A DNA stretch of 64,000 nucleotides, from assembly GCA_963930775.1 (NCBI GenBank), contig OZ005689.1:20031262-20095261 (forward strand). Reading direction: 5' to 3'. This stretch comes from Cliona cf. orientalis (lineage: Eukaryota > Porifera > Demospongiae > Clionaida > Clionaidae). Under the pieces are notes generated by a model, which saw only the letters and a program-made list of their open reading frames with translations, ran no database searches and was not told where the DNA came from. The translations under genes were made by a program, and so were the position numbers. Each line of letters begins with the position of its first letter. The first letter of the stretch is position 1. Below, one piece after another: positions 1 through 64,000 of the stretch.

Positions 1-185
1 TGTCGAGGAACGATAATTATGTCTTGGGGGGTTTTCTGGTCTTAATGATGTCTTTGGGGGGGGGGGTACTTTGGGCATTTTAACGATGTCCTGGGGGTAA
101 ACAAGCCCATTTAACTATGTCTTGGGGGTTACCTCCTCCACGTCTTAGGGGGTAAATTAACCCAATTAGTTGTACTTGGGGGGAA
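1..185. repeat. G-rich degenerate tandem repeat
   Basis: About six imperfect units of roughly 30 bases each carry a box like ATGTCTTGGGGG, separated by A/T-rich spacers. Related boxes recur at 48,715-48,840. The closely spaced G-runs could form G-quadruplexes on the plus strand. No coding frame is supported. Confidence 0.6.
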
Positions 186-1352
186 CTACAAAAGTGTTCC
201 TCAACAGGGGTGTATTCTTATTACCTGTCATGACCCGATATTATGTATTTTGTTCACTTGGTTTTTGTACTAGTGTAGACTAAGGCATGGGAGCGCATAG
301 CAGCGGTTCCCGCTCATGAATATCATTTGCATCTAATTTGCATATCATTAACGCGAGTGCACGTTATCGCTTGCCATAAGGTTTGTATTGTGCCATGGGG
401 CAGCTAGTAGCTAAGAAGCTAGTGATCGATTTCCAGAACAGAAGATGATCGTTTTTGATGGTGTGAAGTGACTCTTCAGAATGTTCGATACTTATGCTTC
501 ACATATTCATCTAGGAGAAGTTGTATGTACATGTAGGTGAGCGGTAACAAGGAATACATGAACTAGCGTTGGATTTTGGGGCTTGTTGGGCAAACAAGTC
601 CAAGAACAAAGGTTTTACTGTTTCTTCTAGATAGTTTCAGATACATTGGCATCTGTTTAAGTACCTCACAAAGTTGAGAGGGAAACAAAGGCCATCTTCT
701 GTTCCGGAATTTGTGATTTTTATTTGTAAACATTGTGTGTCGTTTTTTGCCACGCCTACAGGATGGTTGCTATGGTAACCAAAATTGGTCCTACATTAGA
801 TTAGGGTACCAACATTTATCTGAGTAATATATCTCGAAGTATTTTTTAGATACAAGTAGTTTTGTAGCACTATATTTTGAGTCAAAAAAGGGACGTCCCG
901 TGCCTTAATGCACCTGAGTAGATAAGACTGTCTTCGAAAATATAACGACGATTTCCAGCTAGACGGAGCTGTGTGACCTCTCTGGTAGCTACATCAAGAA
1001 TGGATATACAGTATGCACGCAGGGGTCGCAGTTTCCGGATTTTCTTTACACGGGACCGACTAGGGTCGCCCCTGCACAACTAATTAGCTGCAATTACGAA
1101 CTAAATGGAAAGCTTACCGCGCAAAGCTGATAGCTGATTGTTTTGCCGGGGGAACGACCAGTTTCCCCGTCACATGGCTTTTTACATTGATTAATTTCCA
1201 TTTTTATTCTCCGTTAGACCCAATCTCTTGTGAGGGAAAGGGTCTGGTGAATATGGGCAAAAAGCTTGGGCCAAAGGAAAGGAATTTTGGCATCCCAATC
1301 AGATTACAGTTCCATACAGACTTAGGATAGGAATTTGCCAGCTAGGACTACT
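186..1352. other. No gene seen
   Basis: I see no convincing exon here. Around 1,213-1,260 there is a fragment resembling the end of the Mutator-type MITE at 34.2 kb (shared words AGGGAAAGGGTCTGGTGAA and GGGCAA), probably a decayed solo end. Confidence 0.5.
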
Positions 1353-1639
1353 TGTGCAACTTTGCAGTGTGGATTCAGAAAGTAAAGTTTCAGATGAGCA
1401 TGCTAGACCCAGGTGTTGCACTATAATGTTCCTTTTCTGTCTGGGAACATGGAGTGCAACACCTGGGTTAACCAGGAAAGTTCAGGCCTCAAAGGCACCA
1501 ACTATCTACCTCAAAAGTCAAATATTCCATACTTTGTGGCAGATAAACACAGAATAGCATGTTGGTCTGCAAATTTGACTTTCTGATTGGTCAACACTAG
1601 AGCTAGAGCATGGACAAACTGACACTGCAAAGTTGCACA
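1353..1639. repeat. MITE with 18-bp terminal inverted repeat and an internal hairpin
   Basis: The ends are inverted copies (TGTGCAACTTTGCAGTGT at 1,353-1,370 and its complement at 1,622-1,639). A second, 15-bp perfect inverted repeat (CCCAGGTGTTGCACT) lies inside at 1,408-1,422 and 1,453-1,467. About 290 bp with no open frame, so non-autonomous. No clear target duplication was found. Confidence 0.65.
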
Positions 1640-2099
1640 GGTCTTTGATGCTATATTGTATGTTTGCATGAGTGACTTTCGACTGAAAACCCCCTCCATC
1701 ACAATGCCACTTAGCAATGGCAATGCCCTGGTACTGCCATAGGCTTTAGGCCACTAGCCTTATCAGAATGAATGATGTGCTAGGATTTTGCTGCCTTGGT
1801 TACATATAGATTATGATAGCCTCATCCCTTGGCCTTGTAGCTACGATAGATTGTGCTGTTAATCTATAGTGCCATCAGTATCGGTTTTTTTATGGAGGGT
1901 GTACTCATTTTGTGGGAGCTAGTATTTGGGGGTGGTCATTTAGAGGCCGGTAGAAATTTCTTCTTGCTGGGGTGTATATTTCCTTGGGGGTATATGGGGG
2001 TAGTACATTGTACATTTTGGTGGGGTAGCTATCTTCAGTAGCTAAGGGTATACATACTTTCATATTGGGATCGTATATTATTAGTGAAAGATGTATAGC

Positions 2100-3010
2100 G
2101 TTCTGGGAGGGGTGTTCATTTCATTTTAGGGGGGGGTGTCTTATTGCTGAAGGGGTGGGCCATTTCTTGGGGTAAGTGCCAGCCACGCCCCCACATGCAC
2201 AGAAAGCAATGGTCACGTGATCAGTTACAGTCCTGTCAAAGGTCAATGATACTTTAAACGGAAACCTTTCTTTTATCACTGTGCATCCAACGCTAATGTA
2301 TTTGATGGTTGTGAAGGTCTTATGAAAGCTTATAAATATTCACATCTTGGATCGTGGTTGATTTGAGAGCCATCCATGGCGCCAGTTGCTATCATGCAGA
2401 TTTGCTAAAAAAATCAGATGGTTAGGAACGTACTGTTAGTATTGGCTTAATATGCATGGTGATTTTAAGGCATTCTGGACTAGCTGGATGTTATAGTTTT
2501 GGATAACAAGATGACTCAGCAAAGCAAATCTGGCCACCAATGATCTGATATAATATTATTACATGTACCTACATGTACCTTCAGCAATTGTACTTCTGGC
2601 ATTCGAAAGCACCTCTGATCATGCATGCAATGATATGCATTTAGGCCTCTTACTATGAACCTTTGGTGATGCTAATCACTTCTATAGAATTTTAATGATT
2701 TCATGGATTATCAGATGGCTCTTAAATCTACAATGATCAAGAATGAGAATATTATTTTTACCAGTTCATAGACCTTCACAACTGTCGATATTGGATGGGT
2801 AGCCTTAAAAAGGTTCTCCATTTAAAGCACTGTATCATTGACCTTTGACCTAGTATATGCTGATCAAGTGACCTTTGTTCTCCGTGTGGGGGCGTGGCTG
2901 GCGCTACACCATACCCCATGCCAATAAAAAAAACTACCCCCAAGAAATGGCCCACCCCTCCATTAATAAGACTAACCCCATATGAAATGGACACCCCTCC
3001 CAAAGGCATA
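2100..3010. repeat. Long inverted-repeat (foldback-like) element, about 0.9 kb
   Basis: The left arm (about 2,106-2,270) and right arm (about 2,806-3,000) are diverged inverted copies. Both contain GGAGGGGTGT, GGGCCATTTCTTGGGG, CCAGCCACGCCCCCACA and CAAAGGTCAATGATAC in matching order. The central 500 bp is A/T-rich with no gene. The G-rich arms resemble the G-rich stretches at 1,886-2,040 and 29,880-29,960, suggesting a larger family. Confidence 0.65.
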
Positions 3011-3100
3011 ATGCCCCCCAAATGAAATGAACACTAACGATAACGAATGGATACCCCAAATAGATACCCCTCCCAAAACAATACTATACACTATATAATA

Positions 3101-3231
3101 GTTAGATACCGAGTCCAAGGGATCTAGAGACCCGAAGGCCCGAGGCTGTAGCGTCCCGAGCGCAGCGAGGGCGCTACTAAGGGCCTGAGGGTCTCTAAAG
3201 AGCGTAGATCCCGTTGGACGAGGTATCTAAC
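3101..3231. repeat. Foldback hairpin with GTTAGATACC ends
   Basis: GTTAGATACC at the left is matched by GGTATCTAAC at the right, and the two halves pair through most of 131 bp with mismatches. The apical part reads CCCGAGCGCAGCGAGGGCG, a GAG-rich motif found in several other hairpins in this window (8,238; 8,464; 11,618; 42,171). Confidence 0.7.
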
Positions 3232-3584
3232 TTATTTAGAATATAGCAACTGTATCCATGACAGCATGAAAATTCAAAAGGAGAGTCAAAAAAGCTAGCT
3301 ACTAGAGCAAGAACTGTGAGTTAGCAACAGACCCTAGCGCCTGAGCAGCTCTCAAGTCACCAACAACGCTTGGTTCTTCGATGCATCATGGGTGTGGTCA
3401 ACGTGGCTACCTCAGCACGAGTCCAGCAATGAGCATGCGTGCAAGCGCTATGGACTAATTATTGTGAGTGTGGTTTCCTGGTTGAGAGTACTCGAGTACA
3501 GCTAGTACAGCGCTGATTTGAACCAGTAATGCGCAATTATCGCACGTAGCTACAGCCTTGTTGCTATGCTGGATCACCAGGTAT

Positions 3585-3633
3585 ACTAAGTAGGTTTACT
3601 AAGTGCCTGTAGCACTTAGTAAACCTACTTAGT
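3585..3633. repeat. Near-perfect palindrome, 22-bp arms
   Basis: ACTAAGTAGGTTTACTAAGTG is followed after a few bases by its complement. The right flank (ACCAATCAGATTGCAGTATTTGTTACA in two parts around 3,674-3,700) recurs in diverged form at 11,860-11,890 beside another hairpin, so the hairpins sit in copies of the same larger repeat. Confidence 0.7.
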
Positions 3634-4096
3634 AAACCTGCAGGTTTCTAAGTTGGTTAGAAGCATTGGTTTGACCAATCAGATTGCAGTATTTGTTACA
3701 GCTATATTCTAATCATAATTATGACACTAATACACCGCCATTGATTGGCTTATGCAAAAATACCACTGCTGAATTTGCAAAGAAAATGCCCAACTGTCAC
3801 AAGACCCTTTCCCCTCTTCCTCACTGAGAGTGCATGGAGTCTGTCTCCTGTGCATGGATTTGGGTCAGGGAACTGGTATGATAGATATAGCCTTGGTATA
3901 GGAAGGTTTTTTATCGAAATCTATAAGTTGAAAACCTTGAATATTAGTGTAATGCACCTATCATTCCAGGTACCACCCCACGGGCAAAGGGTGGGGATTT
4001 GACCTAGATATGAAATTAATTGCCTCTCCCCTGGAGCAAATCCTATGATGAAATGCAGTATCCATGAATTTTGATCAAATCTGGGTCATGTTTATT

Positions 4097-4380
4097 ACCC
4101 CCACGTGCATGTGCAAGGGGTAAAGTAATCAGTTTTGTCTGTCGTCTGTCAGCACAAAAATCGCCAGATCTGGACATGTACATGTATTAGGCCTCTGAGG
4201 GACAACAAATCCATCAAAATCGTTGAAAAAGCTTCATTGCGCTTCAAGGTCCACGAGCATAGCATATACTGCATTTTTTATTTGCCATGCCTATTGACTC
4301 GACCCACTGCACTTTTGCCAGTGGAGGGAGGTGGGGTGATATTTAAGAGACAGCGGGGACACACGCACACAAATTGAGTA
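4097..4380 (+). repeat. Interspersed repeat family R1, copy 1
   Basis: The copy begins with a GTGCAAGGGGTAAAG box followed by TTTTGTCTGTC and a segment like AAAATCGCCAGATCTGGAC. Four further copies in the same orientation start at about 5,755, 30,003, 35,322 and 62,562. It is not coding. Structure (SINE, solo end or other) is undecided. Confidence 0.65.
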
Positions 4381-4749
4381 CCGTAACGATTGTGAAAATG
4401 CGCCAAGCGTTAATATAAGGTAGATATGAGTGCATAGCCAGCAAGATACCCGAGGTTGAGTTGATGAGGGGAGTAAGATTTGCTTACCTGGCTATGCCTG
4501 TGATTGACACTCGGTTGGGAGACTGGGACCTATGTGGTTGCTATCAGCATTGATTGGGGACTAGTACTGGAACCAATGTAGTTGCATGCTTTCAGCATTG
4601 ATTGGGGACTGTTGACTATTATCCATATGTTTTGCAGCGTTGCATCACTGCATAATTTCTCTATTAGCTAGCCATGAGTGTTAGAGATTGATTTTTACTT
4701 TTATCAATATGTTTTTAGTGCACTTCTTAGAACCACGTTCAAGGAGAAG

Positions 4750-4773
4750 ATGGCTGTTAAGCGTTCGAGTGAG
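4750..4773 (+). CDS. Possible first coding exon of the 6.5-7.9 kb gene
   Basis: ATG plus seven codons (MAVKRSSE) is followed directly by a strong donor GTAAGTAG. It ends in phase 0, the same phase in which the exon at 6,518 begins. The sequence just upstream (4,611-4,670) is a diverged duplicate of 6,627-6,690, next to the third exon. This is inference from splice signals and the join is not proven. Confidence 0.3.
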
Positions 4774-5754
4774 GTAAGTAGAAGTATTAAGAATCTAGCC
4801 AGAAACATAGATACACAAGTACAGCGGTTTTCTCGTAGTACTGATTAGTGTGGGGCTTGCCTCAGTCAATCTGATAATTGTGACCAGATTTGCAAAAACC
4901 TGGCATGTCACGAGAACACGCAAGTAGCGCAATGCGCACTTTATAGTATTTCGGGTCAAAAGTTGTCAAAGTCCAGTTTTTGCCATATTCATGTAGGAGA
5001 ACCTTTCCACCAACTCTTGGCATCGCCCACGGAGCAAGGTGAAATAAGCCTTCATTTTGACCTACGTAGTCTGTATAGCTGCTGTACATGGAGCCTGTTG
5101 CTATGGGCACTAATTAGAATTCCCACCAGCGGGCTACCTAGATACAGCTAGATTCATCGAACTACTGAAGTTCACTCACCTTTCACGTGTAGAATACGGA
5201 AATGCCATCCGCGTGCATAGCAATGCCTTTAGATAATTTCTCGATTATTGTGGGTGTATCACGATTGCAAACAAGGCGCTCTAGCTCCTACGCGAAGCAC
5301 GTGATCAGTCTATAAAACTTGGAGGTAGGTTAGCTCTATGGTAGAGCTTATCATAGATTTTGCTACATGCCGGGTTTTCCCAGATACGGTCACAATTATT
5401 TGTTCAGAAACTTATACTTGCATTGTTGTATAACATCAAAGGCACGCGTACTCCCATGCTTTATTCGTAGAGCGCACTCGATATGGCCGATATTGCCCCT
5501 ACAACAGACAATATTGGCCATGAAAGCACATTTAAGAAAATCTAAGGGCACATGATACTATTCCAGTGGCTCCCCACACGGTCGCCAAAATCACTCTTGC
5601 GGCTATTGAGTAGGAAATTCGGCTAAGATTTAGTAGCCAATTTGGCTATGATATTTTCATAGCTTCGGGAACCCCTGTGTTCAGTTATCTGGAGCGGGCT
5701 GACATAAAATCTGTAGTATGGGAGAGGAGAACCTTGTAGATCTCTAAATTTTAT

Positions 5755-5960
5755 TTATCCCGTGTGCGTGCGCAAGGGGTAAACAATAGGTTGTGTCTGT
5801 CGTCATCAGCATGAAAATCACCAGGTCTCGAGTTCTAGGCAGCTGTGTGCATCAGCACAGGGTAGTAAATCACACATGCTGAACAGAAAATGCACGATTT
5901 ATAGCGCTAGTGAGCCATTTTCAGCACTTCAAATGCATAGAAACCAGTTATTCTGCGCAT
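5755..5960 (+). repeat. Interspersed repeat family R1, copy 2 (truncated)
   Basis: The copy starts CGTGTGCGTGCGCAAGGGGT, then GTTGTGTCTGTCGTCATCAG and CTCGAGTTCTAGGC, matching copies at 35.3 and 62.6 kb. It lacks the usual 3' end (TATGTGCTCTACAGAGCT) and runs into a different MITE at 6,016. Confidence 0.6.
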
Positions 5961-6015
5961 GCTCGAGCTCAGCGTAGAAAAGGGTTGTCAACTACTATCA
6001 CAGCAATCATGCAGA

Positions 6016-6415
6016 TACCATAGAAACTGGTTGTTAAGCGCATGTGCTTATAACACGCGGCAGCAAAAAAATATGCGCTTAACAAAAAGTATGTGCTTAG
6101 CAGGAAGCATGCGCTTAATTAAAAGTGCTAAAACACAGTAGGTGGGGCGTGCGTAAAGAACGTGTCGAGGGTAGAAAGGCCTACAACGGTGGCCAAGAAA
6201 CAACCAGAGAGCGTAATTCTCGAAGTTTTCTTCTCCAGCCTACTTCTGGCCTTCTTTCTGGGCTTATGTAACCAATCGCTCGTTGTTCACTGAATCAGCT
6301 GACTTGCTGGGCATGTGCGCCTAACAAAGAACGGTAAAGCTCGCACAAAACTATACACTTAATAAAAAGTATGCGCTTAACAGCGAGCAGTGCTTAACAA
6401 ACAGTTTGGACGGTA
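6016..6415. repeat. Degenerate TACCGTA-type MITE, third copy of the 530-bp family
   Basis: The ends resemble those of the copies at 12,539 and 23,505: a CTGGTTGTTAAGCGCATG-like left end and a CTTAACAAACAGTTTGGACGGTA-like right end. Several internal GTATGCGCTTAA units are shared with them. It lies in the putative first intron of the nuclease-like gene. Confidence 0.55.
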
Positions 6416-6517
6416 TCAGTATTTCTAGCGTTGACTAGTGAGCAATTTTCACTTAGGGTTAGGGTGACCACATAGCTGCTCGTGGTACATGTATCTCTTG
6501 TATGTATTTTATCACAG

Positions 6518-7863
6518 GTTGACATTCCAACAACTCAACCCATCGAAATATCAAGTTCTTCTAAAAGAGTAAGTATAAGTACTAGAGTAGATACTGAATG
6601 CGCATGCACCAGCACCAATAAAGTGACTATTGACTATGTTTTGCAGGTTTACATCACTGCAGAGTTTCTCTATTTTGGATTAAGATTTTGTTTATTGAAT
6701 GCAGTTATCGCAGTTATCAAATCCATTCCATCATCTTTTACCTTCAACGAACTTGAAAACTCGGTTCAGTCACAGTCACAGTCAAGTTTGAAGAAGTTTA
6801 TGGACGAGATAAAAGCTGACATACAGTGCCTAAATGGAACACAGCTGGGGGGGAAAACTGGTTGGCAATCAAATGGATTGTTTAAGAATGTTTCCGACGT
6901 TACTAGCTATGTGTATGTGTATCGCCACACGAAACATGCACCATGTTCAAGCATATTGCTTTCTGTCCTGGAGAGATCGGGTTGGGGCTTCACAATAAAA
7001 AAGGAATGGCTAACCGAATCCCAAACGAGATGTGTGCATTCTAACCACTATCATTTATTGCCATTCTTTTACGAAAATGGTTTTTTGAAATGCCACTATC
7101 AACAAGTAAGCAGTGGAGATGCTACCAACGTTGTCGCGTCATTGTTGACCGAGCTTGGTGAAATAGAGAAAATGTTGGACATAGATTGTGAATCAGAATT
7201 CTGGCACCCCGGGAAACATGTACGTGTAAATACTGGAATGAGAATGATTGGTCGAGGAGACTTGCAGCAGGGATAAAAAACACATTCAAAATAGACGCTA
7301 AATTTACTGCACAGGGCCCCTTTTGTGATTATCTATCGACTTTGGGTACTCGAAGCTTTGAAAATTGTTTCATTTTCAGAGGTTTTCCCGATATCCTTCT
7401 CCGGAATAGGAAAACAAGTGCTATAGTAGTTAGTGGTTCAGTTGATGCTAGCCCAGACCCAAACACAAGCCTAGACTCCAGTACTGACGATTCGATAGTG
7501 GAAAATTCTTGGCAGAAGCACCCACTCAAAGGAGCACAAGTAGATGATCTCCCAGAAAAGTTGGGAGAAATGTTGGCTGGATTGTACATCGTGTTGATGA
7601 GCAAAATTTTACGGAGGTTAATGAAGAACAAAGACATCAAAAAAATTTTCATAACTAAAGGAGTTTTATTGGACAAAACGACTGCAAATGTCGTCTGTTC
7701 TATGTCGTTAGATTTAAAAAACGAAGTATCACTTCCACAAATTTACGTAACGGATTGTATGGGTGCTTTGTTGACACCACAGTCATTATGCTATCTCATC
7801 AGGGCCGTAAGTTCTGCAGACAGTGATGCTGAAGAAACTGAACCCGAAGAACCGAACCAATAG
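6518..7863 (+). CDS. Nuclease-like gene (PD-(D/E)XK-type fold suspected), frameshifted
   Basis: The exon at 6,518-6,568 (17 codons, CACAG acceptor, GTAAGT donor, phase 0) joins in phase to a long exon from 6,647 (TTTTGCAG acceptor) to the stop at 7,861-7,863. The frame is lost once, near the CCCCGGG run at 7,207-7,213. Before it comes a Ser/Gln-rich stretch and a globular region. After it come an N-E-N-D-W box, F-R-G-F-P-D-I-L-L, then K-H-P-L-K and a helix-rich end with an acidic Glu/Pro tail. The FRG-PD segment resembles the central strand of PD-(D/E)XK nucleases, but the expected E-x-K after PD is absent (V-V-S-G instead), so catalysis is doubtful. The single indel could mean a pseudogene or a sequencing error. 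Family assignment is from memory of invertebrate proteins with an FRGxPD motif and is not certain. Confidence 0.55.
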
Positions 7864-8237
7864 CATGAGGAATGTATGGCATTTTATTGAACGACTTAAT
7901 GTAATCAAAGTATCAAAGCAATAATGAATGTACACATGTAACTGTCCATATCACCCTCAGCTGCTCCTACAGGAACACCCCTCTTCAGTTCAACCTATTT
8001 GATAGTCCTATTATTAGTGAAGTAATATATAATGTAGGTGAAGGGGAGCTACAAATGTATGAGGGACCTAATATTTTGGTAAGGGGAAGATAGCTGCGTG
8101 TGTGTAATAATTTCATAGATTTTTTGGGGAGTGGGGGCCCCTGCTAAATGAAATCCCGAAACACATAATGATCTCAAGTTATTAATCCCGTAAGCCGTTT
8201 TGAGTGCGTAGTTACAAAACTTGCAAATGGTGTATGT

Positions 8238-8359
8238 AATAGTTATTGACCAACTCCCGAGGTTTGTATGCAGTATAGAAGCACAAATCCCGAGGGCAAA
8301 GCCCGAGGGATGAGTGCTTGTATACTGCATACAAAGCGAGGGATTGGTCAATAACTATT
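8238..8359. repeat. Foldback hairpin with AATAGTTAT ends
   Basis: Begins AATAGTTATTGACC and ends GGTCAATAACTATT, with stem pairing through TATGCAGTATA/TATACTGCATA. The apex reads CCCGAGGGCAAAGCCCGAGGG (here split by one base from the stem). No coding capacity. The 370 bp upstream, after the nuclease-like gene, holds nothing recognisable. Confidence 0.75.
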
Positions 8360-8463
8360 TTCTAGTCCATGGTTTCCATGGATACAATAAACATGTTTTT
8401 AGCCCCCAAGAACTGTATGAATGTTTGCCCTGGCCCTCAGGAACTGTATAATAGTAAACATGT

Positions 8464-8600
8464 AATAGTTATTACCCAAGAAATGGTGCAACATGGGTTA
8501 TGTTGCACAAGGGCTGGATGTTGTCATGAGGGCGTAGCCCGAGTGAAACATCAGCCCGAGGGCAACTAACCCATGTTGCACCATTTCTTGGGTAATAACT
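8464..8600. repeat. Foldback hairpin with AATAGTTAT ends, different stem
   Basis: Begins AATAGTTATTACCC and ends GGGTAATAACT. The stem pairs AAGAAATGGTGCAACATGGG with its complement. The apex contains GAGGGCGTAGCCCGAG. A diverged copy of the stem (GGTAACACAGGTTATGTTGC) lies at 13,930-14,030. Confidence 0.75.
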
Positions 8601-8931
8601 GACTTGTTGTATTTCCCTTCTGGCAAAAACATGAGGACATTTCAACCTTATTTCTATAGGAGTGACTGCATTTTAGCCTTGGGCAAAATATGTTGCATAT
8701 GCAACATCACTTCCTGTGCAACATCAGTTATATTGTTATTGCAGAGTCTATGGGAATGAGTCTTAAGTATACAACAAATGGACATGAGCCTTACAAGGAG
8801 GGACTGTATCACATATACAGTACTGTGTAACCACATAGCAACGGGCTAGAAATTATTCAAGTGGGCAATCCACACGATGCATTGTACTTTAGCTTTTACC
8901 CCCACTTGGTCTGGTTATCTGGATTCAATTG

Positions 8932-9480
8932 CTACTGTCATTGCTTAGTTCACCTCTCTGTATGACATTTTGGAGACAATTGGGTTCGGGTTTGGGTTGT
9001 GCTTGGCTGGGTGTTGGCAGGATCACAGATAAAAGTATCAGCTCATTCAAGGCATGTCACAACTTCAAGGGAGAGAACAAAGGATGGCTGCCCAGGCAGC
9101 AAGCATCTAAATTAGTACAAACTATATACTCACATGAGTGTATGATTACTAATAATGTTATACACACTCTCCTCGTACCTGTGACCAGGACCAGCTGTTG
9201 TGTATACATGATAGAAGTTAAAGAAGGGTGTACAACTTGAGACTTGCATTTACATTCACAGCATTTTTTGTTGAGGTGGTCACAGTATGAATCTTTGCAA
9301 CGTTTTTCTGTACACTTGCAACACTTACAGCAAGCTACTATGGAAGGGACAATATACAACAAAAATGAATGCACGGTGGGTGGTGGATGAAGTTTTGACA
9401 TTGTGTACTCTTAAAGACTTTCAAAGGAGAGGGAGGAATATCTTTAATACATGAGGGACCTAATAATTGACAGCTCGGGG
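8932..9480. repeat. Interspersed repeat family R2, copy 1
   Basis: The left part (TGTCATTGCTTAGTTCACC, TTGTGCTTGGCTGGGTGTTGG, AAGGGAGAGAACAAAGGATGG) and right part (GGGTGGTGGATGAAGTTTTGA, ATGAGGGACCTAATAATT) match 15,405-16,110 in order. The middles differ. A further fragment of the left part is at 21,800-21,860. Not coding as far as I can tell. Confidence 0.6.
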
Positions 9481-10030
9481 GGGGGGGGGGGGGGTTGGGG
9501 TTGGGAAAAAAAATAAATCCGAAATGTAGAAATGGTGGATTGGAGGGATCCTCATTGAACCCATGGGGCCCAGTAGTATAGCCACAATGGTATCCAAATT
9601 TGATGAACTACAGTACTGTCTAATATGGTAACTGTATGACCTTCTAGATCAGAGCTCAGCAAACACGTTCATAATTATTCAAGACTTGTCATGACATTGA
9701 CACTATGCAGGCCAGTCACCAATCTTAATTAGCCAGGCACTAACTAATGTTCAAGAAGAGGTGCCTATATAGTACGTATAAATATGACAGCCCTATTTGC
9801 CTATAGCTAGCCCCATGGCAATGTTTAAGAGAATAATACACACACAAATGACAAACACTGGACTTGATACATATACAACATAATTATTACCTCATCTATC
9901 TCTCATAGTCATCAGCTACCAAATCGAGCAGTACAATGTCATGTAGTTCTGACCTGAGCTTGTGTGGATTATGTGTAGCAATTAAATATAGCCAGCAAGA
10001 GGTTTTTGCTGGCTACACTAATGTAGCAAT

Positions 10031-10106
10031 GTGCTGGACCTTGCGTAGATCAGTCAAGACTGAACTACCTCCAGTTTCGGCCAATTCCAGGCCTCATCAG
10101 CAGCAC
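10031..10106 (-). ncRNA. Hammerhead ribozyme, type I topology (copy 1)
   Basis: On the minus strand the order is: stem I 5' GTGCTG; core CTGATGA; stem II GGCC, loop TGGAATT, GGCC; core GAAA; a long stem III in which GTAGTTCAGTC pairs with GACTGATCTAC (one mismatch) above an internal bubble; TC at the cleavage position; stem I 3' CAGCAC. All invariant core bases (CUGAUGA, GAAA, UH) are present and stem I pairs perfectly. Hammerheads self-cleave RNA, and in animals they occur in Penelope-like retroelements and retrozymes. No reverse transcriptase lies nearby. Activity is not shown by sequence alone. Confidence 0.8.
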
Positions 10107-10412
10107 TGGCTACATGTGTGTTTGGGGTAGCCATTCTGTTTAGGGATGCTCCTGGCCCTGTTGTTCAGTCCCCTCTTGATGTGCTTTGGGTGGCAGACAT
10201 CTTATAGGACCTGGACACTTCTGGATGTCATCTCCCTGTCTCCTTGTTAGGTTGGTGTCAAGGAAGGGGAGAGATCTGTTGCTTTCCAACTCCGGATCCC
10301 CTTCCTAATTCCATAGTGGTGGGGCATATACCAAAGATATGGATCTCCATTACGCATGCAGCATGTGTCATCTACACACTGCTTCAACAACACACATGCA
10401 CTCACTCGCTCT

Positions 10413-10437
10413 CACACACACACACACACACACACAG
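10413..10437. repeat. (CA)n microsatellite
   Basis: A run of about 11 CA dinucleotides. Open frames crossing it are products of the repeat. Confidence 0.9.
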
Positions 10438-10529
10438 GATCAATCTCTGTAGCGTGCCACAATGGCTGCGACGTGCTGGAATGGCCAATGGTTCGTTCAT
10501 GTATACTAACATACGTATACGCGGTATGG

Positions 10530-10680
10530 ATGGGAGGGGTTGGGGATGGGTTGCCAATGGTTAGCAGGGTTGGATGGGAGGTTGGGGATGGGTTGCCAAT
10601 GGTTAGCAGGGTTAGTCTGTAAGGTTTGTCTATGCGTGATATGGATGGGTTGCCAATGGTTAGCAGGGTTAGTCTCTAGG
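10530..10680. repeat. Minisatellite
   Basis: Three clear units contain GGATGGGTTGCCAATGG followed by TTAGCAGGGTT, with spacing of roughly 45-60 bases. Repeat-derived open frames here are not genes. Confidence 0.8.
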
Positions 10681-10705
10681 TTTGTCTATGATAGGGAGGA
10701 AATAA

Positions 10706-10800
10706 TGATTGGCAGCAGTGGTGTAGTGGTTGGAACTCTTGTGTGTGGAACAGAATGTAGCGGGTTCAAATCTCGCTTTATACTTCGTTTTTTTTTTTTT
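10706..10800 (+). repeat. tRNA-derived SINE head
   Basis: GTGGTGTAGTGGTTGGAAC resembles a Pol III A box and GGGTTCAAATCTCGC is a good B box, about 35 bases apart. A T-rich tract and the tail TTCACTTGTCGAAATTTTTC follow. The cloverleaf does not close, so this is a SINE rather than a tRNA gene. A related head with a similar tail (TTTCTTATTCCACTTTCGAAC) is at 31,370-31,480. Confidence 0.6.
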
Positions 10801-11617
10801 CTTTTTCACTTGTCGAAATTTTTCTAAGTTCTCGCGAGCCATTCCACAGAACCAGTATAGCATGCTGCAAAGCTCTGCAAGGGATTACATATTTGTGGGT
10901 ACTACAGGCCTGTGTACTACCTTTTATGGAATTACTGAACTACATGTACCTAACTGGCCAGATAAGAGGGTAGATGGCAGCAACTGTATGATATGACCTA
11001 CACAGTCTACAGTGTCGGTAGAAATCCATGCTTGTCTGCAATGCATGCTTGAGCACTAAAGTAGCAGCAAGACTACTCATGCAGGCAGAGGGTGCCAGGT
11101 TCAGTTCACTCTAGATCTGCTGCTAAAGGCTGACTGACACTCGTGTATACAGTATAGTTGATTGCCACATGCACGATGAATAGACACAGCTTGCAAGGTA
11201 CATGCTGGCTAAAATTGAAGGCAGAACATCCAAATCTTTGGGAATGGGCTTGCTGAAATATAGACCTGACAGATTAGATAAAATAACATTACCATCCACC
11301 CCTCCCATGTGTACATGTACATGATTCATCTTGCTCCTTGAACAGTAGATTGGGTAAGGTACACGTTAATTTATGTATTATGTACATAATATGCTTTGTC
11401 TTGAGTGTACATGCATCTGTAGGACTTGATCTTTCGGTGTCAATAAACAAATTTCAAATTCTCACCTAGCTTACAGGGAGCTGGTTGTTAGAGCAAAAGG
11501 CAATGGAGAGAATTGTAATGTCTCCTTGGGTGATTGGTGTTTCTGAAGATGCATACTGTACATATACAGTTGCTCAATCATTTTTTTATATTGGCCATGG
11601 ACTACATAATTGTTTAG

Positions 11618-11714
11618 GTTTCTACGTGATTTAGAAGACGAAAGGGCTCTGTGTAGAATCCCGAGCGAAGCGAGCGTTCTACTGAGCCCTGAGGTCTTCT
11701 AATCACGTAGAAAC
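11618..11714. repeat. Foldback hairpin with GTTTCTACGTGATT ends
   Basis: GTTTCTACGTGATTTAGAAGAC pairs with GTCTTCTAATCACGTAGAAAC at the right (each shortened by one mismatch). The apex is CCCGAGCGAAGCGAGCG. A half copy (left arm only, ATGTGATTTAGAAGACCTCA) lies at 43,678-43,725. Confidence 0.75.
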
Positions 11715-11914
11715 TGACTAAACAAATTTAGATCCTGGCAACAATGCCCAAAAGCTTTGTATATAAACAATTGCCTAGCAACAAACTAGCAAACAAAATT
11801 TACCAGGTTTTATATGGGGCTTACAAGGTATTTTAATGAAGGATAGATAGTATAGTTTAACCAATCAGATCACTGTATTTGTTACAAGTAGGATCTAAAC
11901 ACATACAGTACTGT

Positions 11915-11940
11915 ACATACATACATACATACATACGTAA
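11915..11940. repeat. (CATA)n microsatellite
   Basis: Five to six CATA units. Nothing else is seen between this and the palindrome at 12,025. Confidence 0.85.
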
Positions 11941-12024
11941 GTATAGTCTGTAGAAGCAAGTAGAATAAAAATGAATGGCAGTAGCCTAGTATACTATTGG
12001 CGCTAGTCTACTATTGCGTTATCT

Positions 12025-12217
12025 GGGGTGCATTCGATCATGCATCTCATGCACCCCAATTAATGTAACTACTAGGTATATAGTAGTTATCTGACAGTAA
12101 TTGGGGTGCATGAGATGCATGATCGAATGCACCCCAATTACTGTCAGATAACTATTATATACCTAGTAGTTACATTAATTGGCATGGGGTGCATGAGATG
12201 CATGGTCGAATGCACCA
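12025..12217. repeat. Nested palindrome about 190 bp long
   Basis: An inner hairpin (about 12,083-12,156) with GTAGTTATCTGACAGTAATT ends sits near the centre of an outer inverted repeat. The outer arms share GTGCATGAGATGCATG, AATTAATGTAACTACTAGG and their complements. The inner stem and the outer arms both use the GGGGTGCATGAGATGCAT module, so one hairpin appears to have inserted into, or arisen from, a relative. Confidence 0.75.
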
Positions 12218-12227
12218 CACCCTGATC

Positions 12228-12320
12228 TGTTGGTAGTTGATCATCATTGGCCTACTTTATGAACCCACACCCAGCTGACAAATTGCCTAGGAAAAAAAGG
12301 TTGCTAGGCAACTACCAATA
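12228..12320. repeat. Small inverted-repeat element (GTTGGTAGTTG ends), copy 1
   Basis: GTTGGTAGTTG at the left and CAACTACCAA at the right enclose CATTGGCCTACTTTATGA. The second copy at 16,288-16,395 also lies immediately to the right of an AATAGTTAT hairpin, so hairpin plus element may move or be copied as a unit. Confidence 0.6.
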
Positions 12321-12538
12321 AACACACACACATGCACACGCACACACGACACCAGCTGGGATGTGAACAAAGTGGAACCTTTTGCGAATGGGGTAGCTTT
12401 GAAAAAAGTGAGAGAATGTAGAAAGTATAGAAATGGAGAAAGTATAGAAAGTCAAGGTGGTGAGGGTTGTATTGTCTCCTGGAATGCTTTCTGACTCCTG
12501 AATACCACCTCCTGTCCAGTAGTCTACATCATTTACTA

Positions 12539-13069
12539 TACCGTAAAGTCTGGTTAATAAGCGCACATGCTTATTAAGTGCATATTTTTAATAAGCACAT
12601 GCTTCCTTTCTTTTATTAAGTATTGTCTAATAGCGCATGTGCCCAATCAAGACGATAATAATAGTCATCGTTCGATCAAGAGTGCTCCATGCTCCACATG
12701 GCTAGAACTAATTTACCAACCTATTTTCGGATAGCCAGCTGCACGAGATCGGCTATACTCAACACTGCAATATTCCACTGAGACGGGTTCGGACTCTTGA
12801 CTTCGACCGAAGCGAGTCTCGCCAAAGAAGTCGGTTATTTTTCCACGGTTTTCTTCCAGCGATGGCTTCCGATCATACTCCCATGAACTATTAGTCCAAG
12901 AATCGCTGTGTTTATAACTTGCTAGCTTTATGATTGAACGCTCGAACATGCTGGCAGTGGGCGGGGCCAAAACTTCACTCTCTATTAAGCGCACATCGTC
13001 TAATAGGCGCATGTTTCCTTACCACTGAGAGTGATAAGCGCATGAGCTTATTAACCAGACTCTACGGTA
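12539..13069. repeat. TACCGTA-type MITE, 530-bp family, copy 1 (with conserved minus-strand frame)
   Basis: Terminal inverted repeats TACCGTAAAGTCTGGTTAA and TTAACCAGACTCTACGGTA, with internal GCGCATG/CTTATTAAG units. A minus-strand open frame at 12,713-13,012 (99 residues) shares blocks such as LAPPT, KLASY, HSDSW, SSWEYDRKP and LEENRGKI with the frame in copy 2 (23,549-23,857). It lacks any domain I recognise. The frame may be a captured fragment or chance conservation between young copies. Confidence 0.7.
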
Positions 13070-13658
13070 CTCTTCTTTTTGCATACACAATCAACACTCA
13101 CTTCTGATGATTTCTCCTAGTGCACCGTGTTAATAGTGGCACTTGGATTCTTTTTGACACCTGTAATAATAAAACTGAACAATGTATGACTAGTACACAT
13201 ACACGTGTAAGGCGTGTACCTTACACACAATAGTTTGTTGATAAAAAAGTACTCACTCTGTTGCTGAGCTGTTTGCCAGCTCTGTCAGCTGCTTCATATT
13301 TTCTTGAGTCTCTCCAACACTTCCTGTTTAGGTGTGACTGCATATTTGGTCTATCACTTGGTCACAAGAGATGAGACCTGAACTTCTATTCCAGCCTACA
13401 AATACACTGCATGTATCATCTAGAACATTATTAATCTACAGTGGAATGTGTACATGTACTCCTGTACCCTACAATCATGCATGCTGTACAGTAGCTACAT
13501 ATAGGGCTATACACAAATTTGTTGTAAATTACTAAGCAACCTAGTACAGTAGAGTAGTGTTCAATAGAACTGGTTGTTGAGCAGTACATGCCATACACTC
13601 TAGCCACAATCCAATTAGGTGTGCATGATTACACAACCAACAGTGCTAGATACAACAA

Positions 13659-13735
13659 AATAGTTATCTATCTGTGAGTGAGCAATATGAGCCCTTGCAG
13701 GGCTCATATTGCTCACTCACTGACAGATAACTATT
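13659..13735. repeat. Foldback hairpin with AATAGTTATCT ends
   Basis: The right half, CACTCACTGACAGATAACTATT, pairs with the left half after a few mismatches, with CATATTGCTCACTCAC in the stem and GCCCTTGCAGGGC at the apex. The same hairpin, with homologous flank in inverted orientation, is at 16,589-16,662 (the shared flank extends to about 16,830 there and 13,500 here). Confidence 0.75.
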
Positions 13736-14029
13736 ATGTACAAGTCCGTAAATGTAAGTATATTGCATAGTTTGCATGGTACTATTATATAGCACTGGGT
13801 GTAGCAGGGCTGTTGAACCATGTTTCAGTGTCAAGCATGCCATTTGTAGAGATTTCAGGGTTGTAGCTAGAAATTTTATAGAGCGGTGGAAGTGTGGCAG
13901 CAACATCTAACATGTAATAATTGATACATGGGTAACACAGGTTATGTTGCACAAGGGTTTGATGTTGTCACAAGGGCAGAGCCTGAATGCAACATCAGCC
14001 TGAGGGCAACATAACTTGTGATTACCACA

Positions 14030-14145
14030 TACCGTAGGTCGGGTTTTAATTGCGAGCATCTATTAAATACGAATTGCGAGTTTTTCACATTTCACAATTA
14101 ATAGATTCGCAAACATAAACGTTCACATAATATACTACAGTATGG
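14030..14145 (+). repeat. TACCGTA-type MITE, GGTCGGGTTTTAATT family, truncated copy
   Basis: Starts TACCGTAGGTCGGGTTTTAA and matches the first half of the full copy at 14,794 (CTATTAAATACGAATTGCGA, AACATAAACGTTCAC). The right terminal repeat is missing. Confidence 0.7.
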
Positions 14146-14793
14146 TACGGGGCCATCAGCAAAATATGATGCAACATCACTTCCTATACAACTAGTACCA
14201 TAAAAACAGCTATCACAGTGAGGGAGAAGAGTATGGGAGCTCACCAACAGCCACTTGGGACTTGAGCGTAGGCTGTGGTAAACACTGTCGTGGACAATAA
14301 ACTGATCAATGCTTCCAAAAAAAGGCACACTAGGTGATCTGTATAACACACTAAGTGCTACTTGGATCTGGATAATTGCTTCAATGCCAATGGTGTATGT
14401 GCATGAGATGGCTGCATCATATAGGAGTACCAATCCATCTTTGCTCTCACCTGATGCTCTGTCACATCTGATAGCAATCTGGTATTCACAGCCTGGGGAA
14501 GGATGTATAGCCATGCTTCACAAAAATGTATGCTAGCACACTTTAGTCTTTTGGTATCATGATATTGTAGCTCAGGCACAGTGCAACGATTTTGTATTTA
14601 GTTTGATCATTTCACGTCATTATAATCTCTTTAATGGCAGAGACACTGAAATTCAAAATGTCAGTGTTTGTAATGTTTTGAATGTCACATATGCTTGCCC
14701 TGGACTGAACTTGCCCCAACAAAACCACTCTCTGGGACACTAGACTCACGGTATCTTTGTGCCAGAAATGCCATACATCCCTCACGCTGGTAC
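14146..14793. other. No gene established; minus-strand open frame of 138 codons
   Basis: A minus-strand open frame covers 14,098-14,514 but has no motif I recognise, and its 3' part runs into the MITE fragment at 14,030. A plus-strand stretch at about 14,605-14,735 also reads openly but hits a stop at once. Both may be decayed internal sequence of a larger mobile element. Confidence 0.3.
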
Positions 14794-14999
14794 TACCGTA
14801 GGTCGGGTTTTAATTGCAAGTATCTATTAAATGCGAATTGCGAGTTTTTCTACGTTTCGTAATTATTAGATTTGCAAACATAAACGTTCACGTATACTAC
14901 GATACGGGGTCGTCCATCACAATTATTGGATTCGCAATTCGGGCTTACTTGACTAGAATGCATTTATTAAACTACACAATTAAAACCTGTCCTACGGTA
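14794..14999. repeat. TACCGTA-type MITE, GGTCGGGTTTTAATT family, full copy
   Basis: Terminal inverted repeats TACCGTAGGTCGGGTTTTAA and its near complement AATTAAAACCTGTCCTACGGTA. About 206 bp, non-coding, with TA at both ends. A solo fragment (GGCGGGTTTTAATTGGGCA) is seen near 59,247. Confidence 0.8.
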
Positions 15000-15020
15000 T
15001 TAGTCACACACACAATGAAT

Positions 15021-15404
15021 GTGTACAATGCACATACATATTGATGTAAAGATAGCGGCCTAAACATAATAGCAGCTGACACTAGTATGAGCTTCCTTGA
15101 CCCTTACACCTAGAGAGTGTGACTACAAGCACCACGTTACAATGAGCACATCAACATGACTGCCAGTTTTCGAGAAAGAGAGAATGAGAGCTCTGTAGAG
15201 CACATACCCCGTGTGCACAATTAGTACCCTAGTGTGTGCTCTTGCATTCACTTACATATACACGTCATATACATGTAGATGTGCAGTACGCGATTGAAAC
15301 AGCACATGGCACACGTGATGTGATTTGTACAGTTGAGGTAAAACAAACGTCAGCTTTGACATTTTTGATGAATATTATTATACTCACCACTCGCTAAGAT
15401 TGCC
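15021..15404. repeat. Interspersed repeat R3, copy 1 (duplicate at 22,265)
   Basis: About 380 bp match 22,265-22,648 nearly base for base (for example ATTGATGTAAAGATAGCGGC, TCAGCTTTGACATTTTTGAT and ACTCACCACTCGCTAAGATT). The middle contains GAGCTCTGTAGAGCACATACC, which is the 3' end of repeat R1 in reverse orientation. So R3 is a composite, or R1 and R3 share an end. Confidence 0.75.
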
Positions 15405-16110
15405 ACTGTCATTGCTTAGTTGACCTCTCTGTGTGACGTTTGGAGACAGTTGTGCTTGGCTGGGTGTCGGCAGGATCACTGTTAACAGTATCAGTGAGGC
15501 TCATTCAAGGCATCATGTCACAATGCCCTGGCTCAACTTTAAGGGAGAGAATAAAGGAATGGCTTGTATACAGGGGCATACAAAATGTACCTCATTTCTA
15601 CTAAGTGTAATTTGGATGATTCTATGCTCAGGATAATACAAGCAAGTCAGCTGTTTCAGTACAACACCACAAAACCACTGAATTACCTTACATGGAATTG
15701 CACAATTACATGCCCAGTCAGCAAACATCTCATTTTGTACTATGATGGAAAAACAAACTACATGTACTCAGAGAAGTCTGATGGGTGTATGAATAGCTGC
15801 ATAGTGGACAATAGTCTGGTTTGTGGCATCATGGAACTGTACTACGGTTTTCTAAATTATATACTGGCCACTATATTATACACACTACCTGGAGCAGCTG
15901 TAGTGTCACTACTTGAAGCATTAACATCAAGGTCGTATTTTTAGCAATGTTTTTGCATGCAGGGTGGGTGGTGGATGAAGTTTTGAGACAAAAGTATACA
16001 TACTCTTATTACAAGACTTTCTAGGAATTTTTTTCAAAGGAGAGGGGAGGAAGATGAAAAACAACTACAAGTACATGAGGACCTAATAATTATTAATTAT
16101 GTGTGGGGAG
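15405..16110. repeat. Interspersed repeat family R2, copy 2
   Basis: Shares both outer parts with 8,932-9,480. Between them a plus-strand open frame (15,564-15,944, 126 codons, rich in Cys, Tyr and Asn) reads through, but no domain is recognised and no splice or start evidence supports it. I regard it as internal sequence of the repeat. Confidence 0.5.
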
Positions 16111-16210
16111 GGGGGTTGGTGAATAAAAAAATGTCATGTCTTGTTAAAGCAGAAATGTAGCTAAAGGAGGAGTGGGGCCACACTGTACATGTGCGCAGTG
16201 ACATACACAT

Positions 16211-16285
16211 AATAGTTATCTGCCAGTAATTGGGGTGCATGAGATGCATGGTCGAATGCACCCCAATTACTGGCAGATAACTATT
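16211..16285. repeat. Foldback hairpin with AATAGTTATCT ends, GGGGTGCAT stem
   Basis: AATAGTTATCTGCCAGTAAT pairs perfectly with its complement at the right, continuing through TGGGGTGCAT. The apex is GAGATGCATGGTCGA. The stem is the same module as in the nested palindrome at 12,025. Confidence 0.85.
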
Positions 16286-16588
16286 TTGTTGGTAGTTGAC
16301 CTCTGTTCATCATTGGCCTACTTTATGATGACCCAACCCCTTACCATAGCCGGCAAATTACCTATAAAAACTTTGGTTGCTAAGCAACTACCAACAAACA
16401 TACGTACAGACACACACACATGGATACATACACATACGTATAGAAGAGATGCATCCTAGTGGTGCATATTTATAGCTCATGTTGCTTTACCTACTTTGCA
16501 ATGGAGTACAGGCTCTATAGATTAGTATACAACTGCGTACACATAAAATCAACTATGGTTGCTAGACAACAGCCAAGCCACATATTAT

Positions 16589-16662
16589 AATAGTTATCTG
16601 TCAGTGAGTGAGCAATATGAGCCCTGCAAGGGCTCATATTGCTCACTCACTGACAGATAACT
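16589..16662. repeat. Foldback hairpin with AATAGTTATCT ends, GAGTGAGCAATATGAGC stem
   Basis: Near-perfect 35-bp arms with apex CCCTGCAAGGG. Second copy of the hairpin at 13,659, with the same flank in opposite orientation (CACCTAATTGGATTGTGGCT, AACAACCAGTTCTAT). Confidence 0.85.
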
Positions 16663-16830
16663 GTATCTAGCACTGTTGGTAATGTAGGATTATGTAATCC
16701 TGCACACCTAATTGGATTGTGGCTAGAGTGTATGGCATGTACTCTGGGTGACTGCTCAACAACCAGTTCTATAAAACTCTTGAACACTACTCAACTGTAC
16801 TTGGTTGCTTAGTAACTTACAACAAATGAC

Positions 16831-17757
16831 TGTATATTACAGTTTGTGTGTATTTATGTGTGTATTATGTGTATGTGTATTTTAATGATCAACTCACAAA
16901 CAGGAAATATTTCTACGTAGCTCCCTGCTACTTAAAATCATCATGTGTGTTAACTAGTTAACAAGTCACAATCATGGGATAATGTGACTGAACACTACTA
17001 ATAGCATGCTATAGTACAATCGAGTGCCAGTTTATACAGCGCACACGCGCAGATGAAGACCACACCCCTCACTGCAGGCCAAGAGTAGCTGATCAAACTC
17101 ACCGTGTAATGGCGACGTTCGAGCGGAGTGAGAACGTCGAATGAGGCTCGGTGGCCTGCCGAGCAGGCCTGTCGAAACGTGCAGCGCTGGCACCGCTCGC
17201 TCGAGCTCAAGAATGCATCTTTATGGGCCGTAGGCCCTGGCAACCTCGTTTGTACACGCGGCACAACAACTCTGACCAATTGTGAGTCTTCTGAACTTGT
17301 AGGAGAGCGCATCTTTATGCCCTCCAGGTTAGGACACAAACTATACAAGAAAAATTGTCGTTGTATATACATGTATATAATTACTTCTCAAAAATGTACC
17401 CCCCTATTGCAAAACACTAATTATAGGATGTACTCACAAGGACAAACGATTCTAGATGAACTGCAATAGGTCCTGGAGAGAGGGAGAATAAGGGGGAGTG
17501 TGTATGAGACAGAGGGGAGAGAGAGGACTATAGCCAGGTGATGGGATCCAGATGGCTAGGTACTGACACAATGCATAATAATCCAAAGGTGCATTCTGGT
17601 ATAATTTCAGGGGAATTGGACACTTTTTGATACTATTGGGTGCCATATCTAAATCAGAATGAACATAAATACACAGAAGGCTGTCTACACTCCCTGTAAA
17701 TCGATCCTCAAAGTTCTTTGGATTCATTCTATCACTCTCTAAAAAAGAATATACATG

Positions 17758-17758
<1 letters not shown>
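16831..17758. other. No gene seen; GC-rich block with short hairpins
   Basis: At 17,040-17,340 the GC content rises and two short perfect hairpins occur: CGACGTTC/GAACGTCG around 17,113-17,139, and GCTCGG/CCGAGC just after. The apex of the first (GAGCGGAGTGA) recalls the GAG-rich apices of the foldback elements. Open frames on both strands here show no recognisable domain. Confidence 0.4.

Positions 17759-17799
<41 letters not shown>
17759..17799. repeat. (GA)n microsatellite
   Basis: About 19 uninterrupted GA units. Crossing open frames on either strand are artefacts. Confidence 0.95.
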
Positions 17800-17802
<3 letters not shown>

Positions 17803-17923
17803 TTGATAAATATACACACATGCGTGTGCACTATTATGTATTTGGAATAGCTCTCTCTCAAGTGTACATGTCTGTAGCAGTAGAACAGTACACAGATCAC
17901 ATGCGCAGCTAATCCTGCCCGAT

Positions 17924-17982
17924 GTGCTGGACCCAATTCTACCAATTAGGTTTCGGCCAATGCCAGGCCTCATCAGCAGCAC
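17924..17982 (-). ncRNA. Hammerhead ribozyme, type I topology (copy 2)
   Basis: On the minus strand: stem I GTGCTG; CTGATGA; stem II GGCC, loop TGGCATT, GGCC; GAAA; stem III CCTAATT, loop GGTAG, AATTGGG (seven pairs, one G-U); TC at the cleavage position; stem I CAGCAC. Every conserved core position is filled and all three helices close, with the open end in stem I. It shares stems I and II with copy 1 at 10,031 but has an independent stem III, as expected for a functional fold kept while sequence drifts. The likely source is a Penelope-like element or retrozyme; no coding part remains visible. Confidence 0.88.
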
Positions 17983-19084
17983 TGTGGGCTTCGAATTCTC
18001 CAATGTCATCTTCATCCAGTTTAGTCACAACTTAGACCGAGTCAGCAACTGTACCGTGCTAATTCCACAGAGAGAGGAGTGTGTGGCAGCGTTGATAGGT
18101 ACACACACATACATGTACATTGCTTTTTCTTTCTTCTACTATTATGGTGCATGTTAAGTACATGTATCTACCTCTCAATATGTAACAGTAGAACAGTACA
18201 TATATAGATCACAGCACTCACCCAGGCCTAAGTATTGTGCATGCACACACTGTATTAGATGTTTGCTGACTTAGCAATTGTGCAAATATAAGGTAACTAA
18301 GTGGTTTTGTGGTGGTGTACTGAAACACTTCATGACTATTGCTGTGCATACATGCTGAGTGTGCCAATTCTAATATTGCAGTGTATGTTTGAGTAGCTGA
18401 TCTCTCTCACTTTCAATGCACTTGTACACTGTAACATACATCTGTAGCACTCTGACTAAAGTTATCAATTTGGAGTAGATGTATAACTCAAAATAAACGT
18501 GAATATGTTTTCAAGCAACACATTATACATTTTTTCAGAAAAAAGATTGTCGCAAAAAAGCATCAGTTACTGCACTGCGCGTGCACAAACTAAGGCTGAA
18601 CATGCAGCTGTTTATATCTACATTGTATGTGGGCAACAATACCGTCACCATAACACACCACCTATGCTTGATAAGCTACCTCGAGAGTTATGTGCATGTA
18701 TGTGTTCCTTCCAGATACAACCCTAACCAAATGACCACTTCCACACACTCACATCAGTGCACCCCAATTAATGTAACGGTATTTGGACCTCCATTCATCT
18801 AACCCTAACGGAACCCAAACTGAAAATTGCTATGAAGATACACCTAAGAACTGACCCTCAGGGCCACCTTAGTGTATCGCTTCCAAGGCAGGCACAATCA
18901 CACCAAAAAATCACACACTCAGCCATACTACATTGTGGTCCGGTGTCAGCACATCCCTATAATATAGTGACAGCTTGCATAGTAAGCAGACACTTCAGAC
19001 ATTGTTGCTAGTTAGGTGGTGAAGCTATGAGGAATAGTATGGCATGGAGTGGCTATTATGTCTATCATGGAAGGATCTAGTGCA
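17983..19084. other. No gene seen
   Basis: A/T-rich sequence with no convincing exon. Short open frames exist but carry no domain and no supported splice sites. Confidence 0.4.
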
Positions 19085-19520
19085 GCACAAAGACCGCAGA
19101 TTATATGCATTGAAATTCCTGGTCCAAAGGAATCTCCCTCGCCCTCGCTATTCACAACCCCATGCATCCGTCAGCTGTTAAAGACTACACATGTCTAAGC
19201 TCTGCTGGATGTATACAACTGAGTGGTGCCTTGATCTGTATATATGGTACAATTCCCAATAGCTTCACCAACTACATATAGCAAGAGTGTCAGAGGTGTT
19301 TTGCTGCATCATAACAATGGAGCACTCCATTTATGCTCAGTTTGGTTAGATTACAGCACAAGGTACAGGCTACAAAACAGACCAATACTTCTCTAAGATT
19401 ACTGGCCTGTCTGCATGATAAAGAGGTGTAGCTGCTAAGACTTACTAAGATGCATGTAAAAGATGATCTGAAACCTACGTAATAGCAGCTGAGACCATTA
19501 CCAATTAATTCTTACCAAGA
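19085..19520. repeat. Diverged repeat R4, copy 1 (second copy about 30,640-30,960)
   Basis: Shared words in order include CTGGTCCAAAGGAA, GCTATTCA, GTCAGC, GCTCTGC, GGATGTA and AGTGGTGC. Both copies lie in gene-free sequence and neither is coding. Boundaries are approximate. Confidence 0.45.
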
Positions 19521-19920
19521 CCATATACTAAGTATCTATAATGAGCATTGTCAGTTTTGGAGACAGAGAGAGAAGATGTATACGACCGCATGGTGGGTAT
19601 ATGTAATCATTTTTTGGGTTGACTTGGCAGTCATGAAAATTCTACCCACGATGATGGGCGTGATAAAAAATATGGCAGCATGGCCAGTATTAGCAAGCAA
19701 GAGCTACTAGCCACTGTCCTCCAGCTAGTAGTGTACACCAATATTCTTCTATCTCATGCTATTTGTCCATGTCTCTTTGCAGGTGTGGCTTGAAAATCGT
19801 GAACAAAATTCAGCATTTGCATTGATTACATATCATTTGTGTAGCGCAATGCCCCTAGATTGGGTTGCCGTTATGAATAAATAAACTCTGAGGGACCTCT
19901 CTGAATTTCCAACCACATAT

Positions 19921-20307
19921 GCAAGGGCGTAGCCAGAATTTTTTTTATACGGAGGCAGATAATAAAGATTGCACACAAATTTTTTAGTCACGCCCCCTTA
20001 GTGGACAAACCACGCCCATTTTCGAGTGTCTACCATGATCGTAACAACATAGAAATTCTTCTCGAGTCTAGAACGGTGCGCAAAGCCGTTTTGTCGACGT
20101 TACTTACATAATCTCAGAGAGAGGCATCCGTCTTGCTCTCTTAGAGATGAAGCTATACAGTGAAAGTTCGAGTGCTTAGTCAGCAAACAAACTTGTCATG
20201 GCATGTGTGCGGCTCGGTGAGCATTGTTGTGTATTTAAGTATATAGCTGGCTGAATTGATGACCGAGGCAGCTGCCTCGGTTGCCTCTATGGTAGTTACG
20301 CCCTTGC
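19921..20307. repeat. MITE with GCAAGGGCGTAGC ends
   Basis: GCAAGGGCGTAGCCAGAATT at the left and TAGTTACGCCCTTGC at the right are inverted copies, flanked by ATAT on both sides. The interior has typical CACGCCC boxes. Elements with CAnnGGCGTA-type ends recur at 24,130, 43,827 and 44,021. Confidence 0.7.
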
Positions 20308-20568
20308 ATATGGTACTGACTGCATTCTGCTGCGCATTCAGTCAATTTTGTACTTACGTATGTATATGCGCCGCTGCCATGCGTATACAAATCACACAAT
20401 AATGCTGTGATAACAAATAATTTCTTTTTGCTTGTGTATGTAATCATATTATTTGCGCTGTATATATTACATATATGGAATTCTGAGGGGGGGGGATACC
20501 AGTGTGCCCCCCTCTGTATGCAACCCTGTATCATAATCACTGCTCATAGCAGTGGCTATACTCCAATA

Positions 20569-20784
20569 TACCGTATTTCTTCTAAAAATTCGGCATGAAA
20601 ATAATATTGCATTAGCTTCGCCGAATTTTGTTAATATTCATCATTCTGTCTGCGTGCGCATTCCATTCCCGTTTATAGCATATACGCATGTCGACCTTTG
20701 CCGAAAAATTAGAGGCTATATTCAATCATTTGGCAAAGGGTGCCGAATAATTAGAAGGGCCGAATTTTTAGAAGAAATACGGTA
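20569..20784. repeat. TACCGTA-type MITE, perfect 25-bp terminal repeats
   Basis: TACCGTATTTCTTCTAAAAA with five further bases matches the complement of the right end exactly. About 216 bp with TA at each edge. The perfect ends suggest a recent insertion. Non-coding. Confidence 0.85.
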
Positions 20785-22264
20785 ATTATTACTTCTACTT
20801 TCTTGTTCAATTATAACCGCACAGATAAGCAAGACATTCCACGGGCAGCCACATGAAATTTATTTCAAGGAACATAATATGGAATGTACACCATACATAA
20901 TTATACAGTCGCTTAATAAACATTTTTATATTACCTACATACCTACATGCAGTCTACTGTGGTGGCCACAGTTAACCTACGTACACACATTACGTATCCT
21001 CTCTCCACGTACCTGTGACTAGGAGCAGCTGTTATGTGACTACTTAAAGGATGATCTCTAATTGAAGGGGATAAGAGCACTCTGTTGACCTGCTTTGCTG
21101 TTCCAAGATACTCTATCATAAAATTAATAGTAGTACATATGAAACACTTCACCATATCCTCAGTAGCTGCATAGTTATAGTGGTGCATGTGGTAAGAGGT
21201 TGTCAATAACCGAGAAAATTGCCATATATCATTGATAGTCCATGATGTTCTTATACGCTAGGTTCAAATTCTGGGCCCCAACAAGCCTTCATGCGTGCTA
21301 AACATTCTGAAACAGTCTTCACAGCAATACATTACAGGTTTCATCAAAATTTCGTCATAGCAAGAGCCGAATTTTATTGATTGGGACTCGGGATGTATTT
21401 ACACCATAGGTTACATCATACGTTATCATAGATTACACCATAATTACCTCACAACCACAGAAAAATAAATTGCTACTATATGAGATATTACGGTCAGAAT
21501 TCAACAACATACATCAGTCAATGGGGAGAGAGAGAGGTAGAGAAAGAGAGGGCTATCAATACTGTTTGCAAAGCCTTACCTAACAGCTCCCCATAAACAA
21601 AAAAATATTTCTCTCTCTCTCTAAAGAGACAGCGATGGTGTGCATCCTTTGGCTTCAGAGTTACATGTACAACAGAACCATAAACTATAGTGAAGGGGTG
21701 ATATGGTAGCTACTAGGACCTGATTATGGAGACATTTCTATGCACATGTAACTCCTATCCCAGGTCACGCCACGCGGAGGCAGATGCACAGGTGACCCTC
21801 GAGGCATTATGTCAACTACATAATGCCCCGGCTCAAATTCAAGGGAGAGAAAGAAGGAATGGCTGATTTGTGGATCGAACTGTAAGCACACAAACTAAAT
21901 ATCTCCCCACCCTACTCTCATTACAAATCAGATGTGTACTCATAGCTGCTTTGGAAAACATTCTCTAGCGAAATCATCCAAAGCTGACCGGCCAAGAATC
22001 AGCCATTACATACATACATACACAACAAGCCTTCACATTCGTCCCGACTGAGCTCTAAGAAGAGAGGAAAGATATAGCACAATACAGACCATTCACTAAC
22101 ACAAAAACGCCACATCAGTACATGCCATATATCTCCACTGACAGGAGCAACAAGTGCTCCATCATGGACGGCTCAATCATGCTGTAACTGGAGGAGCTCG
22201 ACATAAACATACACGATATAAAGAGCCCGGGCCACACTGCCTCGGTTTATGGAAGAAGCTAAAT
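20785..22264. other. No gene seen; repeat fragments
   Basis: Fragments related to 9,170-9,220 (near 21,000) and to 51,240-51,310 (near 21,150) are present, together with a piece of repeat R2 at 21,800-21,860. Open frames are short and unsupported. Confidence 0.4.
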
Positions 22265-22648
22265 GTGTACATACATATTGATGTAAAGATAGCGGCCTAA
22301 ACATAATAGCAGCTGACACTAGTATGAGCTTCCTTGACCCTTACACCTAGACAGTGTGACTACAAGCACCATGTTACAATGAGCACATCAACATGACTGC
22401 CAGTTTTTCGAGAAAGAGAGAATGAGAGCTCTGTAGAGCACATACCCCGTGTGCACAATTAGTAGCCTAGTGTGTGCTCTTGCATTCACTTACATGTACG
22501 CGTCATAATACATGTAGATGTGCAGTACACGGTTGAAACAGCACATGGCACACCTGATGTGATTTGTACAGTTTGTCAACATTATGAGGTGAAACAAACG
22601 TCAGCTTTGACATTTTTGATGATATACTCACCACTCGCTAAGATTGCC
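22265..22648. repeat. Interspersed repeat R3, copy 2
   Basis: Near-identical to 15,021-15,404, with small indels such as an extra GTCAACATTATGA segment near 22,576. Contains the reversed R1 end GAGCTCTGTAGAGCACATACC. Non-coding. Confidence 0.75.
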
Positions 22649-23504
22649 TTTATCCTGATATCAGGTAATTTTTTTAGAACAGAGAGAGAAATATAAGTTG
22701 ATGAGAAAACTAGAAGCCATCAACGATTCATCATGCCACCCGAGCTTCAGGCAGCTGACTTCAACGAGGAGAAAGAGAGAAAACGTCAAGCCACCCGATT
22801 ACTATACTATGTACACGGGGGTAATACCATAGTGTCCCAGGCAAGTGTCAATGACACTATAATAATAATATTATTATACTGATAGAGTACATGTACTGTA
22901 GATTATAGGTAGAGCAACATGATACAACTTGATATTACATTTTCACTCATAAAATTTTTGCTCGGTAACCTATAACTGTACCTACTGCTCTGTAATATAA
23001 TCAGCTTTGAACAGGCAACAAACAACTGTACCAAGTGCCCAACACAAACAAGTATTGAGATGATACAGAGAGGGAGAATGCAGCCATATTAATACAGACA
23101 TACATGTAGTATAGACTGGGATAGAGAACACAAGAGAGAAACATATCTCCAATATGAAAACCAGAAGCCATCAACGACTCATCACGCCACCTGAGGGTGG
23201 GAGCTTCAGGCAACTGACTTCAACGAGGAGAGATACATGTACATCTAGATATTATGGCAGAGCAGAGAACAACCCTGTTTGCTGACATGGCATTTGTGTA
23301 CTTCCTTATAAAGTAGTACAAAAAAATCAGTCAGCTGGTTTGGCAGTGTCACTACAGGTATACATAACCAGTACCTGTACCCTATGACCTGACATTCAGG
23401 AACCACTTTTAACCCCAAAACAAAATTCAAGAAAGGTAGAGCCTACAACTGCATAAACCTTCCATGCGTCAGATGACATGCCTTAACACTCGAGAAAACA
23501 CAGG
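22649..23504. other. No gene seen; diverged internal duplication
   Basis: Two related stretches (about 22,707-22,770 and 23,156-23,232) share GAAGCCATCAACGA, TCATCACGCCACC-like and GAGCTTCAGGCA, GACTTCAACGAGGAGA. They are probably two copies of a repeat. No exon is supported. Confidence 0.45.
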
Positions 23505-24041
23505 TACCGTAAAGTCTGGTTAATAAGCGCATGCGCTTATCACTCTAGGTGGTAAGGAAACATGCGCCTATTAGACGATATGCGCTTAGTGAAATTTTGG
23601 CCCCGCCCACTGTCAGCACGTTCGAGCACTCAATCACAAAGCTAGCAAGTTATGAACACAGCGATTCTTGGAATAAGCTCTGTAATAGTTCATGGGAGTA
23701 TGATCGGAAGCCATTACTGGAAGAAAACCGTGGAAAAATAGCCGACTTCTTCGGTGAGACTCGCTTTGAAGTCAAGGTCAAGAGTCCGAAACCGTCTCAG
23801 TGGAACATCATAGTGTTGAGTATAGCCGATCTCGTGCAGCTGGCTATCCGAAAATAGGTTGGTAAATTAGTTCTAGCCATGTAGAGCATGGAACACTCTT
23901 GATCGAACGGTGAATACTACTGTCGTCTTTATTGGGCGCATGCGCTTATTAGACAATACTCAGCAACAGGAAGGAAGCATGCGCTTATTAAAAAGTATGC
24001 GCTTAATAAACATGTGCGCTTATTAACCAGACTTTACGGTA
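23505..24041. repeat. TACCGTA-type MITE, 530-bp family, copy 2 (with conserved plus-strand frame)
   Basis: Ends TACCGTAAAGTCTGGTTAAT and its complement, matching copy 1 at 12,539 but in opposite orientation. A plus-strand frame at 23,549-23,857 (102 residues) carries the same blocks as the frame in copy 1 (LAPPT, KLASY, HSDSW, SSWEYDRKP, LEENRGKI, DFFGETRF). No known domain was recognised. Confidence 0.75.
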
Positions 24042-24129
24042 TGAAGAGAAATAACACTGAGAAGATATAATGTACACATATGTACTAGCATTGAGACGAG
24101 CAAAAAGAGAGAGAGAGAGAGAGAGAGAG

Positions 24130-24461
24130 CATAGGCGGCGGAAGGAAGTTCTATTTGGGGAGGGGCAGATAATCATTCATTGTGCGCGAAGCACGCGCGA
24201 AATTTTGGACCACGCCCACTTAATTGAAGTTTAAAGGTCACTCGTGGATTGTGATGGTGCTATTGCTGTCTAGAGCAAAGAAACGATGGAAAATTGGCAC
24301 AATGATCGACTTTTGAGGCTATTCTAGGCAGATTTTGACTGCATCTTAATTGGTGTATCTATCATGAAAAGAGATAAGTCTGGCTAATTTGTGACGTCAT
24401 TAGGCCCTGGATTTTGGGGGGGCAACTGCCCCCCCCCTGCCCCCCGGTTCCGCCGCCTATG
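24130..24461. repeat. MITE with CATAGGCGGCGGAA ends inserted in a GA microsatellite
   Basis: CATAGGCGGCGGAA at the left is matched by TTCCGCCGCCTATG at the right. GA repeats flank both sides (24,105-24,129 and 24,462 onwards), so the element split a pre-existing (GA)n tract. The interior has GACCACGCCCAC and a C-run. Confidence 0.75.
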
Positions 24462-24497
24462 GAGAGGGAGAGGGAGAGAGAGAGAGGGAGAGAGAGA

Positions 24498-24553
<56 letters not shown>
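24462..24553. repeat. (GA)n microsatellite
   Basis: About 90 bp of GA with some GGGA interruptions. Long Ser-Leu or Arg-Glu open frames here are repeat artefacts. Confidence 0.95.
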
Positions 24554-24561
<8 letters not shown>

Positions 24562-24722
24562 TATACATGTACATGTATATAACAGAGGAAGAGGTGATAT
24601 CATGCCCCAGAGAGAGAAACATAAGAGAGAGAGGATGGATTGGTAATCAATACATGTGGCCACACCTGGGTATACGATATACAACAAAATACTAGGTAGA
24701 GTTTCACAGTGCGGCACATGAT

Positions 24723-25472
24723 TTACACTTCCAGGGGACATTTTTTTTTCAAAAACATAGTTAGGAACGTCCATGCAGTTTCAAAAACATAGTTAGGAAC
24801 GTCCATGCAGTGTTTGTGGTACCAGGTTTTACATACATCGCACTCGGCCATTTTATCACCTAATTCCTCGGGCAAGCGGCAGGAGCAGTGAAGGTCCACT
24901 GACTGGGTGTGCCTGACACCAACAGTCCTGCGCTCACCGACCGCTGGGAAGCGAGAGAGGCGACATTTCTCCAAGCACTCTGCCAAGTGCTGCCTCATAG
25001 ACCTGTGATTGTACTTGATCTTGCATGGGTCATTACCACTGCAAATGTCGTATGCAACTGCTAAGGCAAGGACTCCACAATCGGAACCATTTGACTGCCT
25101 TCCAACATCCATCATTCTCACTACAAGCTGTTTAGCAGGACTGAACACAAGGCTGGCAATCAATTTGACCGTCCCACTGGAAGCTTTGGAGTACATGCTG
25201 TCGTACACATTGACCACTCCATCGTCACATCCAACGTTGGAAATAGTACACCAGTGACAGCCTCCAACAAAGATGATCTGCACAAATTCTCCTCTGAGGA
25301 CTTGGAACGACAGACTCCTGTGAACTGCCGGATCTTGCAGGCCGGCTATGTTTGGGAATTCCTGCAAGATGAGCAACTGACCGGCCCTAATGACTGTGTC
25401 TGAGAGCCAACCATCAGATGAAACAATTTCCCGTTTCTTATCTATGTGCAAGGTGTACAGTGGAGTGGACAC
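24723..25472 (-). CDS. Ulp1-type (C48) protease domain and truncated PHD finger
   Basis: The frame shows the full papain-like Ulp1 signature: His in G-G-C-H-W-C, Asp in N-V-Y-D-S-M, Gln in D-V-G-R-Q-S-N, and Cys in S-D-C-G. These are about residues 73, 91, 126 and 132 of this frame. It should cleave SUMO-like modifiers or act as an isopeptidase. A PHD-type zinc finger follows: C-S-C, C-D-V-C, then W-Y-H-K-H-C. The last Cys pair is missing because a 32-bp tandem duplication (24,747-24,810) shifts the frame just after the H-x2-C ligands. Transposon-encoded Ulp1 domains are known in plant Mutator (Kaonashi) and animal Ginger elements. Confidence 0.85.
   Translation of the reverse strand: MSTPLYTLHIDKKREIVSSDGWLSDTVIRAGQLLILQEFPNIAGLQDPAVHRSLSFQVLRGEFVQIIFVGGCHWCTISNVGCDDGVVNVYDSMYSKASSGTVKLIASLVFSPAKQLVVRMMDVGRQSNGSDCGVLALAVAYDICSGNDPCKIKYNHRSMRQHLAECLEKCRLSRFPAVGERRTVGVRHTQSVDLHCSCRLPEELGDKMAECDVCKTWYHKHCMDVPNYVFETAWTFLTMFLKKKCPLEV
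24747..24810. repeat. 32-bp tandem duplication inside the PHD finger
   Basis: Two exact adjacent copies (24,747-24,778 and 24,779-24,810) starting TTTCAAAAACATAGTTAGGA. As 32 is not a multiple of three, the second copy throws the minus-strand frame off and gives an early stop at 24,723. Confidence 0.9.
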
Positions 25473-26773
25473 CCAGGTGTTGCTTACAACTGCAGAACCA
25501 TCGGCTGAAGACAGTCAGGTCAACAACAGTCTTGGCTAGGCCACAGTTACACACTTTGAGATTTGCAGAATCATTTGCTACATCTCGTAGTGAGGTCCTT
25601 CCTGTAGTTCGCCAGTTGTCTACTGAAATGGATGGATCACCGCTGATAGCCGTCAACTGCCCCTTTGCATAGCCAGTAGTGAGAACTCCCTTGTGACAAC
25701 ATAGTAGGCATCGATCACCAAACACTTGCACAACGCAGCAAGGAAGGTGACATTTGCCCAATTTGCTATCATGCAAATTCACACAGTCACCCACCTTGAA
25801 GTTGGTCCTAGGCCTTTTCGCTGGGGGAGGCTTCTCACCACCTGGCTTTTCTCTCTTTCCTCGACGAGTGGACCTCGTATCGACCGGCTTGCTTGCTTTA
25901 GGAGGTTTGGATTTCACACAATCATCATCCTTGCCATTCTTGTCAGAGTCAGCAGAAGAGGCCTTGGGAAACAATGTGCACCCAACGTTAACGATTTCGT
26001 GAGTTTGAGGGGCAATCCCTCTTGTGTGCTCGTCCGAGCGCTCCGCACACGTACACGCAGATACCACTTATTACGTCATCTTCAAAACACCAACTAGTGT
26101 CACCAGTTGGGGTAGGCACACTTTTTTCCAAAGAAATGCTTTCTGCGTCTGACAGGGTATCCTCAGAATAGGAAATGACATCATTATTGTCAGATGCTCT
26201 GTCATCCACAGAAACATCACTTCTCTGATTCTTTACGTTCAAAGGACACTCACTATGGTTGGTACGTAGGTGAGTGGTGGACCCACACTTGCACGTCCCT
26301 CCAGTTGTACGCTTCTTCTGTCCTTTACGTTTGAGTTCATCTTCGTCTATGTCACTGTCGTCACTGCCGTAGGTATCGTGGCCATGCTTCTTTGACCACA
26401 GCTTGCGACGCTGTGCATCCACTGTTCGCTCACTTTTCAACTGTATTCGCCTCCGCTTGGAGGAATCGGTCTTTTCCTGATCTAAGTACATCATTCTCTG
26501 TCGATTGAATGTCTCCAGAGCAGCCTGAACACCATCAAACACAGGTAGCTTCAGACGCTCAAACAGCTCAACCACCCAATGATATTGTGGCCCACGCTTC
26601 TCATACATGTATGTCATGTTGGATTGCAGCAGAGCCAGCTCGGTTGAAACCACATAGTGTAGCCTCTCGAGGAAGATGTGCTTTGGTCTGAAGCGAATGA
26701 ACACATTGTGGGAGGCCTCCAACCAATTGGAATGCCCCCTTTTAAGAATGGGGTGAACCAGCTGTTCGGCCAT
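25438..26773 (-). CDS. Linker of the transposase: zinc knuckle and basic region (two frames)
   Basis: From about 26,750 the second frame continues the transposase (LKRGHSNWLEASHNVFIRF). It passes an Arg/Lys-rich helix and a run of Asp (DDSDIDEDE), then the CKCGSTTHLRTNHSECPLN motif, a form of zinc-knuckle-like sequence seen in many invertebrate transposon proteins. A Ser/Asp-rich tail follows. Near 26,050 the frame changes again to a Lys/Pro-rich basic stretch (possible nuclear localisation). A compact segment beginning F-K-V-G-D-C-V and ending G-Q-L-T-A-I follows; by spacing it resembles the small beta domain before Ulp1 in Ginger-type integrase elements. That resemblance is from memory. Confidence 0.6.
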
Positions 26774-28142
26774 TTCTGCTCTCTCATGGTATCAATTTCG
26801 TAAGCCAGAGAGTGGAAAGGACATGTCAGTGCATGCCTTGTGTGATAGTCTGTTCCTTCGCACTTCAGATCCTCTCCATCCTTACACTCGCCACAGCTGC
26901 ATACTCGAAGTTGGTGAAAGTCACACCTACCAAACCCCCAATCGTGCTTGTCGCGGGCATGTCTGGCCAATCCTTTCATCCTGGTTGCAAACTCTTCGGC
27001 AGATTCACTCATCGACAAAATTAGCGAAAAGTAGTTTCTGGCCTTTTCAATGAACGCCTTGGAGAAGCAACCACATCCCTGTTTGTGCCTTGAGCAATGA
27101 CAGACCACATCGCCAACAGAGGGAAAAGTGTCTTTATACTTTCTTATTAAATCAACAGTGAAGGACTTGATTTTCTGCAGCTTTTCTAGCTGCTTCTTGT
27201 GGGCCCTACCGGCATGCCCACCACAGATCATGATCTCTGCATTGGGAAAGTGGTCTGTCACTGCCTTAGCAGAGGAGTCGGCATCTTGCCACTGAATGGC
27301 AATGTTCATCCCTTCCTCCTTGGCTTTTTTGAACGTAAGGCGTGCGGCATAGCCTTCGGCACCCTTGGATGTCCCCTGGTAGAGCTCTTCTTTAATTATG
27401 TCATCTCTGCCTTTCTGACAGAGGTGCTTGCGGTAAAGAAGAGCTCCATTGTAGTAGTTTCGAATGCTGAAAGTAGCATTCTTGCTGTGATGACCACGTG
27501 TCATCCACGTGCCGTCAGCGGACGTGACGGCACGACTCCATGAACCCAGTTCATTTTGGTCCATGCGTTGCATGTCATCCTTTGCATCACTACACATCTT
27601 ATCGACCATCTCTTTGACAATAGGGTACATTCTCTTGATGGTCGAGTCAAACATTGGCCAGCTAACTCCTTCAATCCCAAGTGCATGCTTCAATACCTTG
27701 TAATAAGTCACATGCGTGCAACCAGCTATGATAAAAGCCACCTGCACAGCAATACTAATTTCGGTAGCACAGCCAAGTTCGTATTTAGATGATGTTTCAA
27801 ACAATGCCCACTGACTAGCACAACCGTTACAAGCATAGGTGATAGAAAGAGCACCACCCAGCCCAAGGCTTTTCACATGAATGGGACACAATGCACCTTT
27901 ACAACCAGGTGTGGCACAACAACGTATTTGATTCACTTGCTTGATGAACTTATTCAATTGTTTCAAGTCCACGAAGCAAATATTTGATGGAATAATTGAC
28001 GTATGCCCTCTCTAACCTTTCTTTGAGGGGTTGGAATGTACAGGGAGCCATCATTACTCTCCACTGTCACGTTGAGACTGTCAGTCTCTTCATCACCCTC
28101 CACTGTCAGATTGAGACTATCATTATTTGACGTGGGAGTATC
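26614..28142 (-). CDS. Mutator-like transposase catalytic part
   Basis: After a leader ending P-T-P-Q-R-K, the frame shifts near 28,010 and resumes as GHTSIIPSNICFVDLKQLN. It then gives a Cys-rich N-terminus (CCATPGC, then C-x2-C about 25 residues later). Next is a region with S-A-D-G-T-W (first catalytic Asp), W-Q-D-A-D-S-S (second Asp), and C-G-G-H-A-G-R-A-H-K, the C/H motif typical of MuDR-type transposases. Downstream come a Cys-rich C-H-C-S-R-H-x-x-G-C-G-C segment and an F-H-x-L-R-V-C-S-C-G-x-C motif. I could not place the third acidic residue with certainty. Such transposases cut and paste DNA in the nucleus, leaving 8-11 bp, usually 9-bp, target duplications. That matches MITEs at 34.2, 39.0 and 57.6 kb. 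The frame ends out of register at about 26,740, where the continuation lies in the next frame. Confidence 0.85.
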
Positions 28143-28448
28143 CTAAATGGCAAAGAAAACTTATGGTGATGTGCATGTATACAGACAACTTCTTTCAACG
28201 CATACGAATGAACATGTACAATGTCATATAAGCGAAATGTATCAGCCTCCCAGTCTAGTGTACACCCACCAGGCCTCCCCCAATAGCCAGACTTAACAAT
28301 TAATGGTAAAGCGTCATCACTCCTTGGTCATGTAGTATATATGTAAAGTATATCCTTTGGAAGTCTCATGCCCGCCCACTGTGTGTCTGCCTATAATTAT
28401 GCGTAACTACATCTCTCCAGTTCTTCTTATTCTACCCAGGATTCCTCA

Positions 28449-28639
28449 TACCGTAAATCTGGAAATTTTCGTTGTAAAAATATTTTCGTAGTCAATGGCG
28501 GCTACAAAAATTAATCTTACGAAAATTAGCATGCGCTATTAACGCTAATGCGGTAAGGGGTCGTTCCTACGAAAATTTTTTTGCACGAAAATTTATCATA
28601 CGAAAGTTTCTTTCCACGAAAATTTTCAGATCTACGGTA
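28449..28639. repeat. TACCGTA-type MITE, AATTTTCG family
   Basis: TACCGTAAATCTGGAAATTTTC at the left (first 20 bases match best) and GAAAATTTTCAGATCTACGG with TA at the right. The interior has repeated ACGAAAATTT units in both orientations. It lies in the intron before the large exon of the transposase gene. About 190 bp, TA at both edges. Confidence 0.8.
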
Positions 28640-29643
28640 TTAGTGGGACGTTTTTAACATTCTTACACCACTGAGAATTTCGTGTTTTTTTCCCCTAATA
28701 TAGGGTTATATTTGTGCCCAAGACATGTCCTTATAATGCACAGAAGGGGGACAGAGGGGGGACATAAGAGGAAGCCACCAGCACCCCACTGGTATGCCGC
28801 ACCATCAAAATTATGAAATCACTGCATGCCATGATGTCCTGATGTGGGAATATAAGGTTCAGTATAATTATTATTATGAGGTTGATCCAAATTAAGGGGC
28901 TGAGTTTAATATTCCATCTCGCTACTAAGATAAGTTACTAAAGGATGGAAGATTGTTCCAGCCTTGAACATTGCATTTTTTTTACGCATTTTACGTTTCT
29001 TGTCTGTCGCTGGTATCAAGCATGGAATTTGTGTAACCACTGACTTGGAGGAGCTGAACCTTTATGGTGATGACTGTGATCGCTATGATCTTCAGTCCAA
29101 AAAGAAAGAGTATCATTGGACGATATTTGTGCTGATCTTGCCTCTCATCCGATATTCTGGTACAGAATTCGATTCTTATAACAGTCATTTTCCATACATA
29201 GCTTTGTGTATGCCTCAACCATCAGGAAAAGCCGGACATGCTCTCAGCATAATCATAATTCTATCTTACATGGTTTGCTCATTCAACTGATTATAATTAA
29301 GTAGACTCCCCCCACCCTCAGAATCATCAGGTGATATACATGTAATAATCTGCCTATGAACATTGCAGAAATTAAACTTGGAGATAGGACCCAACCTCGT
29401 TATTGCAAAAATACTCCCCCCCCCCCACAACAAACTCTTATAACATGCGTTTGTCACCTTACCTTGATAATACTGTCTATCACCGACCTTTCTGGTGTAT
29501 CACCAGACACAGTATTCATACCCAGTGTAACACACACATCCTGTATAAAAACAATAATAATTAAAGTTAATCGCTCAGGTCCGAGGCTAATCTTTTCTTC
29601 AAGTACTCACTTTTTGTGCATCAGCACTCTCAACTGACTCCAT

Positions 29644-30002
29644 ATCACTGCAGAAGATGAATAGATACAGCATCACCATGCAAGCACTCCATTATGGTCA
29701 CAATCACACTATGGTACGTATACTCACGTTAATATGTTGAGTAACAAAACTTGGATGAACTGTTGAAATTTCCAACACGTAACAGACCATACACCTGTAC
29801 ATGTACCTTGAGTTTCAGAAAATTGTAGCAATTATTATGGATACACCCACATTTGATAGTAACCCAGTATTGCTCTGCAGACCTCTAAATGACACCCCCA
29901 AATAAGATGGATACCCTTCTCACAAAATGACTACACCCTCCATAATTATGACACTAATATAACCCCATACACATGCTGAGCTAGTGAACAACATCAGGAA
30001 CA
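29644..30002. other. Upstream of the transposase gene; nothing clear
   Basis: This would hold the promoter of the minus-strand transposase gene. At 29,880-29,960 it contains a plus-strand A/C-rich repeat (GACACCCCC, GGATACCC, AATGACTACACCC) related to the arm at 2,900-3,070. No terminal inverted repeat of the transposon was identified. Confidence 0.35.
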
Positions 30003-30365
30003 CATTACCATCTCACATGCACAAGGGATAAAGTAATTGGTTTTGTCTGTCTGTTTGCCTGTCACCACAAAATCGCCAGATTTGGACATCTAGGCATCTG
30101 AGCGACTAGTAAATATGACAAATCCATACAAGTCGTCCAAAATTTGTCTTCATTATGCTTCAAATGGTTTGGCAAGGCCCACGAGCATCGCAAACACTGC
30201 GTCTTTCTTGGCGACACCTATCGACTCGACCCATGCACTGCAGGCCATGTGTATACGTCAGCTACATACATGTATGCACACTTACTGCTGCAGCTCTCAT
30301 TTCTATGCAAACAGATGTGGATACAGATGCAATGTGCGATGGGTATGTGCTCTATAAAGCTCAAG
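30003..30365 (+). repeat. Interspersed repeat family R1, copy 3
   Basis: Starts CACAAGGGATAAAGTAATTGG, contains ACAAAATCGCCAGATTTGGA and ends GGGTATGTGCTCTATAAAGC. Full-length relative to the copies at 35.3 and 62.6 kb. The open frames within it are fortuitous. Confidence 0.7.
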
Positions 30366-31369
30366 TTGTTTCGTAGTGCACTAGGTATGGGCAAAATTAT
30401 GCGTGACCCCCGTCCCTCACGGAGCACATGGGTGGAAAACATTGCAAATGTGTGGTAGCAAGATTATTCCTGCCTTTGACTTGAAAGGCTTCATGCTGGT
30501 ATTAGGAGGCCATGTCAGCAGATCTGATTATACATGTAGATAAATTTCACTGATGCAATGGGCAAAGCAGGGGCACCCGCCACATGCACAATATGCAGGA
30601 GTGTCATCATGGAATGAATGATGTTACACAGCTCTGAGACTAAGATTATAGGCCTTGAAGTTGCTGGTCCAAAGGAAGCTCATTGCTATTCATAATCCAG
30701 TCAGCCGTTCACTTCCGGGCTACAAGTGTGTATAGGCTCTGCGGGATGTACACAAGTAAGTGGTGCTGTACGTACACTTCACCATAGCCTTGCCAACTAA
30801 CTAGCAAGTAGCGGAAACGTTTGCTGTGTAAAACAATAGAGCACTCGAGTTTGTAGCTCAAGGTATAGACCAATGCTAGCTAGCTTGTCTGCATGACGAA
30901 AAGACCTAGCTGCTCCGGGGGCGTATGGCAGCGACTACCTTGTTGAGCACATAATTTACTCAGTTGGGCAAAGCGTAAACAATGTTCATCACATTGTCAA
31001 GCACAAACAATAGGTATTTTCAGGTACATTTTCATCAGTTCTTGCTCATACACGGGCACAATGTACATGTATGGCTAGTTATAGCCTAGTTTTAGTTCTA
31101 CAGAGACTTTTTTCAGCACTGTGTCTACTGTACTGGCACCGGTACCCAAGATTTAGTGCTTGGAGTACCGGAAGCTCTAATATTAGCTATAGCTAATAGC
31201 CACTAATACTGAGTGCTAGACGGCTAGCGAGGCTAGTAGTTTTGGGGGGGGGGGGGGGTTGGGTTTCGCTAATCGGTTAGTGATGAGGGGTTTTGGATTT
31301 AGGCTATGGTTGTTGACAGAGGGTTAGTATTATAGTGACAAGGTGTGCAAAAAACGACATCCAGCAGCA
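30366..31369. other. No gene seen; includes repeat R4 copy 2 and a G-run
   Basis: R4 matches lie at about 30,640-30,960. A 15-base G-run at about 31,243-31,258 is a likely polymorphic and error-prone site. Around 31,120-31,150 and 31,505-31,565 there are matching inverted segments (CAGCACTGTGTCTAC, CTGGCACCGGTACC and their complements, with GTACCGG and GAAGC). So a roughly 450-bp inverted-repeat element encloses the SINE head at 31,370. Confidence 0.5.
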
Positions 31370-31480
31370 GCGAGCTGGGTTAGCAGAGTGGACTAGGGCT
31401 AGGGCTGGTGGAGCGGTGGTGGTGGGTTCGAGTCCCGCTTGATTTTTAGATTTCTTTTCTTATTCCACTTTCGAACAATT
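31370..31480 (+). repeat. tRNA-derived SINE head
   Basis: GGGTTAGCAGAGTGG resembles an A box and GGGTTCGAGTCCCGC is a near-consensus B box. The tail TTTCTTTTCTTATTCCACTT then TCGAACAATTTTTTACG resembles that of the SINE at 10,706. It lies between inverted segments at about 31,120 and 31,565. Confidence 0.6.
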
Positions 31481-32033
31481 TTTTACGTTTTTTGGCGGGC
31501 TAGTTTGCCGGTACTCGAAGCGCTAAATTTTCAGTACCGGTGCCGGTACGGTAGACACAGCGTTTTTTCAATTGTTGCTGTTTGAGTTAGCACTGTACAT
31601 CAATCTGTGATGGCAATTTTGATCTCGCTACAATGCATGGTGCAAGTACAAGCCACATTGAGACTACTATCCCCGTAATCAGTAGTCTCGTGCCCAGCCT
31701 CTATGTTGCATGCAGAAAATAAAAGTATGGTGAAATGCGCATGGTTCCGGCAATATCTCATTGCGTCCTTTCAGAATAGTGTCCGTAAAGTTCAGACGAG
31801 GGCGATAAGCTCAAATGTAGCTGGCGAGGACGTGGATGATCCATGCCTACCTAATGGGACAGGAAAATCTCATTTATACAGCTGCCGTTTGATCGTCTGG
31901 TTGAGAATCAGGCACTGACAAACTCGGACTCCATAATTTGCCAAGATTGTGCTTTCAAGGCATCGGCTGGGTGTAAGGCTGCGTGAACTGTGCATATAAG
32001 CAAAACATCGTGATAACGCTATCACTGATAATA

Positions 32034-32320
32034 CAGTGGAACCCTGCATGACGGACACTCCTCAACGGCGGACACCTGCGATATAACGGAAAATTCTGAA
32101 TGTCCGGATTGTATTTCCATAGACTTCAATACATTCAAACCCCCTTAACAGCAGACACCCCGCTATTCCGTTTTGGTCCCGCAGTGATGCTTTATCATAG
32201 CTGGCCTCGATTCGATTGTAGGAGGGGCATGGTCAACCACTACCTCTGAGCTAAGGACACTTCGCTATAGCGGACTAAAATTTTGGTCCCAATGGTGTCC
32301 GCTTTAGAGGGTTTCCACTG
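32034..32320. repeat. pogo/Tigger-type MITE
   Basis: CAGTGGAACCCTGCATGACG at the left and AGAGGGTTTCCACTG at the right, with a TA duplication on each side. CAGTnGAACC ends with subterminal ACGGACAC boxes are characteristic of pogo-like Tc1/mariner elements. 287 bp, non-coding, so mobilised in trans. Confidence 0.85.
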
Positions 32321-32699
32321 TATTTGTTTGCGTGTCATAATAATATTATGTCGTGTACATCTGGAACCAAAGTTGAAAAAACATTTCACCACACTCTTTT
32401 TCCGATCTACGTATGGGTACGAGAATATGCAATCAGGTACTTGTAACATATCAGGAGGAGGAGGAAGGATCAGATTGTGGTGTTGTGCCCATACTGGAGT
32501 TGTACCAGTGCTTAGCTGCTATGCCTGTGTGCAAACCTCACTCGTGAGATGTAGTCTAGTAGCCTAGCAAGCCCTGGTGATGACGTCCACTCCTGGCTGC
32601 AGCAGGTACTAGTCTCGTATACATAGGCATAACACCAGAGCCTTCCTCCTCCCCAGTCATAACCCTAGCGTTCCAAGCCCAGTAAATCAGGCGACATGC

Positions 32700-32763
32700 T
32701 AGCCTCGTCCCCAGTCCCCTCCCAACGCGGGGACGAGGCTACACATATAAGTACATGAGGCTA
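32700..32763. repeat. Miniature Mutator-type element, 64 bp
   Basis: Begins TAGCCTCGTCCCCAGTCCCC and ends AAGTACATGAGGCTA, flanked by a perfect 9-bp duplication GCGACATGC (32,691-32,699 and 32,764-32,772). A second GACGAGGCTA occurs internally. Confidence 0.65.
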
Positions 32764-32919
32764 GCGACATGCATACAGTTCCATAGTCAGGAAAGGCGAG
32801 AAAACTATCAGTAAGCCATATTATTATATTATGCTCACACAAATAGAGATCATCTCACAACTATGATCGTGTCACACACGACAGATATACCGGTAGATAC
32901 AGACACACACACAACTTAC

Positions 32920-32977
32920 CAATTATCTCGGTAGTGCGCAGACGAAGTTCACGTGGCACGATGGACGATATGCGCAT
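32920..32977 (-). CDS. Possible first exon, divergent partner (minus)
   Basis: ATG at 32,977 begins an open stretch (MRISSIVPRELRLRTTEII) ending at a GTAAGTTG donor. It faces away from the possible first exon at 33,068 with 90 bp between. Downstream exons were not found. The reading is plausible but short. Confidence 0.25.
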
Positions 32978-33067
32978 GCGCAGTTGGACAGGGGAGGGGC
33001 TGATGCATGCGCATTTGGAAGGGGTGGGGCTGAAAGCAAGACCTTTGACCTTAAAATTGACGACCGA

Positions 33068-33127
33068 ATGCGGATACCAAACGGAGTCATTCATGTCTCC
33101 TACAACGCTAAAAATGCTCAGCAAAGG
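33068..33127 (+). CDS. Possible first exon, divergent partner (plus)
   Basis: ATG and 20 codons (MRIPNGVIHVSYNAKNAQQR) end exactly at a GTAAGCGA donor in phase 0. The upstream frame also stays open to about 32,984. No downstream exon was identified, so this is weak. Confidence 0.3.
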
Positions 33128-33418
33128 GTAAGCGACTTATATCAGCGCTTTTGGGGCAATTTGGGGATATATCCACCCACGCAATTAAATGGTACGTTAA
33201 GCCAAAATTGCAGAAAAATGTACTTGCAAATAATAGTCACCTTAAGGTACATGTAATCAGCAAACTTGCTGTACAAAACCACCAAGAATGTGAGGTATAA
33301 GTAGTAGTTGCTAGGCAAACACCACAAAGCAGGCACTGTATAAGTGAAGGTTAATTACTTATTCTCACCTTGTCCTAGAGCTTACCACAGCCTACCAGCA
33401 CTACTAGCTATTTATTGC

Positions 33419-33573
33419 ACTGGCAGTGCCTTTGATCTCTATGGCTTCAGTGGTACAACATGCTACAGCATACAGCAAAGTCTGAGGGTCACTAATTACT
33501 TAGAGTCACCTTGTGGACACTAGCCAGCTTAGTTTGTACTATGGAAGCCATACAGATCAAAGGCACTGCCAGT
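33419..33573. repeat. Small inverted-repeat element (ACTGGCAGTGCCTTTGATC ends)
   Basis: Left ACTGGCAGTGCCTTTGATCT and right AGATCAAAGGCACTGCCAGT are near-perfect inverted copies, with TATGGCTT continuing the left arm. A related solo end (ACTGGCGGTGCCTTTGATCT) is at 37,178. Confidence 0.75.
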
Positions 33574-34176
33574 TGTAGCTGTAGTGGGTTTGCTGATGAA
33601 TTTTATTAGAATTGAATTTTAAGCAGTAGCAGTAGAGATAATTTACAGAGAAAGAGCGATCATGGATAATTCCTTGAAAGATCAAAGAAGCTTAGCTCCA
33701 AAACAGCTACCTATCCACAGAATAAGCAGAACAGCTACCAAGACAGCCTTTAATATACCAGACTATAAGCAAAGACACATCCATGTAGGCCTAATTTGCT
33801 ATGATATTCATGCAGCTAGTCTGCAAACCTGCTTGTTGGCCTCAAGATTGGTGTGACCATCTGTAGAGGATCCTAGTAGATGAGCAACTAGCGATCCAGG
33901 CCAAAGCTGCAGATCAAGAGCCCATAATATCAGTGAAAGTAACTTTTCTGCACACTTGGTTCTAGTGTTTTGAATGACCAGAGCTACCTCCATGTCATGA
34001 TCACCGCAGAAAAAGCTAGAGAAATAACTTCATCCATGCATCTTCCGATCTAGTATACACTGAAACTAGCAGAACTGCATGGACACAGCTACGAGGCACA
34101 ACTACAAAGTACTGGTATGGCGCTGGCCCCTGCTGAATTTTTGTAGGGTTAAAATTTTAATATGCAAGCATGAGCT
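33574..34176. other. No gene seen
   Basis: Short open frames only, without start, splice or domain support. The words CCACAGAATAAGCA and TACCAGACTA recur at 37,416-37,480, pointing to another diverged repeat. Confidence 0.4.
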
Positions 34177-34555
34177 TAGTCTCGTCCCCAGACCCCACCC
34201 ATCGAGGAGGGAAAAGGGTCTGGTGAACTTGGGCTGAATCCTCGGTTCTCGTTCTACAGCGCGTGCGCGTATATGCTGACAGAGCTTGGTTCTGATTGGT
34301 CGCTATGGCTGCATTTTCATGTGATCACATGCCCGCAACCGGCAGTAAAGCAAACCTTGAATCTGATTGGTCAGTGAAATTGAATAGCTATACAGATGGT
34401 ATAGCGATGTTTCATTCCTGTGGTAAGCTTGTCATGTGACTGAGCCAGAGCTGCTATCTCATTGGCCATAGAAATTCCCCAGTACAGGCCCAAGGATTCT
34501 GCCCAAGTTCACCAGACCCTTTTCCTCCTCAGGGTGGGGTCTGGGCGTGAGACTA
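34177..34555. repeat. Mutator-type MITE with 9-bp target duplication
   Basis: The element runs from TAGTCTCGTCCCCAGACCCC to GGGGTCTGGGCGTGAGACTA, with long inverted ends that also share AAGGGTCTGGTGAACTTGGG. GCATGAGCT flanks it on both sides (34,168-34,176 and 34,556-34,564). A 9-bp duplication with long terminal repeats is the Mutator-superfamily signature. 379 bp, no frame. Confidence 0.85.
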
Positions 34556-35321
34556 GCATGAGCTAGCTTGCACCACCTCCTCTCTTAATTGTCTGGAAAA
34601 GTTTACAGTGTGACATAAAGTACTCAATTAGCCCACTAGTGGGATAAGCTATTACACCACTCAGCACTGGTGTAAATAGCTTATCACACTCATGCTGGTA
34701 GTATAACCTATATTTGCAGGTTGCTTGTCTAGTTGACTATAGTCTGTATGTCCTACTATGTAGTTGTTAGTGGGCCATGGGGGAGTCCAACCTGTGCAAA
34801 GTACAGTAGTTATGTAGACTGCTAGCTGTAAGGTGTGTGCATGCAGGTTGCTTGTCTAGTTGACTATAGGCAATGGTCTGAAGTGGATTAGTAGAATGTA
34901 TGTCCTAGTGTAAACTATGTGGTTGTTGGTAGGCCATGGGGGACACGCACGTTACAGCTAGTAGTTTACATAACTACACGTTTACTCATCCATGCATTGA
35001 CCAAGTCTAATCCAGGAAGTACAGTGCTTTGCAGGTCAGTTGTCTAAGAGAGTTAGGGAATGGCACCTGCCTCTGTCACTATATAAACTGACAGCCTTTG
35101 TGACTTGTAGTATACCAGCAACCAGCAAAGCGTTTTCTCATCCACCCATTGACCAAGTCTAATCCAGGAAGTAGACAAGCAACCTGCAAAGCATAGTACT
35201 GTGGATTTCAGCTCACTAGGAACATTCAGTTTTGCAAAAAAAGTCTCAAATTATACTTATGTAAACTCTACAACAAACCACACCAAGGCTAACAGGTGTA
35301 GTGGGTTGTTCTTTTTCTTTT
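34556..35321. repeat. Tandem and inverted repeats with AGGTTGCTTGTCTAGTTGAC units
   Basis: Two direct copies start at about 34,718 and 34,847 (AGGTTGCTTGTCTAGTTGAC, GTATGTCCTA, GGCCATGGGGGA). Two copies of CATTGACCAAGTCTAATCCA follow at about 34,996 and 35,147. CAGTGCTTTGCAGGTCAGTT (about 35,022) links this block to the MITE at 44,798. No gene. Confidence 0.55.
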
Positions 35322-35697
35322 TACCCCGCGCGCGCATGCGCAGCAAGGGGTAAAGCAATCGGTTCTGTCCGAAAATCGCCATATCTCGAGTTCTAGGTGT
35401 CTGAGCGACTCGTAAGCACGACGAATCAATCGAATTCGGCGAAAAACTGGCCTCAGTGCGCTTCAAATCGAAGGATACACTCCACAAGCGTGACAAATAG
35501 TGTCTTTTTGTTGTCCATCGTAGCCACGCCTATCGACAGGCCTACTCATTAGTAATGCATTGTTTCTGCTCATGCGCACAACTAACCGCCCAATTACACT
35601 GGTAAAGATCGTCGAAATGTCTAATGACATGGTCATCTCTGTAGCTATAGATTGCGCAACGTGCGCGCGGGGTATGTGCTCTACAGAGCTCTAGTTG
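35322..35697 (+). repeat. Interspersed repeat family R1, copy 4 (full length)
   Basis: Starts TACCCCGCGCGCGCATGCGC, then AGCAAGGGGTAAAGCAATCG, CGCCATATCTCGAGTTCTAG, and ends GGTATGTGCTCTACAGAGCT. Best reference copy for the family, about 376 bp. Confidence 0.7.
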
Positions 35698-35708
35698 CAC
35701 ATTGCAGC

Positions 35709-37112
35709 CGTTAAGCCAACGGTCCAATTGTTGCAGATCCAGGAAGTGCCTCCGGTGGCACATTCCAGTGCATGCAATTTTTGCCGTTTTTTATCTATTT
35801 TTCTTACCTGTTGTGTCTAGGCCATCTTTCACTTCTAGGACTCCAAACAAAGACCAGAAGACAGAGAAACTCTTCTACTTTCTGCTCGTTCAAGTCCTAT
35901 AACCCGGAGACATTCATGAGCTCCGCAGTAGGCGCTTCTGTGCATGCTACTCGCACGCGCTAGCAAAAAGTGCCTCGCGCAAAAAGTGGGGTATTTAGGT
36001 TCCCTTGGATGGATTCCCATGATTCAACCCCCATTCAATAGCTCTTGTGTTGCTCTACAATGTGAGACTGGAACTGCATATACAGCGCCAAGTTTCTGTG
36101 GAGGAGGCATCGTCATCCAGATGGATGGTTTCCTTCTGTACTCAACAACGAAGAGTCTGACAGGACTGAATGGTAACAAAGTGTGTGAGTGTGTCTGGCA
36201 ATGTGAAACGATGAATTTCAGGGATATATCAAAGCGTGTGAGTGTATGATGAAGTCCAGGGATGAAGGTGAGCTTTACCAGCGTAGTCTGGTGGCCCAGA
36301 GAACATCGCTAGTCTGGGTGTTGTACCTGTGCCATATCATTGTGTGTTGATGAATCAGCTTGTGTCACCACTGAAAAGCTCCTCAAGTTTACGTCTCTTT
36401 CCTCTCTCTCTCTCTCTCTCCCCTCCCTCCCTCTCCCTCCCTCTCCCCATGCATGCATGTATACAAATTATTCAGGTGACGACTACTATCAACAAGTTGG
36501 ACCATGGAGGATGGTGAGAGCACTTTCTGACTGTCATGATGGCATAGGAGACTCACTGTGAAAGTTTCAACAACCTTCAGCAAAACTTCAAGATGGCCTT
36601 TGATAGCTAGAAATCTTTATAATATTATTACCTAAAAAGCTCTGTGTTGTCATTGGTTTGTATGTAAATGTATACGGTGAAATAACAATTTTTGTACTAT
36701 TTTCAATGGCGTGTATCTTGGGAACCGCTCGATGGAAAAACTTCGTTCCAGTCTCACATTGTAGAGCAACACAAGAGCTATTGAATGAGGGTTGAATCAT
36801 GGGAATCCATCCAAGGGAACCTAAATGCCCCACTTTTTGCGCGAGGCACTTTTTACTAGCGCTTGCGAGTAGCATGCATAGAAGCGCTTGCCACGGAGCT
36901 CATGAATGTCTCCGTACTATAGGACTTGAACGAGCAGAAAGTAGAAGAGTTGCTCTGTCTTTTGGTCTTTGTTTGGAGTCCTAAAAGTGAAAGATGGCCT
37001 AGATACAACAGGTAAGAAAAATAGGTAAAAAACGGCAAAAATTACATGCACTGGAATGTGCCACCGGAGGCACTTCCAATGTTTGTACGTGTTTTGGACC
37101 GCTGGCTTAAGG
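35709..37112. mobile_element. Element with 366-bp inverted repeats enclosing a spliced gene fragment
   Basis: The left arm (35,709-36,074) and right arm (36,745-37,112) are inverted copies over their whole length. Matching landmarks include TTAAGCCAACGGTCCAA, GGAAGTGCCTCCGGTGGCAC, ACATTCATGAGCTCCG and GAGACTGGAAC. Each arm carries the same short open frame on opposite strands (35,835-36,020 and 36,799-36,984), which is a by-product of the duplication. The 670-bp centre holds two exons with a GT-AG intron (36,086-36,561). This looks like a long-terminal-inverted-repeat transposon that captured gene sequence, as Pack-MULEs do, or an inverted segmental duplication. No target duplication was identified. 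Confidence 0.7.
36086..36561 (+). CDS. Two spliced exons inside the large inverted repeat (gene end or captured fragment)
   Basis: Exon 36,086-36,172 (ATACAG acceptor, donor GTAACA) and exon 36,476-36,561 (TTCAG acceptor, ending TGA) join in matching phase. They give PSFCGGGIVIQMDGF, then LLYSTTKSLTGLNG, then DDYYQQVGPWRMVRAL and SDCHDGIGDSL. The intron contains a CT-rich tract (36,404-36,450). No start codon is present, so it is the 3' end of a gene or a captured piece. I do not recognise the domain. The exons begin within 12 bases of the inner edge of the left arm, which suggests capture. Confidence 0.5.
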
Positions 37113-37721
37113 ACTGATTGTCAAATGTTCCAAGTAAGCTGCAAAGCACAGTAGTATAAACTGCTAATAACGATACAACTGGCGGTGCCTTTGATCTGTA
37201 TGGCTTCCACTCAAGGGATAGCACTATCCAGAATAGGGTTATGGCTTCCATAGTACCAAATTCAAAATTTAATTATCTTACTCAGGAGTAGATAAGGGAT
37301 AGAATTATAGCAGCATTCCTGTGTATTTCACTTAGCAACAGCCACCACAAAGAATTTACAGCCGGAATGGAAAGCAGGCTTTCAGGTTTCTTGGAGTGTC
37401 ATGTCCAATGGAGCCACCAGTCCACAGAATAAGCAAAATAGCAAATAGCCAGCCCTGTACTTGATACCAGACTAAGCACAGGCACTGTGTGGTAGGCCCA
37501 GCTCAGGCGTTCTTGCCCTGCAGCTAGCTAGTTGATAGCAGCCAAACTGTACTAGAGCACCACAGACCCTTCCGTTCATACCTGTGTTGATAGCAGCCTA
37601 ACTGTACTAGAGCACCACAGATCCTTTGCCATATTTATGTCTGTGTTGAACTGTACTAGAGCAACACAGATCCTTCATCCTGTCCACATTAGAGTAAACC
37701 AGCTGGAAGAGAAAAAACCCA
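37113..37721. other. No gene seen; short direct repeats
   Basis: ACTGTACTAGAGCACCACAGA occurs with small changes three times between 37,548 and 37,672. Otherwise unremarkable. Confidence 0.45.
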
Positions 37722-37795
37722 GGGTAGCCACCAAGGATCGAACCCAGGGCCTCCTGCTTTAGCCGCAAATGCTCTGACCACTGAGCTACAGCCCC
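37722..37795 (-). repeat. tRNA-like SINE head
   Basis: On the minus strand, TAGCTCAGTGGTCAGAGCA is a near-perfect A-box/D-arm and GGGTTCGATCC a perfect B box. D-arm and anticodon stems form, but the acceptor stem does not close, position 33 is not T and the implied anticodon would be CTA, so a functional tRNA is unlikely. A C-run (37,791-37,811 on plus) sits at its 5' side. Confidence 0.6.
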
Positions 37796-38477
37796 CCCCC
37801 CCCCCCCCCCCACAACCACCTGAGAATCAACTCTCCAGCTTTGAGGCGATAGATAACCCCATACCCATACTAATGCTTGCGGAGTCTGCGGGATAACGAA
37901 ATCACCAAGCACAGAACACCAACACTACTCAATACATGAAAGTTCAGGCTTAGCCAAACATAGACTGTGGCCATGTACATGTTTAGCAGTGGCATTGCCA
38001 GGGGCCAGGGTGCATGTGGGTTCATCTGTACCCAATCCATACACTAGTGCACCCACCTTTATTATTTGGCACACGTAAATGAGAGAGAGACCTACTTCTT
38101 GCTAAAGCGGCAGCCAGAAATCGAAAACAGAGAGACTCTGAAATAAGCAGCTATGGAAGAACAGTTAATCCTTCGTCCCATCTTCTCAGAGTATAGCCAG
38201 GCCAGAGGCTAAGCTAAGGTTTACTCTGTGAAATGTAGCTGTACCGTAGTCTCACCTCACATGTAAATCCAAAATAGTTTGTAGTCTTCATAGCAAGCTG
38301 ATTTAATATTGACTACAGCTCCTTGTAAAGTAACTAGCAGGGCAACTGTACCAACTTATGCTTCTTGCGTGAGGCACCATTTGCACCATGTGTACTCCTA
38401 GTTTATTTGTACGTGATCTTGCATAGCAACGACTCAATGCGCATGCTCAGATACCATGTGCTTACCGTGATTGGTAG
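37796..38477. other. No gene seen
   Basis: Starts with the C-run and continues as unremarkable sequence. A plus-strand exon candidate begins at 38,478. Confidence 0.4.
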
Positions 38478-38602
38478 AAGTCGTCATCAATGCAGTCGAA
38501 GCAGTGCGGCAGTGCCTTGAGCTAAAGGATGATGCTATTGGTCGATCAGAGTCACTTATTTATATCGAGATGGAACCATGGCAGTGGAAACCATTTACAT
38601 GC
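38478..38602 (+). CDS. Possible internal exon of an unrecognised gene
   Basis: Between a TTGGTAG acceptor and a GTACGT donor the frame reads VVINAVEAVRQCLELKDDAI, then GRSESLIYIEMEPWQWK, with no stop. The composition looks protein-like, and the downstream frame closes soon after the donor, as expected for an exon edge. Partner exons are not identified. Confidence 0.3.
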
Positions 38603-38981
38603 GTACGTATGTATTATCTATGGTTTAGCTATATACATCTATTATACTGTTGTAAACATCAGTTAGCTTTATGCATGCACCTGTGGCAGTGCAGTCACCT
38701 TTGTTTACTTGCACCCAGGTAAATAACTACGTGATAGAGACCCCATAGCATACTAGCTACAGTATCTACTCCACTCAGATAGAAAATTCTTAGTAGTAAC
38801 ACTCTCTTCTACACACACTGGCTAAATTCAAGATCAAAGGTCAGTCCAGTAGTCCAGTCCACTGTTTACAGAGGGTACTACAACATAATGATAAAACTAC
38901 AGTAATTAGTTACAGACACAATGTGTGACTTCAAATTTCCTAAACGCAGTTGTACGTACATGTAGTTCAACACTCCTATCC

Positions 38982-39366
38982 TAGCCTCGTCCCCAGGCCA
39001 CTCCCCACGCAGAAAAGGGGGAGAGCCTGGTACGCGATCTCACGTGCACATCGTCATCATGCGTCATACCACGGTAGCAAAAAAGGTTGCTTCGTGAAGC
39101 TGCCTGTTCTCAGCTTCAGAATTTGAAAGGAAGGTTTGGTAGTACGTTAAAAGCTAGTTAAATGATTGTACTACAATTGGTTGCACAATTTAGAGCCTTA
39201 CCTCTGACAAGCCGGAGCGCTCACAAAACCTGCTCGCCCACACACAATTAAGTCGATCCCAGGTTGGTTCCAGGTGAAACGTCACTCACGTGTGGTCGCA
39301 TACCAGGCCCTCTCCCTTTTCTGCGTGTAATTTTGAAAACGTGGGAGTGACCTGGGGACGAGGCTA
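38982..39366. repeat. Mutator-type MITE with 9-bp target duplication
   Basis: Runs from TAGCCTCGTCCCCAGGCCAC to GACCTGGGGACGAGGCTA, flanked by CTCCTATCC on both sides (38,973-38,981 and 39,367-39,375). The subterminal AAAAGGGGGAGAGCCTGGTA is repeated inverted near the right end. 385 bp, no frame. Confidence 0.88.
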
Positions 39367-39542
39367 CTCCTATCCCTTATCTACTCCGTCTTACTTCATA
39401 CCAGTAATTTATGTCGACAGCCATCAATGTGATTTTTAGTTACATGACAACCACCATGTAGAGGCGCCATAATGTACTTGTGACAACAATGTGGCCCACT
39501 TTCAACAGTTATTTGACACTTAGTGAGCTTCATGCACTGCAA

Positions 39543-40146
39543 TAGCCTCAAACCCAGGCTCACTTGGGGGGGGGGGGGGGGGGAGAGAGCCTGGTACATA
39601 TTATGCGCCAAAATTCGCAGAAATCCTGGGAATTCGTAATTTTGTCCATTTATTAGTCTGTGGATGTGAACCTTGACCTCAAAAGTGTGCCTAAAAATCG
39701 TCTGTTGGCTGCAGTTTGGGCCAAGGAAGCTTGTTAGCTGTTATAAGTGAGGGACATCGACAGAGAAACAATTATGAAGCTATGATAAGGATTTCTACTC
39801 ACTATTAGTGAATGTTTTGGTGAATTATCAAGCGCTGTCGACACAGGCAGTTGTCCAATGACAACGAAGAGACATTGTGAGGTCTCTGAAGGTTTATTTT
39901 AAGTGAGATAAGAGCGAATAAAGTCTGCCATACAACAGTCTTTAGGAAATATTGAGTCCTTGAGCTTCACCGACTTTGAGTGCTTTGTATACCATTGTAT
40001 ACCTTGTCCATACGTGTCCGACCACGTGGTAGCGATGGTGTCCGGCGAATTATACTAGAAAATTGTCTGTAATTGTTGCGCATGCGCAAATTGTGTATAC
40101 CAGGCTCTCTTTCCTCCCCTCAAAAGTGAGCCTGGGTTCGATGCTA
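39543..40146. repeat. Mutator-type MITE, AACCCAGGCTCAC family, copy 1
   Basis: TAGCCTCAAACCCAGGCTCA at the left and TGAGCCTGGGTTCGATGCTA at the right. The flanks GCACTGCAA and GCACCCCAA agree at 7 of 9 positions, consistent with an aged 9-bp duplication. The interior is shared with a truncated copy at 51,859-52,600 (AATCCTGGGAATT, GACACAGGCAGTTGTCCAAT). It abuts the 3' side of the minus-strand gene at 40.2 kb. Confidence 0.7.
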
Positions 40147-40231
40147 GCACCCCAATTAAGGTCTTGCAACCATTACTTGATTACTTGTATCTTTGTATGT
40201 GTGTGTGGGCATATGGTCACAACAGTTTTAC

Positions 40232-42694
40232 CTCTCTTTTGTTGTAGGAGTATTTGGAATCTAAACAGAACACACACTGTAACCTTCGGGGTAGGTGTTC
40301 ATCATCACTCCCAGCAGTTCTTATCCAAAAGTGGCCATTACTGCTGATGCTACCTTCAGCAACTACACTAATACTGCTCCCATCAGTGACCTCCTGTGTC
40401 GTTAGATAAGCTGTAACGTGGTAGAGTTGATCCAATGAAGGGAGCAAGCCACAAGATGTGTCCATAAGAAGAGCAGCAGGGTTTGACTTGTTGGCTTGCA
40501 GATGCTCAACCAGCAACTTCACCTTCTTGTCACGGGCAAGCTCAATGTTGGAAAGCAAATCCTGAAGAGCAATAATTGTACTAAAGACATATCGGACCGC
40601 ATCTAATATTACTCTTATCAAGAGTACAGTGTACATTAAAATGAATCCCCCCCCCCCAAAATGGTCTTGCCCCCTGAGATAGATCTTGATCAATGATGAC
40701 AACAATAGAGTAGCTCCCAATACCTTAATGGTGTACTTTGGTAGGTTAACCTCCACACCGGAGTAATCAGTGAACATAGTGGAAAGCTATTTTTTCAAGA
40801 TATAAATAGGCTAACACTTCCCGTGCTTCCCTTGACATAGTCTCAATATCGACCCCACTACAATGTCATGTATTTTCTATTACTACAGCAATATTCTACC
40901 TGCAAATGCTATATGCATGCAGGAGCATAACAAAAATATACAATTCCCAAAATTCAGCTGTAAAAATCTAACTACTTGCTAACTATCACTGACCCCCCTC
41001 AATTTTAGGAAATACTGATCCCCCCCCCCCCCCCCCCCCCCCAAAGAGTTTTCTAGAAAAATCCCTGAAAATGGGAGTATTCTCATTTTAATGTACTCTT
41101 GCTCTGGCACTGTACATGCTCAGAAAGAGGGAGAATATTGAATGGTACATATACCAAAGGCAAACTATTGTCTAATTACCAATTTGACAAAGATTGATGT
41201 AGCAATTTGAAACTTCGCTCATAATTGTAGATGATAGCATCAAGATGTGTTCTCCTTTCTATCATATCTTGGAGACACTTCAGGAGGGCTACTTAAGTAC
41301 AGCCTAACCTTCAAGAGGAGGAGGAGAGAAAGGACCTGGTACACACTGCGCGCGCATGCGCCGGGGTCTCCATAGCAACTGCTCGCGTTACCATGCATGA
41401 TGTGCAGCTCTATGGATGATAAACGGAGAGTATACGATGATACATCCCACCTATGCATACTTTAGTACTATATCAGCCGGGTAATAACTAGGATATTTTC
41501 CCTCCCTGAGGGGTACAAGGGAAAATATGATCCGTATTTCCCTCCCTCTGGCTATTACTTTGACCAGTCAGAGCCATTGCATACAAGCAGTCACACCATC
41601 ATACCTAATACTTTTTGCATGTGCCTCAGCACTACTGACATGTTGATGGGTTCACTGTGTCTGTATAATTGACACCAATCAGGAACAGTCAGAGCCATTA
41701 CATACAAGCAGTCACACCATCATACCTAATACTTTTTGCACGTGCCTCAGCACTACTGACATGTTGATGGGTTCACTGTGTCTGTATAATTGACACCAAT
41801 CAGGAACCAATTATCTTTCAATCTGGCAGTTCTGCCACTTGGCAAAGTTCAACAGTGCAAGTGAAGAAGCTAGCTGCTATCCATAGCAGTCTAGTAGTTA
41901 GAGTAGCTCTAGTAGCCATTGCTCGAGTTTGTTGAACAGTGAAACTACTTTTGAATTTGCTTTCGAAGCTACCTGGCTGTCTTCTACTGACGGAAGGCTG
42001 AAGCACTGGTTGACTCAACTAGCCATGGTTCACTCAAGTCATCCATCCATGTTATTCTGTGCGACTCCCCTCTTTCTGTTCATAACTATTGTTGCTATGT
42101 CAGAACGGTTGTTGCTATGCATGTACACTATGGTGCGCGCGTGACTTTCGGCCAATCAGGTGAGATATATAATAGTTATAGCACTGTTGCCAGGGACTTA
42201 TGGTGACGTAAACCGCCCTTGTCCTCAGGCCGGCTGCGCCCTCGGACTCGGGTCGGTTTACTGCCATAAATCCCTGGCCCCGTGCTATAATTATAACATA
42301 TCAGATTACCCCAGTTTTTGGTGGTGCATGCGTGTGCAATGTGTACCAGGCCCTTTCTCTCCTCCTCCTCTTGCAAGGAAGGGCCTGGGTACGAGGCTAA
42401 GTTAGCTCATACAAAGCGTGTCTTTTAATATGGACAGGTTCAACTTTCTTATGAATGATTCAGATGAACTGTGACCAGTAACCTAAAGATTAGTCTATAA
42501 CCCAATACTGCATGCACATCATGACACTTGGGCAGGTATTCATTCCTAGGTATATACGTACCAACTGCTTGGTGTCAAGGAACTTCTTGTAGTCCTCAAT
42601 CGCCTTCCTGACATGGTCTTGTAGCAAAGAACAATTTGTTTGTGTTTCAGTGATCTTCTTGCATATGTTAAAAGTAACATCATGATTGCTATCG
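40232..42694 (-). CDS. Unrecognised multi-exon gene
   Basis: Exon A 42,694-42,562 (CTACAG acceptor, GTACGT donor) reads SNHDVTFNICKKITETQTNC, then SLLQDHVRKAIEDYKKFLD. Exon B, about 41,257-41,180 (GTAATT donor), reads MIERRTHLDAIIYNYERSFK then LLHQSLSN. A short segment at 40,783-40,722 is a weak exon candidate. Exon D 40,561-40,232 (CTTCAG acceptor, GTAAAA donor, 110 codons, open throughout) reads LLSNIELARDKKVKLLVEHL, then NPAALLMDTSCGLLPSLDQL and further. Exons A and B look helical or coiled-coil; exon D mixes helix and strand. I do not recognise the family. The gene must extend in both directions; the 5' end may lie near 43.2 kb. Introns hold a MITE-bounded block (about 41,296-42,405), a tandem duplication and a hairpin. 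Phases between B and D are not resolved. Confidence 0.5.
41565..41806. repeat. Tandem duplication, two units of 121 bp
   Basis: GAGCCATTGCATACAAGCAG and its repeat GAGCCATTACATACAAGCAG start 121 bases apart. The units are nearly identical to CCAATCAGGAAC, so the event is recent. Intronic in the gene at 40.2-42.7 kb. Confidence 0.9.
42171..42297. repeat. Foldback hairpin with AATAGTTAT-like end
   Basis: AATAGTTATAGCAC at the left pairs imperfectly with GTGCTATAATTATAAC at the right. The stem includes CAGGGACTTATGG/CCATAAATCCCTG and GTAAACCG/CGGTTTAC. The apex CCGGCTGCGCCCTCGG resembles the GAG-rich apices of other hairpins on the opposite strand. Confidence 0.6.
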
Positions 42695-42739
42695 CTGTAG
42701 AAAAGATGAAAGATCGATACTATCATGCAAATTGAGAGT

Positions 42740-42740
<1 letters not shown>

Positions 42741-42776
<36 letters not shown>

Positions 42777-42778
42777 CT
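42741..42778. repeat. (GA)n microsatellite
   Basis: About 17 GA units just upstream of exon A of the minus-strand gene. Confidence 0.95.
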
Positions 42779-43273
42779 CACGTTTCTTGCATAATTTCAG
42801 CGGACACCCAAGAAGTACGATAACTGAACTATTCGATAACTGAACTGTCGAGCAATCGCGGCGCTAGCCATGCTAAGTGTGAAATTCAAATCAGATGGCC
42901 CAGTGATGAATTCCACACGTACACAAGCAAATCAATAGGTCAATAAGTGTCTCCACCCATTCTTGGTGTCTATTAGTAACATGTTAACACGCAGCTGAAT
43001 GGCTTCATTCCCACGTCATGTAAGTGAGATCTGATAGGTTAAAAGTGTACCGCGTACCGGTACGCGGTAGCGGTACGCGGTACGTCTCCTCCTTTTGGGG
43101 GTGGGGTCTGGGCACGTGCCATTCATGTTATAAGCTATAAGACGCACGCGCGTACGCGTCAACGAGCTAGCTCGCGCGTGGTGTGCATGCTGTTGGTACT
43201 GCTACTCAAGCGTCTCAGTGCAGATCTGTGAATTTGAATTTGGAGAAGTTAGGAAGTTGGCTCGACTCTAAGG

Positions 43274-43291
43274 ATGGACGAGAACCCCCGG
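43274..43291 (+). CDS. Possible first exon (plus), very short
   Basis: ATG plus five codons (MDENPR) ends at a GTAATT donor in phase 0. It follows GC-rich sequence with CGCGCG and a 22-bp palindrome (TACCGCGTACCGGTACGCGG core near 43,049) that could be a promoter. No downstream exon was linked. Weak. Confidence 0.15.
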
Positions 43292-43501
43292 GTAATTCTA
43301 TGTAGCCATTTTTCGTGATTTTCTGCATGTTCGCCGTATGCATGCCCTCTCCACCATGGCGAGGTAAACTTGTTTTCTATGTTGCGAGTTGTTGCTTTGT
43401 AGAGCCCCCCCCCCCCCAACACTGTGTGGCAGTGCAAATTATTATTACTATTATTATTATGTTGTGAAACACACCACCATAGCCTGGCATAGGTGCAAAC
43501 A

Positions 43502-43610
43502 GGGCTCAAGTAGTATATACGACCCGTGGGGCCGATGTTTGTCCGACTCCACGTCAATAGAAAACGTACACAAACATCGGCCCTGCGGGTCGTATATACT
43601 ACATGAGCCC
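43502..43610. repeat. Foldback hairpin (GGGCTCAAGTAGTATATACG arms)
   Basis: GGGCTCAAGTAGTATATACG and ACCCG continue the left arm. The right arm CGTATATACTACATGAGCCC completes it, and GCCGATGTTTGT/ACAAACATCGGC closes the upper stem. Its open frames on both strands are symmetrical artefacts. Confidence 0.8.
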
Positions 43611-43826
43611 AAGTTTTGCCCTCTGGCCATAGCAATACAAAACTATATGATCTAAACTTGTTAGACACTGTTTTATCGGTTTCTATGTGATTTAGAAGAC
43701 CTCAGGGCTCTCATAGAACCCTCGATGCACCCCTATTGAGGAACAAACATGCATTTGGTAGTGGGAGCCCATGAGCGTCTAACTATGAGTACGTTGTGCA
43801 CCAGCCAGTGCTTTGATCTACGGTTG

Positions 43827-43982
43827 CAGAGGCGTAGGAAGATGGTTTGATAAAGGGGGGCTCTATAGAGCCATAAGCCAGGGCAGTAGGATCATGTATA
43901 TAAAATTCAGCCTAGCTATATAACTATTCAAAAATATAGGGGGGCACCAGCCCCCGGAGCCCCCATGGTTCCTACGCCTATG
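43827..43982. repeat. MITE with CAGAGGCGTAGGAA ends
   Basis: CAGAGGCGTAGGAA at the left and TTCCTACGCCTATG at the right. The inner GGGGGG and CCCCC tracts are also inverted. Same end type as 24,130-24,461. Confidence 0.75.
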
Positions 43983-44020
43983 GGTTGAGTGTTTATGCAA
44001 GTTTTTGCTCTTAACCAACC

Positions 44021-44670
44021 CAGTGGCGTAGCTAGACCTACATGTAGGAATCTGGTAGGGTACAAGTATGGTAAATGGTCGCTTGTAGTGCTAACTTTGA
44101 CCACACCCCTAATTATCACTGCCCGAATCTCTATCTTCAGCCTACAATCTGGATTATTTCTACCCTATTTTCATTAGTCTAGTGCGCCAGCCCCTCCTAC
44201 ACAAAAGCGAGAAAGGGTCTGGTGGAAGATCACACTGCCGTGTCCCTGTGGAATGCAATATTTGGAATTTTTTTATGTGCGTTAATTAGAAACAAGCCGC
44301 CACTTCCGTACAGCCGCGTGCATATGTGAGCGCATATTGCATACGTATACAATATACACTGGGCGCAACATTCCAATAATGTCAGGCGACTACGCTTCTG
44401 CGATCTGATTGGCCACGTTCGATTTTCAATGTGGGGACACGGTAGTGCACCAGACCCTTGCATACGTAGGAGGGGCTGGCACGCAAGACTATATTTTCAT
44501 AGAATTAGAAGAAAAATCAGGGATTTTTCACTTGAAGGTAGGTGATTTGACACAACCAACAGCTAAAGAATGGCAAGTAGTACTAACTGGGTGCCAGCCC
44601 CTTCACCCAGAGAGAGAACAAAATTGGTCCAGCCTGACCCTACTAGGCCCACCTCTGGCTATGCCACTAG
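44021..44670. repeat. CAGTGGCGTAGC-ended element with a second MITE nested inside
   Basis: The outer ends are CAGTGGCGTAGCTAGA and TCTGGCTATGCCACTAG. Inside, 44,177-44,489 is a separate inverted-repeat element: GTCTAGTGCGCCAGCCCCTC at the left and GAGGGGCTGGCACGCAAGAC at the right, also sharing AGGGTCTGGTG with its complement CACCAGACCCT. Nested insertion shows that the inner element is younger. Confidence 0.7.
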
Positions 44671-44797
44671 TAATTTACATGTAATCTATGGTTGTGCTTG
44701 TGTAGTACTGTATCTGTTAATTGCATTAGTGTGACCAAAGGTGCACTACAGAAAGTTGTCTGGTTTGCATGTGCAAAAATTCAAAGTCACTCAACAG

Positions 44798-44957
44798 TAC
44801 TGTGCTTTGCAGGTCAGTTGTCTAGGAAAGTTAGGGAATGGCACCTGTCTATATCACTATGACAACCTTTGTGACTTGCAGTATAACTGAATTAAGCACT
44901 TGAGAGCCACTGCCCATTTACCTTTTTCACTGGACAAGTGACTTGCAAAGCACAGTA
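44798..44957. repeat. MITE with TACTGTGCTTTGCAGGTCA ends
   Basis: TACTGTGCTTTGCAGGTCA and TGACTTGCAAAGCACAGTA are inverted ends of a 160-bp element. A relative at 35,018-35,205 shares GTCAGTTGTCTA, GTTAGGGAATGGCACCTG and the TTTGTGACTTG segment. Confidence 0.75.
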
Positions 44958-45631
44958 TATACAAAGCACTACCTGATAAGATGAAGCACTATAGTGCAAA
45001 ACCCTGGGCAGAAGAGCAGAATTATGTGTAGGAATGTTTGGTGTAGGATGAAAAATGCAACTGAGTGTGTAGTCATGCAAGTGAATTATTTATGGTTTTA
45101 CAAAATTTAATTGGTATGCACGGATTAGAATGTCATAGTTTGTGTATTGTGTTATGTATTGATTGTGAAAAGAAATTGACGTTACAGTCACGGATGTGTA
45201 ATGTAGAGTTTAACATTAATATAGTATATGTAGCAAGTATAATGCATGTGTTTTGTTTCAGTATCGTCTAAGTTTTTCAGTATTTCCCATAGTTTATTGT
45301 GTAATGTAGTAGGGGTTTAATTAATAGGTGTGGTTGAGTTGAAGGAAATGAATAGTCATATGGGAGATAGTTGAAACGTGAGACAATAGATGCACTGGTA
45401 GGAGGTTTAGATTCTGTAACCCATTAGCTTTGGCTTGCAATGGCATGTTGCCCCTTTTCAATTCATTGCTAGCTTTGGTGTACATCTAGTACAAGGAATA
45501 ACTGTTTGCTTGTACATGAGGTGGTGACAGCATGTGCACACAAATTCGGGACCTTGCTTTACCTTGGAATGAAAATTTCTAATGCAGTCCTCCATAGGGA
45601 CAATTAATGCTCTTCTTTTGGCCATGCATGC

Positions 45632-46159
45632 TCAGTTCTGCCCTCGTCTTTGTGCAGTTTCCACCACTGTTTCCGATTCTCTCGTTTTGGCTTTACATGC
45701 ACGATCATGCTGTCGTCTTTGTGTAGTTTCTACCACTGTTTCCGATTCCCTCTTTTTGGCTTTACATGCTCGATCCTGCTTTCGTCTCTGTGCAGTTTCT
45801 ACCACTGTTTCTGATTCTCTTATTTTAGCTTTACATGCTCGATCCTGCTTTCAGTTTCTACCACTGTTTCAGATTCTCTCCTTTTGGCTTTACATGCTCT
45901 ATCCTGCTCTTGCCTAGACGAAGTTTCATCACGGCTCGCTTTTGTGCTTTTCTAGTGCTATCTTTCACTAGCCTCAATGCAATTCCATCTGCCGATTCTG
46001 TTGCTGCATTGCTATTGCTATTCTCTTGCTTCTCCTAGTGGAATAAACTGGGGGTTTTGTCTTAAATGAATGACCACACTCACATATAGATTTTCTAATA
46101 GCTACCCTGGCACCGCACTCTGGACACTGCTTGATTGGAGGCATGATTTGATTTTTCAA
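45632..46159 (-). pseudogene. Relic of a transposon protein: zinc ribbon plus 23-residue basic repeats
   Basis: The minus strand starts MKNQIMPPIKQCPECGARVA, with C-P-E-C and later C-E-C-G-H-S-F, a rubredoxin-like zinc-ribbon motif (UPF0547-like). A basic stretch follows, then stops. After a frame change come units of 23 residues (69 bp) of the form R-E-S-E-T-V-V-E-T-A-Q-R-R with C-K-A-K. Exact 69-bp spacing is seen at 45,675, 45,744 and 45,813, then a 10-bp loss shortens the next to 59. Similar basic repeats occur, from memory, near the N-terminus of Helitron-type and other invertebrate transposon proteins. Upstream a TTTTTTTCAG acceptor precedes the ATG. Several in-frame stops show it is dead. 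Confidence 0.65.
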
Positions 46160-46450
46160 CAGACACTGAAAAAAACTTACAGTATTAATTATTGTTAAAT
46201 AGTGTGGTGGACAACCAAGTAAGTAGAGGGCGCGTTGTCACCAGAAAGGTCTCTGAAAACTGCAAGCTTGACAATGATACCCGCTTCGCTGGGCAAACCA
46301 TAGACGCTAAAAGTATAGAGCGAGCGTAGCTATCTATACGTCCCCGGCCCCCGCCCTCGTAACCCTCGCGCGCATGCATATAAGGGGCCTATGCCGTATA
46401 TAACGCGAGACACATAACGTTCTATTTATACGTATAGTCATAGCAGAGCG

Positions 46451-46594
46451 ATGGGCCGGGAGAAGTCAAGAAGCTTAGAATCAGCAAATGGCGCCAAAAC
46501 TGGCCAACAAAGCGTTTTCTGCGAAATTCACACAAATCATGCGTTTGGAACGCCTAAGGAATCTTATAACACCGCAGTTTGGACTCGCAAACGA
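46451..46594 (+). CDS. Possible first coding exon
   Basis: ATG at 46,451 opens 48 codons (MGREKSRSLESANGAKTGQQ, then SVFCEIHTNHAFGTPKESYN, then TAVWTRKR) and runs into GTATGT at about 46,595. The frame closes immediately after the donor. GC-rich sequence lies upstream. It is 0.3 kb from the start of the minus-strand relic. No further exons could be chained. Confidence 0.35.
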
Positions 46595-47760
46595 GGTATG
46601 TAGCAGCTAGCGTGATAACAGACAGACACACAGAACGACTACCGTAACCCTCGCGCATGCGCCGAGGATTAATAATGGAATTCATGGGCGAACTGCTTGA
46701 TGGCTTGAATTTTGCTCATGCAACTGGACAACCAACCTGCATTCTGGTCTTACTGGTACATAAGACACCTAGTATCTTACACCTAGTTTTTACTATCAAG
46801 ACTCTTGACTATAAATTCCACATCAATGCATACCATTTTCTAAAATTGCAGCTAGGTGTGGGGACAGCTTTCTAGTAGGTTGCCTGCCAGGGAATTGCTA
46901 TGGTTACTTTTTGTTGCCTTTGTGGTTGCTGTTGGGCGGTAAACGTAACAATTGTGTAAAACATTATTGAGATAATTATGGCACACAAGGCTGTGCCTGC
47001 CATATAACTGACTTGTTAGATGTTGACACAGGATTTTAATTAGGACCTTGTTCTTTACTGCAGTATCAGTGTGTACACTACTATAATATTTATGTTACTC
47101 TGTATTGGAGATTATTCTGTCACTAGCCTTCTGGCTTAAATTCATCCCCAGGCCCTCTCTTCCAGCTGTTTAATGTTGCACACAAGAAAGGGAATTGTAT
47201 GCAACATTGAAAAGCTGGCAATGGGCTTTAAGATCCTCTAATGAGGTGCTAACTGAGCCTGGTGCTGGTGTACTAGTCTTGTCGCTACGCTAGGCACTGC
47301 TCATACTAGGATTTTCTGCTTCCTCCAGGTTTATGCATGCATAAGCATTTTTGGCAGCATGCAAAAACTGAATTCGAACAGGTAAGGTAGTATACTGATA
47401 TTTTCCCACATTTATTTTCCCACATTTATAACTCAAAGCCAGCCAAAAAATCCATAAAAAATTTCAGAAAATTACTGGTGGCATGCAAAGTGTTAACTTG
47501 AACAGCTAGGCTACTACTCAGGTAATTTTCCCACCTTTTTGCTGTAAAAATAATAGTAGCTCAAAGCCAGCCTAACCATTCAGCTTGTTTCCTGCTGCTT
47601 GTCTGAATTCAAATGAATTCTAGTGAAAGCACACCCAATTAACATTTTGTGGTCAGTACAGTAGAGTGCGTGTCTGTGTAAACAGTACACAGCTACAGTA
47701 CAATACTGTACCAGGGAATATAGGTATGCCTAACTCCTAGGTAACATCTAACGAATTATA
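46595..47760. other. No gene seen; repeat R5
   Basis: 47,137-47,350 is a diverged copy of 48,085-48,290 (shared GCTGTTTAATGTTGCACACA, GGCAATGGGCTT, TTCCTCCAGGTTTATGCATG). Two diverged direct repeats with TTTTCCCAC and AAAGCCAGCC also lie at 47,400-47,580. Confidence 0.45.
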
Positions 47761-47854
47761 GTTACAGGATGGGCTCCTATACTATACCGGCCGGCCAGTA
47801 TAGGCTCCTATACTATACTGGCCGGCCGGTATAGTATAGGAGCCCATCCTGTGA
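47761..47854. repeat. Near-perfect 94-bp palindrome
   Basis: The left arm reads CAGGATGGGCTCCTATACTA, continuing TACCGGCCGGCCAGTATAG; the right arm is its complement, ending AGCCCATCCTG. Only a few bases separate the arms. The right edge GCCCATCCTGTGACTGACTT recurs at 58,209 (GCCCATCCTGTAACTGACTT) without the rest of the hairpin. Confidence 0.85.
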
Positions 47855-48084
47855 CTGACTTGTATGTTAACCACCATGGTCCACTAATGAGCCTAATTAA
47901 TTCATGTTTGACTACTGAGATTAATATACGTGGATAGCTAAAATCAGTAGCTGTAACTTATAGGGAAAATGTGTGCCATTTTATCTTAATTCCCTGGAAG
48001 ATATCCATATTTAAGACGTGCATTTCAATAGCAACATGGATTGTGTAGCTAGCTACCACCCACTGGCTACTCACTGTAGCTACT

Positions 48085-48604
48085 GGTTTCGTCCCCAAGC
48101 CCTCCTTTCAGCTGTTTAATGTTGCACACAAAAATGTGGGTGTTATATGGAACATTGAACCGCTTGGCAATGGGCTTAAGATATCGATCCTCCAGTGAGC
48201 TGCTAGCTATGGCGTCCCTATAGCTTGTCACTACACTAGGTTATAGGCTTTATTGCATTGCTTCCTCCAGGTTTATGCATGCAAAAGCATTTAACTCGAT
48301 CGCTGTGTCTATTTGTCTGTTGCGGCCGCTCGGACAATCATCCAGTCTGAAGTCTCTACTCACGATTGACGCTATCTCCAGTGTTTGGATGTCAAATGTA
48401 GTCGTGTACTGGCCAGGTGAGCGAAGAAAAATCCGTACTTTCCTTCAAACATCGTTTTTCATGGTTCAGGTATGGTTCTATCTTTTGTGTACAAAGTGAT
48501 TACGCAATAGCACTCACGTGATTTCGCCTCCCAGGCCTTCCCTCTCTTCTGCGTGCAACATTGAAGGAGTGGGAGTGGAGGCTAGGCTAGGGACGAGGCT
48601 AGTA
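48085..48604. repeat. Repeat R5 and a truncated Mutator-type MITE
   Basis: From about 48,290 to 48,604 the sequence is an inverted copy of the right part of the MITE at 57,581-58,106. It shares GCGGCCGCTCGGACAATC and ACGATTGACGCTATCTCCAG, and ends GGGACGAGGCTA. The open frame at 48,275-48,499 is the same frame seen at 57,665-57,856, so it belongs to the element and not to a host gene. Confidence 0.7.
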
Positions 48605-49736
48605 CGATGTGGCAGTGCAGTCGAAACTCCATAGCACCACAAACTATCCGGCCTGGCATTATCTATATACATAATGGGCTATTCCAGATAATAAGGATAC
48701 AAGGATACACCTCTGTTGAAGAGCATTAATTATGTCTTGAGGGGGTGTTTGACTATGAGGTACATGTACATGTAGATTTTAATGAAGTCTTGGGGAGGTT
48801 TTAATGGGGTAAGAGGGAGATTTTAATGACGTCTTGAATGTTACTACATGACTTTACATGTGCTTTTGTCATTCAGTGGATAGACAGATTTCAAAACTAG
48901 TACGTGGCCAGGCCCACATAGGAAATTCCCTTCCCTGTTGCCTCAAGGCTAGAAATTCCTCACATTTCCACTACAAGGTTGGGGCTACCGACCAGCTGTT
49001 TTGCTACATAACACAGAGAAGGATACGTAAGGCTTTATACGACACAAACACGAAGTTCTACGCAACCTCAATACCTGGGGTGTGTAGAGATATCAGTAGT
49101 GTAACTCACGTGATCACATGTGAGCAAGAATAATTAATAAGGAAGGGAAGACAGTACCGAACGCACTATGTTTTCAGAAAGTCACGTGCCAGGAATTCAA
49201 AAATTAACCAATGAGAGCGCTTGATTCAAATTGCCCGTTGTGGGCACGGCCTCGAGTGCAAGCAAACACAAGCACCATTTTGACTGAAAACACTAGCAGA
49301 TCGCAATACAGAACGAGTGTATACGAAGAATCTTGCATAAAAGTCACGAAAAACGCCTCTATTCACAGACTTGAGAAAAATCTAGTGTTTAGCCCCTTGA
49401 GTTAGTCTCGTGCGCAAGGTGGGAAGTCACATTGCTCTCCTAACACATATTACACGGGGTATAGAGCGCATTTGACACTCTCTTCCTTTCCTTATTGTCT
49501 ACTCTTGACGTGAGTCAAATAAAATCCAAGTTTTCATAAAGCATGCCTGGGCAGTGTAGCGAAGCCCTTAATCTTCGCCAGTTTTACTACTTAGGGAAGT
49601 GCCTGATATGCCCGGACTTTTTCAAACTAGCTATTAAAACGAATATCCGTACTACCTAGCTAATACAAATAGCCCCAACCCTGACCCAGCCAACAATGAA
49701 AAGTGGGCGTGGGTATGTACATGTATGAAATCGGTC
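48605..49736. other. No gene seen
   Basis: Contains G-rich boxes like those at the window start (48,715-48,840) and two plus-strand open frames of 91 and 64 codons without recognisable domain, start context or splice support. Confidence 0.35.
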
Positions 49737-49974
49737 TATAGACCCCTTTCATGCGCGACATTCCAGTGATGTCACATCAAGGCAATTGACAATTGGAGGT
49801 CAATGCTCCTAGCTGTTCCAATTCTTTGTTTACAAGGGATCTGCTAAGACCTTGGATAGTCACCTACGTAATCGCCGGGTTGTTTTTCTGACTGAGGCAC
49901 AGTTTGCTGAGTACTGGGCAATCATTCTTGGCACGATTTTCAGGTCGTAATGTCGCGCGTGCAAGGGGTCTATT
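49737..49974. repeat. MITE with TATAGACCCCTT ends
   Basis: TATAGACCCCTTTCATGCGC at the left and GCGCGTGCAAGGGGTCTATTA at the right (about 25-bp inverted repeats, including the GCGCGACATT/AATGTCGCGC continuation). 238 bp, non-coding. Confidence 0.75.
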
Positions 49975-51858
49975 ATGCACCTCCTAGTGTGTCAGTCCAG
50001 TAGTCCAGTCCAGTATCCATTCCAGTAGTCCAGTCCACTATTTACAGACTCCCATTAGTAACTATGTGTTGCCTAACTGCATTCTGGACATAACCATACA
50101 TACATAAGGTGGCTGCACAGCTAGTGTTGACCACAGTCTACAGTGGTGGATTGAAAGTTGGCTATCCAAAGTCACTCGACCATACATCAAAGCACTTCAT
50201 CTATAAATTTCTTTATGTGTTGCCTAATAACACTTGCATGTTCTTGCAGTTCACTTGGAACACTCAGCTAGTCAGGTCACAACAGAGCTTACAGAGTATT
50301 TGTGGTGTAGTGGTTTGTACTTTTGAAAGTCACAATTTAGGACAGTGTTGCCTTTTTTCACCATCATACTGCTTCACCCGAGGCTTATAACATGTCTATA
50401 GGGCTAGGGTGCATGGCTACCATAGCTCTTTCCACCCAAGCCGGCGCTGTTTTTCTCAGCTAACCTACGATCACTCAGTGGTAGAGACAGCAGAGTGACT
50501 AACTGATAACGTCACTAGCAGATAAGCTGCATTTCCAGGCTTCCAGGCCCTTTGGGTAGCGGCCTAGACTACAAAGCATGTAAAATGCCACTGAATCTAG
50601 GCTCAGAGTAGCTAATCAGCACAGGCATAACACTGGTTGGTCTTTTTCTGCTTCTCATTTTCTAAATAGCTAAGACACTACAAGGCTCTTCACAGCTTAA
50701 ACATCCTCAGATATGATGTGTTATTGCATCATACCCTTTGGATATTTAATCTTGTGAAGAGCTTTGTAGTAAGCATCTTACTTATACTAAGTACAACTTG
50801 TGGTATTAGTACTGTGCTGTTTTCTGGAAGCTTTGTGAGATACTTTTTGAGTAGTCTATGACTCAGATAATATGCATGGCTACATCATCTATCCATAGGG
50901 TGTTTCATAGTGTTCATTGACATTCCTTAGTAAATTTTTTTAAGTTACACATTAGAATTTTTTAAGTTACACATTAGATGATGGATCCTAAGATCGTACT
51001 TTCTCCTCATAATTCATGAGAATCTGATACCTGCCCCTTCCAACGTAGAGTCCATCCTGATGGTGATTTTGTAGTAACCTGCCCTTCCTGGAGTGGAGTC
51101 CTTCCTGGTGGTGATTTTGGAGTAACCTGCCCATTAGTTTTTGCAGTTTTTCTTGGTGGTGATACAAAGTTGAAACTGATCTACCAGTCGGCGTTTTCCC
51201 CTTGGTGAAGGCAAAAATTAATATTGATCCATGTTATTATATGAAACTTGGACCATGTCCCCAGTAGCTGTATAGTGGTAATGATGCATATGGTAAAAGG
51301 TCGTCAATATAGTGCGTGCATAATCATGCACAGCTAGTGCATGAGTCCATTGACAGTGCCTCAATCGCGTCTGAGACCGACGTCAACTGATAGTGACAGG
51401 TTTCGATGCTTCATCCACCACAGGGACGAACTCGAAGGCGCAGTACAGCTTCCGAACTTCAGATCGATCGGCCGTGGCACGCTGCGCTTTGCGTGCTATA
51501 TATAGCGCAAGGCTAGCTTTATTTATCCATGGGATTACGTAAGCCAAGAAAACGCGTGCAGTTCGGCCAGCGGTACTTATAACTTGCAGCTTATAAGGTA
51601 TTCGCTAGATACAGGCGTTTGATACTCTACATATTTACCAATTTTCAAGTCTTAGAAAGGCTCCAGCGAGGCCCTGAATTTTCTCATAATTACCTCATAG
51701 ATTACCTAAGAGATTACTAGATAATTACCAGGTAATTACACCATAGGTTACATCATAATTACCTCATAACCACAGAAAAGTAAATTGCTACTGGAGACAT
51801 AATTACCTTATATTATAATGATATCAGTGGCAAACCCGGTGGGAGGGGGGGGGGGGGA
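49975..51858. other. No gene seen; small repeats
   Basis: A 96-bp inverted-repeat element at 50,675-50,770 has ACACTACAAGGCTCTTCAC at the left and GTGAAGAGCTTTGTAGTA at the right. A 22-bp direct duplication (TTTTTTAAGTTACACATTAG) lies at about 50,935-50,980. Imperfect tandem units with GGTGATTTTG and AGTAACCTGCCC lie at 51,040-51,165. No exon is supported. Confidence 0.5.
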
Positions 51859-52600
51859 GGAGATCTGCCCTAGCCTTGAACCCAGGCTCACTTTCGGGGG
51901 AGGGGAAAGAGAGCCTGGTACACACTGTCTGCACATGCACCGAAATTCCCAGAAATCCTGGGAATTTGTATTTTGTCTGTTTATTAGTCAGAAGGATGCC
52001 TAAAAATGGTCTATGTTGGGCGTAGTTCAGGCCAAGGACGCTTATTGTGACAAATCTAGCTACTACAAGCGAGCCACATCGACAGAGAAACAATTAAGAA
52101 GCTATGACAGGAGTTCTACCCACTATTAGTGTAGTGACTACCATATATGGACATGTTTAGGGTGCGCTTATTGGCTGATCCTGACTGTAATGATCTAATG
52201 TTAATAAGTTACAGTACATAGGTCTAGTACTACTTTATGGTTTAAAGTACTTCGAGTGTTCTTTTAGGATTTGTATATAAGTAACTATAGGCTCAGAGTT
52301 TTGTCAGGTTATTGCATATCTATCTCTAAAGTGGTTTGTAAGATTAAAAGTTGAATACATCACAGTTAGTGAAATTTTTGGTGAATTATCAAGCGCTGTC
52401 GACACAGGCAGTTGTCCAATGACAACGAAGAGACTGTTAGGTCTCTGAAATATGGAGTCCTTAAGCTTTACCAACTTTGAGTGCTTTGTATACCATTGTT
52501 TACCTTTGTATACCATTGTTTACCTTTGTATACCTTGTCCGTACGTGTTGGACCACATGGTAGCGATGGTGTCCAGCGAATTATAGTAGAAAATTGTCCG
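51859..52600. repeat. Mutator-type MITE, AACCCAGGCTCAC family, copy 2 (right end missing)
   Basis: Left end TAGCCTTGAACCCAGGCTCA and interior words match 39,543-40,146 in order up to TAGTAGAAAATTGTC near 52,595. Right-end sequence is absent. A tandem TATACCATTGTTTACCTTTG duplication is at 52,488-52,530. Confidence 0.65.
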
Positions 52601-53967
52601 TAGACATTGCACTTGCTTTTCTCACACCTATTGATGTCGATTCCCATAAGGGAAAGCGGGTACTTCTGCTTCAGTTTGATAGTACTAGCTATCCTTTGAG
52701 TCATCTTGACTCAATCTATAATATGCATGTAGGAGAAATTATTGATATGATTCGTGAGGGGGGATTGCTAGTCAGTTGATTGTTGCATGATTGGTTAGTT
52801 TATTCCTGCGCCCCATATAGCTACTCAAAAAAGCAAGCCTAGGGATGTATAGTGGATATGATTATCCCCACAAATCTTGTTTGTGCACTTTTTGGCCCTG
52901 CCATCCCTACTTCATCCTTCCAATTTTATTCAATTGTTTTTTTATACTTGTTACTGTTCTTGTTTTTAATGACCTCTGGGCAAAACCGGGAATTCATAGT
53001 TTTCAGAAATACCATCTGGCATGATTTTCCCATTCAATTCTCAACTTCATTGTGAATGGTTAAAACTAAACTATCTGTATTTTCTTTAAGTTCACTGTCC
53101 TATAAAATTTAAGTGTGAGTGTATAATAGTGTACTTGGTAGAGATCTACAACAGCATCGAAAGGTTGACCATAGATGAGTGTACACATGCAATGATTTCA
53201 CCCTGGGGTAAATGGTACCGGCCCTGTCGAGCGCCTAAGGTAACACAATATCATTAATGTACCGAATGGACAAATGATCCACATGATTAGCATTAATTTT
53301 AAGCCACTATGAATGGACACTGGTGTTGAAGAATTATTGCCAGCTATGGTCCTGCCATGATACTAAAATTATCCAGTCAGTCTTTTGACACTGTCACAGA
53401 ATGTTCTTTTTGTATCACACACTATTGAGCATACCATAATCAGTGGGATTCTCGAGACATAGCTAGCTAGCTGCAGCTGCAGGTAACCAGTGCTAATCCG
53501 TTGTTTTTGTTTCAACTCTATGACTACGATACGATTGTAGCCACGCCCCTCATTAGCTCGTTCCTAGCCTATATAGCTTCTGGGCCACGAGTCTAGTAGT
53601 GATGATAACTTCTGCTGAGAGAGCGAATTTCAGATACCAGAAAGTTTATTGTTGGTAGCAGCTAGCCATCGATACGCGATCTACACCTCGAGGCGCGAGC
53701 ACTCGATCGAGCGCTAGCGCTAGCTAGCTACCGGTACCTACCTTTAACTTTAGGCCTTTGTCGAATTTTCACTAGCTGTACGCCGGCGCGCGCGCTAGAC
53801 TTACGTCACATGACTTCACCATGGCAACACATTTTGAGCATGCGCAATATATGACAAAATGGCGTAGCGGACACGCCCAATCATTAACGCGTTGCACGTA
53901 TAACTCACAATTACATAATTATCAAGGAAAAGACAAATTAGCGTATCACTGCACTGCGCGCTACGAA
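52601..53967. other. Upstream region of the 54-kb gene
   Basis: No exon seen. From about 53,520 the sequence becomes GC-richer with CACGCCC boxes, a TATATAG at 53,571 and clustered GCGCGCGC/GCTAGCGCTAGC motifs to 53,790. This is the most likely promoter area for the gene beginning at 53,968. Some motifs may come from decayed hairpins. Confidence 0.35.
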
Positions 53968-56900
53968 ATGGAGTCGATTTATACCCAAACTAAGGTGAGC
54001 AGTCAAGGCAGTCTTGAGTTAGGCCTGATAAACAGAAAGAAGAAAGAAAGAGAAATGGCTATTTTTCAAACATCTGGTTCTGACATGTACAATTGTTTTG
54101 ATGAACGATCTTGGGCTTGATGATACAGAATTTGCTGGAGATTCTGATTTTCACTGTTAGAAATTCCACAAAATGACCTATTTTGAGATATTTGGGTATT
54201 TATAATGTATTACGTATATGGGAGTGTTCTACTTATAGAGTCTACCGACTCTGTGATATGAGGAAGTCAATCAAAGTTGATCCAACCCTGAGAACATTAC
54301 AGAGATACAAAAACAGACATAGGATGATGCTAGTGTAAAATCTGCAGCTCTCTAACTCATGGTGTAGTAGTTAAGTGGCCATGTACATGTATTTTATGTG
54401 GAGGTCAGCAGCAGTGGATAGCCACTGCAATATAATGGGAGGTGGTGCATTGTGGTGCTCATTTTCATTTGTGGTACATGTGCTTACAAATATCACCAAC
54501 ATGATTTTCACAAGAAGGCATTCATATAATGATACACCACAATGTAGACTACTTATTAATGTCAGTTACTAGCTGATTGATTAGTGTGCTGTGCTGTGAT
54601 ACTTGTTTTCTTCATTTAGTACAATTTACGAAGTGCCAAGAGGGATGATGGTGTAAGTGCAATTTTTATCTACATATGAGCATGCATAATTATTTGATGT
54701 ATTCATCAACAGGTAGTTGGATTTGGACGGGGACGGGGACGTGGACATGGACTGCTGGTAATCTATCTATAATAATATTATAATATGTATATACATAGGA
54801 ATATGCAAGACATACGCAAAGTATGGCTACTATTGTTTTCACTGTACACGAGACACCTATTAAGTTCAGTTGGTGGTGCAACCCTTTACACAGGTAGCCT
54901 TTGTATGTTCACCAGGGCTGCGTTTAGGCCATTCGCTCCGCCCCCTTGCTGGATGTTTGTCCCCCCCTTGAGATCTTACTGACCATCATAAATTGCATTT
55001 GGCTATAAAGCTTGAAGTTGCTGATCACGTGATTTTGTGCCAGTATGTACGTGTTGAAACGGTGGGATGAGGTTATACAATTGACACTAAAGTGACTTGC
55101 AGACAAACATACCACAAGGGTATACATATATCTAAAGCAAAGAATGTGGAAATAATTCTCTTCTGACCTTTCTTGCAGGTACCCCAGGTAAATATGTACA
55201 CAGCATGTATAAGTGTATTGTTGAAATCATCTCTTGCAGCACCACCCAAGGTGAGTTACGCCAGAGCTGTGGCCTCCAGTATGGTTGGTCACTGGACTGC
55301 TTTCTGGAACAATGTAGTTACAATTACATGTGAAATTTTAGTTCACTGAAATTTCTACTTCCTGGTCTCCCAGCCTCACACGAACTTACTTCCCCAGTGA
55401 GCCTTTAGGAAGTTTTTAGCTTTTAAACATTTGCAATAAAATTATTTAACTCCAAATCTACAATAGAAGCATCTCAGCCTAATTGGGGCGAGCCGAAGTG
55501 AGCCCCACACAAGTGATACCAATCGAGATTTTCCGTTTATATATGTATATATATATATATATATGCATGCATATATCTGCCGTACGTCCTTCCGTACCGT
55601 ATATAGCTGTCTTCTGTTTCAACGATATGCAATGTTTCATTCCTATAATATGCGCATGCATTGTCCGTTACGAGACAACAGCGGAGAGATAGCGAGGGAC
55701 CGAGCAAGCTCAGCAGAGCAGCTGAAAAGGAACCAGTGGAGATACAAGAACAGAGAGACAAGGCTACAGAGAAAAACTAGGCCTCATTCTAGGCACAGCT
55801 AAAGATTTTTAAGTGCCAAGAATCGATGTCAAGACTCCAAATTCAAAGCAAGTGACTCTATTAGCTACTAGCAAACGATCATGGCTAAACCATGAGGCCA
55901 TGCACTATAGCCAAGTAGAGACATCCAAACCAACACACTAACATTCAAGTCAGTCATCGCAGGCTTGCTACATAATTAATCTTCATATAATTTAATTCCA
56001 AATTATCATCAATAGACTTGTACTTGTGTGGGGTTGGCGAAGCCCATTGATGTTCAAACATCGTCTCGTAACCAACATTATTGTGGAGCATGCTTAGTGT
56101 ACACTTTATAGTGTGAACCGGACCACACGTGTATATCGTGTACCTGAGTAAGTACTATGGAAATGATTCTTGTGGATTTTCTTGCAGAAGAAAGATGATG
56201 TTACTCCCAGGGCGTTGCCAAAGGTGTGCGATTCACATACATGTATATTATATACCGTTACAAGCTATTAGGCAAGTTCCATTGTTTTGCAGACATTTTC
56301 AGATGTGAAGTCAACGGATTTACCAAAATTATATGATGGGTATAGGGAACCAGAGATAGTTGTTGATGTACCGAGGGCCTGGATCGTTCAGGATGAAGAA
56401 GCTCTGGATGGTCAGTGGAAGACGGCATTGAGGACTGGTTCCCAAGTGGAAGTTTCGGAAAAGTTCTTCACTATATTTAAGTTGGCTTCTTTGGAGAGTA
56501 AGTTTCACCTTATTGATAGGTTCAAGACCGAAAGTGGTATTCAGATAGAGGAGGGTCCCCGGTAACTACAAACTGGATATGGAATTCATAGCCTCATCCC
56601 CAGGTCCCTCCTGGCTTTTCACTTGTAGCAACAGTCATGTGACAAATGTAGGCATGACGTTCTGACATAGGTTTGAAAAATGGTGGCCGTGAATTGTCAA
56701 TTTCAGAATTGTCTGGTCTCTTCAGTTATTCAAATTTTGGGAAATTAAGCGCATGCACATGCAATTGATACCAGGCTCTCCTTTCCTACATGTACCTCCC
56801 CTGAAAGCCTGGGTACGAGGCTAATGTGTCATACATTGAATCAGTCTGGGCTATATTTGTGAAGTTTTCGGGGGGGGGGGGGGTTGGATACACTATAATG

Positions 56901-59900
56901 CTAACTGTAGTTGTATAAGTAGCTTCGTTAACAGCAATATTCTCCCTGTTTAGGGGATGAGAGAGTTATGTTTAATGGAGCCGGGAAGGCATTGTTTCAG
57001 GAGTTATGGAAATTGTGTAATAGTAAGCTCATTGGTAGGCAGTCCACAACGACAGACGAAACTGACTGGCTACACATCGCAGGGGTGAAGTTATCAGGTA
57101 TATCTGATTGTCTCCTCCTTTGCTCATGTGTCTTATGTAAGTCAATTTTCAGGTGTTCCTGATTTTTGCGTAAAAAATGAAAGCGATCCCCGTCATCCGG
57201 ACCTTCTAATTGCAGAAGTAAAGAGCGACTCACGAAATGGACAGCCTCAGCTGCTTTCGGAACTTTACGAGACCAGCCTGTTGTTTGGTTTTTTCCCAGT
57301 TGGTAGGCTGCAATAAATTTGGTACACTGTATGCTGGGGTGCAAATCTGAACTCGTAAAGTTTGGGAAACACCAGTTTTGCTTGCAGTTAGGCCTAATGG
57401 CCCAATTTCCGACAGTACATGTATGTTTCTGTTTATGACATGTACATTGAGAGTATAATGTATAGCACTGGGATAATCCCACCGAGTCCCTAGCCCGTTT
57501 TCCCCCAGATTTTACATAGTAAATGGTGTTGTACAATGGGAATACACACCCCTTGGCAAACTAGAAGTTGACATAATCCCTAGCCTCGTCCCCAGGCCAC
57601 TCCCACTTCTTCAATGTTACACGTAGAAGAGAGGGAAGGCTTGGGAGGCGAAATCACGTAAGTGCTATTGCGTAATCACTTTGTACACAAAAGATAGAAC
57701 CGTACCCAAACCATGAAAAACGGTGTTTGAAGTTCTTCGCTCACCTGGCCAGTACACGACTACATTTGACATCCAAGTACTGGAGATAGCGTCGATCGTG
57801 AGTAGAGACTTCAGACTGGATGATTGTCTGAGCGGCCGCAACAGACAAATAGACACAGCGATCGAGTTGAATGCTTTTGGTGGCTGTAAACTACTCCAGT
57901 TGATTCAGTTACTCTCCTGAACCAGTAGCAAAGGCTACCAAACGGCGAAATAGAGCCGTTTGTGCTATCGGTACAGTTTGGGTACGGTTCTATCTTTTGT
58001 GTACAAAGTGATTGCGCAATCATGCTCACATGATTTCGCCTCCCAGGACTTCCCTCTCCTCTGCATGTAACATTGAAGAAGTGTGAGTGGCCTAGGGATA
58101 AGGCTACATAATCCCTGTATAATAGACACATTGTACATGTATGATCACTACTACAGTAAACAATTGTTATTGCATGTTCCAGTAGAGTGACATCACGCAG
58201 CTACAGTATGGGGCCCATCCTGTAACTGACTTGTAGTATGTTTCATCCAAACTATTTGGTGTCTATCACATAGTAGTTTGCTAGCTCCTAACTGTCATGC
58301 ATGTCAGGGTATGTAGACTGAATATGGATCTGTTCATTCAGTGGGGGTAAAACTATATGTAAATTGGCCATATATATATCCATTAATGTTTGCAATGGCA
58401 ACTGATCCAGGCATACTACTTGTGACAAAACCAAAAGTAAGCCAAGTTTTCCTGTACGGAAGGTTTTGCTGTTCTAGTGCTCCTATCTTGCTGCCCTACC
58501 TGGCTGTGGATTCTTCAAGATTAAAGGCCTTACACCAATGAAACTGCTGCTTTTTTTCTTGCTTCTCAACTGTTTCTACCCAGGCCACAAGCACTCATCC
58601 GGGCAGCTCACCAGGCATGCCAGTTAGACAGCTGGCTACTATACAACCTGAACGGTCAGTGCGCCCCCGATACCCTTCCTCTTTCTTCTCGGGGCGCATC
58701 GACCGTTCAGGTTGTACACTGCCCACGTGCAATTTGTACCCTTCCCCTACCCTTCCCATACTTCGTACAGCAGCCAGCCAATCACGTGCAATTAAATACC
58801 AGGCTCCCCCTCTTTCTTCTCGCACGCGTTGAAAAAGATCGGGGCACCTGGGGGACGAGGCTACCTCAGTCATTAGTGCATACATGCACGCTGTGCAAGC
58901 CATAATGCAATGCACTTTATAATTTATGAGACTTAAAAAAAGTTACCTTAGTTGCTATAGTATCACACAGTTTCATGCATGTGCAAGCATACTTATACTG
59001 CCTGGCGCCCAAACAATGCAATGGAAATTTGCTTCTATTGAGGTGTATTACGGATATTGAATCGCCATAGGTGGTCCCTAGCTCATTGCCTCTAGATACA
59101 GCCCTCTGCTTTTCAGTTAAACTGGGTGCATATTGCATACCGTGTAGCTGGAAATATTGGTGGTCATTAGATTTGGCATCTTGGCCCTAAACAATGTGTT
59201 GGTAGAACAGTATCACCATATACATACATGCACGTGGTATAAATTTTGGCGGGTTTTAATTGGGCAGTTTCACCAAATTTAATTTCCTTCATAACTTGTT
59301 TTTTCTAATCTAGCACATACGTTCTTCCACTGTACAAGTATACAAGTATGCTTCATGTCACAAACATGGCATGGCAGCAGGCAACCATGTACCTTATGGA
59401 TTACCTGACCAACTCATGAATGTGGAACTAGGATGAATCACTTTGGTTGGTGCAAGCATTCCCCCATTCAAAATGCATAACATATGTTTAAGGATATATT
59501 GGATGAAACTGGCGTAAAGCTGCTGAAATAATCGATACTGCTAACATTTGTAACTGCCATCCCTCAGGGATTGATACAGAATTGTTAGCACTGTAGGAGG
59601 CACGGGTATTAGATAATCAGCAAGAATCTAGGCGTGAGTTGTAGTGGGATGAGCAGGATGACTTTTAGGAGCATGGAGTGATAACATACCAGGTGCATAG
59701 TATGCCGATGCTGGTGATATTTGTGACATGAAACATACTTGTATTTGTATATCATGTGTTTAAAACTGCTGGGTAATTTCTGTGCACCGTTAGCTTGCAT
59801 TAGACACAAATTACGATGGTTATCTTCACACTAACTATGATTCAAGGTGCTGAAAGAGCTCCACGTTCAAACTCGAGTCACAGTTACTGGAAAGGCATAA

Positions 59901-61077
59901 GACCATTTTGCAAACAATGGTCCCAGGCACCTAGTAGGAGTTATAGGAGGTGATCATGTTGGTCGCTTCACATATATGGCCCACCAAAGCGTACATGAGA
60001 CGTGGGGTTGATAGGAATAGTTGGACAAGTGGCTGTTTACACATTAATACAACATTTGTGACAATGATTGTACGTTAATACTGCTGTTTTTATTGTAGGA
60101 ATTCTTATGTGGCCATTTAATGTTGAGTTGTACCTATATGAAGAGAAGAAGGGGAGATACTCTCAGTATCGAACGGATATCTACTCGTTGAGTTCTGTTA
60201 TGGCACTGTTCAGACGAGCTGCCAGAGCTGTCGAGCTCATAGACACCAATATCTCGCTGCAGCATTTCCATATTGAGAAGAGACCAAAAGTACAGTGGTT
60301 TGCACAACATCTGTCCAGGGCTGTAGGCAGTAGCTCTCATATACATATAACATGTAGCATCTGTAGTTATCTTAGGCTATTCAGATACCAATTGTTACTC
60401 ACAGATTCTTGAGAGCTACAGCCCATCACCCTACCGCCCTGAACAACTGTTGTGCAAACTCATTTGGATTAGACTTTGGTCACAAATGCCAGTGCAACAT
60501 TCTCTATGAATGCTCTCACAGTAACAAACAGGTGGCCATACTTTGCTGTGGTTGTAGGTGCTATTAATTGAATTCTTGTGTCAGCCAATTAAGTTATGAC
60601 TCAGCTTGTAAACACAGGAGTACAATAATCCTTTTCAAGTAAAGCGCTGGTATGCAATTGAACGTGACATCACAGCTGGGGTACATTTCGTGGCCATCTT
60701 ATTTTTTTTTTGTGGGGATGCCATCACATTTAGTAATTTACTTCCTGTATGGTATTCAAAACAATGAAAATTTCAGCTCCACCTCCTTGTTGAAATCCAT
60801 ATGAATCTAAGTTACAAGCACACTATTATTCACCCTGTAAAATCGCCACAACAGTGAGTTCGAGAATGTGACATTATCCTTATAGATGGTCAAGTATCCC
60901 ATGATGGCAGCAGAATGTACCCCACCCGTGACGTCGGGAGAGTAGTACACTGAGTGTAATGATCAGTAGTGACATCAGTTATACTGTGATGATCAGTTTG
61001 AATGTAGTATGCTTGCATATTCAATTATTCATATGCAGGCGACCAAAGAAAGAGAAGAAAGAGTGGAAGTAGATCAG
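53968..61077 (+). CDS. Multi-exon gene with PD-(D/E)XK nuclease core
   Basis: Exons read from splice signals and phase: 53,968-53,994 (ATG, MESIYTQTK); 54,620-54,652; 54,713-54,757 (VVGFGRGRGRGHGLL, RG-rich); 55,179-55,187 (three codons); 55,240-55,250; 56,188-56,223; 56,293-56,497; 56,954-57,097; 57,153-57,302; 58,342-58,436; 60,099-60,322; 61,039-61,077. The joins from 56,293 to 58,436 agree in phase. Two joins do not: 55,250 to 56,188, and 58,436 to 60,099, where an exon is probably unseen. The core has an early helix Glu (L-F-Q-E-L-W), G-V-P-D, 17 residues later E-V-K, then a Q/L/E helix: the PD-(D/E)XK metal-dependent nuclease layout. The exon at 60,099 (WPFNVELYLYEEKK and on) is mostly helical. 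The RG segment suggests RNA or nucleic-acid binding. Function is unknown; the gene may continue past 61 kb. Confidence 0.65.
56293..58436 (+). CDS. Nuclease core exons of the 54-kb gene
   Basis: Four consecutive exons are the best-supported part: 56,293-56,497 (TTTTGCAG acceptor, GTAAGT donor, phase 1 out), 56,954-57,097 (GTTTAG acceptor, GTATAT donor), 57,153-57,302 (TTTTCAG acceptor, GTAGGC donor) and 58,342-58,436 (ATTCAG acceptor, GTAAGC donor). They encode YREPEIVVDVPRAWIV, then KALFQELWKLCNSKLIG, then GVPDFCVKNESDPRHPDLLI followed by A-E-V-K-S-D, then QPQLLSELYETSLLFG, then KLYVNWPYIYPLMFAM. The strand-PD, strand-ExK, helix order matches PD-(D/E)XK enzymes (metal-dependent cleavage of nucleic acid). 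A Mutator-type MITE (57,581-58,106) sits in the last of these introns. Confidence 0.7.
57581..58106. repeat. Mutator-type MITE with 9-bp target duplication, intronic
   Basis: Runs from TAGCCTCGTCCCCAGGCCAC to AGGGATAAGGCTA, flanked by CATAATCCC at 57,572-57,580 and 58,107-58,115. Subterminal inverted segments share GAGAGGGAAG and GGGAGGCGAAATCA. The interior is shared, inverted, with 48,290-48,604. 526 bp. Its open frames are not host genes. Confidence 0.88.
60660..60939. repeat. MITE-like inverted-repeat element (GGGGTACATT ends)
   Basis: GTGACATCACAGCTGGGGTA at the left and TACCCCACCCGTGACGTC at the right are inverted with a few mismatches, continuing into CATTTCGTGGCCATC/GATGGCAGCAGAATG. 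About 280 bp, in a putative intron of the 54-kb gene. Confidence 0.65.
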
Positions 61078-62561
61078 GTGGGTTCTAGCATAGATAATAC
61101 GTACACACGTGGATTTGAAACGAGTCCGTAAACCAAGGTTTTACGTGAATCACTCCTCACAACGGAGTATAACGGAGAGATTACGTAGTTCCATTTATTG
61201 TGGCAGACAGTTCAGCCTAAGCCATGCGAAAATTCGAGCACAGAAAGACTTTTCTTGCTTCAACTACAACCCCCGGCTCTTGAAAACATTGTGAACTAGG
61301 CAAGGCTCGATCTTCAACTCGAAAAACAAGAGAATGAACGAAACTGAAACTTACTCGGGAGTCAGTATCTACTCAGAAGCCAGTCACTGATGGCAGGTGT
61401 TATCTTCTAAAGAAAGGCCAGTCGAATAAAGTAGTATTTGTACCAAGTAGGTAGACTACAAGGCTGTATCACCAAACATAGTAGCCAAGTTGATAGTGAC
61501 TATCATAGACAGTAATCTAACACAAACGGAGGCCTGCTTCATGTCATTGGTCACCGAATAAAAGGCAAAAACTTACCCGTTCTTGGTAGAAAGGAAGCAC
61601 GATAGCATTTGCACCAAATTCTAACACCAATACAGTATTCGTAAACGCACAGTTTCTGCTGGTATTCTGTATTGTTTTGTAGATAATCTCACACAAATCT
61701 ATCTCAACGCTATATATGGGCATACTATGGCTTTTTGTTGCGAGGAGTGTAGTCTGTAATCTCTCCGTTAACTAACGTGTTTCATATCCACGTCCGTACG
61801 TATGTATTATGTATGGTTTTAGTTAAGAGATTAACTAACGTGGCAACTGAACGTACATGTACCTCACACTTAGCTGGCAACAAGTGTACTCGTCGTGCAT
61901 GAAGCCAAACGAGTGTCACACCATACATATCTACCTGAGGCCATCCAGAAAAAATACTTTGTTTCCGGTAGCCCGACCTGGGATCCTACCTACATGTAGC
62001 TGCAGGTCAGTCGGTCGGTGCTCAAGTAGGAGCCACTCCCATAAAGCCAGAATTGAGCTAGTTTGCTATACACGTGGCCAATTTTGGTCGAACACACCTA
62101 TTGACCTTTGGTAATTGGGTAACAAATACTTACTTAAAGTTGCAAACAAAGTGGGTCGGTCGGGTCATAGGAAACGAGGTATTTTATCTGGACGGCCTGA
62201 TCAGCGTAGTTCAGTGACTAATTATTGTTATACTATCGTACAGGTGGAGCTTGCAAGCCAATTCCCGTCCGAGGTCAGTTTTGATTATGATTACTATAGC
62301 TACGTACAAAAGGGTTGATCCAAATGTGCTCTAAATAAAAGTCATCCCAATCTATATTAATTTCTAAAGTCCGTACATCTTTAGAAAAAAATATGATTGT
62401 GATAATTTTGATAAAGTTTTAACCACCACAATATTCCTATATTTGGAAAATCTGGTGATATTTTGATTTTCAGTATTGCAGTATCATGGTAATATCAATA
62501 TACATGTATTGCCCAACTTTACCAATGGAACTATACCACCAGTTGAAAGTCATTTGTCATT
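61078..62561. other. No exon established; possible intron of the 54-kb gene
   Basis: No further exon could be chained with confidence. Plus-strand open frames of 60-85 codons at 61,109, 61,857 and 62,115 have no recognisable domain. A candidate exon with a TTGTAG acceptor at 63,226 (TQEGKINFYDLKWKN) was noted but ends in a weak donor. Confidence 0.3.
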
Positions 62562-62935
62562 TTTACCCACAAGGGGTAAAGCAATCGGTTTGTCTGTCTA
62601 TCGTCATCGTCGTCGTCATGAAAATTGCCATATCTCGAGTTCTAGACGTCTTTGCATGCTGTTAGCACAACCAATCGGTAGATATTGATGCAAAACCTGT
62701 TTTGCACGCTTCGAATTGCTCAAAAAGGCTCAGTAGTGCTACAAGTCGTGCATTTTCTGTTCAGCATGCCTGTGGTTTATCGACCACACCCCTCTTTAGT
62801 ATGCTGATGCGCATGCTCAAGCTCGGTGTTGGAAAGGGTCGTCAAGTCATGAAATAGCTATGCCTCAGAGTGTTGCAATACTCTGCTACAGTGGCTACAG
62901 AGTGCGCAGGGTATGTGCTCTACAGAGCTCTAGTT
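62562..62935 (+). repeat. Interspersed repeat family R1, copy 5 (full length)
   Basis: Starts CCCACAAGGGGTAAAGCAAT, contains GCCATATCTCGAGTTCTAGA and ends GGGTATGTGCTCTACAGAGC. An internal (GTC/ATC)n stretch at about 62,602-62,620 gives a simple repeat. Confidence 0.7.
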
Positions 62936-63534
62936 GAGAATGCCGTGCATGGTCATGGGCGTATGTTTCAAGTAGACATGCTATTAAATAAAAGTTTGAC
63001 AATTATATTGTAATGCTTCCTGTGTTAATTGTTATCTTTCAGCACACTAAAATCATGCAGCTATTCAGCCTCTTTTATATGCAGCACAAATCAATTGTGG
63101 AAGTAAATGTAGTGTGGCACAAAGGTCTGTTTCAGATAGACTTTTGCGACTAAAACCACACGCTGCTTTCTTCACAGTGAAGATTTCATGGCTTAACAGT
63201 GTGATCCCCATTGTTTGGTTTGTAGACTCAAGAAGGGAAAATAAACTTCTATGATTTAAAGTGGAAGAATGTTCTTTGGCCTTATTGGTGTTTACTGACC
63301 TACTGATCTTTGCCTCTATTATTACATTTTAATATTTTAATATCACATTCAGTATGGAAAGCTTTGAAATTTCAATTAAGTGCACAGGTGCATCACATTC
63401 CTTTCCTCCCTATTTCAATTATGCGCTCCTGGCTACACCAAAACTCGTTAAAGATAGGAGTATACATTTTCATAGGTTAGATGTATACTTTCATATCTCG
63501 TGTGACCAGTGACCAATGTCCAAGCTAGATAATG

Positions 63535-63776
63535 ACGGGGGTATAGATAACTTTTTAGTAGGGGGGGGCTTGAGCTGCCACGCCCATTTTATGACACACC
63601 TACTATTTGCATTGCCACATGGCAGTGCAACGGAGAAAATCATTTATTCCTGCACCCGAACACTCTAGCACAAATGAAATGGTCTCGGCATTGGTGGGTA
63701 TTACATAATATAGTTTAGAGTTGAAAATCTGGGGGCTTAGCCCCCCCCCCCCCCCCCCCAATTATCTACACCCTTG
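63535..63776. repeat. Inverted-repeat element with G/C-runs
   Basis: GGGTATAGATAACTTTTTAG with a G-run at the left and a C-run followed by AATTATCTACACCCTTG at the right are loosely inverted. CACGCCCATT and GGGGCTTAGCCCC boxes resemble those in the CACGCCC-type MITEs at 19,921 and 24,130. Confidence 0.5.
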
Positions 63777-63832
63777 AATGATAATTAATTTTATTATGTA
63801 CTGTGTACTAATTCTGTAATCTCTTTGGTCAG

Positions 63833-63862
63833 CTTCCATTGAATAAATCAACGTATTCGATG
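63833..63862 (+). CDS. Possible short exon near the window end
   Basis: CTTTGGTCAG acceptor, ten codons (LPLNKSTYSM) and a GTGAGT donor in phase 0, the phase left by the exon at 61,039-61,077. It could be a further exon of the 54-kb gene. Weak because the segment is short. Confidence 0.25.
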
Positions 63863-64000
63863 GTGAGTGTGGTTGGCTAGCAACGTAGTTAAGGCTGTGA
63901 ATGACGACTGCTGGTCGCAGAAAAGACTGAATTTGTCACCAAGGCGTCCCATACGCTTGCTACTTGGTAGTCTTACTCTAATGAATTTGGTTAAAAGGCA

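Follow-up and report, generated by a model that had tools for sequence, protein, structure and literature searches.

A minimal hammerhead motif on the minus strand of a contig from the sponge Cliona cf. orientalis raises two questions: is it a genuine self-cutting ribozyme, and what kind of element left it there? The window analysed here is a stretch of 64,000 nucleotides (C1:20031262-20095261) from a source genome of 216.8 Mb. Type I hammerheads sit in small non-coding repeats of animals with units of 150-450 bp, and animal retrozymes have a GC content below 50%, as set out in the parts of Cervera and de la Pena (2020, PMC7229834) drawn on here. By the same account, retrozyme RNA is processed to monomers, which are closed into circles and copied back into genomic DNA; Penelope-like elements have been proposed as the helpers (PMC7229834; reviewed in PMC7761336, also used in part). 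A literature search joining hammerhead ribozymes with Porifera found none, a search joining hammerhead, Penelope-like and Naiad likewise found none, and one with Amphimedon found a single paper; nothing firm on novelty in the phylum can be drawn from these.

We put a probability of roughly 80% on the motif, here called W2, being a real type I hammerhead that stems from a retrozyme-like retroelement, non-coding and non-autonomous. The evidence comes from the motif and its helices, from covariation among its relatives, and from the tandem and inverted units and the one target duplication that those relatives hold.

Structure of the window hammerhead

The minimal W2 motif lies at 17924-17982 (minus strand), where sequence, fold, descriptor and family agree. 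The first-pass annotation, made from the letters alone, had named a core and three helices there; all of them are present, and together they are the minimum-energy structure of the 59 nt (-21 kcal/mol). Read from 17982 to 17924, the motif consists of the inner stem I strand GTGCTG, the catalytic core segment CTGATGA (17970-17976), stem II GGCC/GGCC with the 7-nt loop TGGCATT (17955-17969), the core GAAA (17951-17954), stem III CCTAATT/AATTGGG with the loop GGTAG (17932-17950), then T, C and the returning stem I strand CAGCAC. The two core segments are read directly from the sequence, stem II is also seen in the fold, and stem III in both the fold and the relatives. The cut is predicted between C17 (17930) and C1.1 (17929).

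While the minimal motif had been placed correctly, its ends were set too short. An outer stem I, formed by GCCC (17986-17989) and GGGC (17917-17920), closes beyond an internal loop ACA/ATC and extends the full ribozyme to 17917-17989; this outer stem comes from folding and is found again in relatives. W2 has the type I core, with CUGANGA, GAAA and, following U16.1, an H17 other than G (here C), and the type I topology of three helices open at stem I. Helix III has seven pairs beyond A15.1-U16.1. At the level of sequence, the minus strand of 17917-17989 is confirmed as a complete and genuine type I hammerhead, and it would be expected to cut itself.

Support from shuffled sequences and Rfam

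Chance assembly of the motif had been called very unlikely, and for the arrangement as a whole this holds. A descriptor comprising CUGANGA, a 4-bp stem II, GAAA, a 5-bp stem III closed by A-U, H17 and a 6-bp stem I has a single match in the window, at 17976 (minus), and none in 1500 dinucleotide shuffles searched on both strands. Simpler measures are unremarkable. The bare core (CTGATGA, 4-30 bases, GAAA) occurs three times in the window against 1.2 expected, and at least three times in 8 of 100 shuffles. The folding energy of the 59 nt has a z of -1.77, with 14 of 200 shuffles folding equally well, and that of a longer piece a z of -1.47, with 17 of 200 as good.

No match anywhere in the window reaches an Rfam gathering cut-off. 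The best match of W2 is Hammerhead_HH9 (RF02275), at 30.1 bits against a cut-off of 52 (E 8.9e-6 in a 351-nt search, 0.0016 in that of the whole window). W2 resembles this family in its core and in having both an internal loop and an outer stem in stem I, and is unlike it in its loop II, TGGCATT in place of an A-rich loop. RAGATH-1-hammerhead follows at 24.2 bits against 56.3 (E 0.063), and Hammerhead_1 is not among the matches listed for W2, a list that keeps only the best of each clan. Taken alone, the Rfam evidence is weak. A covariance search of the minus strand had been proposed as a check, with a score below threshold counting as a refutation; the score does fall below threshold, but it is overridden by the evidence from the family.

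A family of hammerhead copies

A core pattern is found at 70 places in the source genome and its reversed control at none. C1, with 37.5 of the 216.8 Mb (17% of the genome), holds 64 of the 70, and the others lie on C2 (2), C5 (1), C12 (1) and C16 (2). A second pattern has 35 genomic matches, two of which look like chance, and again none for the reversed control. Three types of loop II occur among the core matches: TGGCATT (W2 and others), TGGAATT and TGGTATT.

In a similarity search with a 201-base query (17860-18060) and 40 of 79 candidates scored, at least 25 matches are near full length, 3 cover bases 1-133, and a further 12 take in the ribozyme plus at most about 50 bases more; 37 of the 40 coincide with a core-pattern match. 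Copy counts of this kind are lower bounds, because only 40 of the 79 candidates for this query, and 40 of 121 for a query from the flank upstream of the TGGTATT copies, were scored.

The pairing of the helices was followed in 38 distinct variants, a set that leaves out loci L029 and L061 (the latter has no recognisable 3' strand). Since the loci were picked by a pattern in which the core and stem II are largely fixed, and by a regular expression that does the same for the inner stem I 3' strand, free evidence comes only from stem III, the outer stem I, the stem I 5' strand and H17. Over stems I-III, 592 of 608 helix cells hold standard pairs, and stem II appears as GGCT/AGCC in two of the variants. 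Pairs 2-6 of stem III are formed in 177 of 190 cases, against a mean of 149.9 and a maximum of 166 in 2000 re-dealings, and all first six positions of this stem are paired in 31 of the 38, the pairing being kept through differing sequences. Scored at whichever of four offsets suits it best, the outer stem I is completely paired in 30 of 38 variants, by way of GCCC/GGGC, GTAGC/GCTAC or ACAGC/GCTGT. At the cut site, H17 is C in 33 variants, A in 3 and T in 2, and never G. Counted by eye, 36 of the 38 have CA ahead of the inner strand of stem I, which bears on a putative contact between loop I and loop II. Three related copies (L009-L011) have CTAATGA in place of CTGATGA, and some copies are therefore probably dead.

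A second member of the family, W1, which the first-pass annotation did not mention, lies at 10022-10114 (minus) and is supported by pattern, fold and relatives. Its loop II is TGGAATT, and its outer stem I pairs TGTAGC with GCTACA; stem III is long and interrupted, for which reason the strict descriptor misses this copy. W1 and W2 have 35 nt in common at 97% identity, and W1 is found by pattern at three more places in the genome. The pair of W1 and W2 is present again near 36.68 Mb of C1, where 3.2 kb around W2 are 97% identical to the window. A direct repeat around W1 (score 28 against 20 or less in 10 shuffles, offset 1045) is C-rich and was set aside as low-complexity.

It is thus well supported that the W2 family consists of ribozyme-carrying repeats present at dozens of loci across the source genome, repeats of a kind already known. 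Its window copies escape the Rfam cut-offs in spite of this support. With natural variants in stem III, exchanged outer stems I, cut sites with C, A or U, and copies with a changed core, the family offers material for tests of how type I ribozymes evolve in mobile elements, and of whether they are retained once the element stops moving.

Surroundings and possible traces of an element

Between subfamilies (W1, W2, L012, L013, L015-L021 and L024), homology centres on the ribozyme and runs out no more than about 115 bases to either side of it, in many cases much earlier; W1 has just 35 bases in common with the other subfamilies compared. The ribozyme therefore lies in differing surroundings. Within the W2 subfamily, kilobases are common to the copies, with insertions and deletions, and this indicates recent spread by DNA duplication and not by fresh insertion. 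The near-identical W2 copies accordingly look like duplications of DNA, as of duplicated host DNA, rather than new insertions. Four pairs of W2-type copies stand 9.0-9.6 kb apart on C1, each with a 401-bp non-coding repeat between them (21610-22010 in the window). The 401-bp segment lying upstream of the members of the TGGTATT subfamily is no exon, as it has stops in all six frames.

The W2 copy itself has one ribozyme and a weak, partial direct repeat, not a clean tandem. The repeat pairs 18069-18213 (upstream copy) with 17779-17901 (downstream copy), both on the minus strand, at an offset of 289-312; it is diverged and partly low-complexity. Its score of 80 is reached in none of 500 shuffles, the highest of which scores 76, so that the score gives weak evidence for a possible unit of about 290-312 bp. 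No target duplication was identified for W2 or W1. Self-comparison of the window also showed local direct repeats at 45607-45908 and 41562-41807.

Relatives elsewhere in the genome stand in more element-like arrangements. At locus L017, two units in direct orientation, spaced 518 bp apart, are accompanied by one in inverted orientation, and a 12-bp target duplication, ACATCTTGTATG, stands at both outer sides. L018 carries direct repeats of about 96 bp at its ends. In L107 a pair of hammerhead motifs lies about 155 nt apart, and the first of the two has CTGGTGA.

The statement that no coding trace was left stands as regards protein domains, Pfam giving nothing at E up to 0.01 in the six frames of 5001-20000; the diverged direct repeat is a possible trace of the non-coding sort. 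Among related loci, Pfam matches in L105 and part of L079 were set aside as below the cut-off, one of integrase type (19 residues, E 0.00019, 21.7 bits against 26) and two other weak ones (E 0.0084 and 0.26).

Two frames are open across W2, 17810-18157 on the plus strand and 17452-18024 on the minus strand, and the motif might in principle be a chance arrangement within a coding exon. Insertions and deletions of 1 nt and 4 nt in sister copies shift both frames, which speaks against a coding exon over W2, no Pfam match was found in the six frames of 5001-20000, and the result of the descriptor in shuffles and the covariation among relatives speak against chance. This explanation is largely contradicted and we give it almost no weight.

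Origin of the ribozyme

Compared with the animal non-LTR retrozymes, as described in the parts of PMC7229834 used here, W2 is alike in being type I, in its paired helix III, in having no coding potential that could be found and in the GC of its surroundings (42%), and the motif pair of L107, about 155 nt apart, fits the same pattern. In the retrozyme criterion a target-site duplication, when present, is longer than 4 bp, and that of L017 has 12 bp. W2 differs in having a single ribozyme and at best a partial repeat, the units of L017 differ in their spacing (518 bp, above the 150-450 bp given in those parts of PMC7229834) and in one being inverted, and the sister copies of W2 differ in their common multi-kilobase flanks. 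A retrozyme-like remnant is the best reading of W2. In a living element, the transcript would hold one or more units and would be self-cleaved after C17 in every ribozyme. The resulting unit-length RNA could be circularised, and the circle copied back into the genome by the reverse transcriptase of another element. The window copy would then be an old one, at best partly repeated, that was later multiplied by multi-kilobase duplication of DNA on C1. The earlier claim that the motif marks a ribozyme-bearing retroelement agrees with this as far as the relatives go, which stand in retroelement-like units; for the W2 copy, we infer its origin by retrotransposition. No autonomous element with the W2-type ribozyme was identified, the domain search of the genome having covered GIY-YIG.

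The main rival is kinship with Penelope-like elements. The ribozyme would then belong to the pseudo-LTR of such an element, or to short derivatives of it, and would process that element's transcript instead of serving a retrozyme. Copies of Penelope hold direct and inverted units, of which the direct and inverted units of L017 and the inverted arrangement of L023 are reminiscent, and W2 shares with the minimal hammerheads of these elements its type I form as well as these arrangements in its relatives. The GIY-YIG domain occurs in Penelope-like elements, among others, and has 20 matches above the Pfam cut-off in the source genome. At L006, a GIY-YIG frame (1740-3200, open for 487 aa in the stretch examined, with the domain at residues 120-206) and a W2 copy are separated by about 0.5 kb; the frame may possibly be a Penelope-like element with GIY-YIG on the N-terminal side. 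However, it starts near the point where the shared repeat breaks off (1758) and therefore looks like a later insertion that interrupts the W2 copy, and a Penelope origin based on L006 was set aside on this ground. No reverse transcriptase domain was seen in the stretch of this frame, and Pfam searches in the six frames of 5001-20000 of the window found no element joining a reverse transcriptase with a GIY-YIG frame. Furthermore, Penelope hammerheads are described, in the parts of PMC7761336 used here, as minimal and without helix III or loop-loop contact, whereas W2 has a helix III and 31 of the 38 variants pair six stem III positions. On balance, Penelope kinship seems unlikely.

A host role has been proposed for intronic hammerheads of amniotes, and W2 could similarly be a domesticated, cis-acting ribozyme with a host function within duplicated loci. 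The family would in that case have left mobile life, with multi-kilobase duplication almost wholly within C1, a ribozyme less variable than its flanks, and many loci with a working self-cutting site in a host role. In 23 W2 copies, 12 of 96 ribozyme columns are variable, while the flanks vary in 41 of 150 columns on the 5' side and 67 of 154 on the 3' side; these copies are 23 of the 25 full-length matches, with L011 left out and the changed-core L009 and L010 kept apart, and the variability of the flanks is inflated because they hold microsatellites. The core is still matched in nearly all scored matches of the 17860-18060 query (37 of 40, as above), but that query itself spans the ribozyme. 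Eight of nine close copies of the TGGTATT upstream flank have the core within 1.3 kb downstream (the query locus among the eight, the ninth unread), though such retention is expected anyway in close copies, and none of the 29 C1 copies of this flank at 79-81% identity has it within that distance. Nine of those 29 have a core 3.4-5.5 kb downstream, including W2 of the window at 3.7 kb. The data on copy variation and core retention are compatible with selection and do not prove it, and the Pfam searches of 5001-20000 found no host gene. Both domestication as such and the history it implies for the family appear distinctly improbable.

Other hammerheads and outside collections

Further hammerheads were found with Rfam models. 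A genome search with RF02275 gave 7 listed matches, none over the cut-off, with 58 of 15143 candidates scored, and one with RF00163 gave 6 listed matches, 4 of them over the cut-off, with 73 of 21693 candidates scored; 10 of these 13 matches were read. Six (L110-L115) have the loop CAAAAA, which is A-rich and HH9-like, and the core CTGACGA, and four (L116-L119) the loop II CAANTA. On rescoring, L116 and L118 stay above the cut-off and L117 drops from 38.2 to 32.4 bits, below the cut-off of 34. The Hammerhead_1 (RF00163) copies L116-L119 are like W2 in being type I with the same core type, and unlike it in their stem I, loop II and stem III; they lie on C2, C14 and C16. Together, L110-L119 are spread over C1, C2, C3, C14, C15 and C16, and one genome thus holds several kinds of hammerhead.

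Each searched with one exact core pattern, a viral collection gave no match and a collection of bacteria and archaea a single one. The latter, L029, lies at 3537-3563 (minus) of JAHRAH010000185.1, filed as a gammaproteobacterial MAG, and shares the core and stem II, while inspection by eye shows no inner stem I. Its surroundings are rich in repeats, which suggests that JAHRAH010000185.1 is a misbinned eukaryotic contig.

Further features of the window

Four overlapping frames of 249, 209, 261 and 452 aa lie at 24723-27972 (minus). The first contains a PHD finger together with a below-threshold match to an Ulp1 (C48) protease, and the other three have no Pfam match; they are perhaps a decayed or intron-containing transposon-like gene. 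A tRNA-like sequence at 37723-37795 (minus) scores 27.7 bits against an Rfam cut-off of 29. Repeated self-complementary units occur at 12024-12219 and 16203-16289, with a sub-threshold MIR2950 match at 12023-12137. Two hairpins, at 16592-16662 (34-nt perfect arms and a 3-nt loop) and 13655-13739, are similar to each other and MITE-like, with sub-threshold matches to Rfam miRNA families.
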